Part shown: in pieces, positions 1 through 64,000 of the stretch
Layout of the letters: each line of letters opens with the position of its first letter
Position numbering within the stretch: position 1 is the stretch's first letter
From: Alphaproteobacteria bacterium
GTDB lineage: Bacteria > Pseudomonadota > Alphaproteobacteria > UBA9219 > RGZA01
NCBI GenBank assembly: GCA_033762625.1
Contig: JANRLI010000011.1
Coordinates: forward strand, 62,001-126,000
Reading direction: 5' to 3'
DNA: 64,000 bases
The notes under the pieces: generated by a model
Told to the model about the DNA's origin: nothing
What the model saw: only the letters and a program-made list of their open reading frames with translations
Database searches by the model: none
Program-made: the position numbers and the translations under genes

Positions 1-2
1 GC

Positions 3-1271
3 GCTTCCGCTGCCGTTGCCGAACTGATGAGCGACCCGCGTATTGATAAGCCCGATTGGGAATTAAATAATGTTACAATTAAGGATGTTCCGGTTCGCGT
101 TGAAGAACGCGATGTGATGTCCGATGAATTTTCCCATAATGGGTATGATTACAATGCCTTTATGGGTATGAAACATTTTGTCGCCTTTAACAAGGAAACC
201 GGTGAACAAATCAAAACCGAAGGTGACCCGGTGATGCTGATTGCGCCCAATTCCGGTCATCCGCCTGAATACATCGATAAGACCGTTCAAGGTTATATGG
301 AGCAAGGCAGGGATGTATATGTGGTCTATTGCCGTGATGCCATGGATATTCCGTTAACCGCAGGACGTTTTGGATTGAACGAATACATTTCCGGCCTTGC
401 GCGCTTTACCAATTTCTTCCGCGATGTGGGTGTGCATGTTATTCCGATTTGCCAGCCGGGTCCGCCATTGATGGCGGCATTGGCATTGATGGGCGAGCTT
501 GTTGAAAAGGGGCATAATCATATTTCCTTGCCGCGCACGATTGTTTCCAAAGCAAACCCGTATGACACGGATGTAAACCAGCAGCTTCCAAATAAATTTG
601 CGCGCAGTAAACCATTATCTTGGTTTAAAAAGTTCACGCAAGCCGAAGTACCGCTGGGCTATGGCTATAAGGGAGCTGGTCGCAAGATATATTATGGCGC
701 ATGGCAGATTGCATCCTTCATGATGGGTAAGCCCGATAGCCATTGGCGTACGCTAGGCGATTATAACAAGGCAGTAGCAGACGGGCATCATTCGGCCGAA
801 CATAAAATCGGTAATTTTTATGGCAAGCGTTTCCTTGTTCCATCAAGCCTGACATGGGAATTTTATATCGAGACGGTCAAGGAGTGGTTTATTGATAATA
901 GTCTTGCCAAAGGCACATTCCGCTTCACCGGAGAAATCTGCGGTCACGAATTTAAAGACCATGTAGTGGATCTTTCCAAGGTTAAAGGCCGCGATATGGG
1001 CGCATTGTTTATTGAAGGCGAGAAAGACGATATCACCGGTGTTGGCCAGGTAACCGCAATGTCGCGGTTGCTGACGGGTGTTCAAAAGCAATATTATATT
1101 TTAGTGAAAGGCGCTGGCCATACCGGCGTTTTTCGCGGGGATAATTTCGTCAATCATGTGTGCAAGCCAGTGGTTGAATTCATGCGCGCGTTTGACCGGA
1201 TGCCAACTGCGCCAGAACCCAAACTGCGTTCCGTGCCATTGCCTCAATACGCTATTGGCAAGGCTGCTTAA
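3..1271 (+). CDS. phaZ: Intracellular polyhydroxyalkanoate depolymerase, 5'-truncated by window edge
   Basis: Hydrolyses stored intracellular PHA/PHB granules to hydroxyacids. The product is an alpha/beta-hydrolase. The expected features of the Cys-type intracellular depolymerases are visible: an ICQPGPP nucleophile-Cys motif near the first third, an acidic segment EGEKDDITGVG and a GAGHTGVF catalytic-His motif near the C-terminus. The reading frame stays open from the first bases of the window (ASAAVAEL before Met at 27). Family members start with a much longer N-terminal region, so the ATG at 27 is probably internal and the true start lies outside. 422 codons are visible. No PHA synthase or phasin gene is next to it. 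The product class is well supported; the start is unknown. Confidence 0.88.
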   Translation, partial: ASAAVAELMSDPRIDKPDWELNNVTIKDVPVRVEERDVMSDEFSHNGYDYNAFMGMKHFVAFNKETGEQIKTEGDPVMLIAPNSGHPPEYIDKTVQGYMEQGRDVYVVYCRDAMDIPLTAGRFGLNEYISGLARFTNFFRDVGVHVIPICQPGPPLMAALALMGELVEKGHNHISLPRTIVSKANPYDTDVNQQLPNKFARSKPLSWFKKFTQAEVPLGYGYKGAGRKIYYGAWQIASFMMGKPDSHWRTLGDYNKAVADGHHSAEHKIGNFYGKRFLVPSSLTWEFYIETVKEWFIDNSLAKGTFRFTGEICGHEFKDHVVDLSKVKGRDMGALFIEGEKDDITGVGQVTAMSRLLTGVQKQYYILVKGAGHTGVFRGDNFVNHVCKPVVEFMRAFDRMPTAPEPKLRSVPLPQYAIGKAA

Positions 1272-1283
1272 TGTATCATGCGA

Positions 1284-2552
<1,269 letters not shown>

Positions 2553-2620
2553 CTACGGTATGGCCGATTGGTAAATTATTGATAAACTTCAGACTGTTAA
2601 GAAATTTGGCATGCGCGGCT

Positions 2621-2634
2621 GAGTCTTTTGAGTC
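2621..2634. promoter_or_regulatory. Pair of GANTC methylation sites upstream of ccrM
   Basis: Two GAGTC sequences (2621-2625 and 2630-2634) lie 4 nt apart, about 100 nt upstream of the putative ccrM -10. GANTC is the CcrM target. Methylation-sensitive control (for example through GcrA) is inferred. Confidence 0.4.
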
Positions 2635-2673
2635 ACATATTATTGCTCAAACGCCGCACATATATATAAGGGG

Positions 2674-3150
2674 TTAGTAGAAATCGTAATCGTCGGGCTT
2701 GTCTTTTCTGCCGCGGCCAAGATTGCGAATGGCCTGATAGAAAAAATTACTGCGGCCTTTTTGCGGATCATAAGGCACAACCGCAGGGCGTGCCGTGATG
2801 GTGAGGCCGCGCTTGCCCAATTCATCGCGGAACAAGTTCGTTGCCTGATCATACATTCCAATAGCTGCCAATCCTGCGCCAAGGGGCGATGAAAAATTCA
2901 TCAGCACAGCTTCTGCGATATTAAGTGCATAGAGCGCTTTTACACGGCGCTGTTCGGAAGGATCGCCAAATTTTTCTGCAAAGCTTCTGAATTCCGGGGA
3001 GTGCAGAATGCGGCGCGAACTGCCCAATTCTTTTTTGGCAATTGCCAACAGCTCCGTCACCGATGGGACGGGATATTTATTAACTGGTATAAGGGGTATG
3101 CCCAATGCGTTCGTTGCCATGCGCGGGACTATACCCAAAATCCGCAGCAT
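2674..3150 (-). CDS. Conserved-looking hypothetical protein between rnhB and ccrM
   Basis: I do not recognise this 158-residue protein. It begins with a short segment MLRILGIVPR, has a moderately hydrophobic middle (SPLGAGLAAIGMYDQATNLF) and ends in a basic then acidic tail (GRGRKDKPDDYDFY). No cysteine pairs, signal peptide or clear membrane segment is visible. It is co-directional with rnhB, 34 nt downstream of it, and so probably in the ymdB-rnhB transcript. Length, uninterrupted frame and operon position support a real gene. No function can be assigned. Confidence 0.6.
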   Translation of the reverse strand: MLRILGIVPRMATNALGIPLIPVNKYPVPSVTELLAIAKKELGSSRRILHSPEFRSFAEKFGDPSEQRRVKALYALNIAEAVLMNFSSPLGAGLAAIGMYDQATNLFRDELGKRGLTITARPAVVPYDPQKGRSNFFYQAIRNLGRGRKDKPDDYDFY

Positions 3151-3184
3151 GTATTACTTTCAAGGAACAGTTTTTTGTTAATTT

Positions 3185-3811
3185 TTAAGCGAGATTGCGT
3201 GAGCTTATGCCCTTAACCGGGCCAAAACTTTGGCGGTGGTGCGGCGTGATGCCGTGGATTTGTAGGGCGGTTAAATGTTCTGCGGTTGGATAACCCGCAT
3301 TATGCGCCCAGCCATAATGGGGGAATTCGTCATGCAATTGCTGCATCAGCCGGTCACGGGTGACCTTTGCCAATATGGATGCGGCGGCGATGGATAGGCT
3401 TTTGCTATCGCCCTTCACAATCGGGATATTCTTCATATTTGGAATATTGGGGGATTTATTGCCATCCACCAATACGCAGGCAGGTTGGTTTGAAAGTTGT
3501 AACACCGCGCGTTTCATGGCCAATAGGCTGGCCTGCAAAATATTTATTTCATCGATTTCCTGTGCCGAGCATTGCGCAATGCCATGTACGCAACATTCGA
3601 TAATTTGCGGGAATAACACTGCGCGCTTTTTTTCGCTGATTTGTTTGCTGTCGTTGATTGCGCTTGCCAGTTTTTCCGGAAAGTTTTGCGGGATAATCAC
3701 GGCGGCGGCAACCACCGGGCCTGCCAGCGGGCCGCGGCCTGCTTCATCCGTTCCCGCAATCAGCAGACCTCTATTACGACCGTTTTCGATTTCGTATAAT
3801 AAAGTAGGCAT
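3185..3811 (-). CDS. rnhB: Ribonuclease HII
   Basis: Removes RNA from RNA-DNA hybrids, including single misincorporated ribonucleotides. The N-terminal motif AGTDEAGRGPLAGPVVAAAV carries the first catalytic Asp-Glu pair. VDGNKSP and the SIAAASILAKVTRDR stretch supply the remaining active-site acid and the conserved basic motif. The 208-residue length is normal. The gene starts 3 nt after the ymdB stop on the same strand, suggesting translational coupling. rnhB near ccrM is a recurring alphaproteobacterial arrangement. Confidence 0.96.
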   Translation of the reverse strand: MPTLLYEIENGRNRGLLIAGTDEAGRGPLAGPVVAAAVIIPQNFPEKLASAINDSKQISEKKRAVLFPQIIECCVHGIAQCSAQEIDEINILQASLLAMKRAVLQLSNQPACVLVDGNKSPNIPNMKNIPIVKGDSKSLSIAAASILAKVTRDRLMQQLHDEFPHYGWAHNAGYPTAEHLTALQIHGITPHHRQSFGPVKGISSRNLA

Positions 3812-3814
3812 GCG

Positions 3815-4642
3815 TTAGGCTGTTTGTTTCAAGGCTCCGGCCGTTTGTTTTAAGGCTCCGCCTAGGCGGTAGGTGGAAATGCTTTTGGCTAATCCTGTTT
3901 TGTCGTCTGATTCAACGAGTGCGGCGCATACCGTGCCTTCGCCTTCAGCAGGGGTTAAGCGTTCAAACGAATATTTGCGCGTCATGCGTTGCACGGATAA
4001 ATCCTTCTTCATGCCAATCACGCTGTCGTAATCCCCGCACATGCCGGTATCGGTTTGGAAAGCGGTGCCATTGGCCAGAATGCGATCATCCGCGGTGGGC
4101 ACGTGGGTGTGCGAACCCAATACAGCGGTTACGCGGCCATCGAATAAATGGGCAATTGCTTGTTTTTCAGAACTTGCTTCGCAATGTACATCAATCAAAA
4201 TACCATCCACGGTTTTACCAAGGTGGTGGGCGTTGATAATTTCGGTAGTGGCAGCAAACGGGTCGTCCATCGCATCCATAAACAAACGGCCCATGACATT
4301 GACGACCAGCAGTTTGCGCCCCGTTTTGGATTGTGCGATAAAATGGCCCGAGCCCGGAGTATCCTTTGGAAAATTACACGGGCGCAAGATGCGCGGTTCA
4401 TTTTGAATGGTCGATAATAATTCCTTTTGGTCCCAAACATGGTTGCCGGTTGTTAGCACATCAATCCCCAGCGCAAATAAATCAGCCGCAATCTTAAGGG
4501 TAAGCCCATAGCCTGCTGCCGCGTTTTCGGCGTTTGCGACGACAAAGTCCGGCTTGTGCTGCGCAGTGAGCACAGGTAGATATTGTGCAAGGGCATCTCG
4601 CCCCGCGCGTCCCATAATATCTCCAAAAAATAGTATCTTCAT
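3815..4642 (-). CDS. YmdB-family metallophosphoesterase (TIGR00282 type)
   Basis: Predicted dinuclear-metal phosphodiesterase of the YmdB family; a Bacillus member hydrolyses cyclic nucleotides and affects biofilm decisions. The N-terminal MKILFFGDIMGRAGR, the VANAENAAAGYG block, TTGNHVWDQKE and GSHTHVPTAD supply the metal-binding Asp, Asn and His residues. At 275 residues it is slightly longer than usual because the last residues are a seven-residue tandem repeat (GALKQTA twice) from a 21-bp duplication. It heads the ymdB-rnhB-hypothetical group and is divergent from ispE across a large palindrome. Confidence 0.9.
   Translation of the reverse strand: MKILFFGDIMGRAGRDALAQYLPVLTAQHKPDFVVANAENAAAGYGLTLKIAADLFALGIDVLTTGNHVWDQKELLSTIQNEPRILRPCNFPKDTPGSGHFIAQSKTGRKLLVVNVMGRLFMDAMDDPFAATTEIINAHHLGKTVDGILIDVHCEASSEKQAIAHLFDGRVTAVLGSHTHVPTADDRILANGTAFQTDTGMCGDYDSVIGMKKDLSVQRMTRKYSFERLTPAEGEGTVCAALVESDDKTGLAKSISTYRLGGALKQTAGALKQTA
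3818..3859 (-). repeat. 21-bp tandem duplication at the 3' end of the ymdB-like gene
   Basis: Two adjacent 21-bp units (3818-3838 and 3839-3859) differ at two positions. The duplication is in frame and adds seven residues (GALKQTA) to the C-terminus, outside the conserved catalytic fold. Confidence 0.85.
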
Positions 4643-4644
4643 TC

Positions 4645-4787
4645 TAGCCTATCCATAATTCCTAACTGCGGCGTTATCTTTTTGCCGTTTTCTTCGCTTC
4701 CGGTGCTCATGTACTTAAATGTACACTGCGCTCCGGTTCTCGAAAACAACAAAAATCTTTAGCCGCAGCGAAATTCCGAATAGGCTA
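4645..4787. repeat. 143-bp imperfect palindrome between ymdB and ispE
   Basis: The arms begin TAGCCTAT (4645) and end ATAGGCTA (4780-4787). Inside them, TGCGGC pairs with GCCGCA, a T-rich block with an A-rich block, GTTTTC with GAAAAC, and CCGG-GC with GC-CCGG, down to a centre TGTAC-TTAAA-TGTAC near 4716. As RNA it would fold into one long hairpin with small bulges. The upstream open frame of ispE runs through it but looks non-coding. It could be a bidirectional terminator-like or promoter-associated element, or an inserted palindromic repeat. Confidence 0.75.
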
Positions 4788-4811
4788 TTTATTTCTTTCC
4801 AAGGAAACTTT

Positions 4812-5696
4812 ATGAACCAGCCAGTAAAGAGTATTGTTGAGCGTGCGCCTGCCAAAATCAACCTCTACCTGCATGTGACCGGAAAACGGGAGGATGGTTA
4901 CCATTTACTGGATAGTTTGGTTGTGTTTGCCAATGATGGCATGGCAGCAGCTGATGAAATTACCATTACCCAGTCGGATGCCTATAGCTTACGGATTGTC
5001 GGGCCACAATCTGCATTATTGCAGGGTGAATCCCACGATAAAAATCTGGTAACGATTGCGCTGCGCGGACTTGCCAGCAAATTGGGTCGTGTCGCACATG
5101 TGGATGTGCGCCTATATAAAAATCTTCCGGTCGCTTCGGGAATTGGCGGCGGGTCAGCCGATGCCGCTGCTGCACTTCGCGCTGCTGCAAAATGTTGGGG
5201 CGTGAATATCAACAGCGAGGCAGTGGTGCGCACTGCCAAAGAAACCGGCGCGGATGTGATGGCATGCCTTTATAACAAGCCATGCTATTTCAGCGGAATT
5301 GGCGATGTGATTGACGGCGTGAACGGATTGCCACGCACCTATATGGTGTTGGTCAACCCGAATGTACCACTTGCCACAGCGCATGTATTCAAAGCACGGT
5401 TGGGTGATTTTTCACATGCGGCGCGTTTGCCCAGTTTGCCCAATAGTGCCGAAGAATTGGCGGCGCAGCTTTCGGCGCGCGGAAATGATTTACAAGAACC
5501 CGCCAAATTATTATGCGAACCGATTGCCGATGTATTGTCGGCATTAAATGCGCAGCACGGATGTCTGCTGGCGCGGCTCTCTGGTTCCGGCGCGACATGT
5601 TTTGGATTATTCGCGCGCATTGAAGATGCGGAAACCGCAGCAGCTACCATTCGCCAATTGGGGCGTGAATGGTGGGTTGCGGTAAGCGGGTTTTAA
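4812..5696 (+). CDS. ispE: 4-diphosphocytidyl-2-C-methyl-D-erythritol kinase
   Basis: Fourth enzyme of the MEP isoprenoid pathway: ATP-dependent phosphorylation of CDP-methylerythritol. The GHMP-kinase signatures are present: APAKINLYLHVTGKREDGYH at the N-terminus, the ATP-binding LPVASGIGGGSADAAAALR near residue 95, and the C-terminal LSGSGATCFGLF loop. The frame is open upstream to 4719, but the ATG at 4812 has an AAGGAA ribosome site 5 nt upstream and fits the family start; the upstream codons come from the palindrome. 294 residues. The next gene starts 2 nt after its stop. Confidence 0.95.
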   Translation: MNQPVKSIVERAPAKINLYLHVTGKREDGYHLLDSLVVFANDGMAAADEITITQSDAYSLRIVGPQSALLQGESHDKNLVTIALRGLASKLGRVAHVDVRLYKNLPVASGIGGGSADAAAALRAAAKCWGVNINSEAVVRTAKETGADVMACLYNKPCYFSGIGDVIDGVNGLPRTYMVLVNPNVPLATAHVFKARLGDFSHAARLPSLPNSAEELAAQLSARGNDLQEPAKLLCEPIADVLSALNAQHGCLLARLSGSGATCFGLFARIEDAETAAATIRQLGREWWVAVSGF

Positions 5697-5698
5697 AC

Positions 5699-6415
5699 AT
5701 GTGCTGGAGCGGTGAAGCATCGGCAGTACTAGCCAGCATCGGTATTGGTTCGACAATCTATGCGGCAATCAAGAAAGAGCCGCGCGTGTTATGGATTACG
5801 CTTGGCTATTTCTCGCTCATGGAATTGCTGCAAGCCTTTACCTATAGTGTAATTGATAAATGCGCTTTGCCATCCAATCAGGTTGCGACCTTGCTGGGTT
5901 ATTTGCATATCGCGTTCCAGCCGTTTTTTATCAATGCGATGGCGATGCACTTTATTCCAAAGGATGTAAGCGAAAAAGTTGCGCCGTGGGTTTATACGCT
6001 GTGTTTTGCATCCACCATTTTCATGCTTATCCAGCTTTACCCCTTTGCATGGGCGGGCCATTGCACACCAGGGCATACGCTATGTGGGCCAGAGCTTTGT
6101 TCGATTTCAGGGAATTGGCATATTGCATGGGAAGTGCCGACCAATGGACTTGGTGAATGGTTTGCGCATCCGCCAATCCGCAGTTTCCCGACATTCTTTG
6201 TGGTCGCCTTCCTACTGCCGATGATTTACGGATCATGGAAACTGAATATCTATCACGCGGTGATGGGGCCGGGGCTTGCGTTCCTTTCGACCAATAATCT
6301 CAATGAACGTCCAGCGGTATGGTGCTTGCTATCCATCGCGTTTCTGCTGATTGTCATTAAGACAAAGCTGCGCGACATCATGCATGTGAAGCGCTGGTTC
6401 TGGTGGAAAGCTTAA
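5699..6415 (+). CDS. Multi-pass membrane protein beginning MCWSGEAS (DUF5765-like)
   Basis: A 238-residue integral membrane protein with about six to seven hydrophobic segments and several conserved-looking Cys and Trp residues. It starts MCWSGEASAVLASIGIG, a signature I associate with the uncharacterised DUF5765 family. The start at 5699 lies 2 nt after the ispE stop, so translation is probably coupled. A longer frame from 5669 would overlap ispE and lacks the family start. The function is unknown. Between TM segments there is a Cys-containing loop (GHCTPGHTLCGPELC) that could be disulfide- or metal-binding; that is inference only. Confidence 0.72.
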   Translation: MCWSGEASAVLASIGIGSTIYAAIKKEPRVLWITLGYFSLMELLQAFTYSVIDKCALPSNQVATLLGYLHIAFQPFFINAMAMHFIPKDVSEKVAPWVYTLCFASTIFMLIQLYPFAWAGHCTPGHTLCGPELCSISGNWHIAWEVPTNGLGEWFAHPPIRSFPTFFVVAFLLPMIYGSWKLNIYHAVMGPGLAFLSTNNLNERPAVWCLLSIAFLLIVIKTKLRDIMHVKRWFWWKA

Positions 6416-6422
6416 AAATTAT

Positions 6423-8066
6423 TTATTGTCCGCGTACATCGCGCATAAGTGATTCAATCAACTCGGCCGATGGCTCACCGTCGGGATATACCGAATGATC
6501 ACGCTGGTACGCGCGAATGGCGGATGCTGTTTGCGGGCCATATTCCCCGTCAACACGGTCCACTTTGTAACCCAAGACACGCAACATGCGCTGGATTGCT
6601 TTGTTGTCGGCTTTTGCCTGTTCTTTGCTCATGCCTACTTGCGTTGATGGCGCGGGTGTTGGGACCGATGCAACAACCGGTGTTGCGGAGTAAGCAGGGC
6701 TGATGGAATTATCAATCTCATTCGCAATCTGTTGTGCGATGGCAGGCGTCATGGGTTGTTGAATTTGCGCCTGTGCTTGGGGCGGCGCAGGTACAAAAAT
6801 ATCATTCGCGGGGATGCTGTTTTGTGCGCCTTGCCCACCGACACCTGCGGTGGGTTGAATCATTTGCTGAATTTGCTGCGCAGGCGATTGTGCAGACGGC
6901 GCATAGCTTGGTTGCTGGTATTGTTGTTGCGGGATTTGTTGCTGCGCTTGTGCGCCTGCGGTCAAGCGTTGGATGGCTTCGGCTGCTTTTGCGTCGCCTG
7001 CTGCTGCGCTGCGTTGATACCATGCAAGTGCGGTTTCAATATCGGGCGCGCCATCAGCGCCGGTTTCATAGATGCGGCCAAGTTCGGTGTAGGCTTGGGT
7101 AACGCCTGCTTTGCCCGCTGCCTGAAACCAGCGGATAGCTGCGTTGATGTCGGTTTTGCCGATATTGCCGCCCTGATTTGCATAGGCAAGCCACATCATC
7201 GCTTCCTTTTCACCTGCATCTGCTGCTTGGCGGATCATTTCCACGGCAAAGGCTTGGTCACGTTGCACACCATCCCCTTTGAGGAACTTAGCAGCAATCA
7301 GCAACTTGCCTTTCTTGTCGCCGCTTGCTTCGCGGTTGAATAACGGTTGCCAATCGGGCGGCACGGCTTGACCACTTGCGGCCAATTTATTTTGAACAGA
7401 AATCTGGAACGGGCTTAACCGTGGTTGCACAGGCTGCTGGTAGGCAGGTTGCGCGGGCGGTGACAAATACGCCTGAGTGTTGCGCTGTGTTGTTTGCTGG
7501 TCATAGCGTGCACCAAGTGCGACAGGTGCCGGTGCACGAAATGATGGCGCTTGGATTTGCGGCATTTGTTGTTGCGCTGGCGGCGCATAATTATTGGCGT
7601 TTGCAAAATTTGGTGTATAGGTTTGCTGGGCTTGCGGCATTTGCACGGGTGCTGCTGGTGCAACAGGCGCAGCCATTTGTTGTTGAATGCTGCGTTGCTG
7701 AATGGCTTGCGCGTTTGCAGCAGCAGGCGCATTGCCACGCGGCCAGAATGCAACCGCGAGAATGGTGACCATGACGCAGCCTGCAAGAATGCCGAGATAT
7801 TTATTTTGACGGTTACGTTCCTGAACATATACCGCCTGAAAATTTTTCAACGATTGTTCGAAATAGGTGAGCGATGAATCCACATTCTTTAAACGCTGCG
7901 CATGGCTCGCGAGATGAAGCGCTACATCAAAATTATCGTCCTGCTGATCCTCGGCCCACTGTTCTTGGTATTTGGGGTCTTGATAGCGCTCGTCTTGGAC
8001 ATATTGTTGCTGTTGCTGCTGGCGGGGCGACTGCGCGCGTGATCTTAAGGAAGTTGGATGTGCCAT
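6423..8066 (-). CDS. Sel1-repeat protein with TM segment and C-terminal peptidoglycan-binding domain
   Basis: 547 residues. It has a polar, Gln-rich N-terminus (six consecutive Gln near residues 16-21), one transmembrane helix at about 90-108, a long Gln/Ala/Pro linker, Sel1-like TPR repeats at about 240-370 (for example AMMWLAYANQGG and AYTELGRIYETG) and a C-terminal peptidoglycan_binding_1 domain at about 475-545 (IQRMLRVLGYKVDRVDGEYG). The layout suggests a bitopic inner-membrane protein with the repeats and wall-binding domain in the periplasm. It resembles the architecture of alphaproteobacterial polarity or division factors, but no specific orthologue can be claimed. It is divergent from the M23 peptidase at 8443. 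Confidence 0.8.
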   Translation of the reverse strand: MAHPTSLRSRAQSPRQQQQQQYVQDERYQDPKYQEQWAEDQQDDNFDVALHLASHAQRLKNVDSSLTYFEQSLKNFQAVYVQERNRQNKYLGILAGCVMVTILAVAFWPRGNAPAAANAQAIQQRSIQQQMAAPVAPAAPVQMPQAQQTYTPNFANANNYAPPAQQQMPQIQAPSFRAPAPVALGARYDQQTTQRNTQAYLSPPAQPAYQQPVQPRLSPFQISVQNKLAASGQAVPPDWQPLFNREASGDKKGKLLIAAKFLKGDGVQRDQAFAVEMIRQAADAGEKEAMMWLAYANQGGNIGKTDINAAIRWFQAAGKAGVTQAYTELGRIYETGADGAPDIETALAWYQRSAAAGDAKAAEAIQRLTAGAQAQQQIPQQQYQQPSYAPSAQSPAQQIQQMIQPTAGVGGQGAQNSIPANDIFVPAPPQAQAQIQQPMTPAIAQQIANEIDNSISPAYSATPVVASVPTPAPSTQVGMSKEQAKADNKAIQRMLRVLGYKVDRVDGEYGPQTASAIRAYQRDHSVYPDGEPSAELIESLMRDVRGQ

Positions 8067-8278
8067 AAGCTGTTTTGCCCAAAATTAAGAATTCAAGTCG
8101 TTTTGATTCACGCGTTATTCTTATGTCCAGAATCCCAGTCTTGGAGCCCCTCATCAAGCCAACAATTATGGCAAATCAGTGAATCGGCGAAAGTGAATGC
8201 GGACGTGTCATCATAGATAGACGCTTTAGCTTGTGATTCTCCATAACAATTTGTGAAATTAATAATCTCGAATCCGGT

Positions 8279-8299
8279 TTATCCACAACTTGTGGGGAA
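8279..8299. promoter_or_regulatory. Perfect DnaA box plus inverted degenerate box upstream of M23 peptidase gene
   Basis: TTATCCACA at 8279-8287 matches the DnaA consensus exactly. Three bases later, 8291-8299 reads TTCCCCACA on the other strand (7 of 9). The pair lies about 20 nt upstream of the putative -35 of the peptidase gene. The regulatory role is inferred. Confidence 0.45.
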
Positions 8300-8306
8300 G
8301 TTAAGG

Positions 8307-8334
8307 TTGACAGATCACGACGAGTTTTGATTAT
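8307..8334 (+). promoter_or_regulatory. Putative sigma70 promoter for the M23 peptidase gene
   Basis: TTGACA (8307-8312), 16-nt spacer, GATTAT (8329-8334). The -35 is perfect and the -10 matches 4 of 6. It would give a leader of about 100 nt before the GTG at 8443. Confidence 0.5.
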
Positions 8335-8442
8335 CTGCATCCTTCGAACCGTTAAGCATTAATTTATTAATGCCCTGCCAGTCTCGTTCCAGTCCTTGTG
8401 TACGTATTGGAACTCAACGTTTAGCTAAAGGTTTTTAAGCGC

Positions 8443-9861
8443 GTGGTTTTAAGCCGGGTTGGATCAGTTTTACTTATATTGCTTTCATTGATGAGCTTCG
8501 GGCTTGTCTATGCTCTGAATGTCAATGAAAAAGACCAAAAACCCGCTTTTGTGAACTCCATTGTAAACCAGATTCTGCAAGCCGGTATTATTCCGGCGCC
8601 AGCGAATGATGACCAAACCTTAATCGTCAGTTCTACCAATAATACCGTAAACAGTGCAGACCCGCTTCATGCTGCCATTAACGCCGCTGTATTCAAGCGC
8701 GTTGAAGAAAAGAATGGCCAGCTGCACCGCATTCTGGTCGTCGGGCGCGGTGAGACCTTAACCGCTCGCCTTGTCATGGCAGGGATTAGCCGCACTGAAA
8801 TTCTGGCAACGCTGGAAGCTCTGCGCCCCCACATCAACCCACGTAAAATCCGTGACGGACAGGAAGTGGCGGTTTTGTTTACCCGTGATGGCGTGAATGA
8901 ACGCTATGCCGGGTTGGAGTTGCATGACGGCTTTACAGTCGTAACAATTTCACGCAATCCAGCCAATACATTTGAAGCATCATTGAAAACCGTCGCCCCG
9001 GAAAAACGCCGCTTCGCCTTGCGCGGTGTTGTGCAAGATAATCTTTATGAATCAGGCATTAAGCTGGGCGTGCCCAGCTCTGTCCTTTCCACCATCATCA
9101 AAACCTATTCCTATAACATCGACTTTCAACGTGACGTGAAAGAAGGCGACCGTTTTGAAGTTCTGTATGAACAACTTGCGGATGCCGAAGGTCATACCAG
9201 CGGTGATGCAACGCTGATTTACGCGGCTTTGCAAGTGAACGGAAAAATCGTTCCTATTTACCGCGTGGCAACCTCTGGCAATGCGTATGAATATTTTGAT
9301 GCCAAGGGCGAGTCCATCCGCAAAGGCTTACTGCGCACACCTGTTGAAGGCGCGCGTATTACATCGGGTTTTGGCATGCGTCATCACCCGATTATGGGTT
9401 ACAACAGAATGCATAAGGGTATCGATTTCGGCGTTCCAACAGGTACGCCGATTTTTGCAGCAGGATCAGGTATTATTGAAGAAGCCGAGCGCAAGAGTGG
9501 TTATGGCCTTTACATCAAAATCCGTCACAATGGCCGCATTTCAACCGCTTATGCGCATATGAGCCGTTTTGGCCGTGGCATTACGCGCGGTACGCGCATC
9601 GCCCAAGGTGATGTGATTGGTTATGCAGGTTCAACAGGCGAATCCACCGGACCGCATTTGCATTATGAAGTATTGGTTGAAAACAATCAGGTCAATCCAC
9701 TGAACGTCGATGTGCCGATGGGCTCTGCATTGGCAGGCAAGCAACTGGCTTCGTTCCAGGATTGGCGTAATAAGGTTCATACCCAGTTTGAACAACTGGT
9801 TGCTGCGGCATCTGACCCTGCACGCGTGGCGCAAAACCAAATCAACAGCACCACACGCTAA
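8443..9861 (+). CDS. M23-family murein metalloendopeptidase with N-terminal membrane anchor
   Basis: Predicted periplasmic peptidoglycan endopeptidase. The 472 residues comprise an N-terminal hydrophobic signal-anchor (about 5-26), an OapA/LysM-like region around 95-150 (VVGRGETLTARLVMAGI) and a C-terminal LytM/M23 domain from about 305. The M23 zinc ligands are visible in HKGIDFGVPTGTP, AYAHMSRFG and the HLHYEV motif. The start is GTG, with an AAAGG stretch upstream at somewhat long spacing. It probably cuts cross-links during growth or division. Because all M23 metal ligands are present, it is probably catalytic rather than an EnvC-type activator. Confidence 0.88.
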   Translation: MVLSRVGSVLLILLSLMSFGLVYALNVNEKDQKPAFVNSIVNQILQAGIIPAPANDDQTLIVSSTNNTVNSADPLHAAINAAVFKRVEEKNGQLHRILVVGRGETLTARLVMAGISRTEILATLEALRPHINPRKIRDGQEVAVLFTRDGVNERYAGLELHDGFTVVTISRNPANTFEASLKTVAPEKRRFALRGVVQDNLYESGIKLGVPSSVLSTIIKTYSYNIDFQRDVKEGDRFEVLYEQLADAEGHTSGDATLIYAALQVNGKIVPIYRVATSGNAYEYFDAKGESIRKGLLRTPVEGARITSGFGMRHHPIMGYNRMHKGIDFGVPTGTPIFAAGSGIIEEAERKSGYGLYIKIRHNGRISTAYAHMSRFGRGITRGTRIAQGDVIGYAGSTGESTGPHLHYEVLVENNQVNPLNVDVPMGSALAGKQLASFQDWRNKVHTQFEQLVAAASDPARVAQNQINSTTR

Positions 9862-9968
9862 TTCTTCCTCCAATCTCTTGTGCATAAGAGTCAATTCCCG
9901 TTTCATCGCGGGTCTAAACGCGCCATAATTGCTTTCCGGTTTTTTGATAAAAACGTAAGGCGATTTTA

Positions 9969-10721
9969 ATGATTTCCTCCACTTTACAGCCGCATAACTG
10001 CCCGGTTTGCAAAGCGCAAGCCAAGGCACTGGACGTGGTCGATTTTAACAAGAACTGCGAAGAAAAGACCGGCGTTTTCCTGCCGTTGTCTGGCAAGACC
10101 GTTTACTATTATCACTGCCCCAATTGCGCCTTTACCTTTGCGCCTGAGCTGATGGCATGGAGCAAGGAGGAGTTTGAAAAAAACATTTATAACGAGGAAT
10201 ACGGGATAGTTGACCCCGATTATCTGGAAGCGCGCCCAGCCAATAATGCCAAGGCCATTTACGATACGTTTGGGCAGTATTACCAAGGTGCACGGCATCT
10301 GGATTATGGAGGCGGCAACGGTTTGATGAGCAAGATCATGCGCGAGAAGGGGTGGAATTCCACTTCCTATGATCCGTTTGTGAATACGGATGTTAATCCA
10401 GCCGATCTAGGCAAATTTGATTTCATTACTGCCTTTGAAATTTTTGAGCATGTGAGCGACGTAAACCATTTAATAAAGTCGTTAACGCAGCTCATGCATC
10501 CGCAAAGTGTGGTGTTGTTTTCAACCCTTATTTCTGATACCGATATTAAGCCCAATCAGCGATTAAATTGGTGGTATGCATCACCGCGAAACGGGCATAT
10601 CAGTTTATTTTCAAAGAAGAGTTTAGCGCTGCTTGCTTCAAGCGTGAATTTAAAATGCGGCAGTTTTAACAATGTGGCGCATTACCTTTATTTTAACAAA
10701 CCGGAATGGGCACCACATTAG
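9969..10721 (+). CDS. Class I SAM-dependent methyltransferase with N-terminal zinc-ribbon
   Basis: 250 residues. Two CxxC pairs (CPVCKAQA near residue 11 and CPNCAFTF near 51) suggest a zinc ribbon. A Rossmann methyltransferase core follows, with the SAM-binding motif LDYGGGNGLMSKIM near residue 113 and the post-motif DFITAFEIFEHVSDVNHLIKSL typical of Methyltransf_23 proteins. The substrate is unknown; relatives act on sugars, lipids or small molecules. It stands alone between the M23 peptidase and smc. Confidence 0.8.
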   Translation: MISSTLQPHNCPVCKAQAKALDVVDFNKNCEEKTGVFLPLSGKTVYYYHCPNCAFTFAPELMAWSKEEFEKNIYNEEYGIVDPDYLEARPANNAKAIYDTFGQYYQGARHLDYGGGNGLMSKIMREKGWNSTSYDPFVNTDVNPADLGKFDFITAFEIFEHVSDVNHLIKSLTQLMHPQSVVLFSTLISDTDIKPNQRLNWWYASPRNGHISLFSKKSLALLASSVNLKCGSFNNVAHYLYFNKPEWAPH

Positions 10722-10801
10722 CCCGAAATTATAGAACGAATTGATTTGAAATAACAAAAGATCCCTTCGAGCAAAGACAGAGAAAGACCAAAGGCAACGA
10801 A

Positions 10802-13800
10802 ATGCAATTTACAAAAATGAAAATCACCGGCTTCAAATCCTTTGTGGAGCCAACCGAATTTGTGATTGAACAAGGCCTTACCGGTATTGTTGGCCCCAAT
10901 GGGTGCGGTAAATCGAATGTTGTTGAAAGCTTGCGCTGGGTAATGGGTGAAAATTCTGCCAAGCGTCTGCGCGGCGGCGAAATGGATGACGTGATTTTTT
11001 CAGGCTCTGCGGGGCGGCCTGCGCGCAACCTTGCCGAAGTAACGCTCTATCTGGATAACTCGCAGCGCACTGCGCTCGCCGAATTCAACAATGAAGACGA
11101 AGTTGAAATCGTGCGCCACATTGAACGTGGTCATGGCTCTGATTACCGCATCAACGGGAAACCGGTTCGTCAAAAAGATGTGCAATTGTTTTTTGCAGAT
11201 CAGGCAACCGGCGCACATTCGACCAGCATCGTTAGCCAAGGCCGCATCAGCGCACTTATCCAAGCCAAGCCTGCCGAGCGCCGTCAGGTGTTGGAAGAAG
11301 CCGCCGGCATTAGCGGGTTGCATGCCCGCCGTCATGAGGCGGAATTAAAGCTGAAAGGCGCGGAAGGTAATCTAACGCGCGTGGATGACCAATTGCAGGT
11401 GATGGATGCGCAAATCCGCAGCCTGAAGACGCAAACGCGCCAAGCCAGCCGTTACCGTAATTTGGGTGATCTTATCCGCAAATCCGAAGCAGGCTTGTTG
11501 TATTTAAAAGCCAAGCAAGCGGAAGTGAATTTACGCCTATCGGAAGATACGCATGCCGAGGCTGAAGGCCGCGTGCGCGAAATGGTTTCTTTAGTCACAC
11601 AAATCACCACCCAGCGTACCGAGATGGCAAGCACATTGCCGCCACTGCGTCAGGCGGAAGCAGCTGCATCGGCTGTGGTGCAACGCCTTATTCTGGAACG
11701 TGAAGCATTGGAACGGGAAGCTGCGCGCATTGCTGGTGAACAGCAAGCCCTGCGCAATCGTTTGCAACAGACGGCAGAAGACACCGCGCGCGAACAAGCA
11801 TTAGCAAGCGATGCAACCGCAGCGTTAGCACGCCTTGAAGAAGAACAATTATCATTAAAGGCAGAAAGCGAGCGTCTTTCCATCGCGCGTCCAGATTTGG
11901 AAGCCGCCGCGCAAACTGCACAAGAAGAAGTAACCGCGCAGGAAAAAACCGTTCAGGAAATCACCACCAATTTGGCAAGCGCACAAGCCCAGCACAATAG
12001 CCTGCAACGCCAGGAAGCGGCATTGCGTGAGCGTCAGCAGCAGGCCCAGCAAAAGAAGCTACAACTGGAACAGCAGATTGCGGAGCTTGAAGCTGAAATT
12101 GCGCGTCTGCCAAGCCTTGCGCTTGCCCTGAGCATGGTTGAAGCATGCGAAATCGATTTAACGCGCAAGCAGGCCGAAGCGAGCAGCGCGAAAGAATCCA
12201 AACTAACGGCTGAACAAACGCAAAGTGATGCCCGCGCAGCGCGCGAACGCGCATGGTCAGAAAAGACCAAGCTGGAAGCAGAAGCAGCAGCGCTAACGAA
12301 GTTGCTGCAATTGGAAGAAAACACTGGCACACCCTTAAGCGATTTGGTGAAAGTGGAACCGGGGTATGAAGCAGCTCTGGCTGCCGCTTTGGGTGATGCG
12401 CTTTCTGCGCCATTGGAAGATGCGGCAAAAATCTTCTGGCGCACATTGCCGCCATTCGATGCAACAGGCGCATACGCACTCCCGAATGGCGCGCGCGCAT
12501 TAAAAGCGTTTGTGGATTGTCCATCAGCGCTTGCACGTGCATTAAGCCAAATCGGTTTGGTGGATGATGAGGCGACGGGCGAACGCCTAAGCAGCGAATT
12601 AAAACCAGGTCAGATTATTGTTGCGCAAAATGGCGCCGCATGGCGCTGGGATGGCTATACGCAAAAAGCCGATGCCGTAACGCCCGCCGCAGCGCGATTG
12701 CAACATCGCAACCGTTTGGCGGAACTTAATGCGCTTATCACCTATTCGGCTGGTAAAGCAGAGCAAGCTGAAGCAGCGCTTACCTCCGCTAATCAAGCGA
12801 TGCAGGCAGCATCAACCCGTGATAGTGAAACACAAGCGGCTGTTGCACAGGCATTCGCGGCATTGAACGATGCACGTCGTAATCAAGCTGAAGAAACCCA
12901 AGCACAAGCACACAAGGCAGCCCAAGCCCAGCGTGTTCGCGATATGTTGCAGGTAAGTGCTGCCGATGAACAACAATTGCAAATCGAAGTGGAAAGCCTT
13001 ACGGCACAGCGTAGCCAATGCGCCGATTTGGAAGAGTTGACGCGCAATCTCAATTCCGCACGCATTGTGATGGCAGAATTGCGCAGTGGTTTAAGTGAAA
13101 AGCAAGCTGCGCTTTCCGGTTACCAGCGTGATATGCGCGCCGTTGAAACCCGCATCACGGCTGTAGCCAGCGAACAGCAATCATGGTCAGCGCGTTCAAC
13201 AGGCGCAGCAGCGCGTATTGCAGAATTGCAAACCCGCAACGAAGAATTGACGCAAGCAGAACAGGCGCTTGCCGAAAAACCAGCAGCGATTGAAGCGCAG
13301 CGTCAGGAATTGCTAACCAAAGCGAGTGCCGCCGAGGAAACCCGCAAGATTGCAGCAGATAATCTGCAAACGGCAGAAACCGAATTGGCAGCGGTTGAAA
13401 AACAAGCCCGCCAGCATGAAGAAGCGTTAAGCAATGCCAAAGAAAACCGTGTGCGTAGTGAAGAACAGATGTATCAGGCGCAGCATGCGTTTGAAGCGTT
13501 AAAGGCTGAAGCGCAGGAAAAATGGCATTGCACGACCGATGGCTTGTTGGAAAAAGCGGAAGTAAAAGACCCAAGCGAACTGCCAGCCATTAACCAACTG
13601 GAGCATGATTTTGCACGTTTCACCAAGGAACGTGAAAATATGGGCCCTGTGAACCTGCGCGCGGAAATTGAAGCCGAAGAAATTCAGGCGCAGTTCGACA
13701 AGATGACGGCTGAAAAAGAAGATCTGGTGCAGGCGATAGCCAAACTGCGTCAAGCCATCGGCACGCTGAACAAGGAAGCGCGCGAGCGTTTGCAAGTTGC

Positions 13801-14311
13801 GTTTGATGAAGTGAACAAGAATTTTGGCGAGCTATTCACCCGTATGTTTGGCGGCGGGAAGGCGCATCTGCAACTGATTGAAAATGACGACCCGCTTGAA
13901 GCAGGTCTTGAAATTTTTGCATGCCCGCCGGGTAAGCGTTTGCAGGCGCTGTCATTGCTTTCGGGCGGTGAGCAGGCGTTGACCGCATTATCGCTGTTAT
14001 TCGCATTGTTCCTTGTGAACCCATCACCGATTTGCGTCCTCGACGAAGTCGATGCGCCGCTCGATGAAGCAAACGTCGATCGTTATTGTTCGCTGCTTCG
14101 TGAAATGGCGGAAAGTGGCAAGACACGTTTCCTTGTTATTACCCATCATCGCTTGACGATGGCCCGTATGGACAGGCTTTACGGTGTGACCATGGCTGAA
14201 AAGGGTGTCTCGCAACTTGTGTCGGTTGATCTGAAACAAGCATTGGCATTGCGCGAACAAGGCGAAGCATCCAACCAGAATAGCGCCTATGCGGAAGCCG
14301 CCGCAGAATAA
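10802..14311 (+). CDS. smc: Chromosome segregation ATPase SMC
   Basis: Structural maintenance of chromosomes ATPase, which organises and segregates the nucleoid with ScpA/ScpB. 1169 residues: Walker A GPNGCGKSN at about 31-39, long coiled coil, a hinge at about 500-620 (glycine-containing, beginning around TPLSDLVKVEPGYEAALAAAL), a second coiled coil, the ABC signature LSGGEQALTAL at about 1053 and Walker B ICVLDEVDAPLDEANV at about 1077. Length is typical. The gene is followed after 4 nt by epmA, suggesting cotranscription. scpAB is not in this window. Confidence 0.97.
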   Translation: MQFTKMKITGFKSFVEPTEFVIEQGLTGIVGPNGCGKSNVVESLRWVMGENSAKRLRGGEMDDVIFSGSAGRPARNLAEVTLYLDNSQRTALAEFNNEDEVEIVRHIERGHGSDYRINGKPVRQKDVQLFFADQATGAHSTSIVSQGRISALIQAKPAERRQVLEEAAGISGLHARRHEAELKLKGAEGNLTRVDDQLQVMDAQIRSLKTQTRQASRYRNLGDLIRKSEAGLLYLKAKQAEVNLRLSEDTHAEAEGRVREMVSLVTQITTQRTEMASTLPPLRQAEAAASAVVQRLILEREALEREAARIAGEQQALRNRLQQTAEDTAREQALASDATAALARLEEEQLSLKAESERLSIARPDLEAAAQTAQEEVTAQEKTVQEITTNLASAQAQHNSLQRQEAALRERQQQAQQKKLQLEQQIAELEAEIARLPSLALALSMVEACEIDLTRKQAEASSAKESKLTAEQTQSDARAARERAWSEKTKLEAEAAALTKLLQLEENTGTPLSDLVKVEPGYEAALAAALGDALSAPLEDAAKIFWRTLPPFDATGAYALPNGARALKAFVDCPSALARALSQIGLVDDEATGERLSSELKPGQIIVAQNGAAWRWDGYTQKADAVTPAAARLQHRNRLAELNALITYSAGKAEQAEAALTSANQAMQAASTRDSETQAAVAQAFAALNDARRNQAEETQAQAHKAAQAQRVRDMLQVSAADEQQLQIEVESLTAQRSQCADLEELTRNLNSARIVMAELRSGLSEKQAALSGYQRDMRAVETRITAVASEQQSWSARSTGAAARIAELQTRNEELTQAEQALAEKPAAIEAQRQELLTKASAAEETRKIAADNLQTAETELAAVEKQARQHEEALSNAKENRVRSEEQMYQAQHAFEALKAEAQEKWHCTTDGLLEKAEVKDPSELPAINQLEHDFARFTKERENMGPVNLRAEIEAEEIQAQFDKMTAEKEDLVQAIAKLRQAIGTLNKEARERLQVAFDEVNKNFGELFTRMFGGGKAHLQLIENDDPLEAGLEIFACPPGKRLQALSLLSGGEQALTALSLLFALFLVNPSPICVLDEVDAPLDEANVDRYCSLLREMAESGKTRFLVITHHRLTMARMDRLYGVTMAEKGVSQLVSVDLKQALALREQGEASNQNSAYAEAAAE

Positions 14312-14315
14312 CCAG

Positions 14316-15359
14316 ATGAATAGTCTGGGCAATTGGTGGCAGCCGGAGCAGTTTGCAGTCAAACGCGCTATCCTTGAAGCGCGCGCGAAGATTTTAGCAA
14401 ATCTGCGCAGTTATTTTTCCAATGAGAATTTTGTGGAAGTGGATACGCCCGCGCTGCAACGCAGCCCGTGCATGGAGCCGCATTTGCACGCGTTTAAAAC
14501 CGAATTGCAATCTCCGCATGGCGATACGCACCCGTTTTATTTGGCCACCAGCCCCGAATTCACCTGCAAAAAGTTGCTTGTAGCGGGAATGGAGCGCATT
14601 TATCAGCTTTCCCATATGTACAGGAATGCTGAATGCTCCAGTAAGCATCATCCCGAATTCATGCTGCTGGAATGGTACCGCACCGGCGTAGGCTATGATG
14701 CGCTGATGGATGATTGCGAAGCGATTTTGAAAGCTGCCTGCCAAGTCACACAACGCACGCAATGTGAATATAACGGGATGCGCTGTGATATTACGAAAAA
14801 AGCTACTCGTATCACTGTGGCGGATGCGTTTTTCAAATATGCAGATGTGGATGTGCTGGCCAGCATGGATGATGTGCAGCATCCATCAGCAACTAGAATT
14901 ATGGCCGAAGCAACGCGCATTGGCGTGCGCACCGCCAATGATGACACATGGGATGATGTGGTATTACGCATTATCGGTGAAAAAATCGAACCGCATTTGG
15001 GCGGCGATGCGCCATGTTTTCTGACCGATTATCCATTGCCACTCGCCGCGCTTGCGCGTGCAAAGCCTAGCGATCCGCGTGTCGCAGAACGGTTTGAGTT
15101 GTATGTGTGCGGATTGGAACTTGCGAATGCTTTTGTAGAATTAACCGATGCATCTATTCAGCGGGAACGGTTTGAAAGTGATATGAAGCTGCGTAAACTG
15201 CGTTATGGTAGCGATTACCCGATCGATGAGGAATTTTTGCAGGCGCTGGAATATGGGATGCCGCAGGCGGCCGGTATTGCGTTGGGCGTTGATAGATTAG
15301 TGATGCTGGCGACGGGCGCGCAGCATATCAATGATGTGTTATGGTCGTCGGTTACATAA
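14316..15359 (+). CDS. epmA: EF-P lysine lysyltransferase (EpmA/PoxA/GenX type)
   Basis: Class II lysyl-tRNA-synthetase paralogue without the anticodon-binding domain. Family members attach beta-lysine to elongation factor P. Class II motifs are visible: VEVDTPALQ (motif 1), FYLATSPEFTCKKLLVAGMERIYQLSHMYRNAE then HHPEFMLLEWYRTG (motif 2), and the C-terminal GIALGVDRLVML (motif 3). 347 residues, normal for EpmA. The chosen ATG at 14316 lies 4 nt after the smc stop; an in-frame ATG at 14289 inside smc would add nine unusual residues. EpmB and EF-P genes are not nearby. Confidence 0.9.
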   Translation: MNSLGNWWQPEQFAVKRAILEARAKILANLRSYFSNENFVEVDTPALQRSPCMEPHLHAFKTELQSPHGDTHPFYLATSPEFTCKKLLVAGMERIYQLSHMYRNAECSSKHHPEFMLLEWYRTGVGYDALMDDCEAILKAACQVTQRTQCEYNGMRCDITKKATRITVADAFFKYADVDVLASMDDVQHPSATRIMAEATRIGVRTANDDTWDDVVLRIIGEKIEPHLGGDAPCFLTDYPLPLAALARAKPSDPRVAERFELYVCGLELANAFVELTDASIQRERFESDMKLRKLRYGSDYPIDEEFLQALEYGMPQAAGIALGVDRLVMLATGAQHINDVLWSSVT

Positions 15360-15455
15360 TTTTTTCAAAACAAAATTAGTTTTAAAAACGCCCGCATCTT
15401 CCAGTTTTTCAAAAAATAAACACACTGCATCCACCCACCTTTCCAAGGATGCAGC

Positions 15456-15962
15456 ATGGCTAAAAAAAATCGTCGTTCCCCTGTATCGCGCGATAAGCGA
15501 TTTAAACAACGCACAACATCCGATTATGGCACGCCGGAACGCTGGCAGCATTCGGATCATACGCTGGAATATACAGATGCTGCTGGCATCTTTGCGATAC
15601 GCGTTTGTGAACCGCATATTCTGGATCATTTGCTAAACCGAAACCTGCTGGATGCGCAGGCGCATGATGCGGGATTAAAGTTGCTGCGCGATTATCATGG
15701 ATCGGGGATAGAAGCGCGAGTCACGGCTTCGTACACAAGCATGCGGGGCGCAAAAGCCGATGCGGAAGCACGCCTGTTGCGCAATGAAATAGAAGAAGCG
15801 GCTTATCAGCGTTGGCGTAATGCGTTGCGCATGATATCTGTGCCGATGCGTGATGTGGTTATTCATGTCGCATGTCTGGGGTATGCGCCGCGCGTAGCGC
15901 AATTGAACCATTTAAGGGATGGATTGCTGCAACTGGCGAAATACTACGGACTGGTTAGGTAG
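15456..15962 (+). CDS. DUF6456-like hypothetical protein
   Basis: 168 residues. The N-terminus is basic (KKNRRSPVSRDKRFKQR). The rest resembles the C-terminal DUF6456 domain of alphaproteobacterial regulators: AHDAGLKLLRDYHGSGIEARVTASY, then DVVIHVACLGYAPRVAQLNHLRDGLLQLAKYYGLVR. In some relatives this domain is joined to a DNA-binding part; no clear helix-turn-helix is visible here. The gene is convergent with hemA: its stop ends at 15962 and the hemA stop begins at 15963, so there is no spacer. Function unknown. Confidence 0.7.
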   Translation: MAKKNRRSPVSRDKRFKQRTTSDYGTPERWQHSDHTLEYTDAAGIFAIRVCEPHILDHLLNRNLLDAQAHDAGLKLLRDYHGSGIEARVTASYTSMRGAKADAEARLLRNEIEEAAYQRWRNALRMISVPMRDVVIHVACLGYAPRVAQLNHLRDGLLQLAKYYGLVR

Positions 15963-17195
15963 TTATTCGGCGGCATCTTCCATTTTATGATGCAGCACTT
16001 CGGATAGTGCTGAAACCAGTTCGGCGATGTGCGATGCCGTATGCAACGGGGTTGGTGTTACGCGGAAGCGTTCATTGCCGCGTGGCACAGTGGGGTAATT
16101 AATAGGCTGTACGTAGATGCCGTAATCATTAAGCAAAACATCGCTTAGTGCCTTGGCTTTGCGCGCATCACCAATATGGATAGGCAGGATATGGCTTGGC
16201 TCTTCCAGTAACGGCAGGTTTGCTGCCAGCAAAGCCTCCTTGGTTGCTCCAACAATTTTTTGATGTTGGATGCGCAATTCGGGATGGTTTTTTACGTAAC
16301 GCACCGATGCAACCGCGCCTGCGGCAACCACCGGCGGAATGGATGTCGTAAAAATAAAGCCCGGCGCAATCGAACGAATAGCATCAATAATGGTGCGATT
16401 GCCCGTGATGTACCCGCCAATTAATCCAAACGCTTTACCCAAGGTGCCCTGAATAAGGCTGATACGGTTTAACACATTGTCGCGCTCGGCAATGCCTGCG
16501 CCGCGCTCGCCGTAAAGACCAACCGCATGCACTTCATCAAGATAGGTGAATGCGCCAAATTCCTGGGCAACATCCAGAATGGCTTTTAATGGCGCAAAGG
16601 TCGCATCCATCGAATAAACGGATTCAAACACCACGATTTTGCAGCTATCAGCCGGTGCGGCAGCCAGTAAGCTGCGCAGATGTTCGGGGTTATTATGTTC
16701 AAAAATGTGTTTTTCACAGCGTGTATGACGAATGCCTTCAATCATCGATGCATGATTCTTTGCATCGGAAAAGAAAATGGCATTCGGCAAAATTTTTGCC
16801 AGCGTTGCAAGGGTAGTGGCGTTTGCAAGATATCCGGAATTGAAAACAAGCGCTGCTTGCTGCTGATGTAAATCGGCAAGCTCTGCTTCCAGTTCGGCGT
16901 GGACAGGCATGTTTCCTGAAATGTTGCGCGTGCCGCCGCTGCCGCTGCCAAATCCATCCAGCGCGTCGTGCATCGCCTTTAGTACAACTTCATTTTGACC
17001 CATGCCCAGATAATCATTGCCACACCACACGGTAACATTTTTGGTGCGGCCGTCGGGCAAGCGTAATTCGGCTTTGGGGAATGCCCCGCGTTGGCGGGCA
17101 ATGGGCGTAAAAATACGATAACGGCCTTCCGCCTTGATTCCCGAAAGGGAATTCACAAAGTGTTTTTCATAAGGGGAAATAAACGGCGTGTTCAT
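15963..17195 (-). CDS. hemA: 5-aminolevulinate synthase
   Basis: PLP enzyme condensing glycine and succinyl-CoA to 5-aminolevulinate, the C4 entry to haem synthesis in alphaproteobacteria. Visible features: WCGNDYLGMGQN, GSGSGGTRNISGN, NSGYLANATTLATLAK, DEVHAVGLYGERGAGIAE and the PLP-lysine motif TLGKAFGLIGGY. 410 residues from the ATG at 17195 (MNTPFISPYEKHF). A 17-codon upstream extension to 17246 does not look like the family N-terminus. The gene is divergent from the GTA cluster. Confidence 0.95.
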   Translation of the reverse strand: MNTPFISPYEKHFVNSLSGIKAEGRYRIFTPIARQRGAFPKAELRLPDGRTKNVTVWCGNDYLGMGQNEVVLKAMHDALDGFGSGSGGTRNISGNMPVHAELEAELADLHQQQAALVFNSGYLANATTLATLAKILPNAIFFSDAKNHASMIEGIRHTRCEKHIFEHNNPEHLRSLLAAAPADSCKIVVFESVYSMDATFAPLKAILDVAQEFGAFTYLDEVHAVGLYGERGAGIAERDNVLNRISLIQGTLGKAFGLIGGYITGNRTIIDAIRSIAPGFIFTTSIPPVVAAGAVASVRYVKNHPELRIQHQKIVGATKEALLAANLPLLEEPSHILPIHIGDARKAKALSDVLLNDYGIYVQPINYPTVPRGNERFRVTPTPLHTASHIAELVSALSEVLHHKMEDAAE

Positions 17196-17384
17196 ATCTA
17201 ACGGTAACAAAAAACGGGATGCGTCACATGCGCTAAAGTGTCGCATAAGCTTATGGTAATTGGCATGTTTTTACAAAAATTATTTCAAAAAGGGAATAGA
17301 TTTGCGCTAATGCCCGCATTTGCTGTATTGACTATGACACGGCGTGGTGCGCCCAACGACAGAATCCTATAAAACCTAATAAAT

Positions 17385-17792
17385 ATGCATGATGAACAGC
17401 TTCCTACATGGCAGGAACGGCTGGCGAAGTTGCGTGCAGGAAAGACACAGCTTTGCGCAGCACACGAGTTGCAAACGAGTCTTAACTGCGATCTTCGCTC
17501 CACCGACATTAGCAGTGAGGCGCTCATGACCATCATCGCGATTATGAAAGATAATGATGATCCCAAAGTGCAAATGGCAGCTGCCAAGATGTTACTCGAA
17601 CAAAAAAAATCTGCGCCAATAATGACCGCGCACCCTGAACATAATCTTCCAACTGCTGATGATGTGGATGCCGCAATCGCTCTTGCTAAATCAGTATTGG
17701 ATGAATTGGCCCGAATCAAAACGCAAAAGCTGGATGGCGCGGGCGAAGTGGTTGCTGGCAGCGCGCCCGGAACAGATAACCCCGCAAGGTGA
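17385..17792 (+). CDS. Probable GTA small terminase (gp1-like)
   Basis: 135 residues, largely helical and charged (PTWQERLAKLRAGKTQLC, then SEALMTIIAIMKDNDDPKVQMAAAKMLLEQ). It is placed immediately upstream of and overlapping the large terminase by more than 90 nt. The HEAT-like stretch DDPKVQMAAAKMLLEQKK is also found in small phage terminase-type proteins. It takes the position of gp1 in Rhodobacter-type GTAs, where gp1 is the small terminase that presents DNA to the motor. The assignment rests mainly on position and size. No clear promoter is seen between hemA and this gene. Confidence 0.6.
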   Translation: MHDEQLPTWQERLAKLRAGKTQLCAAHELQTSLNCDLRSTDISSEALMTIIAIMKDNDDPKVQMAAAKMLLEQKKSAPIMTAHPEHNLPTADDVDAAIALAKSVLDELARIKTQKLDGAGEVVAGSAPGTDNPAR

Positions 17793-18954
17793 TTGGCGCA
17801 TATGGCTGGTTCTGGCGGGGCGAGGTTGGGGAAAAACGCTCACCGGTGCCCAGGATGCGGCGTATTTTGCGCTATGGAATGATGGCGCGCGTATTGCGAT
17901 TGTCGCGCCAACCACCAGCGATGCGCGCGACACCTGTGTGGAAGGCCCAAGCGGATTATTAAGCGCGTTGCCTGGTGAATCTATTGCGAGCTGGAACCGC
18001 TCGCTGAGTGAACTGGTTTTAAAAAACGGTAGCAGGTTTAAATTATTTTCTGCTGATGAACCGGAACGGTTGCGCGGGCCACAATTTCACCGCGCGTGGG
18101 CTGATGAACTGGCGGCGTGGAAAAGTCCGCAGGCGTTTGACCAATTGATGATGGGGCTGCGTTTGGGAAAACATCCGCAACTGGTGATCACGACCACGCC
18201 AAAGCCCATCAGCATCATCAAGGATTTGGTGAAACGCGTGGGCAAGGATTTGATTTTAACGCGCGGACGAAGTGAAGAAAATGCCGGGAATTTGGCGCCG
18301 CATGTATTGGCGGATTTACGCGAACGCTATGGCGGCACGCGCATAGGACGCCAAGAGCTGGATGCTGAAATTGTAGAAGATATGGAAGGTGCGCTGTGGT
18401 CGCATGCTGCGCTAGATGCGGCGCGTGTAGCGCACCCACCCGATAATCTGGAGCGGATCGTTATAGCAATTGACCCGGCCGTAACCAGCCACAGCACCAG
18501 CGATGAAACAGGTGTAGTGGCAGCTGCCAGAAGTAATGATGGAAAATTTTATGTGCTGGCCGATGTATCTGGGCAGATGACACCCGATGGCTGGGCGCGG
18601 CGTGCAATTGCGCTGCGCGATGAATTGGGCGCAGATTTGATTATTGGCGAAGTGAACGAGGGCGGCGATTTGATTGAACGGATGTTGCGCCTTGCCGACC
18701 CCTATGTCGCATTTAAAGCCGTGCGTGCAACCAAGGCAAAGGCCGCACGCGCCTTTCCAGTTGCGGCATTGTATGAGCGCGGAATTGTGCACCATGTGGG
18801 TATGCACAAGGCGCTTGAAGACCAGATGTGCAAATTCACTGGCCAAGGGTTGAAGGATGGTTCGCCCGACCGTGTCGATGCGATGGTCTGGGCGATGAGC
18901 GAATTGATGCAGGGAACGCATCATGCGCCACGTGTTCGCAATATCAGTTTTTAA
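17659..18954 (+). CDS. GTA large terminase (gp2-like, HK97/T4-type packaging motor)
   Basis: ATPase-nuclease that packages DNA into the prohead. Walker A is GRGWGKT near residue 53 and Walker B is RAWADELAAWK near 153. The C-terminal RNaseH-like nuclease has VIAIDPAVTSH, IIGEVNEGGD and RVDAMVWAMSEL. The start is uncertain: 17659 is the first ATG, while 17701 (MNWPESKRK) also fits. The long overlap with the small terminase gene implies coupling. In GTAs this enzyme packs random host DNA. Confidence 0.92.
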   Translation: MMWMPQSLLLNQYWMNWPESKRKSWMARAKWLLAARPEQITPQGDWRIWLVLAGRGWGKTLTGAQDAAYFALWNDGARIAIVAPTTSDARDTCVEGPSGLLSALPGESIASWNRSLSELVLKNGSRFKLFSADEPERLRGPQFHRAWADELAAWKSPQAFDQLMMGLRLGKHPQLVITTTPKPISIIKDLVKRVGKDLILTRGRSEENAGNLAPHVLADLRERYGGTRIGRQELDAEIVEDMEGALWSHAALDAARVAHPPDNLERIVIAIDPAVTSHSTSDETGVVAAARSNDGKFYVLADVSGQMTPDGWARRAIALRDELGADLIIGEVNEGGDLIERMLRLADPYVAFKAVRATKAKAARAFPVAALYERGIVHHVGMHKALEDQMCKFTGQGLKDGSPDRVDAMVWAMSELMQGTHHAPRVRNISF

Positions 18955-18969
18955 ATGAGAGGACTAACG

Positions 18970-20154
18970 ATGGAATGGCCAGCTTTTCTAACGCGTAAGC
19001 CAAAAATGCGCAGCGTTGCCGCACAAAAAACATCCGCATCAGGGCCGGTGGTTGCATATTCGCATGTTGGCAAACCGCGCTGGACTCCGCGCCGCTATGA
19101 TGCATTGGCCGAAGAAGGCTATCGCAAGAATGTGGTCGCATGGCGCTGTATTTCCGAAGTTGCCAGAGCATCCGCCAGCATACCGTGGCTGCTTTATGAT
19201 ACGGACCATCAGGAATTGGAAGATCATCCGCTTAAAGAGCTGCTGAAACATCCAAACCCTTTGCAAGGTACCGCGCAGTTTTTAGAAAGCGTGTTCAGCT
19301 ATTACCAGATTTCGGGGAATGTGTATATCGAAGCGATACGTCCGAATGAGGGCAGCGCGCCAGTTGAGCTATATGTGCTGCGCCCAGACCGTATGCGTGT
19401 GATACCGGGCGAAAGCGGTTTGCCGCTTGGGTATGAATATCAGGTTAGCGGGCGCACGGTGCGCTGGGCCGCAGATCCGTTCACGGGCGCGAGCAATATT
19501 TTGCATTGGAAGGCGTTTCATCCATTGGATGACTGGTATGGCATGGCGCCATTGGAAGCTGCGATGACTGCAATTGACCAGCATAATGCCGCTAGCGCAT
19601 GGAACCAAGCGTTACTGAACCAAGCAGCGCGACCATCGGGCGCGTTGATTTATTCACCCAAGGATGGCCCAACGCAATTAAGTGATGAGCAATTCCGGCG
19701 GTTGAAAGAAGAGCTGGAAGAACATTATCAAACACCGCGCAACGCCGGACGCCCGCTTATTCTGGAGGGTGGGCTGGATTGGAAGGAAATGGGATTAACG
19801 CCAAAGGATATGGATTGGCTGGCAGGGCGTAAACGTGCCGCACAAGATATTGCATTGGCATTTGGTGTGCCCGACCAGTTGATCAGCATTTCGGAATCGC
19901 AAACCTATGCCAACATGGCAGAAGCTCGATTAGCTTTATATGAAGAAACCGTTTTGCCATTGGTGCAGCAATTCAGAGGTGAGTTGAACCGTTGGCTCAC
20001 GCCCATGTTCGATGACACGTTGCGACTTGAAATCGATGCAGACGAAATCCCGGCGCTCGCCGCGCGGCGTGACATGGTGTGGGATAAAATCGGCAAAGCT
20101 GATTTCCTTTCGCGCAATGAAAAACGCCAAGCCGTTGGTTATCCGCCAGAATGA
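18970..20154 (+). CDS. GTA portal protein (gp3-like, HK97 family)
   Basis: Dodecameric portal through which DNA enters the head. 394 residues. Family signatures are NPLQGTAQFLESVFSYYQISGNVYIEAIR, LYVLRPDRMRVIPG, LHWKAFHPLDDWYGMAPLEAAM and the C-terminal DIALAFGVPDQLI. The ATG at 18970 has a strong GAGAGGA site 6 nt upstream; an earlier ATG at 18955 adjoins the terminase stop but lacks a good ribosome site. Follows the terminase directly. Confidence 0.93.
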   Translation: MEWPAFLTRKPKMRSVAAQKTSASGPVVAYSHVGKPRWTPRRYDALAEEGYRKNVVAWRCISEVARASASIPWLLYDTDHQELEDHPLKELLKHPNPLQGTAQFLESVFSYYQISGNVYIEAIRPNEGSAPVELYVLRPDRMRVIPGESGLPLGYEYQVSGRTVRWAADPFTGASNILHWKAFHPLDDWYGMAPLEAAMTAIDQHNAASAWNQALLNQAARPSGALIYSPKDGPTQLSDEQFRRLKEELEEHYQTPRNAGRPLILEGGLDWKEMGLTPKDMDWLAGRKRAAQDIALAFGVPDQLISISESQTYANMAEARLALYEETVLPLVQQFRGELNRWLTPMFDDTLRLEIDADEIPALAARRDMVWDKIGKADFLSRNEKRQAVGYPPE

Positions 20155-20155
20155 T

Positions 20156-20815
20156 TTAATCGATCACGAATGGTTTTAATTTTGCATCGGTAATGCGCGG
20201 TGTGTCAGCGGGTGCAGGTTTGTGAGGTGTTACATCACGAGGTTCAGTTGATGTTGGGTGCAGATCATCGATCACTAAGGTGCTGATGCCGAATTTGCGG
20301 CGGAGCATATCTTTTGAATCGGTGCGCATCATCCAGGACATAACTGGAGAAATGACATAAACAGTACCGATCAACGCAAAATCGACAAAATTACGTACAG
20401 ATGGGTAGTCCGAGTTCGCCAAGTGATTCTGTTGGATCATAAGCGGCGTTAAAATCATCAACCATGCGGTGGTTGTATTCATCAGGCCAACCTTCAGGCC
20501 TGCTTCTGCGGCGATCCGTGCTGCATCGAGTTTAGGGATACCTGGTATCTTTGACATTTGACGGTATTGATCAACGGCATCGAGAACAGTGGCTGCAAAA
20601 GGAGATGCGGTAATCACCGGAGTAATGAATTTGCTGAATGCAATCGCACCAGATGATGGAAGACAGGTTTCAAGTGCAGCGCATCCCAATACTGCAACTC
20701 CGCCGATTAAACCATAAGCGGTTGCGCGAAATGCATACGTCCGCGATGCCCAAAAGCGTGCGATGCGGCTTTTGTATTTATGTTGTTGCGGCTCATGTTC
20801 GATGATCTGTGACAT
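20156..20815 (-). CDS. Minus-strand membrane protein of unknown function inside the GTA cluster
   Basis: 219 residues from MSQIIEHEPQQHK. A basic N-terminus is followed by hydrophobic segments at about 27-48 (AYGLIGGVAVLGCAALETC), about 60-75, about 118-133 (TAWLMILTPLMI) and about 147-162 (FALIGTVYVISPVMSWMM), then a polar Pro/Thr-rich tail. I do not recognise it. It lies convergent with the portal gene and divergent from the protease gene, exactly where canonical GTAs have only a small gene or nothing. It breaks the polarity of an otherwise plus-strand cluster, so it is probably an insertion, perhaps a moron-type gene. Confidence 0.65.
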   Translation of the reverse strand: MSQIIEHEPQQHKYKSRIARFWASRTYAFRATAYGLIGGVAVLGCAALETCLPSSGAIAFSKFITPVITASPFAATVLDAVDQYRQMSKIPGIPKLDAARIAAEAGLKVGLMNTTTAWLMILTPLMIQQNHLANSDYPSVRNFVDFALIGTVYVISPVMSWMMRTDSKDMLRRKFGISTLVIDDLHPTSTEPRDVTPHKPAPADTPRITDAKLKPFVID

Positions 20816-20903
20816 GTGCCGATTATATCGAAAAATGTGTGCGGTTATACTTTCATGGCACAAGAATTTTGAAAATTAACCATACTGTGAATGTGGATGA
20901 AGC

Positions 20904-21455
20904 ATGAAAACAAAATATATGACTGCGCTGTTTGAAGTAAAAGAACTGGGCAGTGAAGGATTTATCGCGGGTTACGCATCGGTCTTTGGTGAGGTTGATG
21001 CGCAAAGTGATGTTGTGGCAAAGGGTGCGTTTACGCGCAGTCTTTCCAGATACAAACAAAGCAAAAGCAACCCTGCCATGCTGTGGATGCATGATACCGG
21101 TGAACCCATCGGCGTGTGGACAAGCGTGAATGAAGATGCCCGCGGCCTTCGCGTTGAAGGAAAGCTGGCGGTTAAAACGCAGCACGGGGCAGAAGCCTAT
21201 GAACTTTTAAAAATTGGTGCGGTGAGCGGGCTTTCCATCGGCTATTCGGCGATTAAAAGCGTGAAGGATAGTAAAACAAAAATCCGCACACTGACGGAAG
21301 TAGAACTTTATGAAATATCGCTGGTTACATTCCCCGCCAATTCATTGGCGCGCGTGCATACCGTGAAAGAACATACGGATAACCAATTAAACCATAACGA
21401 GTTTCAGGCCATCGTTATGCGCTTACGAAACACGGCCAACGCTTTAAAAAACTAA
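20904..21455 (+). CDS. GTA prohead protease (gp4-like, HK97 family)
   Basis: Serine protease that matures the capsid. 183 residues. U35 family signatures are FIAGYASVFGEVDAQSDVVAKGAF, the catalytic-His region PAMLWMHDTGEPIG and the Ser region GAVSGLSIGYSAIKS, then VELYEISLVTFPAN. The ATG at 20904 follows a GGATGAAGC stretch; an in-frame ATG lies at 20919. Directly upstream of the capsid gene, as expected. Confidence 0.93.
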   Translation: MKTKYMTALFEVKELGSEGFIAGYASVFGEVDAQSDVVAKGAFTRSLSRYKQSKSNPAMLWMHDTGEPIGVWTSVNEDARGLRVEGKLAVKTQHGAEAYELLKIGAVSGLSIGYSAIKSVKDSKTKIRTLTEVELYEISLVTFPANSLARVHTVKEHTDNQLNHNEFQAIVMRLRNTANALKN

Positions 21456-21477
21456 ACCAAAACTAATGGAGACATGG

Positions 21478-22695
21478 ATGACTGACTTGATGGAAATCAA
21501 GGCGGCAACGGGTGAGCTTGCTCATGCGTTTGAAGCCTTTAAAGAAGCAAATGATGAACGACTGGCATCGCTGGAACGCAAGCGCGGCGATGTGGTATTG
21601 GAAGAAAAAGTTGATCGCATCAATAGCGATGTAACCAAACTGCAAGATACGGTTGCGGCATTTAAAACCGCATTCAAACGCCCCGGTAAAGCGGGCGAGA
21701 TGGTTCAAGAACCATCCGAACACAAGCGCGCATTTTTGCGTTATGTCACGAAGGGCGCGGAGCAGGATCTATCCGGTCTTGAAGCCAAGGCGATGAGTGT
21801 CATTTCAGACCCTGATGGTGGTTATCTGGTTCCTTCGGAAATGTCAGACCGAATTATCACGCGCCAGTTTGATACAACCCCAATGCGCCAATTGGCAACC
21901 GTGATGACCGTATCATCGGATGCCGTTGAAATGCTGCGTGATACGGATGACAGCGAAGCATTTTGGGTCAGCGAGCTGGATAGCCGCGTTGATTCAGAAC
22001 CCGGTCAATTTGGCCGTATCCGCATTTCGGTGCATGAATTACATGCGCAGCCAAAAGCAACGCAAAAACTGCTCGATGATGCAAATGTGAATGTTGAAGA
22101 GTGGATTATCGGAAAAATTGCGGCACGCTTTGCACGCCGTGAAAACGCAGCTTTTGTCACCGGTGATGGTGTGGCTCAACCACGCGGTTTCACCAGTTAT
22201 TCGGTTGCGGCAACTGCCGATGCAACCCGCCCATGGGGTACGTTTGAATATTTTCCATCTGGCGCAGCGGCCGCATTTGCTTCAACCGCCCCAGCTGATG
22301 CGATTATCAGCCTGATGCATAAATTAAAGGCAGGGTATTTGCCAAACGCATCATGGCTGATGCCGCGCGCGGTATCCGAACTCATCCGTAAGATGAAGGG
22401 CACAACCAATGACAGCTATTTGTGGCAGCCAAGCTTGCAAATCGGCACACCGGCAACCTTGCTGGGCTTCCCGGTTTATCTTGGGGAAGACATGCCAGCC
22501 GTGGCTGCGAGCAGCTTGTCACTGGCATTTGGTAACTTTGCTGAAGCCTACACCATTGTTGACCGTATTGGCATGCGTATTTTGCGTGATCCATTTACCT
22601 CCGCACCATTTGTTAAGTTCCGTTGCACCAAGCGTGTTGGCGGCGATGTTACCAATTTTGATGCGTTGAAATTCCTGCGCTTCAGCGTTTCGTAA
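21478..22695 (+). CDS. GTA major capsid protein (gp5-like, HK97 fold)
   Basis: 405-residue capsid precursor. The N-terminal ~80 residues are helical scaffold-like delta domain (MTDLMEIKAATGELAHAFEAFKEANDERLASLERK). The shell domain follows, starting with SVISDPDGGYLVPSEMSDRII, with RENAAFVTGDGVAQPRGF and SWLMPRAVSELIRKMK as HK97-capsid landmarks. The ATG at 21478 has GGAG 6 nt upstream; 21466 is an alternative. A ~59-bp repeat copy begins at its stop codon. Confidence 0.95.
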   Translation: MTDLMEIKAATGELAHAFEAFKEANDERLASLERKRGDVVLEEKVDRINSDVTKLQDTVAAFKTAFKRPGKAGEMVQEPSEHKRAFLRYVTKGAEQDLSGLEAKAMSVISDPDGGYLVPSEMSDRIITRQFDTTPMRQLATVMTVSSDAVEMLRDTDDSEAFWVSELDSRVDSEPGQFGRIRISVHELHAQPKATQKLLDDANVNVEEWIIGKIAARFARRENAAFVTGDGVAQPRGFTSYSVAATADATRPWGTFEYFPSGAAAAFASTAPADAIISLMHKLKAGYLPNASWLMPRAVSELIRKMKGTTNDSYLWQPSLQIGTPATLLGFPVYLGEDMPAVAASSLSLAFGNFAEAYTIVDRIGMRILRDPFTSAPFVKFRCTKRVGGDVTNFDALKFLRFSVS

Positions 22696-22753
22696 AATAG
22701 CTCAAATGCTGCATGGCATGCCCGCATCAGTGGGCATGCCAGCGGTCGCTGAC
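22695..22753 (+). repeat. Intergenic ~59-bp repeat, copy A
   Basis: Begins AATAGCTCAAA at the capsid stop and ends with the hairpin CAGCG-GT-CGCTG. This copy also has a perfect 9-bp stem GGCATGCCC/GGGCATGCC with an 8-nt loop in the middle. It shares its ends with copies at 25430 and 25688. Confidence 0.8.
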
Positions 22754-22783
22754 ATAACTATTATTCAAATTAGGAGATAACTC

Positions 22784-23176
22784 ATGGCTTTAAAAGATCT
22801 TGAAAACAGAATTAGCGTTGCGCAAAGCCTTGCGCCTGCGGTGCGTAACGCAACAGCAAATGGCACGGGCATTGATTTGCAGGGCTTTAATTCGGCAATG
22901 GTGGTGTTCAATTTTGGTGCATGGACAGATGGAACACATACACCCTCACTGCAACATTCAACCGATAACTCTACCTATGTGACCTGCGACAGTAATTCGA
23001 TGAACGGCACATTTGTTGCTGTATCAAGCGGCGCGGGTGCAAACACCATTCAGAAAATCGGTTATACGGGCGGGTATCGTTACATCCGCGCGGTGATGAC
23101 TGTTTCGGGCGCAACAACAGGCGCTGCTGCAAATGCGGTGGTGCTACGCAGCCATCCGGCGGTAGGTCCGGTTTAA
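22784..23176 (+). CDS. Probable head decoration/stabilisation-like protein after the capsid gene
   Basis: 130 residues starting MALKDLENRISVAQSLAPAV, followed by a Gly/Thr/Ser-rich beta-strand-type region (GIDLQGFNSAMVVFNFGAWTDGTHTPSLQ) and YRYIRAVMTVSGATTGAAAN. Proteins of this look are found next to capsid genes in tailed phages. A role on the capsid surface is inferred from position and the beta-rich composition. It is not part of the canonical Rhodobacter GTA set. It has a good AGGAGA ribosome site and is followed by an intrinsic terminator. Confidence 0.6.
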   Translation: MALKDLENRISVAQSLAPAVRNATANGTGIDLQGFNSAMVVFNFGAWTDGTHTPSLQHSTDNSTYVTCDSNSMNGTFVAVSSGAGANTIQKIGYTGGYRYIRAVMTVSGATTGAAANAVVLRSHPAVGPV

Positions 23177-23222
23177 TTAGCGTATAATAAGTAATCCCAA
23201 GCTAACGTAGTACTAACTCAAG

Positions 23223-23255
23223 GGCAGGTTTGCAGCGATGCAGCCTGCCTTTTTC
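23223..23255 (+). terminator. Intrinsic terminator inside the GTA cluster
   Basis: GGCAGG (23223-23228) pairs with CCTGCC (23244-23249), with an inner TGCA/TGCA pairing around GCGA, followed by six T (23250-23255). It lies between the capsid/decoration block and the connector genes. Confidence 0.75.
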
Positions 23256-23272
23256 TTTTAAGCAGGTTTTTC

Positions 23273-23926
23273 ATGACAGCATTGGTCCGAACCACGCCGC
23301 CAGCAAGCGAGCCGATAAGTCTTTCGGAAGCTAAAGCGCATGTGCGCGTGAGCATTAGTGATGATGACGCATTGATAACCAATTTGATTACAGCAACACG
23401 GATGATATGCGAAGAGTTCACTGGCCGCGCACTGATAACGCAAGGATGGCGGTTATGGCTTGATACATTTCCAGGCGACCGCTTGGCGTGGTGGGATGGA
23501 ACACGCGAAGGCGCGGCATCGAAACTAACGGTGAAGCGGTTTATTCTCATGCCGCGCGCGCCATTGCAAAGCATTAGCGCCGTAAATGTATATGCCGACG
23601 ATGATAGCAGCGTTGTTTTTTCGCCCACGCTATATTTTGTAGATAGCAATGCCGAGCCAGGGCGGTTGGCGTTGCGCAATAACGCATCATGGCCAGTGCC
23701 ACAACGCGCAAGCAACGGAATTAGCGTTGATTTTACCGCGGGATATGGCGCGGCAAGCGCGGTACCGCAGGCATTGAAGCAAGGCATGCTCGCGCACATT
23801 GCACAGCTTTATGAACATCGCGGCGAAGGGCTGCGTTTAAATGGGGATGCACTTTCGGTGAAGGCTTTGCCGGATATTGTTCAGGCGCTTTACCAGCCAT
23901 TCCGCGTACAGCGTCTGCGTTACTAG
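23273..23926 (+). CDS. GTA head-tail connector (gp6-like)
   Basis: 217 residues. The N-terminus PPASEPISLSEAKAHVRVSISDDDALITNLITATRMICEEFTGRAL is the hallmark of gp6/phiE125 gp8-type adaptors that bind below the portal. The C-terminus ends with VPQALKQGMLAHIAQLYEHRGEG. It probably forms the ring between portal and head-closure protein. Its expression must read through the upstream terminator or use an unseen promoter. Confidence 0.88.
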   Translation: MTALVRTTPPASEPISLSEAKAHVRVSISDDDALITNLITATRMICEEFTGRALITQGWRLWLDTFPGDRLAWWDGTREGAASKLTVKRFILMPRAPLQSISAVNVYADDDSSVVFSPTLYFVDSNAEPGRLALRNNASWPVPQRASNGISVDFTAGYGAASAVPQALKQGMLAHIAQLYEHRGEGLRLNGDALSVKALPDIVQALYQPFRVQRLRY

Positions 23927-23937
23927 GGGAATTTCAG

Positions 23938-24264
23938 ATGTTCGGAATCGGAACTTACCGTCAGCGCTTATATGTGCAGCAGGAAAACCCGGTTGCGGAT
24001 ACTGGCGGCGGCAATGCCATGGCGTGGACCACCATCAATACCATTTGGGCATCGATTGAACCTGTTAGCGGCAATGAACAAATGATTGCAGGCAAGCCAA
24101 GCGGCACGGTTACACATCGCATTCATACGCGTTATGACGCAACCATCACACCCGCGATGCGGCTTATGCTGGGTAGCCGCATCTATAATATCCGTTCCAT
24201 CAAAAATATTCAGGAACGCAACCGCGTATTGGAAATTCTTGCCGAAGAAGGCGTCGCGACATGA
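23938..24264 (+). CDS. GTA head closure protein (gp7-like)
   Basis: 108-residue head-tail joining protein. The N-terminus YRQRLYVQQENPVADTGGGNAMAWTTINTIWASIEPVSGNEQ and the middle THRIHTRYDATITPAMRLMLGSRIYNIRSIKNIQERNRVLEILAEE match the SPP1 gp16-like head-closure family. Position between connector and tail-terminator genes agrees. Its stop overlaps the next start by 4 nt (ATGA). Confidence 0.88.
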   Translation: MFGIGTYRQRLYVQQENPVADTGGGNAMAWTTINTIWASIEPVSGNEQMIAGKPSGTVTHRIHTRYDATITPAMRLMLGSRIYNIRSIKNIQERNRVLEILAEEGVAT

Positions 24265-24668
24265 CCACATCACTTTTTGCAGTGCAGGAAGCTGTGTATG
24301 GTGCACTGACATCCAGCACAGCACTGCAAGCATTACTGGGTAATCCGGTTCGATTATATGATGTGATACCACCTGCTGCGTTGTTTCCATATGCGACGCT
24401 TGGCGATGTATTGATAAAAGAATTTGATACAAAAGACCAGACCGGATTTGAGCAATCACTCATTCTGCATGTGTGGTCGCGTTACCGCGGGCGCAAGGAA
24501 CTCAAGCAAATCATCCAGACCATTTATGATGTGTTGCATAACAGTGCACTGAGTATAACCGGCGCAAATTATGTATCTTGCCAGTTTCAATCCGCCAGCA
24601 CGCTTCAGGAAAATGATGGCCTGACGCTTCATGGCATCCTTCGTTACCGAATAATTGTTCAGCATTAA
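24261..24668 (+). CDS. GTA tail terminator-type protein (gp8-like, DUF3168)
   Basis: 135 residues. The DUF3168 pattern is visible: AVYGALTSSTALQALLGNPVRLYDVIPPAALFPYATLGD at the N-terminus and LILHVWSRYRGRKELKQIIQTIYDVLHN in the middle. In GTAs and siphophages this protein caps the tail tube at the head interface. Coupled to gp7 by a 4-nt overlap. Confidence 0.88.
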   Translation: MTTSLFAVQEAVYGALTSSTALQALLGNPVRLYDVIPPAALFPYATLGDVLIKEFDTKDQTGFEQSLILHVWSRYRGRKELKQIIQTIYDVLHNSALSITGANYVSCQFQSASTLQENDGLTLHGILRYRIIVQH

Positions 24669-24683
24669 AACCAGGAGAAGAAT

Positions 24684-25097
24684 ATGACCCAAAACGCCCG
24701 AACCGGACGGACCTTGCTGATTGCCGATGGCACAGGAGTTGGCGCAACCGTGATTGCTGCGATGCGATCGACGAATTTTACTATTCAAGGCAAGGCCGTT
24801 GATGTCACCGATAAAAGCAGCACCAACCAATACCGAGAATTATTGGCAGGTGCTGGCGTGGTTAGCGTAACCGTTGGAGCCAAGGGATTGCTGAGCGGTT
24901 CAACACAAACGCAAACACTTGTCACAAGGGCGATTAGCCGCAGCGTAGATAGCTACCGGATTACCTTTGATAACGGCGATGTATTGGAAGGACCATTCCA
25001 GTTGGTACAGTTTGAAGCAGCGGGTGATTATAATAACGAGCAAACCTATCAGCTTAGTTTTGAATCCGCTGGCGCGCTCACATTTACTACGGTGTAA
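24684..25097 (+). CDS. GTA major tail tube protein (gp9-like, TP901-1 family)
   Basis: 137 residues. It starts MTQNARTGRTLLIADGTG and continues ATVIAAMRSTNFTIQGKAVDVTDKSS; ending EQTYQLSFESAGALTFTTV. This is the tail-tube family pattern of stacked hexameric rings. There is a clear AGGAGAAG ribosome site. Very short for a tube protein but typical for GTA gp9. Confidence 0.9.
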   Translation: MTQNARTGRTLLIADGTGVGATVIAAMRSTNFTIQGKAVDVTDKSSTNQYRELLAGAGVVSVTVGAKGLLSGSTQTQTLVTRAISRSVDSYRITFDNGDVLEGPFQLVQFEAAGDYNNEQTYQLSFESAGALTFTTV

Positions 25098-25098
25098 T

Positions 25099-25431
25099 AT
25101 GACGGGTGTAGCGATGCGTGAATATAATCCGGCGCGCGGCGATGTGCTGATCAGTCTTTTGGAATATGAATTCATCATGCGCCCCAGTTTTCATGCGATT
25201 GCATTGCTGGAAGAGCATTTCAAACGGGGTATAATCGATATTGCCCGCGATTACCATAATAGCAAAATTTCCCATGCCGGTGATTTTGTAGCCATTGTGC
25301 AGGCAGGATTAAAAGGTGCGGCGCAAGACGTGCCTGCTGATTTGCCAGACAGGATTATTGGCACGGGGTTAACGCAAATTATCGAACCATGCGGGAAGTT
25401 TCTAGCCCACGCTTGTGGAATAAAATGTTAA
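25099..25431 (+). CDS. GTA gp10-like tail assembly chaperone
   Basis: 110 residues. The pattern YNPARGDVLISLLEYEFIMRPSFHAIALLEEHFKRGIIDIA, followed by HAGDFVAIVQAGLKGAA, matches the GTA gp10 family (phage tail assembly chaperone type). It starts 1 nt after the gp9 stop; a later in-frame ATG at 25114 is also possible. The frame runs upstream into gp9, but that part is not coding. A repeat copy begins at its stop. Confidence 0.85.
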   Translation: MTGVAMREYNPARGDVLISLLEYEFIMRPSFHAIALLEEHFKRGIIDIARDYHNSKISHAGDFVAIVQAGLKGAAQDVPADLPDRIIGTGLTQIIEPCGKFLAHACGIKC

Positions 25432-25488
25432 TAGCTCAAACGCCGCATGGCTTCGCTCGCATTGGCTCGCGGGCCAGCAATCGCTGTC
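25430..25488 (+). repeat. Intergenic ~59-bp repeat, copy B
   Basis: AATAGCTCAAACGCCGCA start, two direct GCTCGC units 4 nt apart in the middle and a CAGC-AATC-GCTG terminal hairpin. It lies between gp10 and gp10.1. Reading it as coding would give gp10.1 an artificial 15-residue N-terminus. Confidence 0.82.
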
Positions 25489-25491
25489 CTT

Positions 25492-25692
25492 ATGGATGAG
25501 TTCACAAAAAATGCGATGGGTACAGCCTGTGGCGTAATGGGCTGGGCACCAGACGTGTTTTGGCAAGCAACGCCATTTGATTTATTAAACGCGTGGCATG
25601 GGTATGAAACATTTCATGGCCTGAAACCCGCGAATGATTTGACGCATGCTGACGTGCGCGAGTTAAGAAAAATATTAAACGACTTAAAATAG
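25492..25692 (+). CDS. GTA gp10.1-like tail assembly chaperone
   Basis: 66 residues from MDEFTKNAM. The core GVMGWAPDVFWQATPFDLLNAWHGY matches the small phage tail assembly chaperone family (GTA gp10.1), in which a Trp-Pro-Asp-x-Phe-Trp core is typical. The ATG at 25492 is chosen because the frame upstream (from 25447) is made of repeat copy B. The ribosome site is weak. The TAG stop lies inside the start of repeat copy C. Confidence 0.78.
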   Translation: MDEFTKNAMGTACGVMGWAPDVFWQATPFDLLNAWHGYETFHGLKPANDLTHADVRELRKILNDLK

Positions 25693-25747
25693 CTCAAACG
25701 CCGCAAGGCTTTGCTCGCATAAGCTCGCGGGCCAGCGGTCGCTGCCT
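25688..25747 (+). repeat. Intergenic ~59-bp repeat, copy C
   Basis: Nearly identical to copy B: AATAGCTCAAACGCCGCA, GCTCGC-ATAA-GCTCGC, then CAGCG-GT-CGCTG. It lies between gp10.1 and gp12, where canonical GTAs carry gp11. Confidence 0.82.
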
Positions 25748-25760
25748 TTAAGGATAAAAA

Positions 25761-26387
25761 ATGGCCTTTGATGAAGTTCAGTTTCCGTTACGCGTAGGTT
25801 TTGGCAGTTCCGGCGGGCCAGCCTTTTCAACCGAAATCGTTACGATTGATGGCGGGTATGAACGTCGCAACCAGAACTGGAGCCAGGCGCGCAGACATTT
25901 TGATGCATCAACAGGTTTACGTAATGCAAGCGATGTTGCAACGCTAATTACATTCTTCCATGCGCGCGCGGGTCGTGCACGGGGTTTTCGTGTGAAGGAC
26001 TGGAGCGATTATACAAGCGCAGCAGATGGCCTTTCCGCCAGTGCATTTAATGATCAGAGTATCGGCACGGGTAATGGCACACTTACGCAATTTCAACTCA
26101 AGAAAAACTATATCAGTGCCAGTATTACCCATGCACGCGATATACGAAAACCTGTTTCAGGCAGCGTGACCATTGGCGTAAATGGTGTGCAGGCATTAAG
26201 CGGGTGGAGCGTGGATACTGCAACCGGTATTGTCACCTTTGCGACGGCGCCGATTGCTGCTGCCGCGATTACCGCTGGCTTTACCTTTGATGTTCCTGTG
26301 CGGTTTGATACCGACCAGCTACGTTTAAGCGCGCAGGACTTTCAGCAATATACATCCAGTATTCCGTTGGTGGAGGTGCGGGTATGA
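25761..26387 (+). CDS. GTA distal tail protein (gp12-like, DUF2460)
   Basis: 208 residues. The DUF2460 pattern is clear: FDEVQFPLRVGFGSSGGPAFSTEIVTIDGGYERRNQNWSQARRHFDAS, then ATLITFFHARAGRARGFRVKDWSDY and the C-terminal PVRFDTDQLRLSAQDF. In the GTA particle this forms the distal-tail ring that connects tube and baseplate. Overlaps the next gene by 4 nt. Confidence 0.92.
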   Translation: MAFDEVQFPLRVGFGSSGGPAFSTEIVTIDGGYERRNQNWSQARRHFDASTGLRNASDVATLITFFHARAGRARGFRVKDWSDYTSAADGLSASAFNDQSIGTGNGTLTQFQLKKNYISASITHARDIRKPVSGSVTIGVNGVQALSGWSVDTATGIVTFATAPIAAAAITAGFTFDVPVRFDTDQLRLSAQDFQQYTSSIPLVEVRV

Positions 26388-27229
26388 AGACTGTCTCACC
26401 TGAATTGCAAACGCATCTATCAAAAGAACTTTCAACACTTGCAACGCTGGTTAAAATTACACGCAAAGATAATGTGGTATTGGGGTTCACAACCACGGAT
26501 AAAGATTTAGTGATCGGTGGCGTTACCTATAAGGCCGATGGCGCCTTTCAGGCGAGCGCCATTCAGAATCGCGCTGCGCTTTCAACAGATAATCTGGATA
26601 TTATTGGTTTGCTGGACAGCGCAAGCATCAGTGACGCGGATTTGCGCGCAGGGTTATATGATCATGCACGTATCGATGTGTATATGTGCAATTGGGCGGA
26701 TTTAACCCAAGGCGTGATGCAGTTGCGCCGTGGATGGCTTGGTGAAGTAAAGCTGATCGGCGGCAAATATCAGGCTGAATTACGTGGATTTCTTGATTTA
26801 TTGCAACGGCCATTTGGCAAAACCTATTCGCCCGAATGCCGTCACGGATTTGGGGATACAAGTTGTAAAATAAATTTGGCGAGTTTTACAGTAACGGGCA
26901 GCGTGAGCAGCGTCGTTGACGCGTCACAGTTTACCGATGCAACGCGCAGTGAAGCCAATAATATATTTAACTATGGATTGCTGACGTGGACATCGGGCGC
27001 AAATACCGGCCTTTCGATGGAGGTAAAAAGTTTTATAGCAAAGCAATTCACGTTATGGCTGCCCATGCCCTATCCCATAACGGTCGGCAACAGCTATTCG
27101 GTTTATAATGGATGCGATAAACGGTTTGCAACTTGCCAAAGTATATTCAACAACGCGGTAAATTTTGGCGGCTTTCCGCATTTGCCAGGGGTTGACCGTA
27201 CATTGAATTACCCCGATGCACGAAGTTAG
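26384..27229 (+). CDS. GTA baseplate hub protein (gp13-like, DUF2163)
   Basis: 281 residues. DUF2163 features are LATLVKITRKDNVVLGFTTTDKDLVIGGVTYKADGAF, AGLYDHARIDVYMCNW and the C-terminal cysteine-rich block YSPECRHGFGDTSCK ... CDKRFATCQSIFNNAVNFGGFPHLPG. In RcGTA a matching Cys cluster binds an iron-sulfur centre in the hub; the spaced cysteines here are consistent with that, by inference. The next plus-strand gene is displaced by a minus-strand lipoprotein gene. Confidence 0.92.
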   Translation: MKTVSPELQTHLSKELSTLATLVKITRKDNVVLGFTTTDKDLVIGGVTYKADGAFQASAIQNRAALSTDNLDIIGLLDSASISDADLRAGLYDHARIDVYMCNWADLTQGVMQLRRGWLGEVKLIGGKYQAELRGFLDLLQRPFGKTYSPECRHGFGDTSCKINLASFTVTGSVSSVVDASQFTDATRSEANNIFNYGLLTWTSGANTGLSMEVKSFIAKQFTLWLPMPYPITVGNSYSVYNGCDKRFATCQSIFNNAVNFGGFPHLPGVDRTLNYPDARS

Positions 27230-27633
27230 CGCAAATCATGCGTCACGTTTTGACGGCCCGTGGACGTGAAGAATAAACATTCGTGCTGATCACCGCGGTA
27301 ATCCACATGATGGACTTTTTTATCGAGCATCCATAAACGCAGTTCGCAATTGTATTGAGAACGCTTGCTTTTGCCCAAGAGGTAAGACGTTTTGCGGTTG
27401 TATTGCATAAGCTTGAAACCGTTATCCAGTGAAATGGAACGGTTGGGCGGACCGTAAAGCGTGATTAATTGGTCGCGGGTCAGGCCAACAAGACGGCGAT
27501 TAAGTTCAATATCCGTTTCGGTGTTGCCATTCTGTAGCTCACCTTCGCCGCCATAGCTGTGCAATCGTGAACCAATGCATCCGCTGATGGATAGTAATAA
27601 GAGGCAGCAACACATACGAAGAAAGATATGCAT
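27226..27633 (-). CDS. Small lipoprotein with BamE/SmpA-like pattern, inserted between gp13 and gp11
   Basis: 135 residues from MHIFLRMCCCLLLLSISGC, a lipoprotein signal with lipobox SISGC. A mature domain follows: LNRRLVGLTRDQLITLYGPPNRSISLDNGFKLMQYNR and YNCELRLWMLDKKVHHVDYRG, resembling the short BamE/OmlA fold (GLT-x-x-Q-x-x-x-x-YGPP). Its ATG at 27633 has AAAGG 7 nt upstream on the minus strand and shares bases with the plus-strand ATG at 27628. It is convergent with gp13 (4-nt overlap). The role in the GTA is unknown; it may be an unrelated insertion. Confidence 0.7.
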   Translation of the reverse strand: MHIFLRMCCCLLLLSISGCIGSRLHSYGGEGELQNGNTETDIELNRRLVGLTRDQLITLYGPPNRSISLDNGFKLMQYNRKTSYLLGKSKRSQYNCELRLWMLDKKVHHVDYRGDQHECLFFTSTGRQNVTHDLR

Positions 27634-27636
27634 CCG

Positions 27637-28269
27637 ATGACCTTTGACGCGAATCAACAAGAAATACAAGAAGCAACGCAGAAGACAGACGATGGCTTTA
27701 AGCGCGCAGGAAAATCATCCGATGAACTTACCGCTAAACTTGATAAACTCAAACAAGAATTTTCTAAAACATCTGATGTTATCAAGGATAGCTTTGCGAA
27801 ATCGTTAGGCGATGCGATTAAGGGCAGCGACACATTTTCAAACGCGTTTGATAAAATCCGCAAATCACTGGAAGATTTTACTATTAAAGCCGCTGTTATC
27901 AATCCGCTCAGCGATATTCTGTTTGGCGGTGATACCCCTCGTCTTGATAGCATCACAAAGATCGGCGATGTTTTGCCGACTAGAGGCACTGGCGGTTTGC
28001 TTGGTGATTTGACCAATGGCATCGCCGATTTATTCGGTGCGCGTGCGTTTGGCGGGCCAGTTGCTGCGGGGCAACCTTATCTGGTTGGGGAGCGCGGGCC
28101 AGAATTGTTTGTGCCGCAAACATCAGGACGGATAAACCCAGATGTTGGTAGCGCCGTAAGCATTGTGATGAACATTACCACAAATGACGCTGCAAGTTTT
28201 CAAAGTAGCCAGACACAAATTGCCGCATCGATGATTGATGCAGCACGCAGAGCACAGCGGATTAGATAA
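27637..28269 (+). CDS. GTA short tape-measure protein (gp11-like), displaced
   Basis: 210 residues. The N-terminal half is a helical heptad-like region (TAKLDKLKQEFSKTSDVIKDSFAKSLGDAI). The C-terminal half has the tape-measure end pattern AFGGPVAAGQPYLVGERGPELFVP and IVMNITTNDAASFQSSQTQIAASMIDAARRAQRIR, which closely follows GTA gp11 C-termini. In canonical GTAs gp11 lies between gp10.1 and gp12; here it lies after gp13. The start could be 27628 (overlapping the divergent lipoprotein start) or 27637. Neither has a strong ribosome site. Confidence 0.85.
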   Translation: MTFDANQQEIQEATQKTDDGFKRAGKSSDELTAKLDKLKQEFSKTSDVIKDSFAKSLGDAIKGSDTFSNAFDKIRKSLEDFTIKAAVINPLSDILFGGDTPRLDSITKIGDVLPTRGTGGLLGDLTNGIADLFGARAFGGPVAAGQPYLVGERGPELFVPQTSGRINPDVGSAVSIVMNITTNDAASFQSSQTQIAASMIDAARRAQRIR

Positions 28270-28274
28270 TCAAC

Positions 28275-28694
28275 ATGAATGATACCAAGCAAACACTGGT
28301 AACTGCCGCCAGAGCATGTATCGGCACGCCGTTTTATCACCAAGGGCGCATCGCGGGCATCGGGCTTGATTGTATTGGACTTGTCATCCATGCAGTAAAG
28401 CAAATCGGTATACCCGTGAATGACCAAACCGATTATGGCCGCGAGCCGGAGGGTGAGCGGCTTCACGCCGCGCTTATTGCGCATGGGTTTGAACAGGTGA
28501 ATGATATTACTGCGGGTGATGTATTGCTATTTCGCTTTAATGGCGAAGCGCAACATGTGGGATTGGCCGTTTCACATGATGCAATGGTCCATGCCTATGC
28601 ACCCATCGGCCGTGTGGTTGAAACGGGGCTGGGCGAGACATGGCAACGGCGTATTGCAGGCATATATCGCGCCGCTAATATTGAGGAATTATAA
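28275..28694 (+). CDS. GTA NlpC/P60 cysteine peptidase (gp14-like)
   Basis: 139 residues. Catalytic Cys is in GIGLDCIGLVIHA near residue 36, His in EAQHVGLAVSHDAMVHAY. The fold is that of cell-wall endopeptidases carried on the tail tip to open peptidoglycan during DNA entry. 0 nt separates it from the megatron gene. Size and position match RcGTA gp14. Confidence 0.92.
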   Translation: MNDTKQTLVTAARACIGTPFYHQGRIAGIGLDCIGLVIHAVKQIGIPVNDQTDYGREPEGERLHAALIAHGFEQVNDITAGDVLLFRFNGEAQHVGLAVSHDAMVHAYAPIGRVVETGLGETWQRRIAGIYRAANIEEL

Positions 28695-31600
28695 ATGGCA
28701 TCGCTTGTTTTAACGATTGGCGGGTCAGCGCTGGGCAACGCGCTATTGCCGGGTATTGGCGGCGCGTTGCTGGGTGGGATTGGCGCGTATGTTGGCGGGC
28801 AGATCGATAATGCGGTATTTGGAAGCAGTCATATTAAAGGCCCGCGTCTTGAAAATCTGAAAATCCAAGATTCTACCTATGGCAAATCTATTCCCGTGGT
28901 GTATGGCAATGCGCGTATTGCAGGAAATGTAATTTGGACAAGTGATTTAATTGAAACATTATCGAGCGATCAGGTAGGCGGGAAGGGCGGCAGCACCAGC
29001 GCATCGGTGCAGCGCGCCAGCTATTCGGTGGATTGCGCAATTGCAATTGGTATGGGGATGGCCGGTGCCAGCATTGGCAACATCCGCACCATTTGGGCAG
29101 ATAGTAAAATTATTTACAGCGATGGCAGATGGAATGCGAATGTCATCGCAGATGCCGAATTTTATACCGGCACGGAAACACAAAACCCGTCCCCCTTGAT
29201 GGAAGGGTATTTGGGTGTTGGTAACGTACCCGCGTATCGCGGCGTTGCGTATGCGGTGTTTCATCGCTTGCAGCTTGCCAATTTTGGCAACCGACTGCCG
29301 AATATGACGTTTGAATGCTATCCCGCTGATGCCAGCGTTGCGCCGCGCTTTCTTGGCGCAACAAATTCTGCCTTACTATCGCGTCCGCAAACCGCAGCCA
29401 GTTATAATGCGATGCCAGCTATTCCGCTTGCGCGCGCAGGTTCCAGCATTACGCGCATGGTGATGGGCGGCGTTATCCAAACCGGAACATCCTTTCAATT
29501 CGCTGCGGTTGAAATGGATTTGACAGGCAATGTGCCCGTTGAAATCAACCGCAGCTTAAGTGCCAGCATTACCCGCAGCAGCGATATGGTGGATGTAAGC
29601 TGGGCGTTAAGCCCGGATGGAACCAGCATCGCATTTTATATGCAGCATTCAGATGCCTTTAATCCGGCGACGATTGCGATTTATAAAATTGCCTCGCGTA
29701 GCTTTGGAACTCTTTTGAGCGATAATCTTGGCTATTCCAGCGCGCTTAATCAAATCGCATGGCTTGATGAACAGCGCTTCGTGTTACAGGATGTGGTTTC
29801 AGGTGAATGCGGCGTTCGTGTGTATGCGATGGCCGGCACAGCGGTAGTATCGCTGGGATTTTTTGGGGTATGGGGTGTTGGCAGCAGTGCAACCCGTTAT
29901 CCATTGCCTTTTGCGCAATTTTGTAAATTATCTGGCGGGCTTTGCTTCTTGATGGGTGATGTGGCTGTCACGCCGACATCGCTTTATACGCGCACACTGG
30001 CTTGGCAGAATAATGGTTTGGTGGTTGGTAGTGAAATTCTGTTGAGTAACACGTTGGCAGGTTTTAGTTCGATCAATTGCGCATTATTGCCGCTTAGTGC
30101 GAATGAATTTGTGCTTGCGCGCCTAGGCACATCTGATATTCGTTTGCTTAGCTTTACTGCCAATTTCAATACATCGATTGTAACGCGTGGCTGGACAAGC
30201 ATAGCAATATCGCCAAGCGGTGATTTATCAATTTCTATCCGAGATGGACGCATCTGTTTTCTGCACGAAGCGTTTAGCACGGTTTCATATCGGTACGGCG
30301 AAATCGCTGTAACAGCGACGGGATTTAGTTTAACAACGGCCAGCACACTGGTAACGGGAAGTTACAGCGGTACGTTAAATAACTTTAGTTTGTATCCGGT
30401 TGATGCGACGCGGTTTGTGGTGCAGGCAACAGGGGGTTCCGGCATCATTTCCCGCATTGCGTTGATTGAGCGTGCAGCAGCTGAGCAGAACCTGAGTGCT
30501 ATCGTCGCGGATATTTTAACGCGCGCAGGATATGTGGGTAGTGATTATGATGTCAGCGCGCTTGGCAATTCCAGTGTACAGGGATATGTGGTGGATGATG
30601 TTTCATCCGCGAGAGCTGCACTTGAACCATTGCAAGCCTATCAGCCTTTTGATCTGATTGAAACGGATGGCATTTTAAAAGCAAAAATATATAGCGCAGC
30701 AATTAATATAACCGTGCCGGAAAGCGAAGTTCGCGCATCACCAGAAAAGCAAGACCAACCACCTGCATTACAGACAACGCGCGGGCAGGAACTGGATTTA
30801 CCGCGTGAGGTAAGTGTGGATTACCTTGACCCCGCGCTTGATTTCCAGCGCGGGTCGCAACGTGCACGCCGTATTGCGAGTAATGCCATGGCAGTTGAAA
30901 CCATGCGCCTGCCCGTTGTGTGCCCAGCGCAAAAAGCGAAACAGATTGCTGAAAGCCAGCTTTACCGGCGATGGGCAGAACGTAGCGAGCATGAATTGTA
31001 TATCAATCGTAATTACGCGCCGTTGGATACCGGTGATGTGATTAGCTTTTCAGGGCAGGCGCTGCGCATCACGCACATCAATCAGCAGGGCGGGGTCTTA
31101 AAAACGCAGGCTGTTCCCATTTCCGATTTGGTGTTGAATAGTTCGGCAATTGCGGATGGCGGCAAGGGTGTAAGCCGCGATATGCTATCGCTGATTTCCA
31201 GTACGCTTTGTTTGATCGATGCCGGGTTGCTTCAGGCTGAAGATGATCAGCCAGGATTTTATGTGGCCATGTCCGGCTCTGCCGCATGGCCTGGCGCAAG
31301 TCTGATGCGTTCAACCGATGGTAGTAATTACGCGGTGCAAGACAGTTTCAGTTTGCCTGCAACCATTGGTTTGGCAACAACGGTCTTACCGCCGCGCCCA
31401 GTGCATTATATGGACAGAGCAAGCACCGTAACGGTTGCCTTACTTCGTGGCAATCTTTCCAGTTGCAGTAGCGCGGATTTATTTAATGGTAGTAATGCGG
31501 CATTGCTTGGCGATGAAATCATCCAGTTTCAGAATGCCAATTTGAACGCAGATGGCACTGTTACGCTTTCAAACTTGCTGCGTGGCCGCAAGGGGAGTGA

Positions 31601-32108
31601 AGGTGCAACATCAACCCACATTACGGGGGAGCGTTTTGTCTTACTTCAACCCGCAACCGTGCATTTCTTGCCATTGAACAGCAGCGATCGTGGCCGAACA
31701 TTTTATTACCGCGCTGCTTCCATCGGACAGGATGTGCATGATGTGGCAGACACTGTGTTTGTACCGCAGATAAACAATCTAAAGCCCCTTGCACCGTGTC
31801 ATGTGACGGCAAACCGTAATAGTAGCCTGGATATAACGCTGGCATGGAAACGCCGCGCCCGCAGCAATAGCGAATGGATTGATTTAATCGACGTACCGCT
31901 TGATGAGACAAGCGAGTTATATGATGTTGAAATTATGAATGGCAGCACTGTGGTTAGAAGCTTTCTAAACCAGCCAAGCCCGATGCTAACTTATACAGCC
32001 GCGCAGCAGATTGCCGATTTTGGTGCGGCGCAAAGCACCGTCACCATCAACATATATCAGCTGAGTGCGCGTTTTGGACGCGGCAATCCAGCAATTGCCA
32101 CAGTTTAA
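28695..32108 (+). CDS. GTA tail-tip megatron/host-specificity protein (gp15-like) without the TIM-barrel
   Basis: 1137 residues. The N-terminal glycine-rich hydrophobic start (GGSALGNALLPGIGGALLGGIGAYVGG) and the following IPVVYGNARIAGNVIWTSDL block are the hallmark of GTA gp15. A phage-tail_3-like region lies at about 595-800 (ADILTRAGYVGSDYDVSAL ... PREVSVDYLDPALDFQRG) and a tail fibronectin-like region near the C-terminus. Between about 230 and 590, where the RcGTA protein carries a glycosidase-like TIM barrel, I see beta-rich repeats with WALSPDGTSIAFY, IAWLDEQRFVLQD and similar blade-like strands instead. A beta-propeller is inferred. Confidence 0.85.
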   Translation: MASLVLTIGGSALGNALLPGIGGALLGGIGAYVGGQIDNAVFGSSHIKGPRLENLKIQDSTYGKSIPVVYGNARIAGNVIWTSDLIETLSSDQVGGKGGSTSASVQRASYSVDCAIAIGMGMAGASIGNIRTIWADSKIIYSDGRWNANVIADAEFYTGTETQNPSPLMEGYLGVGNVPAYRGVAYAVFHRLQLANFGNRLPNMTFECYPADASVAPRFLGATNSALLSRPQTAASYNAMPAIPLARAGSSITRMVMGGVIQTGTSFQFAAVEMDLTGNVPVEINRSLSASITRSSDMVDVSWALSPDGTSIAFYMQHSDAFNPATIAIYKIASRSFGTLLSDNLGYSSALNQIAWLDEQRFVLQDVVSGECGVRVYAMAGTAVVSLGFFGVWGVGSSATRYPLPFAQFCKLSGGLCFLMGDVAVTPTSLYTRTLAWQNNGLVVGSEILLSNTLAGFSSINCALLPLSANEFVLARLGTSDIRLLSFTANFNTSIVTRGWTSIAISPSGDLSISIRDGRICFLHEAFSTVSYRYGEIAVTATGFSLTTASTLVTGSYSGTLNNFSLYPVDATRFVVQATGGSGIISRIALIERAAAEQNLSAIVADILTRAGYVGSDYDVSALGNSSVQGYVVDDVSSARAALEPLQAYQPFDLIETDGILKAKIYSAAINITVPESEVRASPEKQDQPPALQTTRGQELDLPREVSVDYLDPALDFQRGSQRARRIASNAMAVETMRLPVVCPAQKAKQIAESQLYRRWAERSEHELYINRNYAPLDTGDVISFSGQALRITHINQQGGVLKTQAVPISDLVLNSSAIADGGKGVSRDMLSLISSTLCLIDAGLLQAEDDQPGFYVAMSGSAAWPGASLMRSTDGSNYAVQDSFSLPATIGLATTVLPPRPVHYMDRASTVTVALLRGNLSSCSSADLFNGSNAALLGDEIIQFQNANLNADGTVTLSNLLRGRKGSEGATSTHITGERFVLLQPATVHFLPLNSSDRGRTFYYRAASIGQDVHDVADTVFVPQINNLKPLAPCHVTANRNSSLDITLAWKRRARSNSEWIDLIDVPLDETSELYDVEIMNGSTVVRSFLNQPSPMLTYTAAQQIADFGAAQSTVTINIYQLSARFGRGNPAIATV

Positions 32109-32127
32109 CATATAAACGGAGAACCCC

Positions 32128-33276
32128 ATGGCCAACACACCGCGCCTGAACATGCCTTATCTAATCGCAGGACAAGCGCAAAAGGAAATTTCACATAATG
32201 ATGCGCTGAACGATATGGATAGTTTGGCCCAGATATCGGTTATCAATAAAACAACCGCTACGCCGCCCGCTACGCCTGCTGATGGGGATAGTTATATCAT
32301 TGCCGCAAGCCCGACAGGTGTGTGGGCTGGGAATGCCAATGCGATTGCATCGTATTATTCAGGATGGCGCATAAAAACACCAAAAACCGGCTGGTTTGCC
32401 TATGTGCAAGCTGAAGCTGTGTTCTATCTGTTCGATGGTAGCACGTGGAATGTGTATAAGGGTGTTGTGCCATTAGGTTCAGCTGCTGCACCGTCCTATA
32501 GTTTTATCGGGGATAGTGATACCGGCATTTACAGCCCGGGTGCAAATCAGGTCGCTATTGCGACGGGCGGAGTGCAACGTATGTCGGTGGATGCATCTGG
32601 CAATACCAATGTTGCAGGAGTTTTGGCGACATCCAATCATACCATTACCTCGAATAGTTCCACAGCTTTGATTGTTGGCCCTAATGGCGCCACTAATCCC
32701 GTATTGCAGATCGATGATTCTACAGTTTCACAAAATGCAGGACTGAAACTGGTGGGTGGCACGACGGGTACGGCTCCGCAATTGCAAGTTACATCGCCGG
32801 ATACCAATCAGGCATTAGTATTTTTGACCAAGGGAAATTCGCCATTCCGTTTTTCGAATAACTCAGCCGCAGTTGCAACGCCAAACACCGACCCGACTGT
32901 CAAAATCCGAAATCTTTCGGCCACTACGAATAATGCCAGTGTATTACAGTTTGAAAATACCAGTGGGCAAGCGGTTGCGCAAATTGATGGCGTGAATGAA
33001 AGCCACAGCGTGAAAACCGGTTCGATGGTATTTTATACCGGTATTTCTGGAACGCTGACACAAGTAATGAAGCTGGACAGCTCGGCGAATGTAATTTTCG
33101 GAACCGCAGCTATTTCAACCAGCGCAACGAATGGTTTTGTTTATATCCCCACCTGTGCGGGTGCGCCTACGGGTGTTCCAACATCTTACACAGGGCGCGT
33201 CCCGATGGTTTACGACACAACAAACAACAAACTATGCATCTACAACGGCGCATGGAAAACCGTAACGCTGACTTAA
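32128..33276 (+). CDS. DUF2793-containing tail fibre or head-spike protein
   Basis: 382 residues. The N-terminal DUF2793 domain is at about 1-115 (PRLNMPYLIAGQAQKEISHNDAL, TPADGDSYIIAASPTGVWAGNA, AVFYLFDGSTWNVYKG). It is followed by fibre-like repeats (SFIGDSDTGIYSPGANQVAIATGGVQRMSVDASGNT) and a C-terminal VPMVYDTTNNKLCIYNGAW. In Rhodobacter, GTA head spikes GhsA/GhsB have a DUF2793 part, so a receptor-binding role is plausible. Good GGAG site 7 nt before the start. Confidence 0.82.
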   Translation: MANTPRLNMPYLIAGQAQKEISHNDALNDMDSLAQISVINKTTATPPATPADGDSYIIAASPTGVWAGNANAIASYYSGWRIKTPKTGWFAYVQAEAVFYLFDGSTWNVYKGVVPLGSAAAPSYSFIGDSDTGIYSPGANQVAIATGGVQRMSVDASGNTNVAGVLATSNHTITSNSSTALIVGPNGATNPVLQIDDSTVSQNAGLKLVGGTTGTAPQLQVTSPDTNQALVFLTKGNSPFRFSNNSAAVATPNTDPTVKIRNLSATTNNASVLQFENTSGQAVAQIDGVNESHSVKTGSMVFYTGISGTLTQVMKLDSSANVIFGTAAISTSATNGFVYIPTCAGAPTGVPTSYTGRVPMVYDTTNNKLCIYNGAWKTVTLT

Positions 33277-33287
33277 AGGTGAGTGAT

Positions 33288-33560
33288 ATGACACCAAGGC
33301 GCTTTTCAATTGATAAACGTGTTCCGCTGGCGCTTATGTTCACAGTGCTGTTGCAATTGGGCGGGGTGGTATGGTGGGCATCCTTTACCCAGGCGCAGGA
33401 TAATTTTCGCGATGTACGGTTGCATGAATTGGAGATGCGCCATAACAAAGATATAGAAAAACAGGACCATATCCTTGAGCGCCTGACACGGCTTGAAGCG
33501 CACAGTGATATGCAATTGGAATTATTGCAGCGCGTTGATGCATTTATCCGGAAGAAATAA
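33288..33560 (+). CDS. Small single-pass membrane protein with C-terminal coiled coil
   Basis: 90 residues: a basic N-terminus (TPRRFSIDKR), one TM segment at about 12-33 (LALMFTVLLQLGGVVWWASF) and a charged coiled-coil tail (LHELEMRHNKDIEKQDHILERLTRLEAHSDMQLELLQRV). It is positioned between the fibre gene and the endolysin, with a 1-nt overlap to the latter. The architecture is common for accessory lysis proteins in phages; that role is inferred. The start at 33288 has AGG 8 nt upstream. Confidence 0.7.
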   Translation: MTPRRFSIDKRVPLALMFTVLLQLGGVVWWASFTQAQDNFRDVRLHELEMRHNKDIEKQDHILERLTRLEAHSDMQLELLQRVDAFIRKK

Positions 33561-34006
33561 TGATGCGCACGATGAACGATGCCGGATTTGCATTGCTTAA
33601 AGCACATGAGGGGCTAAAGCTTCAGGCTTATTTGTGTCCTGGCGGTGTTTTGACGATTGGGTATGGGCATACGGGCGACGTAAAGCCGTTGCAACAAATT
33701 ACCATCGAGGAAGCGGAACGCTTGCTACAAAAGGATGTTGCGCGGTTTGAGCGCTGCATTAATCATTCTGTGCTTATTCCGCTTACATCAAACCAGTTTT
33801 CAGCATTGGTATGCTTTGCGTTTAATATCGGGGTGGAGGCATTTTTACGCTCCACTCTTCTCAATTTACTCAATCGCGGTTGGTATGAACAAGTGCCAGC
33901 ACAATTAATGCGTTGGACGATGTCACGCGGTGTGGAATTGCCAGGGCTGATCACGCGCCGAAAGGATGAAGCGGCGTTATGGAATAAGGAAGATGCAGAT
34001 GTTTGA
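33560..34006 (+). CDS. Phage-type lysozyme endolysin (GH24)
   Basis: 148 residues. The GH24 catalytic region is FALLKAHEGLKLQAYLCPGGVLTIGYGHT, with the catalytic Glu in HEG, then Cys and Thr at the positions of the P21/P22-type triad. SNQFSALVCFAFNIGVEAF is the family helix pair. No N-terminal signal anchor is visible, so export depends on the holin. Cleaves the murein glycan strand to release particles. Confidence 0.92.
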   Translation: MMRTMNDAGFALLKAHEGLKLQAYLCPGGVLTIGYGHTGDVKPLQQITIEEAERLLQKDVARFERCINHSVLIPLTSNQFSALVCFAFNIGVEAFLRSTLLNLLNRGWYEQVPAQLMRWTMSRGVELPGLITRRKDEAALWNKEDADV

Positions 34007-34403
34007 AATTATATTTCCGTTTATTTCCAAGCTAATTGACCGGATTATTCCGGATGAAACAACGCGCGCCGCCGCCAAACTGGAACTGATGAAGTCAGAA
34101 AACCAGCAGGTGTTAAACGAAATGCAGGCAAGCCTTTCTGCCATATTGGTTGAAGGCGGCAGTAGTGATAAATGGACAAGCCGCGCGCGCCCTAGCTTTC
34201 TTTATGTGATGTATGGCGTGATTGTATTATGCTTTGTTGGCGGGATTATTGGCATCTGGTATCCCGCAGCAACCACGCAGGCAGCAGCCAATATCAACGC
34301 CTTGCTGCGTGCCTTGCCGCAGGATTTATATAATTTGTTTGCGATGGGTTATCTGGGGTATGCGGGTGCCAGAAGTTTTGACAAATGGCATAAGACTAAA
34401 TGA
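33999..34403 (+). CDS. GTA-type holin (3-TM superfamily)
   Basis: 134 residues from MFEIIFPFISKLIDRIIPD. The central TSRARPSFLYVMYGVIVLCFVGGIIG followed by LLRALPQDLYNLFAMGYLGYAGAR is the pattern of the GTA_holin_3TM family. There are two or three membrane segments. The ATG at 33999 has AAGGA 8 nt upstream; 33966 and 33993 are alternatives. It overlaps the endolysin gene by 8 nt. Confidence 0.88.
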   Translation: MFEIIFPFISKLIDRIIPDETTRAAAKLELMKSENQQVLNEMQASLSAILVEGGSSDKWTSRARPSFLYVMYGVIVLCFVGGIIGIWYPAATTQAAANINALLRALPQDLYNLFAMGYLGYAGARSFDKWHKTK

Positions 34404-34419
34404 TTTTAAGTCTTGCGGC

Positions 34420-35259
34420 CTAAGATTTACGAAATGGATGCGCCGGATAAACACCAAGGATTTTTATCTCTTCCGCGAAGAAGTTTAATTCTTCAAATGC
34501 CAGCTTCAATTGTTTATCGTCTTTATGGCCTTCCACATCGGCATAGAATTGCGCCGCGGTGAATTTATTATCGACCATGTAGCTTTCGATTTTGGTGATG
34601 TTCACCCCGTTTGATGCAAAACCGCCAAGTGCTTTGTACAGCGCGGCAGGAACTGAGCGCAAACGGAATACGAATGATGTAATGCATTCGCTTTTGCCAA
34701 CCTCCGGAACGACCGCTTCGCGCGCCATCACCAGAAAGCGCGTTGTGTTTCCCACCTGATCATTAATATTTCCAGCGAGGCTTTGTAAGCCATAAATCTT
34801 TCCAGCAAGACTTGATGCAATCGCGGCGATGCTTGGATCATTCAAGGGTTTCAAATCCGCCGCTGAACCTGCTGTATCTTCTTTCATTACCGGTTTTATC
34901 GCGTGGCTGCGCAGGAAATTCTTGCATTGGCTTAATGCCTGAATGTGGCTATGCGCAAATTTGATATCGCCAAGCGTTGCACCGGGCAGGCCCAGCAAGT
35001 GGTGTTCCACCGGTTGATAGTGCTCGGCAATAATATGCAAGCCGCCATTGGGAAGAATGTGATGAATATCCGCAACGCGCCCAGCGGTTGAATTTTCAAA
35101 TGGCATCATGAAATAGGTTGCCTTGGCTTCGTGCACTGCCGCGAACGCATCTTCAAACGAATTGCAGGGAAGGGTTTGCCAATCGGGAAATACCGCGTGG
35201 CATGCCAAATCGGAATAAGCACCGGGACGACCCTGAAATGCGATTATTTTCTTGTTCAT
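34420..35259 (-). CDS. pheA: Prephenate dehydratase
   Basis: Converts prephenate to phenylpyruvate in phenylalanine synthesis. 279 residues with no chorismate mutase domain. The PDT domain has FQGRPGAYSDLACHAVFP, MMPFENSTAGRVADIHHIL and the catalytic-Thr motif GNTTRFLVMAR. The C-terminal ACT domain (about 200-275, SFVFRLRSVPAALYKALGGFASNGVNITKIES) is the phenylalanine feedback site. Its ATG overlaps the kdsB stop by 4 nt. Confidence 0.95.
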   Translation of the reverse strand: MNKKIIAFQGRPGAYSDLACHAVFPDWQTLPCNSFEDAFAAVHEAKATYFMMPFENSTAGRVADIHHILPNGGLHIIAEHYQPVEHHLLGLPGATLGDIKFAHSHIQALSQCKNFLRSHAIKPVMKEDTAGSAADLKPLNDPSIAAIASSLAGKIYGLQSLAGNINDQVGNTTRFLVMAREAVVPEVGKSECITSFVFRLRSVPAALYKALGGFASNGVNITKIESYMVDNKFTAAQFYADVEGHKDDKQLKLAFEELNFFAEEIKILGVYPAHPFRKS

Positions 35260-36017
35260 TTTCTTCCACCTAATACTTCGCGTGCTTTTTCCAAATCCTG
35301 CGGCGTATCAACGCCAAGCGGCAAGGTATCGATAATGGTTGCATCAATGCGCAACCCGATTGCCAGTGCCCGTAACTGTTCAAGTCCTTCGCGTTTTTCC
35401 AATGTGCTGCGCGGGCTTTTTACAAAGCGTTCCAGCGCGCTGCGGCGATACGCATATAATCCCACATGACAATAATAAGGGCCAGCCCCCGAAGGTGCTG
35501 CAACGCGCGTGAAATAATGGGCGCGGCCTGTTTGCACGCCTTCCGGTAATTCGACAACCGCTTTTACAACTTGCGATGCGTGTATATCCGCTTCGCTGGT
35601 AATCGGCGTAATCAGCGTTGCAATATCAGCATCAGATTTCTGCAGCGTTTCATAAGCCGTGCGAATGTACTTAGATTCCAATGTTGGCACATCGCCCTGC
35701 ACATTGATTACCGCATCGTGCTTGCCTTCAGGGTCCAATTTCGTCAGCGCCTCATAAATTCGATCGGAACCCGTAGGTAGATTTGCATTGGTAAGTACTG
35801 CTTCCCCGCCTGCTGCGTTAATCGCATCAACAATTTCCTTTTCTGCCGCTGCAACCACCACGCGGCCAAGCTTTGCTTCGCTGGCGCGTTTCCATACATG
35901 GACAATCATGGGCGTGCCCGCAATATCGGCAAGCGGTTTACCCGGCAGACGTGCAGCCTGCATCCGCGCAGGTATCAACAGAATAGGATTCGAAAGGTTT
36001 TTCGGCGCGTTTGTCAT
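35256..36017 (-). CDS. kdsB: 3-deoxy-manno-octulosonate cytidylyltransferase
   Basis: Activates Kdo as CMP-Kdo for lipopolysaccharide inner core. 253 residues. Signatures are LLIPARMQAARLPGKPLADIAGTPMIVHV, the INVQGDVPTLE metal/nucleotide motif and the CHVGLYAYRRSALERFV block. Translationally coupled to pheA by a 4-nt overlap. Shows the host has a Kdo-containing LPS. Confidence 0.95.
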   Translation of the reverse strand: MTNAPKNLSNPILLIPARMQAARLPGKPLADIAGTPMIVHVWKRASEAKLGRVVVAAAEKEIVDAINAAGGEAVLTNANLPTGSDRIYEALTKLDPEGKHDAVINVQGDVPTLESKYIRTAYETLQKSDADIATLITPITSEADIHASQVVKAVVELPEGVQTGRAHYFTRVAAPSGAGPYYCHVGLYAYRRSALERFVKSPRSTLEKREGLEQLRALAIGLRIDATIIDTLPLGVDTPQDLEKAREVLGGRK

Positions 36018-36199
36018 AACCTATTGATTTGCCTTAGATTTAAGTTATGGTCAAGCAGAACAGCCACAGTATTCAAAAACCACGCTGCTTGCGGCAATAG
36101 AACGCATGACAAAGCACATTGTTTTTCCTATACCATTGGCACCTCACGCAACATAAGGCGCGTACAAAATCTTACGAATATTCAGCTTACGGACACTCC

Positions 36200-36721
36200 A
36201 TGCATAAAGGCTTCGATTTCAACAAACTTTTCGCCGGACTTTTAATGGCTGTACTGATTGCAAGCCTGTCTGGTTTTATCTCCCGTAAGCTGGTTGAAGG
36301 CCACGAACCCAAAGAAAAGGGTTACGCCGTCGCAGTTGCCGAGCATAGCGGTTCAGGCGAAGCCGCCGCCGAAAAACCAAAAGAAGCAGAGCCGATTGAC
36401 GGCTTGTTGGCAACAGCGAGTGTGGAGAACGGACAAAAACTCTCACGCGCGTGCGCAGCGTGCCATAGCTTTGACAAGGGTGGTCCAAACCGCGTGGGCC
36501 CTGGTTTGTTCGGCTTAGTAGGTCATCAACAGGCAGCCCATGAAGGCTTTGCCTATTCCGAAGCCTTAAAGAACCTTAAGGGTAAGTGGTCGGAAGCCGA
36601 ACTGAACAAGTGGCTCTTTAGCCCCAAAGCCTATGCGCCTGGCAATAAAATGGCATTTGCGGGTATTTCAAAAACCCAAGATCGCGCTGACTTAATTGCG
36701 TATTTAAAGTCGCTTAAGTAA
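36200..36721 (+). CDS. Membrane-anchored class I cytochrome c (cytochrome c2/c552-like)
   Basis: 173 residues: an uncleaved-looking TM anchor at about 9-26 (LFAGLLMAVLIASLSGFIS), an Ala/Glu-rich linker, then a cytochrome c domain with haem motif CAACHSF near residue 90 and a distal Met in the APGNKMAFAGISKT loop. Likely electron carrier between bc1 complex and oxidase, similar to CycM-type proteins. The ATG at 36200 starts the family-like anchor; upstream in-frame codons from 36119 lack a ribosome site. Confidence 0.9.
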   Translation: MHKGFDFNKLFAGLLMAVLIASLSGFISRKLVEGHEPKEKGYAVAVAEHSGSGEAAAEKPKEAEPIDGLLATASVENGQKLSRACAACHSFDKGGPNRVGPGLFGLVGHQQAAHEGFAYSEALKNLKGKWSEAELNKWLFSPKAYAPGNKMAFAGISKTQDRADLIAYLKSLK

Positions 36722-36818
36722 GCCGCACTTTTTATGCTTGAAAAAGATTGGGTAAGGCCGTAATCCCTTGCCCTCACTTATGCTTATGCGCTTTAAGTAA
36801 AGCAGCTAAGCGCCGGAT

Positions 36819-36905
36819 GCCCCGGTGGTGGAATCGGTAGACGCGGTAGACTCAAAATCTACTACTTGCAAGGGTGTGGGGGTTCAAGTCCCTCCCGGGG
36901 CACCA
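36819..36905 (+). tRNA. tRNA-Leu(CAA)
   Basis: 87-nt cloverleaf including encoded CCA. Acceptor arm GCCCCGG/CCGGGGC, anticodon stem GTAGA/TCTAC with loop CTCAAAA (anticodon CAA at 36853-36855, reads UUG), long class II variable arm and T-loop TTCAAGT. Confidence 0.97.
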
Positions 36906-36911
36906 GTTCGA

Positions 36912-36937
36912 TGTGAGCTTTAAGCTCTTCGCTTTTT
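36912..36937 (+). terminator. Weak terminator-like hairpin after tRNA-Leu
   Basis: GAGCT-TTA-AGCTC hairpin followed by TTCGCTTTTT. The stem is short, so this is a tentative call. Confidence 0.35.
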
Positions 36938-36963
36938 ACCCATAAGCAAGAAAACCCGCCGTC

Positions 36964-37716
36964 ATGGAAGAACATCTAATCATCTACATTGATTTCCTAG
37001 GCTTTGCTGAGGCAACCGTAGAATGGGATGATAAGAAAGCTAAGCAAATAATAAAATTATTGCACGATTTAGCTAACCTGCGTTCTGAATTTAAATTGAT
37101 TAAGACCGAAAGAAGTGATGGCCACTCAATTGAAATGCGCCCTACGGTTACTACCTTCTCGGATCATATTGTTATGAGTTATCCGATTGAAAAGCTGCAA
37201 ATATTGGGAGGAGAAAATTTTATTGAGATAACTTTGTTTATGATTCAAAGACTAGTCGGCGCTTTAGCAGCGGCTGCTATGAACCTAGGATTGCTTATCC
37301 GTGGAGGCGCCACTATTGGCCAACTTTATCACGCTGATGCTGTTGTAATGGGTAAGGCCATGGTTGAGGCCTATAAGTTGGAGTCAAAAGTTGCCTTATA
37401 TCCGCGTATAGCATTCTCTCGTAAGCTTTATTCAAGGGTACTAACAGAGTCGCGAAGTCTAATATTATCGAAAGATAACGACGGCATTACGCATCTTAAC
37501 TATTTTTCTTCGATGGTTTTAGCTGGTGGTGGTGAGCCAGGAGAAGGCTTTCCGCTACGCTTAAAAATATGGTTAGATAATGCAAATGATGTAATCAAAT
37601 CTAATATTGAAAATTTTGAGAAGAATGAAGATTGGAACAAACTTTCAAAGTGGGTTTGGTTTAATAAACACTTTGAGCCTATAGCTAAGATACATGCATC
37701 TAATTTTAAATTATAA
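36964..37716 (+). CDS. Lone AT-rich gene with nucleotide-cyclase-fold-like pattern
   Basis: 250 residues. Features align in order with class III cyclase catalytic domains: IIYIDFLGFAEATVEWDDKKA (compare F-x-D-I-x-G-F-T), VTTFSDHIVMSY supplying a second Asp, then LLIRGGATIGQLYHADAVVMGKAMVEAYKLES and YPRIAFSRKLY (compare R-x-G-x-x-x-G and the A-x-x-x-x-E element). Nucleotide use is more AT-rich than in its neighbours, suggesting transfer. It lies next to tRNA-Leu and ends at a bidirectional terminator. The family is not known to me; cyclase activity and any link to cyclic-nucleotide immunity are inference. Confidence 0.6.
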   Translation: MEEHLIIYIDFLGFAEATVEWDDKKAKQIIKLLHDLANLRSEFKLIKTERSDGHSIEMRPTVTTFSDHIVMSYPIEKLQILGGENFIEITLFMIQRLVGALAAAAMNLGLLIRGGATIGQLYHADAVVMGKAMVEAYKLESKVALYPRIAFSRKLYSRVLTESRSLILSKDNDGITHLNYFSSMVLAGGGEPGEGFPLRLKIWLDNANDVIKSNIENFEKNEDWNKLSKWVWFNKHFEPIAKIHASNFKL

Positions 37717-37756
37717 AGGAAGCTTTCTGCACCAATCATTTTCTAAAATGCAGATA

Positions 37757-37796
37757 CAAAAAAAAGGCGGCTGGGATAATCCCGAGCCGCCTTTTT
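37757..37796. terminator. Bidirectional intrinsic terminator
   Basis: Stem GGCGGCT (37766-37772) with AGCCGCC (37785-37791), an inner GGGAT/ATCCC pairing, flanked by an A-run on the left and T-run on the right. It serves both the cyclase-like gene (plus) and the OmpA-like gene (minus). Confidence 0.85.
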
Positions 37797-37815
37797 CGTA
37801 AGCGTTATTCAGCTC

Positions 37816-38364
37816 TTACTTGTTCAACTGCCATTTGTGGCGGTCTTGAAGGGTTGAATGGTTGCGTGCTGTGTTTGAACCGCTTTCGATCATCAATGGA
37901 ACGGTATCAACGGCAACATCCACACGGCGATCAGGGCTTAGGCATGCAGAAGCTGCGCTGCCTTTTACGCCTTCAGCGCAATCGGTGGATGGTTGGCTTT
38001 CACCCGCAGCCGTTACAAGCGCAGTGCGGACCGAAGTCACGCCTTGAGCTGAAAGATATCGTGCAACAGTGTTTGCACGGCGTGCGGACAATGCTTCGTT
38101 TGCTCTGTCGCTACCGCGGCGGTCGGCAAAACCGGTAACGGTTGCACCGGCGATCTTTTCATCGCTCAGCGATTTTGCAAAGGCGTTCAAGGTTGTCTTG
38201 GACTGTTCGGACAGGTTGTGTTTGCCTGTTTCGAAATATACGCTAACCTTGTCGGTATTGTTGTGAGTAAGATCGGCGCAAGCTGATAAGCTGAGTGCGA
38301 GCGCTGATAGCATAACGAGTGCGGTGGTTTTTTTGATTTGGGTTTTCACAGATTGATCTTTCAT
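37816..38364 (-). CDS. OmpA-family (Pal-like) lipoprotein
   Basis: 182 residues. Signal peptide with lipobox LSLSAC (Cys at about residue 29). The OmpA C-terminal domain is VSVYFETGKHNLSEQSKTTLNAFAKSL, VTGFADRRGSDRANEALSARRANTVARYLSAQGV with the peptidoglycan (DAP)-contacting residues, then SPDRRVDVAV. It probably tethers the outer membrane to peptidoglycan. The ATG at 38364 has GGAGAA upstream; the longer start at 38379 is less likely. No tol genes adjoin. Confidence 0.88.
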   Translation of the reverse strand: MKDQSVKTQIKKTTALVMLSALALSLSACADLTHNNTDKVSVYFETGKHNLSEQSKTTLNAFAKSLSDEKIAGATVTGFADRRGSDRANEALSARRANTVARYLSAQGVTSVRTALVTAAGESQPSTDCAEGVKGSAASACLSPDRRVDVAVDTVPLMIESGSNTARNHSTLQDRHKWQLNK

Positions 38365-38483
38365 TGAGTTCTCCAGCAAAGAAATTAGAACGTGATACGT
38401 GGATGGCGTTAAACTAAAGAATGTTGTAGAGAGTGAAAAGTCCCTAATCGTCGAATTCCAGCCTTTCCTAGCGATTTTATGTT

Positions 38484-39686
38484 ATGAGCACATCTGAACA
38501 CCATGCCCTGAAGCTTATTGAACTGCTCAAAAAGGCCGGATACGAAACTCGTTTCGTTGGCGGCGCGGTTAGAGATGCATTATTAGGCATTCCGGTAGGT
38601 GAGGTTGATTTGGCAACAACCGCCCAACCCCAGGCGGTTACCAGCGTGCTGGAAGCGGCAGGTGTTAAGGTTGTGCCAACCGGCATCGCGTTTGGAACTG
38701 TGACCGCAGTGCTAGAGGGCAAGGGGTTCGAAATCACCACATTGCGGCGGGATATTCAAACCGATGGCCGTCATGCGGTTGTGCAATATACCGATGACTG
38801 GAAAGAAGATGCAGCGCGGCGCGATTTTACCATGAATGCGCTGTCGCGTGATGCTACGGGAAAACTTTATGATTATTTTGGCGGTATTGAAGATGCCAAA
38901 GCGGGTCGCGTAAAATTTGTGGGTGATGCTGCTGCGCGCATGAAAGAAGATGCGCTGCGGTTGCTGCGTTACTTCCGTTTTTACGCATGGCTTGGTAAGG
39001 AAGCGCCAGACGCCGCGACTATGCAGGCGATTGAAGCTGCGGCGAGCACTTTAAAAAACCTGTCGCGCGAACGTGTGTGGAAAGAAATCAAAAAACTGTT
39101 ATCTGCGCCTAATCCATCCGATAGCTGGATGTTGATGCTGAAGCACAATGTGGTTGATGCATTTTTTCCTGAAGGCACGAATTTGAAAACATTATGCAAT
39201 CTCATTTCCTATGAGCATGTGCGTCTGGTTGGGAAGGAGGCCAATCCGCTTTTGCGTTTGGCGGCGGTGCTGGATGGCCAAAAAATTGAAGCGGATGGAT
39301 TAAAGGAACGCTTTGCGCTGTCGGGGCAAGAGACCCAGAAACTGGGTCTCTTTTTGAAAAATCCGTTATTCCAAGGCGGGGAAACCGACCTTCCTACTCT
39401 GTCTTTTGCGCTATACCGCTATGGCCTTGATTTAACTGAAGAATTTTTAGTTTTAAACATGGCCAAAGGTGCGCAATTTAATTGGGAATCGGCGCGTGAC
39501 ATGCTAGAAAACTGGCAGCCAAAAACCTTCCCTTTAAAAGGGGAAGATTTGCTGGTGATGGGCCTTCCACCGGGTCCGCGCATTGGTGAAATTTTGCATC
39601 AAGTCGAAGCATGGTGGGTGGCGCAAAATTTTGTGCCTGATCATGCCGCTTGCATCAAAAAAGCAAAAAGCCTGATCAACAATTAG
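38484..39686 (+). CDS. cca: CCA tRNA nucleotidyltransferase
   Basis: Adds or repairs the 3' CCA of tRNAs. 400 residues, class II nucleotidyltransferase. The head domain has FVGGAVRDALLGIPVGEVDLATTAQPQAV with the catalytic Asp pair (EVDLAT), then RRDFTMNALSRDATGKLYDYFGGIEDAKAGRVKFVGD and LRLLRYFRFYAWLG. The neck/tail follows. Typical of the alphaproteobacterial CCA-adding type with no HD domain. Confidence 0.93.
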   Translation: MSTSEHHALKLIELLKKAGYETRFVGGAVRDALLGIPVGEVDLATTAQPQAVTSVLEAAGVKVVPTGIAFGTVTAVLEGKGFEITTLRRDIQTDGRHAVVQYTDDWKEDAARRDFTMNALSRDATGKLYDYFGGIEDAKAGRVKFVGDAAARMKEDALRLLRYFRFYAWLGKEAPDAATMQAIEAAASTLKNLSRERVWKEIKKLLSAPNPSDSWMLMLKHNVVDAFFPEGTNLKTLCNLISYEHVRLVGKEANPLLRLAAVLDGQKIEADGLKERFALSGQETQKLGLFLKNPLFQGGETDLPTLSFALYRYGLDLTEEFLVLNMAKGAQFNWESARDMLENWQPKTFPLKGEDLLVMGLPPGPRIGEILHQVEAWWVAQNFVPDHAACIKKAKSLINN

Positions 39687-39694
39687 AACAGTAA

Positions 39695-42867
<3,173 letters not shown>

Positions 42868-42884
42868 GTGTCTTCATCTAAAAG

Positions 42885-43766
42885 TTATGCGTTATGACGG
42901 CGCATCATCCATTGCGGTTCGGCCTGTTGGCGCGGTTGCAGGACGGGGCGCGGCGCTTCATGTGTCAGCTGTGGTTGCGGACGCGGCCCATTCGAATAAA
43001 CCAGTGTCGGGGTGGTTGGTCTTGGTTCTTGGCGATATCCCGAATAACTATTGGCAAGCGGTACGCCATTATGCTGCACGTCATCGGGCGCTCTTGTATT
43101 CATAATGCGCTGCAGGCCTTCGGGGCCAACAAGCCGTGAAATGCGTTGCTGCGCCGCGATTAAATCAGCCTGCCCGCCACGCGTGCTGGGAACGGGATTA
43201 AGATGCGCAATATTGTTTGATCCAAACTGGAAGTGCAAATGCGGACCTGTACCGCCATGCACGCTGGCATAAATACGGTCTTGTTCGCGGCGCCCGCCAT
43301 ATCCCAGCACGGTTGCAACGTCGGCAACGAATTGTTCTTTTTCTTTATCGGTTCGCCCTGGAACAGAGGTTAAACGCAAATCCATCGCATTACCACGGTG
43401 GTGTTCAGAATTAGCTGCGCCATAACCGGCATTTCGTGATCGCTGCGCATCGGTGCAAACGCAATTTGTGTGTGAACCAATACCAATTGCACATGCAACA
43501 TGGATAAGGCGTTTATCAACGCCGTTGAGATTGACGCCGGGTTTAGGAGAAAAAAATTGTCTTAGTTCATTAAACCGTTCACCGATCCATTCGGCGGCGC
43601 TGCGAATTCGTCCGGGAATGCTTTGGATAAAATCGCGTGTTCCATTCCATACGCGCTGAAGCAAATTGGGTTGTTCTTCAGGTGGCGGCGGCGGTGGAAC
43701 ATAAGCCGGCGGAACTTCGCGCGGTTCGTTATGTCTGTACATGCGCCATTGTGGAAGGGTGCTCAT
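42885..43766 (-). CDS. M15-type peptidoglycan peptidase-like protein with proline-rich tails
   Basis: 293 residues. The N-terminus is proline-rich (PPAYVPPPPPPEEQP), followed by a segment LQRVWNGTRDFIQSIPGRIRSAAEWIGERF. A core with SEHHRGNAMDLRLTSVPG and GGTGPHLHFQFGS supplies the His/Asp/His zinc ligands typical of M15 D-Ala-D-Ala peptidases. The tail is Pro/Gln-rich low complexity. GGGGA ribosome site 7 nt before the start. No signal peptide is evident. Probable murein carboxypeptidase or endopeptidase. Confidence 0.72.
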   Translation of the reverse strand: MSTLPQWRMYRHNEPREVPPAYVPPPPPPEEQPNLLQRVWNGTRDFIQSIPGRIRSAAEWIGERFNELRQFFSPKPGVNLNGVDKRLIHVACAIGIGSHTNCVCTDAQRSRNAGYGAANSEHHRGNAMDLRLTSVPGRTDKEKEQFVADVATVLGYGGRREQDRIYASVHGGTGPHLHFQFGSNNIAHLNPVPSTRGGQADLIAAQQRISRLVGPEGLQRIMNTRAPDDVQHNGVPLANSYSGYRQEPRPTTPTLVYSNGPRPQPQLTHEAPRPVLQPRQQAEPQWMMRRHNA

Positions 43767-44145
43767 GCGGCGTCCCCATCCGGTAATAGGCGTAATGTTG
43801 AAATCTCAACATATTGAAAAGACATACAATATCTTAGCTTACGGTTTAAGAAAGTATTGAAACAATTTTATGTAATTCTGCCTAATTTTATATTAAGAAA
43901 TCTGGCGCATTTAAGTTTTACTGTTTAAAATCAATATGTTAAATTATATAGTTAACGAAATGAAAACAAAGAGTTATACATAAGAGCATGCTTTTAATAA
44001 TCACTTGCAACTGATAAAGTATGAAGCGTATAACCAGCCATGGTTTTAGTAGAATGGGAAGTGCCGTTATAAAGACACGCTTTTCTGCCACAGTTGAGAA
44101 TGAGAATTAAAACCATATACGTTTTGAACCAATAAGGGATGCATC
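43767..44145. other. AT-rich intergenic region before the iron-uptake genes
   Basis: A 379-nt non-coding region. It holds a promoter-like TTGCAA-N18-TATAAC (44005-44034) and a Fur-type box overlapping a second promoter-like site near 44094-44121. The rest is AT-rich with no gene recognised. Confidence 0.5.
44094..44121 (+). promoter_or_regulatory. Putative promoter overlapped by a Fur-type box
   Basis: TTGAGA (44094-44099), 16-nt spacer, TATACG (44116-44121). The two adjacent GAGAAT hexamers (44096-44107) resemble Fur-box hexamers and lie over the -35 and spacer. Repression under iron sufficiency is inferred. Confidence 0.5.
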
Positions 44146-44523
44146 ATGAAGAACTGGGTCAGATTTTATGTAGCTTTAGTTGCGATTATGGTTTTTGGAA
44201 TCGTTCTCGCAGGTAGGGCATTTGCTGTTGAAGCGCCGAAAGCAGAAGAAACCAAGCCCGTTCATAATATCAATCTAACGATCAAAAATCATTTGTTTGA
44301 TCAAAATAATATTGAGGCCCCGGCGAATGAGAAATTTACCATCACCGTGATGAACAAGGATGAAACACCTGAAGAATTTGAAAGCAAGGATATGCGCCGT
44401 GAAAAGATTGTTCCAGCCAATGGTACAGTTGTTGTAAATGTCGGCCCGCTTAAGCCAGGTGTTTACAAATTTTTTGGCGAGTACCATGAAGACACTGCCA
44501 AAGGCATCATCACCGTAAAATAG
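44146..44523 (+). CDS. Periplasmic cupredoxin-fold protein (EfeO N-domain-like)
   Basis: 125 residues. Cleavable-looking signal (LVAIMVFGIVLAGRAFAVEA), then a cupredoxin domain: NINLTIKNHLFDQNNIEAPANEKFTITVMNKDETPEEFESKDM, VPANGTVVVNVGPLKPGVYKFFGEYHEDTAKGIITVK. The pattern matches cupredoxin_1 proteins encoded beside FTR1 permeases. Classical blue-copper Cys ligand is absent, and there are His/Glu/Asp/Met residues that may hold iron. AGGGA site 8 nt before the start. Cotranscribed with the permease 12 nt downstream. Confidence 0.85.
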   Translation: MKNWVRFYVALVAIMVFGIVLAGRAFAVEAPKAEETKPVHNINLTIKNHLFDQNNIEAPANEKFTITVMNKDETPEEFESKDMRREKIVPANGTVVVNVGPLKPGVYKFFGEYHEDTAKGIITVK

Positions 44524-44535
44524 TTTAAGGTCACC

Positions 44536-45351
44536 ATGATTGCTGCCGCACTTATCGTCTTTCGTGAAGTTCTTGAAGCGGCACTGATTGTGTCGGTTAT
44601 TCTGGCTGCCACCAAAGGCGTAGATAACCGCTTGAAAATGATTTTCGGAGGCGTGCTTGCCGGTTTTATGGGGTCATTTATTGTTGCGCTATTTACTGCG
44701 CAGCTTTCCGATGCTTTTTCAGGGTTTGGTCAGGAGATGTTCCACGCATTCATCATGTTTACAGTGGTGGGTTTGCTATCGTGGCATATTATATGGATGC
44801 AACGCCACGGCCGTGAAATGGTATGCGAAATGAAGCAGGTTGGTGCCGCCGTAGTTGCTGGTAAAAAGCCGCTGATGGCGCTTGCGGTTGTGGTGATGCT
44901 GGCTGTATTACGCGAAGGCAGCGAAGTGGTGTTGTTCCTGCAAGGCATGGCGGCGGCAGGCGATATGCAGAACGTGATGGGCGGCTTGGGATTGGGACTG
45001 GCATCGGGTATATTTGCGGGATGGTTGCTGTATATCGGTTTCCTAAAACTATCGTTGAAGCATTTATTCAGTGCAACGAATGTTGTGTTGATGTTGATTG
45101 CAGCGGGAATGGCAGCCAGAGGCGCAGACAAGCTCATTCAAGCAGGCATTCTTCCATCGCTTTACGATAATGTGTGGGATAGCAGCGCGATTTTACCAGA
45201 AGGCAGTTTACCCGGCCAGTTCCTCACCGCGCTGGTAGGTTATATCGCGCAGCCTAATGCGATGCAGTTGCTGTTCTACGGTGTGACGGTAGCGACCATT
45301 TTGATTTTGCTGCGTTTGCAGAAAAATCAAGGGGCGCCGATTAAAGTTTAA
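44536..45351 (+). CDS. FTR1-family iron permease (EfeU-like)
   Basis: 271 residues with about seven TM segments. Both family motifs are present: FREVLEAALIVSV near the N-terminus and LREGSEVVLFLQG near residue 120, each providing the REXXE iron-binding sequence. Together with the cupredoxin it forms a probable high-affinity iron uptake pair. No EfeB (DyP peroxidase) gene adjoins, so the oxidant or donor is not defined. Confidence 0.9.
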   Translation: MIAAALIVFREVLEAALIVSVILAATKGVDNRLKMIFGGVLAGFMGSFIVALFTAQLSDAFSGFGQEMFHAFIMFTVVGLLSWHIIWMQRHGREMVCEMKQVGAAVVAGKKPLMALAVVVMLAVLREGSEVVLFLQGMAAAGDMQNVMGGLGLGLASGIFAGWLLYIGFLKLSLKHLFSATNVVLMLIAAGMAARGADKLIQAGILPSLYDNVWDSSAILPEGSLPGQFLTALVGYIAQPNAMQLLFYGVTVATILILLRLQKNQGAPIKV

Positions 45352-45355
45352 TTGG

Positions 45356-46720
45356 CTATAATTTTACTGTCGTGAATACAGGATTGATGTCCTGATTCCA
45401 TTCGCTATTAAACAAGCTTATCAGCCGTTCAGCTTCCGTTTGTTCAATATCAATCAGTGTCAGTAAGGGTTCAAGATAACGCGTTTCATCCGCGCCATTG
45501 GAGTTCCGTAGCGCACGGCGGCGTAACCCCTGCACGGCAAGCGTTACCACTTGTTTAACAACGGCAAACATCTTTTGTTTGCCTATCATGGTATCCATGC
45601 CTTGGCTTGGAACATTCGCGCGCGCTTCATTAATTTGCTGTAAATTCCAATCTTTGATTAGCGCTTCGGCCTGATTAAAGGCAGTATCATCATAAAGCAA
45701 GCCAACCCATAACGCAGGTAGTGCTTTAATCATCGCGGCGTTGCCAACATCTGCGCCGCGCATTTCGATGTAGGTTTTGAGACGCACATCAGGAAACATG
45801 GTGGTAAGGTGGTTGATGTAGTCAAACATCTGCGGTTTTTTGCCCGGCAGAGCAGGTAATTTTCCTGCCATGAAATCACGGAAGGATTGACCTGCACAGT
45901 CAATGTAGGTGCTATCGCGGTACACAAAATACATCGGCACATCGAGTGCGTATTGCACATAGCGCTCAAAATTAAACCCGTCTTCGTATACTACTGGCGG
46001 AATACCACAGCGCGCATTATCAACATCCGACCAAACGCTGAAACGGTTGCCATAACGACCGGCGAGCTTGCCTTTTGCAAATGGCGAATTGGCAAATAAC
46101 GCCGCCGCAACCGGTTGTAATGCAAGGCTGACGCGCATTTTACGCACCATATCCGCTTCGCTGGTGAAATCCAGATTGGCCTGTGTTGTGCAGGTCAGTT
46201 GCATCATTTCCAAACCGCGTGTGCCAACTTTTGGCATATACTCGCGCATGATTTTATAACGACCTTTTGGCATCCATGGCAGTTCGTTCACATCTGCGGT
46301 TGGATGATAACCAATGGGCATAAAGGTCACGCCAAGTTCGTCGGCGATTTGCGTGCTTTCATCAATGTGCTTATCCAGCTCATCGCTCATTTCATGCAAA
46401 TGGGATAGCGGTGCGCCCGATAATTCATATTGACCTGCGGGTTCTAATGAAATGCTTTCCCGTCCGCGCTGCAAACCGATTAGCGTTTCACCTTCCATAA
46501 CAGGTTCATAACCAAATCGCGTCATACCTTGCAGCAATGCCTTGATGCCATTTGCGCCTTCATAGGGCACAACCTGATGTGTATTTTTATCAATCACGAA
46601 TTTTTCGTGTTCCGTGCCAATCAGCAAACCGTTTTTCGGTTTTGCGCCCGATGCGTGATAGGCAACAAGTTGGTCGATGCTTTCAATGGGTTCAGCAGCT
46701 TGGGTAGGGAGAACAGACAT
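45356..46720 (-). CDS. gshA: Glutamate-cysteine ligase (plant-type GCS2)
   Basis: First step of glutathione synthesis. 454 residues. GCS2 signatures are LIGTEHEKFVID, GRESISLEPAGQYELSGAPL, PIGYHPTADVNELPWMPKGRY and the CTTQANLDFTSEADMVRKMR block; APLSHLHEMSDELD aligns with plant and alphaproteobacterial enzymes rather than E. coli GshA. Convergent with the FTR1 gene (4-nt gap). The start at 46720 fits the usual N-terminus. Confidence 0.94.
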   Translation of the reverse strand: MSVLPTQAAEPIESIDQLVAYHASGAKPKNGLLIGTEHEKFVIDKNTHQVVPYEGANGIKALLQGMTRFGYEPVMEGETLIGLQRGRESISLEPAGQYELSGAPLSHLHEMSDELDKHIDESTQIADELGVTFMPIGYHPTADVNELPWMPKGRYKIMREYMPKVGTRGLEMMQLTCTTQANLDFTSEADMVRKMRVSLALQPVAAALFANSPFAKGKLAGRYGNRFSVWSDVDNARCGIPPVVYEDGFNFERYVQYALDVPMYFVYRDSTYIDCAGQSFRDFMAGKLPALPGKKPQMFDYINHLTTMFPDVRLKTYIEMRGADVGNAAMIKALPALWVGLLYDDTAFNQAEALIKDWNLQQINEARANVPSQGMDTMIGKQKMFAVVKQVVTLAVQGLRRRALRNSNGADETRYLEPLLTLIDIEQTEAERLISLFNSEWNQDINPVFTTVKL

Positions 46721-46808
46721 TCACGGCCATAAGGGTCAGGGGATGTATTATTAAGTACTAAACCCCTATATAGAGCAAAGGTTTAAAATTTCACCTACCC
46801 CCCAAACC

Positions 46809-47519
46809 TTATGAGTGTTTTAAAGCCTGAATGATGCTTAAGGCCGAAATAGCTGCTGTATCAGCACGTAAGATACGTGGTCCTAGTGTTACAGGCGTAA
46901 CGAATGGCAGGCCGCGCAGCATGGAAAATTCCTTATCCGTGAAGCCACCTTCGGGCCCAACCAGAACGGCAAGCGCTGGCATATTCATGGATGCAAGCGC
47001 AGATGCGATGGGTGTTGCTTCGCCTGCTTCGGCGCATAGTAAAATATGTTTATGTTCATTCCAGCTTTTTAAAAGCACGTCCAGTTTTTGTGCGTCATGG
47101 ATTTTGGGAACCGATAAGCGCTCGCACTGTTCGGCAGCTTCAATCGCAATCGCTTCGTAGCGATCTACGGGAACGCGGCTTACCACAGTGCGCTCGGTGA
47201 TCACGGGGTATAGCGCCGATGCACCAAGTTCAACGGCTTTTTCAACCGTCATGTTGCCATGATTATTTTTAATTGGTGCAAACAACAGCGTTAACTGGCC
47301 TTCATTTGTCTGTTTGCGGGTTTGCTTTTGCGCAGTGAATGTCACATTTTTTTTGGTGATGGCAATCGTGCCTTGCCATTCCCCATCGCGTCCGTTGAAT
47401 ACCAACACCACATCGCCATCCTTCTGGCGCATCACATGTTTAATGTAATGGCTTTGCTTTTCATCGAACGAAAAGGATGAAGTTGCATGTAAATCTGTGC
47501 TGACAAAAAGCCGTATCAT
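46809..47519 (-). CDS. rsmE: 16S rRNA m3U1498 methyltransferase
   Basis: Methylates U1498 of 16S rRNA. 236 residues, SPOUT family. The N-terminal PUA-like part has KQSHYIKHVMRQKDGDVVLVFNGRDGEW. The C-terminal trefoil-knot SAM site has LAVLVGPEGGFTDKEFSML and GPRILRADTAAISALSII. Overlaps the downstream part of the upstream TauE-type gene by 4 nt, indicating cotranscription. Confidence 0.95.
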   Translation of the reverse strand: MIRLFVSTDLHATSSFSFDEKQSHYIKHVMRQKDGDVVLVFNGRDGEWQGTIAITKKNVTFTAQKQTRKQTNEGQLTLLFAPIKNNHGNMTVEKAVELGASALYPVITERTVVSRVPVDRYEAIAIEAAEQCERLSVPKIHDAQKLDVLLKSWNEHKHILLCAEAGEATPIASALASMNMPALAVLVGPEGGFTDKEFSMLRGLPFVTPVTLGPRILRADTAAISALSIIQALKHS

Positions 47520-48310
47520 GTAATTAGTTTTTGGAAGAAGGGCTGGTCAAACAACAGTTTAACACTCATCGACATCGATACAACTACCAACGCTAGCCGT
47601 ACCAATCGGGTGCCGTGTTTAATGACCAGTGATGCGCCGATATAGGAACCGATAAAGCAGCCAACCATCACGATTGCCGCATATGTCCAATGAATATTTG
47701 AACTACCGAAAAAACTTACAAACCCGCCAAGTCCGCCAAAGGTGTTATAAAGTTTTGCATTTGCAGTTGCGCGTGAAAGGGTAGTGCCCAGTAACGAGAC
47801 AGCGCTTAAGGCATAAAAGGTGCCGGAACACGGGCCGAAAAAACCATCATATAATCCAAGCAAAGGTAATGCGCAGAAGGTGTAGATGACAGGGGAGATG
47901 CGCGCAGCGCCGGGTGCATGACCTGCTTGCGGATTAGTAACCAGCCATATGCAAATTAAAATCAGCAGAACGGGGATAAGGATTTTTAAAAAATCATTAG
48001 GGATATGCTGCACCAATGTGCCGCCCAGAATTCCAAAAGCAAACGCTATCAGTGCCCGTGGAAATTCGGTTTTCATATCCAGTTCGCCATGTTGCCAGAA
48101 CCGCAATGTAGCGCTGGAATTTGCTGCAATTGCAGTGGGGAAGTTGGTTGCAATCGCCTGCAGCGGCGTAAGGCCAAGCGCCATAAAACTGGGGATAGTC
48201 AGCAATCCGCCACCGCCAGCCATTGCATTAATCGTGCCTGCGACAAGCCCCATGATAAGCAGGAACGCCATATGCCATAGATTGATATCGGTAAAGGATG
48301 TTTCAGCCAT
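47516..48310 (-). CDS. TauE/SafE-family membrane permease, copy 2
   Basis: 264 residues with about eight hydrophobic segments. The family hallmark is MAGGGGLLTIPSFMALGLTPLQAIATNFPTAIAANSSATLRFW near the N-terminus, repeated in part in the second half (LPLLGLYDGFFGPCSGTFYAL). Members export sulfonates, sulfite or other anions; the substrate here is unknown. It overlaps its tandem paralogue by 1 nt. Confidence 0.88.
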   Translation of the reverse strand: MAETSFTDINLWHMAFLLIMGLVAGTINAMAGGGGLLTIPSFMALGLTPLQAIATNFPTAIAANSSATLRFWQHGELDMKTEFPRALIAFAFGILGGTLVQHIPNDFLKILIPVLLILICIWLVTNPQAGHAPGAARISPVIYTFCALPLLGLYDGFFGPCSGTFYALSAVSLLGTTLSRATANAKLYNTFGGLGGFVSFFGSSNIHWTYAAIVMVGCFIGSYIGASLVIKHGTRLVRLALVVVSMSMSVKLLFDQPFFQKLIT

Positions 48311-49098
48311 TAAAAAATTCCCGGTAAAATTTTATGTAGCAATCCTTGTTGCCACAGCAATTTTATACTCATTGCAAATGACATGATCACCAGTATGGGA
48401 CGGATAAGCCCCGTGCCATGATGAATGACCAGCCGCGCACCAATTTGCCCGCCAATAATATTTCCTACGGCCATCACACTGGCAAATAGCCAGAAAATTT
48501 TTCCCTGTGCCAGAAAAAATAACAACGGCGCAAAATTACTCATCAGGTTATAAAGTTTTGCACGCGCGGTTGCTTCATCGAGTTTTAAACCCAGTAATGC
48601 TACGCCGGAAAGCGCATAAAAACTGCCAGCGCCTGGCCCCAAAAAACCATCATAAAAGCCAATAAAAGGTACAAAAAAACCGATATACAGCGTGAAGGGA
48701 ATTTTTGCATGCGCTTCAACATCTCCCAGTTTTGGGCTGAATAATACCCAACACGCGATGGCAATCAGCAAAAACGGAATGATGCTTTTTAATGTATCAG
48801 GATTTGCAACCATTACCGTTGCTGCGCCCGCAAGTCCGCCAGCGAATGCAAAGAGTGCGGAAGGCAAATATTTTTTTAAACTTAGCTTTCCGGAACGCCA
48901 GAACCGATAGGTGGAACTGAGCGCGCCGAATGTGCCTTGGAATTTATTGGTTGCGAGCGCTGTAACCGGATCAAGCCCGGTTGCCATCAATCCCGGCACG
49001 GTGAGCAATCCGCCGCCGCCCGCCATCGCATCCACTGTTGCGGCCACAACCGCGAGTGCAAAAAGAATAGCCAGGTGAAAAAAATCTGTTTCTATCAT
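48310..49098 (-). CDS. TauE/SafE-family membrane permease, copy 1
   Basis: 262 residues from MIETDFFHLAIL; a TTG start at 49125 would add nine residues. Eight or so TM segments and the pattern MAGGGGLLTVPGLMATGLDPVTALATNKFQGTFGALSSTYRFW are as in copy 2, so the two genes are an old tandem duplication (clearly diverged). They share the same residue blocks FIGFYDGFLGPGAGSFYALS / LGLYDGFFGPCSGTFYALS. Substrate unknown. Confidence 0.88.
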   Translation of the reverse strand: MIETDFFHLAILFALAVVAATVDAMAGGGGLLTVPGLMATGLDPVTALATNKFQGTFGALSSTYRFWRSGKLSLKKYLPSALFAFAGGLAGAATVMVANPDTLKSIIPFLLIAIACWVLFSPKLGDVEAHAKIPFTLYIGFFVPFIGFYDGFLGPGAGSFYALSGVALLGLKLDEATARAKLYNLMSNFAPLLFFLAQGKIFWLFASVMAVGNIIGGQIGARLVIHHGTGLIRPILVIMSFAMSIKLLWQQGLLHKILPGIF

Positions 49099-49387
49099 CC
49101 TTGATGATATAAGTGATTTAAGCAAAGCTGTGCAGTTGAATTTTAGCGCTTGGTGTGCACCCGCTAAGGTCAGTTTTGGTATTTTTGAGTCATTTCAGGC
49201 ATCTTCCTGATATCAAAACCATTTTTAACAAAATTTATTGTTGATGGTGGCGGCTCGCTGATCTGTGACGGCACGGGATAGCCTGTTAAGATATGCAAGT
49301 TTTCCCTTTAATTATTGGGGTTTTAGCACGCAACAGTACGCTAGGAACATGGGTCGCATAAATTAAAAAAGCCTTTAAATTATGCGC

Positions 49388-49416
49388 TTGACGGGTGTGG
49401 GCCAAATACATAATAT
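49388..49416 (+). promoter_or_regulatory. Strong sigma70-like promoter upstream of the str operon
   Basis: TTGACG (49388-49393), exact 17-nt spacer, TAATAT (49411-49416). Each element matches the consensus at 5 of 6. It would give a leader of about 380 nt before rpsL, or start a separate small RNA. Confidence 0.6.
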
Positions 49417-49761
49417 CCGCGCGCTTTCTGAATAGTGCGTGGTTTAAACGGGTCTCCCGGTTCAAAAAATGCAATAAAATCAGGTAAAAACAGGGGGCGC
49501 TTATAGCAAGCAGACATGTGCTGATGGGCTTATTATAAGGTCTAAGTTTTAGAATTGAGTATTTGAATTTTTGAGAGAAGCCGTTGGTATTTTGAGTGGT
49601 TTCGCGTAACAGAGTTGCCGTTTTAGCATTGCTATATATGACTAAAATGACGCGGGTGCCAATTTCTCTCCTCTAAGCTAAAAGCAGGAATGCTTTTGGC
49701 GTTTTATGTTTTGTGTATTGCTGCTTGAAGACGTTCTTGCGGCAGAACTTGAAAAGGCCAA

Positions 49762-49785
49762 GGCCATTTTTAATGGCCGTATGAA
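49762..49785 (+). promoter_or_regulatory. Hairpin in the rpsL leader
   Basis: GGCCAT-TTTTA-ATGGCC hairpin about 20 nt upstream of the rpsL ATG. It may be part of a translational control region (for example by a ribosomal protein), but no known leader motif is recognised. Confidence 0.4.
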
Positions 49786-49799
49786 AAAAGGATCGGCGT

Positions 49800-50171
49800 A
49801 TGCCAACAATTAATCAGCTTATCCGCAAACAGCGCGGATTGAAAAAGACCCGCGATAAGGTTCCTGCTCTGCAAGAATCACCTCAGCGCCGCGGTGTATG
49901 CACTCGCGTTTATACAACCACGCCAAAGAAGCCAAACTCCGCGCTTCGTAAAGTTGCCCGCGTACGCCTCACCAATGGCTTTGAAGTCATTAGCTATATT
50001 CCAGGCGAAAAACATAACCTTCAAGAACACAGTGTTGTAATGATCCGCGGCGGCCGTGTGAAGGATTTACCAGGTGTTCGTTACCACATCATTCGCGGTA
50101 CGCTCGATACCCAAGGCGTGAAAGACCGCAAGCAGCGCCGTTCCAAATATGGCGCGAAGCGTCCGAAATAA
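49800..50171 (+). CDS. rpsL: 30S ribosomal protein S12
   Basis: 123 residues. Signatures are [12 protein letters not shown] and [30 protein letters not shown], the decoding-site loop, and [19 protein letters not shown]. The streptomycin-contact lysines ([11 protein letters not shown]) are wild-type-like. First gene of the str operon. Confidence 0.98.
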
Positions 50172-50190
50172 TTTTTAAAAGGAATTAAAC

Positions 50191-50670
50191 ATGTCACGTC
50201 GTCATAGAGCAGAAAAACGCGAAATTCTTCCAGATCCAAAGTTCGGAGATCTTGTCCTTGGCAAGTTCATGAACGTATTGATGATCTCCGGTAAAAAGTC
50301 GGTTGCTGAAAGCATCGTGTACGGTGCGCTTGATAAGGTTCACAAAGTAACCAAAGCCGCAAACGACACTCCACTCGATAATTTCCATAAAGCGCTCAAC
50401 AATGTTCGCCCATTCCTTGAAGTTCGTTCACGCCGTGTGGGTGGTGCGACCTATCAGGTTCCAGTGGATGTTCGCCCTGATCGTGGTCTTGCGCTTGCGA
50501 TGCGTTGGATGATTAACGCTGCTCGCTCACGCAATGAAAAAACCATGATTGATCGCCTTGCTGGTGAAATCATGGATGCGATTAACAATCGCGGCGCTGC
50601 AATCAAGAAGCGTGAAGACACCCATCGTATGGCAGATGCAAACAAGGCATTTGCTCATTATCGTTGGTAA
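50191..50670 (+). CDS. rpsG: 30S ribosomal protein S7
   Basis: 159 residues, slightly longer than the usual 156. The start [19 protein letters not shown] and the conserved [37 protein letters not shown] and [20 protein letters not shown] are as expected. 19 nt downstream of rpsL; nucleates assembly of the 30S head. Confidence 0.98.
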
Positions 50671-50722
50671 GAAAGTAACGCTGGTAATTTTATTTTTGTT
50701 CTAAGGTTTAGGAAAATCCGTT

Positions 50723-52801
50723 ATGGCTCGTCAGTATCCTCTCGAAAAATACCGCAACTTCGGCATCATGGCTCACATCGATGCTGGTAAAACGACGACC
50801 ACTGAACGTATTTTGTATTACACCGGAAAATCCCACAAAATCGGCGAAGTGCATGATGGCGCTGCGACCATGGATTGGATGGAACAAGAACAAGAACGCG
50901 GTATTACCATTACTTCAGCTGCGACCACCTGCTTCTGGCAAGGTCACCGTTTGAACATCATCGATACTCCAGGTCACGTTGACTTCACCATTGAGGTTGA
51001 GCGCTCGCTACGTGTACTCGATGGCGCGATTGCTGTGTATGACTCGGTTGCCGGTGTTGAACCGCAATCCGAAACCGTGTGGCGTCAGGCTGATAAGTAT
51101 AATGTTCCACGCATCGCATTCGTCAACAAGATGGATCGTATTGGTGCGAACTTCTTCCGCACCGTTGACATGATGGTTGATCGCCTTGGCGCAAACCCGC
51201 TCGTCACCCAACTCCCGATCGGTACCGAAGCCGAACATAAGGGCATCGTGGACCTTCTTAAAATGAAGGCGATCGTTTGGAAAGATGAAGCGCTGGGCGC
51301 AGAATTTTTTGAAACCGAAATTCCGGATGATCTCAAAGAAAAGGCTGCTGAATACCGCGCCAAGATGTTGGATATGGCAGTTGAAATGGACGATAAGGCA
51401 ATGGAAGCCTATCTGAACGGTCAAGAACCCGATATTGCAACTTTAAAACTTTGCATCCGCAGGGGCACCATCACCCGTAAATTTGTACCAGTATTGTGCG
51501 GTTCTGCATTTAAGAACAAGGGCGTTCAGCCAATGCTTGACGCGGTAGTTGATTATCTGCCTTCACCGCTCGATATTCCATCTGTGAAGGGTACGCACCC
51601 TGATTCAGGTGAAGAAATGACCCGCAAGGCTTCCGATGATGAACCATTCAGCGGTTTAGCTTTCAAGATTATGACCGATCCATTCGTGGGTTCATTGACC
51701 TTCTTCCGTGTTTATTCAGGTAAACTGGAATCAGGTTCATATGTTCACAATACAATCAAAGACAAGCGCGAGCGTATTGGTCGTATGCTATTGATGCACG
51801 CAAATACCCGCGAAGAAATCAAAGAAGCCTATGCGGGTGATATTGTTGCTTTAACCGCTCTTAAGGAAACCACGACCGGTGAAACCCTTTGCGATGAAGC
51901 AAAGCCGATCATTCTGGAACGCATGGTGTTCCCAGAACCAGTTATCGAAGTTGCCATTGAACCAAAGACCAAGGCCGACCAAGAAAAAATGGGTGTTGCT
52001 CTTGCTCGTTTGGCTCAAGAAGATCCGTCTTTCCGCGTTACCTCCGACCAAGAAACCGGCCAGACCGTTTTGAAGGGGATGGGCGAACTTCATCTTGAAA
52101 TTAAGGTCGATATTCTTCGCCGTACCTACAAGGTTGATGCGACCGTTGGCGCACCGCAAGTTGCGTATCGCGAAACCATCAGCAAGAAAGCAACGGTTGA
52201 TTATACCCACAAGAAACAATCGGGTGGTTCGGGTCAGTTTGCCCGCGTTATTATGGAATTCGAACCGCTTGAACCAGGTGCAGGTTTTGAATTCTCGAAT
52301 GATGTTAAAGGCGGGGCAGTTCCAAAAGAGTATATCCCCGGCGTTGAAAAGGGTCTGGAATCGGCAAAGAACACCGGCGTTATCGCTGGCTTCCCTGCGA
52401 TCGATTTCAAGATTACCCTTGTTGATGGCGCATACCACGATGTGGACTCTTCGGCGCTTGCATTTGAAATCGCGTCCAGAGCTGCATTCCGTGAAGGTAT
52501 GCAAAAAGCAGGCCCCGTATTGCTGGAGCCAGTGATGAAGGTTGAAGTGGTAACCCCTGAAGATTACATGGGCGACGTGATTGGCGATTTGAATAGCCGC
52601 CGTGGTCAGGTGCTTGGTATGGATCAACGTGGTAATGCGCGTGTGATCGAAGCATCCGTGCCGCTCGCATCCATGTTCGGTTATGTGAACACCTTGCGCT
52701 CCATGTCGCAGGGCCGTGCAAGTTATTCGATGGAGTTCCATCATTATGATCGGGTTCCGCAGAATGTCGCTGATGAGGTAAAGGCCAAATTGGCAAGTTA
52801 A
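50723..52801 (+). CDS. fusA: Elongation factor G
   Basis: 692-residue translocase. GTPase motifs: [19 protein letters not shown] (G1), RGITITSA (G2), DTPGHVDF (G3), NKMDR (G4). Domains IV/V have [23 protein letters not shown]-type sequence ([22 protein letters not shown]) and [31 protein letters not shown]. Standard length. In the str operon. Confidence 0.98.
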
Positions 52802-52850
52802 GTGAGTTAAGTAGGTTTAATTAAACGTCGTAAAATAAACGGAGAGTAAA

Positions 52851-54038
52851 ATGGCAAAAGAAAAATTTGATCGCAGTAAGCCTCACTGCAACATTGGTAC
52901 CATCGGTCACGTTGACCATGGCAAGACATCTTTGACGGCAGCGATTACCAAAGTTCTCGCCAAGTCCGGCGGCGCGACATTCACTGCGTACGACCAAATC
53001 GATAAGGCGCCAGAAGAACGCGCACGTGGTATTACCATTTCAACCGCACACGTTGAATATCAAACCGCCAACCGTCACTACGCACACGTAGATTGCCCAG
53101 GCCACGCCGACTATGTGAAGAACATGATCACCGGTGCTGCTCAGATGGACGGTGCAATTCTCGTTGTATCTGCTGCTGACGGCCCAATGCCACAAACCCG
53201 CGAACACATTTTGCTTGCTCGCCAAGTAGGTGTTCCTGCAATCGTTGTATTCATGAACAAGATGGATATGGCTGATAAGGATCTGGTTGAATTGGTTGAA
53301 ATGGAAATTCGTGACTTGCTCAAGTCCTACAAGTTCCCAGGCGACGAAATTCCTATCGTGAAGGGCTCAGCGCTTTGCGCATTGGAAGACAAGCAACCAG
53401 AAATCGGCGAACAAGCTGTTCTGAAGTTGATGGAAGCAGTAGATAGCTACATTCCACAACCAAAACGCGAAGTCGATAAGCCATTCTTAATGCCAATTGA
53501 AGACGTGTTCTCAATTTCTGGCCGTGGTACTGTTGTAACCGGCCGTGTTGAACGCGGTATCATCAAGGTAGGCGAAGAAATCGAAATCGTTGGTATTCGT
53601 CCAACCCAAAAGACCATCGTTACCGGCGTTGAAATGTTCCGTAAGCTGCTTGACCAAGGTGAAGCAGGCGACAATATCGGCGCATTGCTCCGTGGTACAA
53701 AGCGTGAAGAAGTTGAACGTGGCCAAGTTTTGGCGAAGCCAGGTACAATTACTCCACACACCAAGTTCAAGGCAGAAATCTACGTTCTGACCAAGGAAGA
53801 AGGCGGTCGTCATACCCCATTCTTCAACGACTACCGTCCACAGTTCTACTTCCGTACAACCGACGTTACTGGTGAAGTTATTCTGCCAGCTGGTACGGAA
53901 ATGGTAATGCCAGGCGACAACATCGCGATTGAAGTGAAGCTTATTGCTCCGATCGCTATGGATGAAGGTCTGCGCTTTGCTATTCGTGAAGGTGGCCGCA
54001 CCGTAGGTGCAGGCGTTGTTGCTAAGATTATCGAGTAA
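52851..54038 (+). CDS. tuf: Elongation factor Tu
   Basis: 395 residues. GTPase motifs are [41 protein letters not shown] and NKMDMAD. Domain II has [18 protein letters not shown]; domain [27 protein letters not shown]. There is a GGAGAG ribosome site. Two large hairpins lie between it and rpsJ. Confidence 0.98.
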
Positions 54039-54056
54039 CAATCGTTAAGAGGTTTT

Positions 54057-54132
54057 GCGGGGTTAGAGAAATCTAACTCCGCCAATGCCTTAAACTTTCT
54101 AGCGGTTTCTTAATAAAACCGCTTTGGAAAGT
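54057..54132 (+). terminator. Two consecutive strong hairpins between tuf and rpsJ
   Basis: First hairpin: 11-bp stem (54057-54067 with 54072-54082, one G-T wobble) closed by a GAAA tetraloop. Second: AGCGGTTT/AAACCGCT (54101-54108 with 54116-54123), extended by ACTTTC/GAAAGT. No long T-run follows, so they may be processing or partial terminators rather than classic terminators. Confidence 0.5.
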
Positions 54133-54330
54133 AAAGTTTCTGGGTTATATAGGTGCGCTCTTTAAAAAAAGTGGACCTAGTTTTTTATGACAGGGACTAC
54201 CGGATTGTCCGGAAAGTCTGTCAAATGGAAAGTCTTTTTGGCTATTTGCTTTTTGTTGTTGCGTAATGAGGCGCAGTTTTCGGGAAGTAGAGACGCTTAA
54301 GAGCAGGAAAAAAAGAAGAAAGCGATTCTC
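54133..54330 (+). other. rpsJ leader region
   Basis: 198-nt stretch before rpsJ. It contains a small CCGGA-TTG-TCCGG hairpin near 54200-54212 and an A/G-rich run just before the ATG. No promoter or known S10-leader fold can be assigned. Confidence 0.35.
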
Positions 54331-54645
54331 ATGGAAGCGCAAGTTATCCGTATCCGCCTTAAGGCATTTGACCATCGTGTGCTTGACACATCGGTGAGCG
54401 AAATCGTCAACACGGCAAAGCGAACCGGTGCACGCGTACGCGGCCCCATTCCGTTGCCTACACGTTTTGAACGCTTCACTGTGAACCGTGGTCCCCACGT
54501 TGATAAAAAGTCACGTGAACAATTTGAAATCCGCACGCATAAACGCCTGCTCGATATTCTTGAAGCAACGCCGCAAACCATTGATGCGTTGATGAAGCTC
54601 GATTTGGCTGCGGGTGTGGATGTGGAGATTAAGCTTCAGGCTTAA
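54331..54645 (+). CDS. rpsJ: 30S ribosomal protein S10
   Basis: 104 residues. Signatures are [71 protein letters not shown]. First gene of the S10 operon block. The stop is joined to the rplC region (TAATG). Confidence 0.98.
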
Positions 54646-54656
54646 TGGAGAAAATT

Positions 54657-55403
54657 ATGAGAACAGGTATTGTTGCAAAAAAACTGGGCATGACGAAGGT
54701 CTTTGATGACAAAGGCCAACACGTTGCAGTGACCGTATTGCTGATGAAAGGCAACCAAGTTGTTGCTGTGCGCAGCGAAGAGAAGAATGGCTACACTGCT
54801 GTGCAGATGGGCTTTGACGATGTGAAAGCGAGCCGCTCCAACAAGGCGATGCGCGGTCATTTTGCAAAAGCAAATGTATTGCCAAAGCGCAAGCTCGTTG
54901 AATTCCGCGTTTCAAAAGACGCAGTGCTTGAAGTTGGCGCAGAAATCAGCGCTGAGCATTTCGTACCAGGTCAATTCGTTGACGTAACCGGCACCACGAT
55001 TGGTAAAGGCTTCCAAGGTGTTATCAAGCGCCACAATTTCGGCGGTATGCCAGCATCACACGGTGTTTCGATTACCCATCGCGCACACGGTTCAACCGGT
55101 AACCGCCAAGATCCAGGTCGCGTGTTCAAGAACAAGAAAATGGCCGGCCACATGGGCCAGGTTCGCGCAACCATTCCAAATCTTTCCATTGTTCAAGTTG
55201 ATGCAGAAGAAGGTTTGTTGTTCGTAAGCGGTTCTGTTCCCGGCAGCGAAGGTTCGTTCGTAATGGTACGCGATGCTGTTAAGCGCGCATTGCCTAAGGA
55301 TGCACCAAAGCCAGCTGGCTTGAAGCAAGGCGCGGTTAAAGCGGAAGCAAAAGCTGCGCCAGCAGCTGAAGCGCCAGCCGCAGCTGAAGAAAATAAGGAA
55401 TAA
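54657..55403 (+). CDS. rplC: 50S ribosomal protein L3
   Basis: 248 residues from [16 protein letters not shown], with GGAG upstream; an earlier ATG at 54645 overlaps the rpsJ stop. The conserved loop [42 protein letters not shown] is present. The C-terminus carries an Ala/Glu/Lys-rich tail (about 28 residues after KPAGLKQG) not found in E. coli L3. Confidence 0.96.
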
Positions 55404-55406
55404 TCC

Positions 55407-56030
55407 ATGAAGCTCTCAATAAAAAACCTCCAAAACAAAGCCGTAGGCGAAATCGAACTGAACCAAGATGTATTTGGCCAGGATGTTCGTCAGGATCTTT
55501 TGGCACGTGCTATTCATTGGCAATTGTCAAAGCGCCGTGCGGGCACCCACAAGACCAAAGGCATTGCTGACATCAGCGGCACCACCAAGAAGCCTTGGGC
55601 ACAAAAGGGTACTGGCCGCGCACGTCAAGGTTCGTTGCGTTCACCGCAATTCCGTAAGGGTGCTGTAATTTTTGGACCCGTTGTTCGTTCACACGAATAC
55701 GATTTGCCAAAGAAGATTCGCGCTCAAGCATTGCGTGTAGCGCTTTCTGCAAAACAAGCTGAAGGCAAGCTCATTATCATCGATAGCGCCAAGACCACTG
55801 GTATCAAGACCAAGGCGATGGCTGCGGCATTGAAATCACTCGGCGCAAACGAATCCGCGCTGATTATCGATGGCGCAAATATTGACAAAAACTTCGCCCT
55901 TTCCGTACGCAACATCAAGCATGTTGATGTGCTGCCAGAACAAGGCGCGAATGTATATGACATTATCCGCCGCGACACCTTGGTGCTTACCAAGAACGCG
56001 GTTGAACAACTGACGGAGCGCCTGAAATGA
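55407..56030 (+). CDS. rplD: 50S ribosomal protein L4
   Basis: 207 residues. Signatures are GTRAQKTRAEV-like N-terminus absent, but [44 protein letters not shown] and the C-terminal [23 protein letters not shown] are typical. The extended loop lies at about 45-90. Overlaps rplW by 4 nt. Confidence 0.97.
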
Positions 56031-56350
56031 GCAAGCAAAAAGCAGAAGCAAAGAAAGCGCCGACGGCAGCTGAATACAACACCATCATTCGCCCCATCAT
56101 GAGCGAAAAGACGACCGCTGCATCGGCACACAACCAAGTTGTGTTCCAAGTGTGCACCAGCGCATCCAAGCCACAAATTCGCGGTGCAGTTGAAAGCCTG
56201 TTTAAGGTAAAGGTTGTTGCGGTGAATACCCAAATCCGCAAGGGCAAAACTAAGAATTTCAGAGGCCGTCCTGGTCTGCGTCCTGATATCAAGCTGGCTT
56301 ATGTCACGCTTGCTGAAGGCCAGAGCATCGATGTTGCTACCGGTATCTAG
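56027..56350 (+). CDS. rplW: 50S ribosomal protein L23
   Basis: 107 residues. The core [65 protein letters not shown] is intact. The first ~14 residues ([16 protein letters not shown]) are a charged N-terminal extension. L23 is the exit-tunnel docking site for trigger factor and SRP. Confidence 0.97.
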
Positions 56351-56359
56351 GAGTAAGAC

Positions 56360-57196
56360 ATGGCTTTAAAGACATACAACCCAGTAACACCTAGCACCCG
56401 TCAATTGGTGCAGATTGACCGCTCCGAATTATGGAAGGGTGGTCCGGTTAAGTCATTGACTGAAGGTGTTCGCAAAACCGGTGGTCGTAATAATAAAGGC
56501 CGCATCACCACACGCCATATCGGTGGCGGTCACAAGAAGTTATACCGCAAGGTAGATTTCAAACGCTTGACACATGATATTCCCGCAACCGTTGAACGTC
56601 TGGAATACGATCCAGGTCGTACCGCGTTTATCGCGCTCATCAAATACACCAACGGCGTGCTTTCCTACATTCTTGCGCCACAACGCTTGAAGGTTGGTGA
56701 CACGGTTGTTTCGGGCGCGCGTGTTGACGTGAAGCCAGGCAATGCAATGCCACTTAAGAACATGCCTGTTGGCACCATCATCCATAACGTAGAAATGCGC
56801 GTTGGTAAGGGTGGTCAAATCGCACGTTCAGCTGGTGCATACGCACAATTGGTTGGCCGTGATAATGGTAAGGCACAAATCAAGATTACCTCGGGTGAAG
56901 TTCGTCTCGTTCCAGAAGATTGCATGGCAACGGTTGGCGCAGTTTCAAACCCAGATCATTTCAACATTTCACTTGGTAAAGCAGGCCGTAAGCGCTGGAT
57001 GGGTACACGCCCAACCGTTCGCGGCGTTGCGATGAACCCGATCGACCATCCGCACGGTGGTGGTGAAGGCCGCACATCCGGTGGTCGTCATCCAGTAACG
57101 CCGTGGGGTAAGGGCACCAAGGGTACTAAGACACGCAAGAACAAGCGCACCACACTGAACATCATTCAGGGTCGCAAGAAACGCAATAAGGGATAA
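56360..57196 (+). CDS. rplB: 50S ribosomal protein L2
   Basis: 278 residues. Signatures are [62 protein letters not shown]-type block and the C-terminal [43 protein letters not shown] with the peptidyl-transferase-near His. Standard length. Confidence 0.98.
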
Positions 57197-57207
57197 TAGG
57201 AGTTAAA

Positions 57208-57489
57208 ATGGCACGTTCAGTTTGGAAAGGCCCATTTGTTGACGGGTATATGTTGAAGAAGGCGGATAAAGCCCGCGCTTCAGGCCGTCATGAAATCATC
57301 AAGACCTGGTCACGTCGTTCGACCATCTTGCCACAGTTTGTTGGCCTGACCTTTGGTGTTTATAACGGCCACAAGTTTTTGCCAGTTTCAGTAACCGAAC
57401 ACATGATTGGTCATAAGTTTGGTGAATTCGCTCCGACACGTATTTTCGTTGCACATGGCGGCACCGAAAAGAAGACAGAAGAAAAGTAA
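57208..57489 (+). CDS. rpsS: 30S ribosomal protein S19
   Basis: 93 residues. [78 protein letters not shown]-type sequence, ending in a charged EKKTEEK tail. Standard S19 in the 30S head. Confidence 0.97.
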
Positions 57490-57500
57490 GAGGGTAACGA

Positions 57501-57947
57501 ATGAGTAAGTCAGCAAACCCAAGAGAAGTAGCCGACAACGAAGCGATGGCAATTGCCCGCACCGTTCGCTCTGGCGCACGTAAGCTTAACCTTGTTGCGC
57601 AAATGATCCGCGGCAAGAAAGCTTCGGCTGCTTTGACCATGCTTGCGTTCAATGAACGTCGTGTTTCAAAGGAAGTTTACAAGGTTTTGCAATCCGCGAT
57701 TGCGAATGCTGAAAACAACCACCAACTTGATGTTGATCGTTTGGTCGTTGTGGAAGCAACCGTAGGCCGCGCTTTTGTTTTGAAGCGTTTCCATGCGCGT
57801 GGTCGTGGTAAGGGTGATGGCATTCAAAAGCCATACAGCAACCTGCGTATCGTTGTACGTGAAGTTGAAGAAGTGAAGAAAGTTAAGAAGACAAATCCGA
57901 AGGCAGCGAAAACCGCTGCCCCAAAAACCACTAAGCCAAAGAAATAA
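57501..57947 (+). CDS. rplV: 50S ribosomal protein L22 with basic C-terminal tail
   Basis: 148 residues, longer than the usual 110. The core RTVRSGARKLNLVAQMIRGKKASAALTMLAFNERRVSKEVYKVLQSAIANAENNHQLDVDRLVVVEATVGRAFVLKRFHARGRG is complete. After about residue 120 comes a Lys/Pro/Ala/Thr-rich tail (KKTNPKAAKTAAPKTTKPKK). The beta-hairpin loop lines the exit tunnel. Confidence 0.95.
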   Translation: MSKSANPREVADNEAMAIARTVRSGARKLNLVAQMIRGKKASAALTMLAFNERRVSKEVYKVLQSAIANAENNHQLDVDRLVVVEATVGRAFVLKRFHARGRGKGDGIQKPYSNLRIVVREVEEVKKVKKTNPKAAKTAAPKTTKPKK

Positions 57948-57956
57948 GGGGCGACA

Positions 57957-58637
57957 ATGGGTCAGAAAGTTAATCCAGTAGGTCTGCGTTTAGGCATCAT
58001 CCGTACTTGGGATAGCCGTTGGTTTGCAGGTAAGGAATATGGTGGTCTTCTTCACGAAGATTTCGAAATCCGCGAATACCTTACCGACAAGCTGAAGCAA
58101 GCAGGTGTTGCACGTGTTGTGATTGAACGCCCGGCTAAGAAAGCTCGCGTGACCATTCACTCCGCACGTCCAGGCGTAGTAATCGGCAAGAAGGGTGCGG
58201 ATATTGAAAAGTTGAAGTCAGATATCGGCAAGATGACCGCTTCCGAAGTAAGCCTCAACATCGTTGAAATCCGCAAGCCAGAACTGGATTCAACTCTTGT
58301 TGCAGAAAACATCGCACAACAATTGGAACGCCGCGTGGCTTTCCGTCGCGCCATGAAGCGTGCAGTACAAACCGCGATGCGTTTGGGTGCACTGGGTATT
58401 CGTATCAACTGCTCTGGCCGTTTAGGCGGCGCAGAAATCGCACGTATGGAATGGTACCGCGAAGGACGCGTTCCATTGCACACACTTCGCGCTGACGTGG
58501 ATTACGGTGTTGCAACCGCACAAACCACCTACGGCGCATGCGGCGTAAAAGTTTGGATTTTCAAGGGCGAAATTCTGGATCACGATCCAGGCGCTGTTGA
58601 ACGTCGCCAATTGGAAGGATCTGCATCACGCACCTAA
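57957..58637 (+). CDS. rpsC: 30S ribosomal protein S3
   Basis: 226 residues. [22 protein letters not shown] at the N-terminus, KH domain [26 protein letters not shown], and the [38 protein letters not shown]-type block ([38 protein letters not shown]). Standard. Confidence 0.98.
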
Positions 58638-58670
58638 TCGGTTCGTTATTCGGAAAACAAGGATAAGAAA

Positions 58671-59084
58671 ATGTTACAGCCAAAGAAAACAAAGTACCGC
58701 AAAGGCCACAAAGGTCGCATTCATGGCGCAGCAAAAGCTGGTTACACACTGGCATTTGGTTCATTCGGCTTAAAGGCAATGGAACCAGAACGTATCACTG
58801 CCCGCCAGATTGAAGCAGCTCGCCGTGCAATTGCGCGTCATATGAAACGCCAAGGCCGCGTATGGATCCGGATGTTCCCGGATGTTCCAGTATCACGCAA
58901 GCCTGCTGAAGTACGTATGGGTTCAGGTAAGGGTACCCCAGAATTTTGGGTAATGCGCGTTCATGCAGGCCGCATCATGTTTGAAATTGATGGTGTCAGC
59001 CCGCAAATCGCTCGTGAAGCATTTGATCTTGCTTCGGCCAAGCTGCCGATCAAGACCAAGATGGTCACGCGTATTGCGGCATAA
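58671..59084 (+). CDS. rplP: 50S ribosomal protein L16
   Basis: 137 residues. The start [19 protein letters not shown] and the later [50 protein letters not shown] match L16. Standard length. A repeat copy lies downstream before rpmC. Confidence 0.98.
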
Positions 59085-59101
59085 GGATTTAGGAGTAAGC
59101 G

Positions 59102-59134
59102 ACGAGCGGTTGTGTGAAGCACAGAGCGAGTAGC
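59102..59134 (+). repeat. Short intergenic repeat in spc operon, copy 1
   Basis: Contains AGCGGTTGTGTGAAGCACAG followed by AGCGA, with a TGTGT-GAA-GCACA stem-loop. It shares more than 20 near-identical bases with a copy before rplR (62297-62326). Confidence 0.65.
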
Positions 59135-59150
59135 AATATGGAGAAGAGTT

Positions 59151-59366
59151 ATGGGTCTAGTTAAGGCAAGCGATATCAGAACAAAGTCAGATGATGAATT
59201 GAAAGATCAGCTTTCAGTTCTTCGCAAGGAACAATTCAACCTGCGTTTTCAAAAGAGCACAGGTCAATTGGCTAAGCCTGCACGTTCCGGTCATGTAAAA
59301 AAAGAAATCGCGAAGGTTTTGACTATTCAAAACCAACGTCGCGCTAAACAGAAAGCCAAAGGTTAA
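59151..59366 (+). CDS. rpmC: 50S ribosomal protein L29
   Basis: 71 residues. Signature KASDIRTKSDDELKDQLSVLRKEQFNLRFQKSTGQLAKPARSGHVKKEIAKVLTIQNQR matches L29. Lies near the tunnel exit in the 50S subunit. Good GGAGAAGAG ribosome site. Confidence 0.97.
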   Translation: MGLVKASDIRTKSDDELKDQLSVLRKEQFNLRFQKSTGQLAKPARSGHVKKEIAKVLTIQNQRRAKQKAKG

Positions 59367-59375
59367 GGAGTAATT

Positions 59376-59687
59376 ATGCCACGTCGTGTTTTACAAGGTG
59401 TTGTTGTTAGCGATAAAGCAGACAAGACCATCACCGTTCTTGTTGAACGTAAGGTGATGCACCCGATTTACAAAAAATTCGTGAAGAATTCGAAGAAGTA
59501 TCTGGCGCATGACGAAAACGAACAAGCCAAGCTTGGTCAAACAGTGGACATCATTGAATGCCGTCCGATTTCCAAGCGCAAGAAATGGATGCTCGTTGGC
59601 GGCGGCGAAGTAGGCACAGCAGCTCCAAAGGTTGCGGCAAAGGCGCCAGCAAAAGAACCAAAGAAGAAAGTTGCGAAAGCAAAGTAG
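59376..59687 (+). CDS. rpsQ: 30S ribosomal protein S17 with basic tail
   Basis: 103 residues, longer than usual (about 80). The core [45 protein letters not shown] and [19 protein letters not shown] is standard. After about residue 78 it has a Lys/Ala/Pro-rich tail ([21 protein letters not shown]-like). Confidence 0.95.
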
Positions 59688-59722
59688 TTTTAGGCACGGA
59701 ATACAAGTTAGGGAAAACGGTC

Positions 59723-60091
59723 ATGATACAACAAGAATCAACCCTCGAAGTTGCTGATAACAGCGGCGCAAAGAAGGTGATGTGCATTAAGGTGCTGGGC
59801 GGTTCCAAGCGCAAAGTGGCTTCGGTGGGCGACGTTATCGTTGTCTCCATCAAAGATGCCATTCCACGTGGCCGCGTTAAGAAGGGTGATGTGCACAAAG
59901 CCGTTATCGTTCGCACCAAGTACGATGTGAAGCGCGACGATGGTTCGACCATCCGTTTTGATCGCAATGCTGCCGTGTTGATCAACAAGGATCGTGAACC
60001 GATCGGTACCCGTATTTTTGGACCAGTTGTACGCGAACTCCGCGCGCTCGGTTTCATGAAGATCATCTCGCTCGCTGGCGAAGTTCTATAA
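59723..60091 (+). CDS. rplN: 50S ribosomal protein L14
   Basis: 122 residues from [28 protein letters not shown], the usual L14 start and length. The core [54 protein letters not shown] is intact. A longer open frame begins at 59558, inside rpsQ, but that part is not coding. Confidence 0.98.
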
Positions 60092-60109
60092 GGACCAAGG
60101 AATAAGATT

Positions 60110-60430
60110 ATGAAACAGAAGATCAAAAAGAACGACAAAGTTATCGTGCTTGCTGGCAAAGATAAAGGCAAGACAGGCGAAGTTCTGGCAGTGATGCCAA
60201 AGGAAAGCCGCGTATTGGTTTCCGGTGTAAATATGATTACTCGTGCAACCAAGCCAAGCGCACAAAGCACCGGCGGTCTGGTTCGCAAGGAAGCATCCAT
60301 CCACATTTCGAATGTTGCGCATGTTGATCCAAAGACCGGTAAAGCAACACGAACCAGCGTGAAGCAATTGGGCAACGGCGAAAAGGCACTCGTTGCCAGA
60401 AAGTCTGGCGAAGAAATTCGCCGGGTATAA
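60110..60430 (+). CDS. rplX: 50S ribosomal protein L24
   Basis: 106 residues. KOW start: [79 protein letters not shown]. An assembly-initiator protein of the 50S subunit. Confidence 0.97.
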
Positions 60431-60444
60431 TTTAGGAGAGCGTT

Positions 60445-60996
60445 ATGGCTAAGGTTGAAGCAAGATTAAAACAGCACTACGAGAAGGTGGTTCGTCCAGC
60501 CCTCATCGAGCGTTTCAAGTATGAGAACGTCATGGAAGTGCCACGCCTTGAAAAAATCGTTATCAACATGGGTGTTGGTGAAGGCGTAAACGATAACAAG
60601 AAAGTAACGCAAGCTGCTGAAGAACTGACCCTGATTGCAGGTCAACGCGCAACCGTTACACGGGCCAAGAAAGCGATTGCTACCTTTAAAACCCGCGCCA
60701 AATTGCCAATTGGGTGCAAGGTAACTTTGCGCCGTGCGCACATGTATGAATTCTTGGATAGATTAGTAAACATGGCATTGCCACGTGTACGCGACTTCCG
60801 TGGTATTCCAACCCGCAGCTTTGATGGCAATGGCAACTACGCCATGGGCCTGAAAGAGCAATTGGTTTTCCCTGAAATCAATTACGACAAGATTGGTGAA
60901 ATTCGTGGCATGGACATTGTGTTCGTGACATCCGCAAAAACCGATGAAGAAGCACGAGCATTGCTCGAAGGCTTCTCCATGCCATTTATCAAATAG
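60445..60996 (+). CDS. rplE: 50S ribosomal protein L5
   Basis: 183 residues. Signatures [63 protein letters not shown] and [62 protein letters not shown] are L5. Contacts 5S rRNA. Confidence 0.98.
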
Positions 60997-61009
60997 TGGA
61001 GTTAAAGTA

Positions 61010-61315
61010 ATGGCCAAAACAAGCGCTATTGAACGTAACAAGAAACGTGAACGTATGGTTAAAGGCAAGGCCGCAAAGCGCAAAGCGCTTAAGGCGATTT
61101 GTGCCAACCGCGAATTGCCAATCGAAGAACGCTTTGCTGCAACCTTGAAGCTTGCACAAATGCCGCGTAATTCAAGCCGCACCCGCATTCACAACCGCTG
61201 CGAACTCACGGGCCGTCCACGTTCGTATTACCGCAAGTTCAAATTGTGCCGTATTAAATTTCGCGACCTTGCGTCATCAGGAAGAATTCCTGGTTGCGTC
61301 AAGTCCAGCTGGTAA
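61010..61315 (+). CDS. rpsN: 30S ribosomal protein S14 (zinc-free type)
   Basis: 101 residues from [20 protein letters not shown]. The long form without the CxxC zinc pairs. It has the typical [50 protein letters not shown]-terminus. The start is chosen by family length; the frame is open upstream into rplE to 60944. Confidence 0.97.
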
Positions 61316-61333
61316 GGAAGGAAAATAAGCATC

Positions 61334-61732
61334 ATGACGATGACAGATCCAATCGGTGATATGCTCACCCGCATACGTAACGGACAAATGGCCAAGCTGG
61401 CAACAGTTGAAAGCCCAATGTCAGTGTTTCGTAAGCACGTATTAGAAGTGCTACAACGCGAAGGCTATATCCGTACGTTCAGCGAAGAAGACCGTGGCAA
61501 TGGCCGCAGCGCGCTGATTATCGAATTAAAGTATCACGAAGGTGAGCCAGCCATCCGCCGTATTGACCGCGTGTCAACACCGGGTCGCCGCGTTTATGCT
61601 CGTATTAAAGATTTGCCACGCGTTTACAACGGCCTTGGCATTTCCATTTTGTCAACACCGCAAGGTGTGATGTCGGATAACGAAGCACGCGCAGCCCATG
61701 TGGGTGGTGAAGTGCTTTGCCGAGTATTCTAA
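61334..61732 (+). CDS. rpsH: 30S ribosomal protein S8
   Basis: 132 residues. The start MTDPIGDMLTRIRNGQMAKL and C-terminal STPGRRVYARIKDLPRVYNGLGISILSTPQGVMSDNEARAAHVGGEVLCRVF match S8. An alternative first Met three codons later (61340) is possible; in E. coli, S8 is the spc-operon feedback regulator. Confidence 0.97.
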   Translation: MTMTDPIGDMLTRIRNGQMAKLATVESPMSVFRKHVLEVLQREGYIRTFSEEDRGNGRSALIIELKYHEGEPAIRRIDRVSTPGRRVYARIKDLPRVYNGLGISILSTPQGVMSDNEARAAHVGGEVLCRVF

Positions 61733-61758
61733 TTTTATAGGTTGAACGGGGAAGTAAC

Positions 61759-62292
61759 ATGTCACGCGTAGGTCAAAAACCAGTAACATTGCCGTCAGGT
61801 GTAACGGCAGATATCAAAGGTCAGGCTGTTGCCGTAAAAGGCAAGCTCGGCACGCTGAACATCAATGTTGATAGCAATGTTGAAGTGAAGCTTGTTGACG
61901 GCAAGGTTGTGCTGACGCCGCGCAATGACTCACGCCAGACCCGCATGATCTGGGCAACGTCACGCAACTTGCTTGCCAGCATGGTCGAAGGTGTTTCAAA
62001 CGGCTTCAAGACCGTACTCGAAATCGAAGGTGTTGGTTTCAAGGCTGCTGTTCAAGGCAAGGATTTGATTTTGAACATTGGCTTCAGCCACGAAGTACGC
62101 TTCCCAATTCCAGAAGGCATTGCAATCAAGGCTGAAAAGCCAACCTTGCTTTCCATCACGGGTATCGACAAACAACGCGTTGGTCAGGTGGCTGCGGTTA
62201 TTCGCGGTTACAAGCGTCCTGAACCTTATAAGGGTAAAGGCATCCGCTATCAGGGCGAAAAGATTCAACGTAAAGAAGGTAAGAAGAAGTAA
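61759..62292 (+). CDS. rplF: 50S ribosomal protein L6
   Basis: 177 residues. SRVGQKPVTLPSGVTADIKGQAVAVKGKLGTL and the C-terminal VGQVAAVIRGYKRPEPYKGKGIRYQGEKIQRKEGKKK match L6. Standard length. A second repeat copy follows its stop. Confidence 0.98.
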   Translation: MSRVGQKPVTLPSGVTADIKGQAVAVKGKLGTLNINVDSNVEVKLVDGKVVLTPRNDSRQTRMIWATSRNLLASMVEGVSNGFKTVLEIEGVGFKAAVQGKDLILNIGFSHEVRFPIPEGIAIKAEKPTLLSITGIDKQRVGQVAAVIRGYKRPEPYKGKGIRYQGEKIQRKEGKKK

Positions 62293-62296
62293 TGCG

Positions 62297-62326
62297 TAGC
62301 GGTTGTGCGAAGCACAGAGCGAAGTA
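62297..62326 (+). repeat. Short intergenic repeat in spc operon, copy 2
   Basis: AGCGGTTGTGCGAAGCACAG followed by AGCGAAGTA. The stem TGTGC-GAA-GCACA is perfect here and has a G-T wobble in copy 1, which looks like a conserved structure. Confidence 0.65.
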
Positions 62327-62351
62327 AAAGAGAAGGTATTAGGAGTTAGCT

Positions 62352-62723
62352 ATGTTAAGCAACAAAGATAAATTTGCCCGTCGTAAGCAGCGTGTTCGCA
62401 CACGTCTTGCACGCCTAACCGAAACCGGTAAGGGTCGTTTGCGCTTGTCGATTTTCCGTTCAAGCAAGCACATGGTCGCGCAAATTATTGACGACACCAA
62501 AGACGTAACCATCGCCATGGCATCCACCATGGATAAGGACTTGCGCAAGTCGCTCAAGACCACTGCAAACAAAGATGCAGCGGTAGCAGTTGGCAAGTTG
62601 CTTGCACAACGCGCAATCAAAGCGGGTGTTAAACAAGTTGCATTTGACCGTGCAGGTTACCTTTACCATGGCCGCGTAAAAGCGCTGGCTGAAGGTGCAC
62701 GTGAAGGCGGATTAGAATTTTAA
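62352..62723 (+). CDS. rplR: 50S ribosomal protein L18
   Basis: 123 residues. [39 protein letters not shown] and the C-terminal [28 protein letters not shown] match L18. Binds 5S rRNA. Confidence 0.98.
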
Positions 62724-62741
62724 TTTTGAGAGGGTACATTA

Positions 62742-63377
62742 ATGGCGCAACGTCCTAAAAAACAAGAAGACGATAACAACAAGCGTTCTGAAAACCGTGG
62801 CGGTGAGCAACGCGGTGGTGAACAGGGCGAAAACCCGTTTATCGAAAAGCTGGTTGCCGTAAACCGCGTTGCCAAAGTGGTGAAGGGCGGTAAGCGTTTT
62901 GGTTTTGCAGCGCTGATGGTGATTGGCGATCAAAAAGGTCGCATTGGTTTTGCGCACGCAAAGGCACGCGAAGTGCCCGATGCAGTGAAGAAAGCAACCG
63001 AAGCAGCTAAACGTAACATGATCCGCATCCCATTGCGTGAAGGCCGCACCATTCATCACGATGTGTATGGCCATTTTGGTGCGGGTAAGGTTGTACTTCG
63101 CACGGCTCCTCCTGGTACCGGTATCATTTCAGGCGGACCAATGCGCGCGGTATTCGAAGTGCTGGGCGTACAAGACGTTATTTCCAAGTCGGTTGGTTCA
63201 TCCAATCCGCACAACATGATCCTTGCAACCCTGGAAGCACTGAAGTCAACCGTCAGCCCACGCCAAGTTGCAAACCGTCGTAACAAGAAAGTCAGCGACA
63301 TTGTTGGCAAGCAAAAAGAATATGGCGGCAAACTTGATGCAGAAGCTGCAACAAAAGAATCCGCGAAAGAGGAGTAA
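62742..63377 (+). CDS. rpsE: 30S ribosomal protein S5
   Basis: 211 residues, longer than usual, because of an N-terminal low-complexity extension ([26 protein letters not shown]). Core: [67 protein letters not shown] and [21 protein letters not shown]. It is followed after 3 nt by rplO with no rpmD. Confidence 0.97.
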
Positions 63378-63380
63378 ACA

Positions 63381-63857
63381 ATGAAACTGAACGAAATTCG
63401 CGATAACAAAGGTGCACGTAAACGCCCGATGATTGTTGGCCGTGGTATCGGCTCTGCACAAGGAAAGACATCAGGCCGCGGCGTAAAGGGTCAAAAGGCA
63501 CGTACCGGCGTTCGCTTGAAAGCGTTCGAAGGTGGTCAGATGCCATTGTACCGCCGTATGCCAAAGCGTGGATTTAATAATCCAAATGCAACGCAATACG
63601 CAGTGATGAACATTGGCGCCTTGCAACAAGCAATTGATGCGGGTCGTTTGAATGCCAAAGAAACCATTACCCAGGAAATGATGATTTTGGCTGGCGTTGT
63701 CAACAATGCAACTGGCGGCGTGAGCTTGCTGGCAAAAGGTGCGCTCAAGGCTAAAGTGAATGTGGTTGTTGCGCGCGCTTCTAAATCAGCTGTTGCTGCA
63801 ATTGAAAAGCTGGGTGGCAAAGTTACCATTGCTGGCGCTGAAGCAGCTGCTGCGTAA
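63381..63857 (+). CDS. rplO: 50S ribosomal protein L15
   Basis: 158 residues. [44 protein letters not shown] and [49 protein letters not shown] match L15. Ends with [11 protein letters not shown]-type tail. Directly follows rpsE; a terminator lies 45 nt downstream. Confidence 0.97.
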
Positions 63858-63901
63858 TCGCACATTGGCTTAACGCACTGCACAAATCATGATGATTAGG
63901 G

Positions 63902-63940
63902 AATGCCGGCGCAGGTGTCTTATACACTGGCCGGCATTTT
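63902..63940 (+). terminator. Strong intrinsic terminator after rplO
   Basis: AATGCCGGC (63902-63910) pairs with GCCGGCATT (63930-63938), an inner CAG/CTG and TGT/ACA pairing, then T. In most proteobacteria secY follows rplO in the same operon; the last 60 nt of the window show no gene start. Confidence 0.85.
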
Positions 63941-64000
63941 CATTTGCACTATATGACCAGTCACTGTAAATTTTGCTAAGTAATTTAAGTCCTTCCATCA

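What the first reader, a model, noticed from the sequence alone, without database searches (positions are those of the whole stretch)
22695..25747. A ~59-bp structured intergenic repeat, three copies within the GTA cluster and a fragment near ccrM
Copies at 22695, 25430 and 25688 share AATAGCTCAAA-CGCCGCA and a terminal CAGC..GCTG hairpin. One copy has a perfect 9-bp stem in the variable middle, and the others have direct GCTCGC units. A 14-base identical piece (GCTCAAACGCCGCA) lies at 2645-2658. They begin at stop codons and flank gp10.1, next to the gp11 rearrangement. They may be REP-like mobile elements or transcript-processing sites.
Basis: seen in the sequence. Interest (0 to 1): 0.66.

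Follow-up and report, generated by a model that had tools for sequence, protein, structure and literature searches.

The report
Gene-invading three-hairpin repeat in Alphaproteobacteria
The repeat is a real, genome-wide family of tiny DNA elements that fold into three hairpins, seem to move around the genome, and have inserted not only between genes but also, without breaking the reading frame, inside ordinary enzymes and in a riboswitch.

Summary
The three copies are members of a dispersed family: 23 copies in this genome, 33 and 8 in two congeners. The unit is CTCAAACGCC, then three consecutive hairpins, then CTTA. The third stem covaries in 6 of 7 pairs. Relatives with the same architecture occur in 31 of 385 sampled Alphaproteobacteria; all 10 positives in a Pseudomonadota sample of 398 are Alphaproteobacteria. 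No match in Rfam 15.

It behaves like a small mobile palindrome. Copies are present or absent at orthologous sites, and copies cluster (4 close pairs, none expected). Its ends often coincide with stop codons. Five independent copies lie inside genes (MutM, UbiG, PyrD, MltA, a ferritin-like protein), all in one orientation and one reading frame, adding about 18-24 residues. One copy sits in the P3 loop of a TPP riboswitch (own; inferred in two congeners).

That resembles Rickettsia palindromic elements and intragenic REPs, but the GTAG or CGTC tags, the RAYT (in this genome) and the CIR GANTC sites were tested and not met. How it moves is not shown. The GTA location looks incidental.

The parts
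22696..22757 (+). Copy 1, after the gp5 (major capsid) stop codon 22693-22695; 9-bp middle stem 22715-22723/22732-22740; SL3 22740-22751
   Evidence: 63.9 bits; G002 has an orthologous, more usual copy at the same place
25430..25492 (+). Copy 2, between gp10 and gp10.1; SL1 25442-25451, SL2 25454-25472, SL3 25475-25486; overlaps the gp10 stop TAA 25429-25431
   Evidence: 80 bits; orthologous copy in G002
25688..25750 (+). Copy 3, between gp10.1 and the DUF2460 gene; its 5' AATAG supplies the gp10.1 stop TAG 25690-25692; SL3 25733-25744
   Evidence: 80.7 bits; orthologous copy in G002
2645..2658 (+). 14-base piece identical to the 5' end of the element (possible remnant)
   Evidence: E 0.86; not found by the covariance model
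21466..22695 (+). GTA gp5, Phage_capsid, upstream of copy 1
   Evidence: PF05065, 1.6e-82
25099..25431 (+). GTA gp10 (Phage_TAC_11), upstream of copy 2
   Evidence: PF11836, 1.3e-6
25492..25692 (+). GTA gp10.1 (tail assembly chaperone), between copies 2 and 3
   Evidence: PF09550, 4.7e-7
25761..26387 (+). DUF2460 gene downstream of copy 3
   Evidence: PF09343, 1.1e-74

Best explanation
The repeat is a non-autonomous mobile palindromic element of the broad REP / Rickettsia-palindromic-element kind, and a family of its own. The unit is about 59 bp (to about 76 bp with a longer first hairpin): CTCAAACGCC single-stranded 5' end, hairpin 1, TT, hairpin 2 (CGCtcGC-ATAA-GCtcGCG), hairpin 3 (variable stem, loop usually NGTC), CTTA. 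SHOWN: dispersed copies in both orientations; covarying stems; occupied versus empty orthologous sites between congeners; clustering; in-frame residence in conserved proteins; residence in the P3 loop of a TPP riboswitch (own genome); deep spread in Alphaproteobacteria. INFERRED: that the hairpins matter because a single-stranded DNA (or RNA-templated) form is copied or captured, by a machinery acting in trans that is unknown and need not be a RAYT; that insertion is roughly untargeted and survivors are those at gene 3' ends (the ends bring their own stop codons), in loops of proteins in the one tolerated frame, or in variable loops of RNAs. The GTA copies are then chance or locally spread residents.
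For: Copy number 23 own, 35 in G002 and 9 in G001 at E<=0.01. Helix 3: 6 of 7 pairs change on both sides; 17 double-change cells in the whole structure against 4.5 in shuffles, 0/500 as high. Sites: copy at C13:99241 absent in G001 and G002; MltA copy absent in G002; G002 copies in ferritin-like, UbiG, PyrD and at L113:2453, L114:2064, L120:7708 absent at the aligned own sites, MutM copy present in G001 and G002 but absent in own; an extra tandem copy in G002. Six intragenic copies (5 independent sites) all antisense and in the same frame, although four of six frames are stop-free in 27-30 of 36 full copies. The MutM insert falls between residues 105 and 108 of PDB 6tc6, just before DPRRFG. 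The own TPP aptamer match carries 81 nt in P3. 4 adjacent pairs <600 bp; 0 of 10000 random placements reach this.
Against: No transposase partner found: Y1_Tnp is absent from this genome and no transposase is among 10 ORFs near two multi-copy sites elsewhere. No consistent target-site duplication; an 8-bp direct repeat is seen at one site only. Some copies are strongly conserved in place: the rplK-leader copy is identical in own and G002, and orthologous pairs show 14 two-sided and 17 one-sided changes that keep pairing against 16 cells where pairing differs or is absent, so some copies may have a function. MutM presence in G001, which is less similar to own than G002 is, and absence in own implies precise loss or repeated insertion.
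Confidence: 0.8

Rival explanations
1. A cis-acting RNA element (3' UTR stabiliser, processing site or attenuator) that is selected where it stands, for example to set relative expression of gp5, gp10, gp10.1 and the next gene.
For: The three GTA copies are kept at the same junctions in G002; compensatory changes within orthologous copies; copies 3' of tRNA-Trp and tRNA-Asp in both species.
Against: Both orientations relative to genes; intragenic copies read antisense; gain and loss of copies; G-U over A-C excess on the element strand is as large in antisense copies (11:3) as in sense copies (15:7), so it does not follow transcription (small numbers).
Confidence: 0.15
2. A REP family of the known GTAG or CGTC type, mobilised by a RAYT.
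For: Gene-end location, stop codons supplied by the termini and intragenic copies of 20-30 aa are all described for these REPs (PMC3733652, section 15 read).
Against: No GTAG or CGTC tag followed by a single 8-9 bp stem; three hairpins; no Y1_Tnp in this genome.
Confidence: 0.08
3. Local duplication inside the GTA operon only.
For: Copies 2 and 3 are 87% identical and 258 bp apart.
Against: 20 further copies elsewhere in the genome.
Confidence: 0.02

Closest known systems
Rickettsia palindromic elements (RPE)
   Same: Palindromic, dispersed, in intergenic regions and in frame inside conserved genes; RPEs are also reported inside tmRNA and RNase P (M1) RNA (PMC2229807, passages), here a TPP riboswitch
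   Different: RPEs are 105-146 bp with terminal inverted repeats; this unit is about 59 bp with three side-by-side hairpins and was found outside Rickettsia. No RPE sequence was compared
GTAG and CGTC REPs (Di Nocera 2013)
   Same: Near gene 3' ends, termini give stop codons, intragenic copies encode 20-30 aa, many in DNA repair genes; MutM here is a repair gene
   Different: Those have a GTAG or CGTC tag and one 20-40 bp palindrome; not met here. CGTC REPs likewise lack a known transposase (abstract)
CIR, Caulobacter/Brucella CcrM-associated intergenic repeats
   Same: Alphaproteobacterial, separate hairpin arms, not classical MITEs
   Different: CIR carry GANTC and have stops in all frames, never intragenic; here GANTC in 3 of 64 copies and intragenic copies exist
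RIME and related rhizobial mosaic repeats
   Same: Short intergenic palindromic mosaic elements (recalled)
   Different: Sequences not held, not compared

Membership tests
GTAG REP / RAYT system | unpaired GTAG tag at one end of a single 20-40 bp palindrome | tested here: not met
   full copies start NNNN[AG]CTCA and hold three hairpins
GTAG REP / RAYT system | RAYT (Y1_Tnp) in the genome | tested here: not met
   PF01797 0 of 1 (own), controls ring in 5 of 14; other hosts not tested
CGTC REP | CGTC/TGTC/CCTC tag, 8-9 bp stem, CCA tail | tested here: not met
   element sequences
Rickettsia palindromic element | in-frame insertion in conserved protein genes | tested here: met
   MutM, UbiG, PyrD, MltA, ferritin-like
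Rickettsia palindromic element | insertion in structured RNA genes | tested here: met
   own TPP aptamer with 81 nt in P3; G001, G002 have the same layout but score 46.5 and 54.2 against a cut-off of 54.3 and Infernal aligns them otherwise
Rickettsia palindromic element | 105-146 bp unit with terminal inverted repeats | tested here: not met
   about 59-76 nt, three separate hairpins
Rickettsia palindromic element | sequence homology to the described RPE families | not testable with these tools
   Ogata 2002 not held
CIR | conserved GANTC site | tested here: not met
   3 of 64 copies
Any Rfam 15 family | match at gathering score, or E<=1 | tested here: not met
   only tRNAs
RIME / ABC rhizobial repeats | sequence identity | not testable with these tools
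   no reference sequence at hand

The most novel reading that the evidence does not exclude
An ancient, pan-alphaproteobacterial mobile element that spreads as a folded single strand without any dedicated transposase, using host replication or repair. Invariant features that serve no Watson-Crick pairing (the TC/TC internal loop of hairpin 2, the tandem G-U pairs of hairpin 1 and the NGTC loop) would be the recognition site of an unidentified host protein, and the one antisense frame would be tuned to yield a harmless linker peptide.
Probability: 0.25. Interest if true: 0.78.

Novelty: new variant of a known kind. Interest (0 to 1): 0.57.

Why it matters
In-frame palindromic selfish DNA is best known from Rickettsia, with tagged REPs in other bacteria. 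A third kind, with its own three-hairpin anatomy, in GTA-bearing Alphaproteobacteria and across much of the class, with congeneric pairs of occupied and empty genes (MutM, UbiG, PyrD), would make the old question of how such elements move and why proteins tolerate them testable by comparing natural with/without pairs. Automated annotation also benefits: the inserts look like lineage-specific protein segments or odd riboswitch arms.

Tried and rejected
Considered and rejected: local GTA duplication; RAYT-mobilised REP; CIR; known Rfam RNA; GTA-specific packaging or regulatory signal (20 of 23 copies outside). Burkholderia plasmid matches of the GC-rich form lack the 5' end and look like chance.

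Led nowhere: AlphaFold of the insert-bearing MutM from three sequences gave mean pLDDT 39 and was not used. The G-U versus A-C strand test was inconclusive (31 against 18 overall; by orientation). Hydropathy of the four open frames differs little: antisense-1 -0.81, sense-2 -0.75. Full-text search for element 10-mers: the 15 of 121 papers listed are unrelated topics (listing only). Literature searches on palindromic or intergenic repeats in Alphaproteobacteria (listings) showed no description of this element; subscription papers are not held, so prior description is possible.

Limits: model E-values are from a short calibration. A1 used 13 of about 19 copies then known. One search's pattern hits include many chance matches (58 of 385 genomes; reversed-pattern controls also hit). 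R2 scored only the best 12-13 candidates per genome, so its counts are floors; it finds just 2 own copies at E<=1e-6, so it also under-counts AT-richer relatives. The gene calls come from my own codon-usage script; 3 of the 9 'inside ORF' copies are terminal overlaps or start miscalls by inspection. Several own sites (L034, L035, L040-L043, L047-L049) were not compared with G002. The alignments for L114:2064, L120:2077 and L120:7708 show absence but not exact junctions.
Full report
CHECK OF THE OBSERVATION. Copies 2 and 3 match at 59 of 68 positions (one search gives 87%); across 100 dinucleotide shuffles of the window the best match was 39 of 68 and none had the 14-mer. Each copy begins at, or overlaps, the stop codon of the gene before it: gp5 (Phage_capsid), gp10 (Phage_TAC_11) and gp10.1 (Phage_TAC_6).

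IT IS A GENOME-WIDE FAMILY. A pattern search and BLAST of the whole 2.23-Mb genome (26 contigs) found further copies on many contigs and both strands. A covariance model from 13 own copies (R1) finds 23 copies at E<1e-6, then 35 in G002 and 9 in G001, both the same genus, at E<=0.01, and far fewer and weaker ones in most other relatives (28 of 59 genomes have a match at E<=0.01, many surely chance). Sixty-four copies at E<=1e-5 (23 own, 33 G002, 8 G001) make alignment A2.

ANATOMY. 5' NNNN[AG]CTCAAAC; hairpin 1, GCC-GYAA-GGC, enlarged in some copies to a longer arm; TT; hairpin 2, CGCtcGC-ATAA-GCtcGCG, where the lower-case TC/TC is unpaired in 36 of 64 copies and replaced by pairs in most others; hairpin 3, a stem of very variable sequence on a loop that is usually GGTC or AGTC; then CTTA. 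On the 13-copy alignment 85.7% of cells pair, helix 3 has two-sided changes at 6 of 7 pairs, and 17 double-change cells stand against 4.5 +/- 1.9 in shuffles (0 of 500 as high); sliding the partners destroys it. Related rows exceed such shuffles easily, so the stronger point is the variety of third stems (CAGC/GCTG, CTGC/GCAG, CGAC/GTCG, GGC/GCC and others). Across 15 pairwise comparisons of orthologous copies (13 sites), 14 cells changed on both sides and stayed paired, 17 on one side and stayed paired, 16 differ in or lack pairing, 199 are unchanged and 9 gapped. Quasi-palindrome repair could also produce matching arms without selection; the retained TC/TC mismatch argues that not everything is repaired.

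IT COMES AND GOES. Own and G002 are about 82% identical in the GTA region. Shared between them: the three GTA copies, the copy before a thiC-like gene, the rplK-leader copy (identical over the element while flanks differ), copies 3' of tRNA-Trp and tRNA-Asp, and several others. Not shared: the own copy at C13:99241, directly after a glycosyltransferase stop codon, is missing in G001 and G002; it is flanked by CTCATATA on both sides, the only candidate target duplication. The own copy inside an MltA-type gene is a 54-bp gap in G002. G002 has a second tandem copy where own has none. Of the G002 loci that had no own counterpart among fetched sites I tested the seven copies in L113, L114, L120 and L125; all seven are absent at the own site. 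Two of them (MutM, L113:2453) are present in G001. The remaining unshared G002 copies were not tested. Copies cluster: 4 adjacent pairs under 600 bp in own, mean 0.14 and maximum 3 in 10000 random placements.

WHERE THEY SIT. By my own gene caller on the 64 copies: upstream/downstream gene relative to the element same|same 17, opp|opp 15, opp|same 12, same|opp 11, inside ORF antisense 6, overlapping an ORF in sense 3. Counted by hand from that table: of 28 copies with a same-sense upstream gene, 15 begin within -5 to +1 nt of its stop codon (16 with gp10.1, which the caller missed); of 26 with an opposite-sense downstream gene, 9 end within -3 to 0 nt of its stop, so in most of these the terminal TTA is that gene's TAA. 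In other Alphaproteobacteria the 47 copies examined give same|same 12, opp|opp 12, same|opp 11, opp|same 4, in ORF 4, one flank missing 4.

INSIDE GENES. Six copies lie within real genes: MutM/Fpg in G001 and G002 (one ancestral site by position), UbiG-type methyltransferase, dihydroorotate dehydrogenase and a ferritin-like protein in G002, and MltA in own (the ferritin-like label is my reading, Pfam gave no match; UbiG is a reading of a generic methyltransferase match). All six are antisense to the gene and in one frame, giving peptides like DDRRSASLCERSPAASE. Four of six frames are stop-free in 27-30 of 36 full-length copies, so five independent sites agreeing is about 1 in 256 if the four were equally likely (inference). 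Species lacking the copy have the uninterrupted protein. In MutM the insert falls between residues 105 and 108 of PDB 6tc6, before the conserved DPRRFG; in PyrD the PDB alignment likewise breaks at the insert. An AlphaFold model failed.

INSIDE A RIBOSWITCH. In own the copy before the thiC-like gene lies within the TPP aptamer (62.3 bits, cut-off 54.3), the P3 loop holding 81 nt. G001 and G002 keep the same CATTCCAAGAGGTGC segment before the element, but Infernal scores them at 46.5 and 54.2 with another alignment, so for these two the layout is inferred. That this arm is variable in TPP riboswitches is recalled.

DEEPER RELATIVES. In other families the same order of parts appears in GC-rich dress: CTCARACGCCGGGCG-stem-ATCC-stem-CTTGGCT, hairpin 2, hairpin 3 with NGTC. 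Model R2 from 23 copies (86.4% of cells paired; tandem G-U pairs in 18 and 17 rows) finds matches at E<=1e-6 in 31 of 385 Alphaproteobacteria genomes. In 398 Pseudomonadota genomes it finds 10, all Alphaproteobacteria. Named holders: Niveispirillum, Azospirillum oryzae, Tistrella (partial) plasmids, and a Kiloniellales MAG, a Rhodospirillales MAG and a 'Micavibrio' MAG. In G043 the unit sits inside a roughly 190-bp composite; in G336 it is tandem at 114-bp steps. No transposase among ten ORFs around the multi-copy loci L211 and L189.

INTERPRETATION. The set of traits is that of a small mobile palindrome: what it works like is an RPE or an intragenic REP (PMC2229807 passages; PMC3733652 abstract and sections 6, 8 and 15). 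As membership, it fails the GTAG and CGTC tags, the single short palindrome, RAYT in this genome, the RPE length and terminal inverted repeats, and CIR's GANTC. I therefore file it as a new variant of a known kind. The mover is unknown; a folded single strand captured at replication or repair, or a transposase acting in trans, both fit. Some copies (rplK leader, TPP loop, GTA junctions, tRNA 3' ends) are old and structurally maintained, so secondary roles in RNA are possible but not shown. In the GTA, 3 of 23 copies in one 15-kb stretch is unusual for random placement (5 of 10000, stretch chosen after the fact), yet copies 2 and 3 look like local spread.

Noticed in passing
G002 L120:5660-5740 and 7800-7890; own genome rows (e.g. 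C3:37149, C25:93091, C2:933, C16:81887): A second dispersed repeat of about 60-80 bp (TACTATTGTATGTGTTTCACGTGAAACATTTTYGATAA) containing a parS-like palindrome TGTTTCACGTGAAACA (parS recalled), at about a dozen places in this genome: parS within a larger repeated frame.
   Followed up: no
L203-L210, L224-L228 (G043): The element is embedded in a near-identical ~190-bp composite with outer hairpins and inverted ends (ATACCAG...CTTAGTAT), a BIME- or MITE-like unit.
   Followed up: no
L211 (G336) 2468-2770: Three tandem copies at 114-115-bp steps between a Pterin_bind gene and a phosphoglucomutase-type gene.
   Followed up: partly
L062:1462-1632: TPP riboswitch aptamer with the repeat inside its P3 loop, before a thiC-like gene.
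   Followed up: yes
L059:1501-1563 and L118:7770-7832: Copy just before rplK identical in own and G002 while the flanks diverge; candidate for a co-opted leader element.
   Followed up: no
L111:1470-1540 (G030): A CGTCATTCC...GGAATCC repeat (CGTC-REP-like) whose inner arm, GCGAGCTTATGCGAGC, is the reverse complement of hairpin 2 of this element: possible exchange of arms between repeat families.
   Followed up: no
window 25688-26387: The DUF2460 gene directly follows gp10.1; the short 27628-28269 ORF may be the displaced tail-tape protein (gene order of RcGTA recalled, not tested).
   Followed up: no

Follow-up and report, generated by a model that had tools for sequence, protein, structure and literature searches.

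A displaced tape measure gene in an RcGTA-type head-tail gene cluster of an alphaproteobacterial family

The window, meaning the whole analyzed stretch of 64,000 nucleotides (G000:C11:62001-126000, from a genome of 2.2 Mb in 26 contigs), contains one RcGTA-type head-tail cluster at 17659-34403 in which the tape measure gene gp11 is displaced. The tail genes follow the order gp10.1-gp12-gp13-antisense lipoprotein gene-gp11-gp14-gp15, whereas RcGTA carries gp11 between gp10.1 and gp12. Sequence comparisons indicate, with a probability that we set at roughly 0.85, that the cluster was inherited vertically, that gp11 moved in the ancestor of the family to which the window genome belongs (f1), and that it most likely still acts as a tape measure. 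In this ancestor, gp11 would have left the site between gp10.1 and gp12 for one between gp13 and gp14, behind the antisense lipoprotein gene. Tape measure genes adjoin the tail chaperone genes near-universally and almost always precede the gene for the distal tail protein. The conserved exception in f1 shows that the order chaperone-tape measure-distal tail protein is not essential, and the displaced gp11 serves to mark the lineage of a GTA group not yet described.

Gene content and classification of the cluster

Homologs of the RcGTA head-tail genes (terminase, portal, protease, capsid, and gp6 to gp15) were found clustered together with Pfam, NCBIfam, and home-made profiles. The features are listed by position.

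17659..25097, plus strand: head/neck part, terminase to gp9
Start 17659, plus strand: terminase
Start 18955, plus strand: portal, HK97-type
Start 20904, plus strand: protease, HK97-type
Start 21466, plus strand: capsid, HK97-type
Start 23273, plus strand: gp6, connector
Start 23938, plus strand: gp7
Start 24261, plus strand: gp8
Start 24684, plus strand: gp9, tail tube
25099..25431, plus strand: gp10, tail assembly chaperone-like (Phage_TAC_11/GTA-gp10 and home-made profile)
25430..25497, no strand: copy of a dispersed intergenic repeat, gp10/gp10.1 (repeat search and genome-wide copies)
25492..25692, plus strand: gp10.1 (Phage_TAC_6, Pfam PF09550, E 7.6e-7)
25688..25755, no strand: second repeat copy, taking up the gp10.1/gp12 gap where gp11 canonically lies (87% identical to 25430-25497)
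25761..26387, plus strand: gp12, distal tail protein (TIGR02217, E 3.9e-74; DUF2460)
26384..27229, plus strand: gp13, baseplate hub (TIGR02218, E 6.3e-73)
27226..27633, minus strand: antisense small lipoprotein gene (lipobox LSIS-GC; conserved in G004 and G002)
27637..28269, plus strand: gp11, displaced tape measure protein, 210 aa (NF058675, tree, dN/dS, predicted fold)
28275..28694, plus strand: gp14, NlpC/P60 cell-wall peptidase (TIGR02219, E 6.6e-18, under cut-off; NLPC_P60)
28695..32108, plus strand: gp15, megatron baseplate protein (NF048004, E 1.6e-160, under cut-off; Rcc01698_C)
Start 32128, plus strand: DUF2793 protein (part of 32128..34403)
Start 33560, plus strand: phage lysozyme (part of 32128..34403)
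Start 33966, plus strand: GTA_holin_3TM, GTA-type holin (part of 32128..34403)

The Phage_TAC_11/GTA-gp10 match is slightly below the Pfam cut-off and was seen on a longer ORF (24967-25431). The profile matches place gp10.1, gp12, and gp13 consecutively, with gp11 later and then gp14 and gp15, which is the order that an earlier note on this DNA had proposed; its statement that the tail genes are intact also stands, and in f1 none of the listed head, tail, baseplate, or lysis ORFs is disrupted. Annotated genes in 15963-36017 are structural, lysis, or housekeeping genes (ORFs 17285-17719 and 20156-20863, both on the minus strand, were left out). A 130-aa gene lies 3' of the capsid gene (22784-23176; 98% identity between G000 and G004, which represents a second species in the genus) and is kept in nearly all clusters of the taxonomic order; its product has no Pfam match and is perhaps a capsid decoration protein.

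A PheA (prephenate dehydratase) or DUF6456 gene borders the cluster in members of f1 and of its sister families f2 and f3. Chromosomal neighbors are common to the families, and the cluster tree is consistent with the host family labels. Tree and neighborhood together indicate that this RcGTA-type cluster is inherited vertically at a conserved chromosomal place.

Relative to RcGTA and RcGTA-like type I GTAs (Rhodogtaviriformidae and related clusters), the window cluster is alike in g2-g15 by profile, in the HK97-type head, in gp14 and the megatron-type gp15, and in single chromosomal copy and vertical inheritance. Beyond the place of gp11, it differs from RcGTA in the inserted antisense lipoprotein gene, the extra ~130-aa gene behind the capsid gene, the DUF2793, lysozyme, and holin genes directly downstream, and the scores of gp11, gp14, and gp15, which are below the NCBI cut-offs. 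Lambda-like siphophage tail modules have the same protein roles (chaperone, tape measure, distal tail protein, and hub) in the order of canonical GTA clusters, whereas the adjacency of chaperone and tape measure is broken in the window. Since the canonical order is usual in RcGTA-like clusters and no functional requirement, we file the window cluster as a variant on the known RcGTA-type plan. This variant is undescribed in the openly licensed literature searched, which yielded no description of a displaced gp11 or of tube loss in RcGTA-like clusters.

The displaced gp11 and its surroundings

The protein encoded at 27637 matches the NF058675 model ("RcGTA_tape") at positions 7-219 of 220 (E 5e-14, 52.6 bits), and its earlier assignment to gp11 is thereby borne out. 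This score, together with those in G004 and in G002, from another genus of f1 (49-54 bits), and in the outgroup cluster L125 (61 bits), is far below the NCBI equivalog cut-off of 220 bits; with a full-length match at a sub-cut-off score, the protein is thus homologous to the curated equivalog and outside it. Several phage tape-measure PHROGs also match. The earlier description of this gp11 as short does not hold, as 210 aa is normal for RcGTA-type gp11 (profile 220 aa). A second, canonical gp11 was looked for by whole-genome NF058675 search of G000 and not found; the search returned one convincing gp11 (E 8.7e-13; next match 0.03).

AlphaFold predicts a helix over residues 3-96 with a short break, strands at 140-166, and a helix at 185-209 (mean pLDDT 68, moderate confidence). 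RcGTA gp11 consists of a 113-residue helix, 83 residues of strands and loops, and a 20-residue C-terminal helix, and forms a trimer in the tube (PMC7296036). The window gp11 is similar in size (~210 aa) and, with moderate confidence, in its predicted layout. A PDB sequence search with gp11 gave weak matches only, to serpins and tape-measure C-termini. Between G000 and G004 (dS about 1), dN/dS was 0.12 for gp11, 0.15 for the lipoprotein gene, and 0.02-0.10 for the other cluster genes. Judged by this ratio, the displaced gp11 is under purifying selection, and the rearrangement appears to be tolerated, as had been supposed. Within the genus, gp11 is the least conserved tail protein (72% identity; 42% between genera), and this low conservation could also reflect relaxed constraint.

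The gene that adjoins gp11 is the inserted minus-strand lipoprotein gene named in the earlier note; its product is lipoprotein-like (MHIFLRMCCCLLLLSISGC...). The start codons of this gene and gp11 stand head to head, separated by 3 nt in G000 and in G004 and with a 2-nt overlap in G002, so that each upstream region lies inside the coding sequence of the other gene. The pair is kept across two genera, between which the lipoproteins are 27% identical. The lipoprotein, which has no Pfam match, was modeled by AlphaFold with a pLDDT of about 87-96 over most of residues 41-130, and its best structural match, a weak one, is BamE; an outer-membrane accessory or self-protection factor is a possible role, offered as a guess.

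Lying between gp13 and gp11, the minus-strand lipoprotein gene could break co-transcription. A promoter and terminator scan of 25-29 kb gave no excess over shuffled sequences and no prominent promoter-like site. gp11 is most likely expressed either by read-through of the long tail transcript via gp13 across the lipoprotein gene or from an internal promoter of the latter. For assembly, co-transcription would then be enough, with no need for a place beside the chaperone genes gp10 and gp10.1; with both chaperone genes intact, chaperoning of gp11 can occur in trans. gp11 would then most likely keep its usual job, in which trimers fill the tube of gp9 and gp12, set the number of rings, and plug the channel. 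We infer these routes of expression, this function, and the repeat-mediated move considered below from sequence.

The gap between gp10.1 and gp12, the canonical site of gp11, measures only 68 nt and consists of the dispersed intergenic repeat, so that gp12 directly follows gp10.1, as first read. The repeat is also present at about ten other genomic places. It occurs close to the vacated site in both G000 and G004, and in G002 a 70-nt repeat is common to the vacated site and the stretch directly 3' of the displaced gp11. The move may have gone through recombination at such repeats; the case is circumstantial, as they are scattered genome-wide. A structural RNA role for the copies at 25430 and 25688 was considered and dropped because their RNA fold is not unusual. 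A diverged copy at 22693-22760, directly 3' of the capsid gene, forms a strong hairpin (z -5.0), unlike the two copies flanking gp10.1.

Additional genes are inserted between gp13 and gp11 in G002. Between gp13 and the lipoprotein gene (L078:10745-13609), this genome encodes a protein that combines a QPRVPAGNPDGGQWTDGG linker with a borderline match to the colicin E5 RNase domain (E 2e-5). Several small ORFs, related to one another, come next and could encode immunity proteins. Another protein family, with members of ~67-95 aa (MKW.ADI...GYYLYVWENG...), occurs at scattered places in GTA-like clusters of the taxonomic order (L083:7322-11564, L095:3063-3338, and L078:12102-13609); its members sometimes adjoin PRVPAGNPGGGQWT proteins and perhaps belong to toxin/immunity cassettes within the clusters.

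Recurrence and origin of the displaced order

About 58 clusters of the same taxonomic order and class were annotated with profiles built from the window proteins. The displaced order, with the reversed lipoprotein gene between gp13 and gp11, recurred in G004 and G002, and was thus found in every f1 genome whose contig spans the region; the distance from gp12 to gp11 is 1240 nt in G000 and 1246 nt in G004. Two further f1 contigs end too early: that of G001 within gp13 (its gp10.1 and gp12 overlap, leaving no room for gp11 there) and that of G003 behind gp9. Among 34 loci, 30 had a gp11-model match directly 5' of gp12, the exceptions being the three f1 loci and the outgroup L125 (genome G132). 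Recurrence in a second species and another genus shows that the order is neither an assembly error nor strain-specific, and since f1 is a well-supported clade, the order marks a lineage. The earlier reading of a tolerated, lineage-marking rearrangement is supported by this synteny comparison of three displaced and 30 canonical loci.

In L125, the closest relative outside the taxonomic order in both gp11 and the cluster, gp11 is displaced too, but it lies between gp8 and gp9, and this is a separate move, independent of f1. At L125:4749-8173, gp11 stands behind several inserted, paralogous small membrane-protein-like genes. An IMG/VR scan with gp11 returned 80 loci, and gp11 was upstream in all 11 where gp12 or gp13 was also seen; a scan of IMG/VR viral contigs with gp13 found no relative. 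In related phages, g11-15 are reported to be consecutive or relatively conserved (PMC11409702), which makes the f1 exception more notable.

The cluster tree, computed with FastTree from seven concatenated cluster proteins, has the topology (L125,(f1,(f2,f3))) with support of 0.98-1.0 at these nodes and agrees with the genome families. In the gp11 tree, also proposed earlier, f1 (0.99) groups with L125 (0.92), and phage tape measures of ~850 aa from the same taxonomic order stand apart (0.999). These trees bear on the improbable alternative that the original gp11 disappeared and that a tape measure of foreign, phage origin was inserted behind gp13. The site does accept foreign DNA (the lipoprotein gene and, in G002, the colicin-E5-like toxin and repeated small genes), and gp11 diverges faster than its neighbors. 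However, the gp11 tree matches the cluster tree, which argues that gp11 moved within the descent of its own cluster and was not replaced from a phage, and its size and layout are GTA-like, in contrast to the tape measures of ~700-870 aa in phage clusters elsewhere in the taxonomic order. An artefact of assembly or binning has a negligible probability: the genomes are probably metagenome-assembled drafts (26 contigs here; the G004 record is titled MAG), but three separately assembled genomes of two genera have the same order, each on one contig.

The direction of the move can be read from the sister families, where a small ORF of ~93-135 aa occupies the canonical site before gp12. Aligned as a group, the f2/f3 ORFs hit the far C-terminal end of the gp11 profile with an hhalign score of 28.6; 200 shuffles of the columns gave 14.8 at most, and ten other GTA profiles scored 8-12. 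In f2, the copies of G006 and G008 are also recognized by the gp11 HMM over the helix region (E 1e-7 and 2e-5, respectively), whereas most single f3 copies are non-significant alone, so the f3 call depends on the group alignment. These remnants lack the GGPV...VGERGPELFVP block. Their presence indicates that the canonical site was occupied in the ancestor and that the move belongs to f1. It is unlikely, then, that displacement was ancestral to the taxonomic order and outgroup and that the small ORFs are unrelated to gp11. The nearest outgroup, with gp11 before gp9, also lacks a canonical copy, but gp11 positions differ between L125 and f1, the f2/f3 ORFs occupy precisely the canonical site, their score against gp11 is well above shuffles, and the single best match reaches the very C-terminus.

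A decaying prophage remnant with a functionless displaced gp11 is very unlikely, even though gp9, gp10, gp10.1, and most of gp11 are gone from the sister families and gene-transfer activity is known for none of this group. Against decay stand the intact f1 ORFs, the cluster-wide dN/dS of 0.02-0.15 at dS about 1, the chromosomal neighbors that persist through three families, and the genes kept in f3, for which dN is also well below dS.

Eroded gp11 and missing tail tube genes in sister families

In f2 and f3, gp11 is either eroded at the canonical site or missing, and the head and baseplate genes are intact. Eroded or absent gp11 was recorded for L080, L083, L088, L091, L093, L095, L097, L099, L100, and L101, most of which are also without gp9 or the chaperones and keep intact head, baseplate, and lysis genes. 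A family search for the tail tube (PF06199) detected it in f1 and G006 only, and a direct protein search added G007; the family was absent from all f3 genomes (0/24). In G026, G031, and G032, gp6, gp7, and gp12 lie within 22 nt of each other, a packing that leaves no space for tube, terminator, and tape genes. The gp11 move thus stands as a single event within a wider remodeling of the GTA-like tail in this lineage, and gp11 erosion with tail tube loss in the sister families is the more far-reaching event in the taxonomic order.

A tentative reading, to which we give somewhat less than an even chance, is that a siphovirus-like GTA in this taxonomic order is becoming a short-tailed particle by stages, with the f1 displacement as an early sign. 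gp11 would lose its beta block at the outset (in f2 and in some of f3), loss of gp9, which encodes the tube, and of the chaperones would come next (G008 and all f3 clusters seen), and gp8 and gp11 would vanish last (G026, G031, and G032, with gp6, gp7, and gp12 adjacent), while selection would continue to act on head, baseplate, and lysis genes. On this reading, the displaced gp11 of f1 would reflect early relaxed constraint and might be a channel plug or needle more than a ruler. The RcGTA stopper, terminator, tube, and distal tail rings have one fold and are stacked (PMC7296036), which makes a tail with fewer ring kinds structurally conceivable. With their shrinking gp11 and lost tube, the clusters of this taxonomic order form a natural series on the interdependence of tape length, tube, and neck proteins, and the series bears on the possible evolution of short-tailed particles from long-tailed ancestors.

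In G006 (L080) and G007 (L082), gp7 and gp8 were not detected and gp9 lies directly behind gp6, the reverse of the pattern in other members, which keep gp7 and gp8 without gp9.
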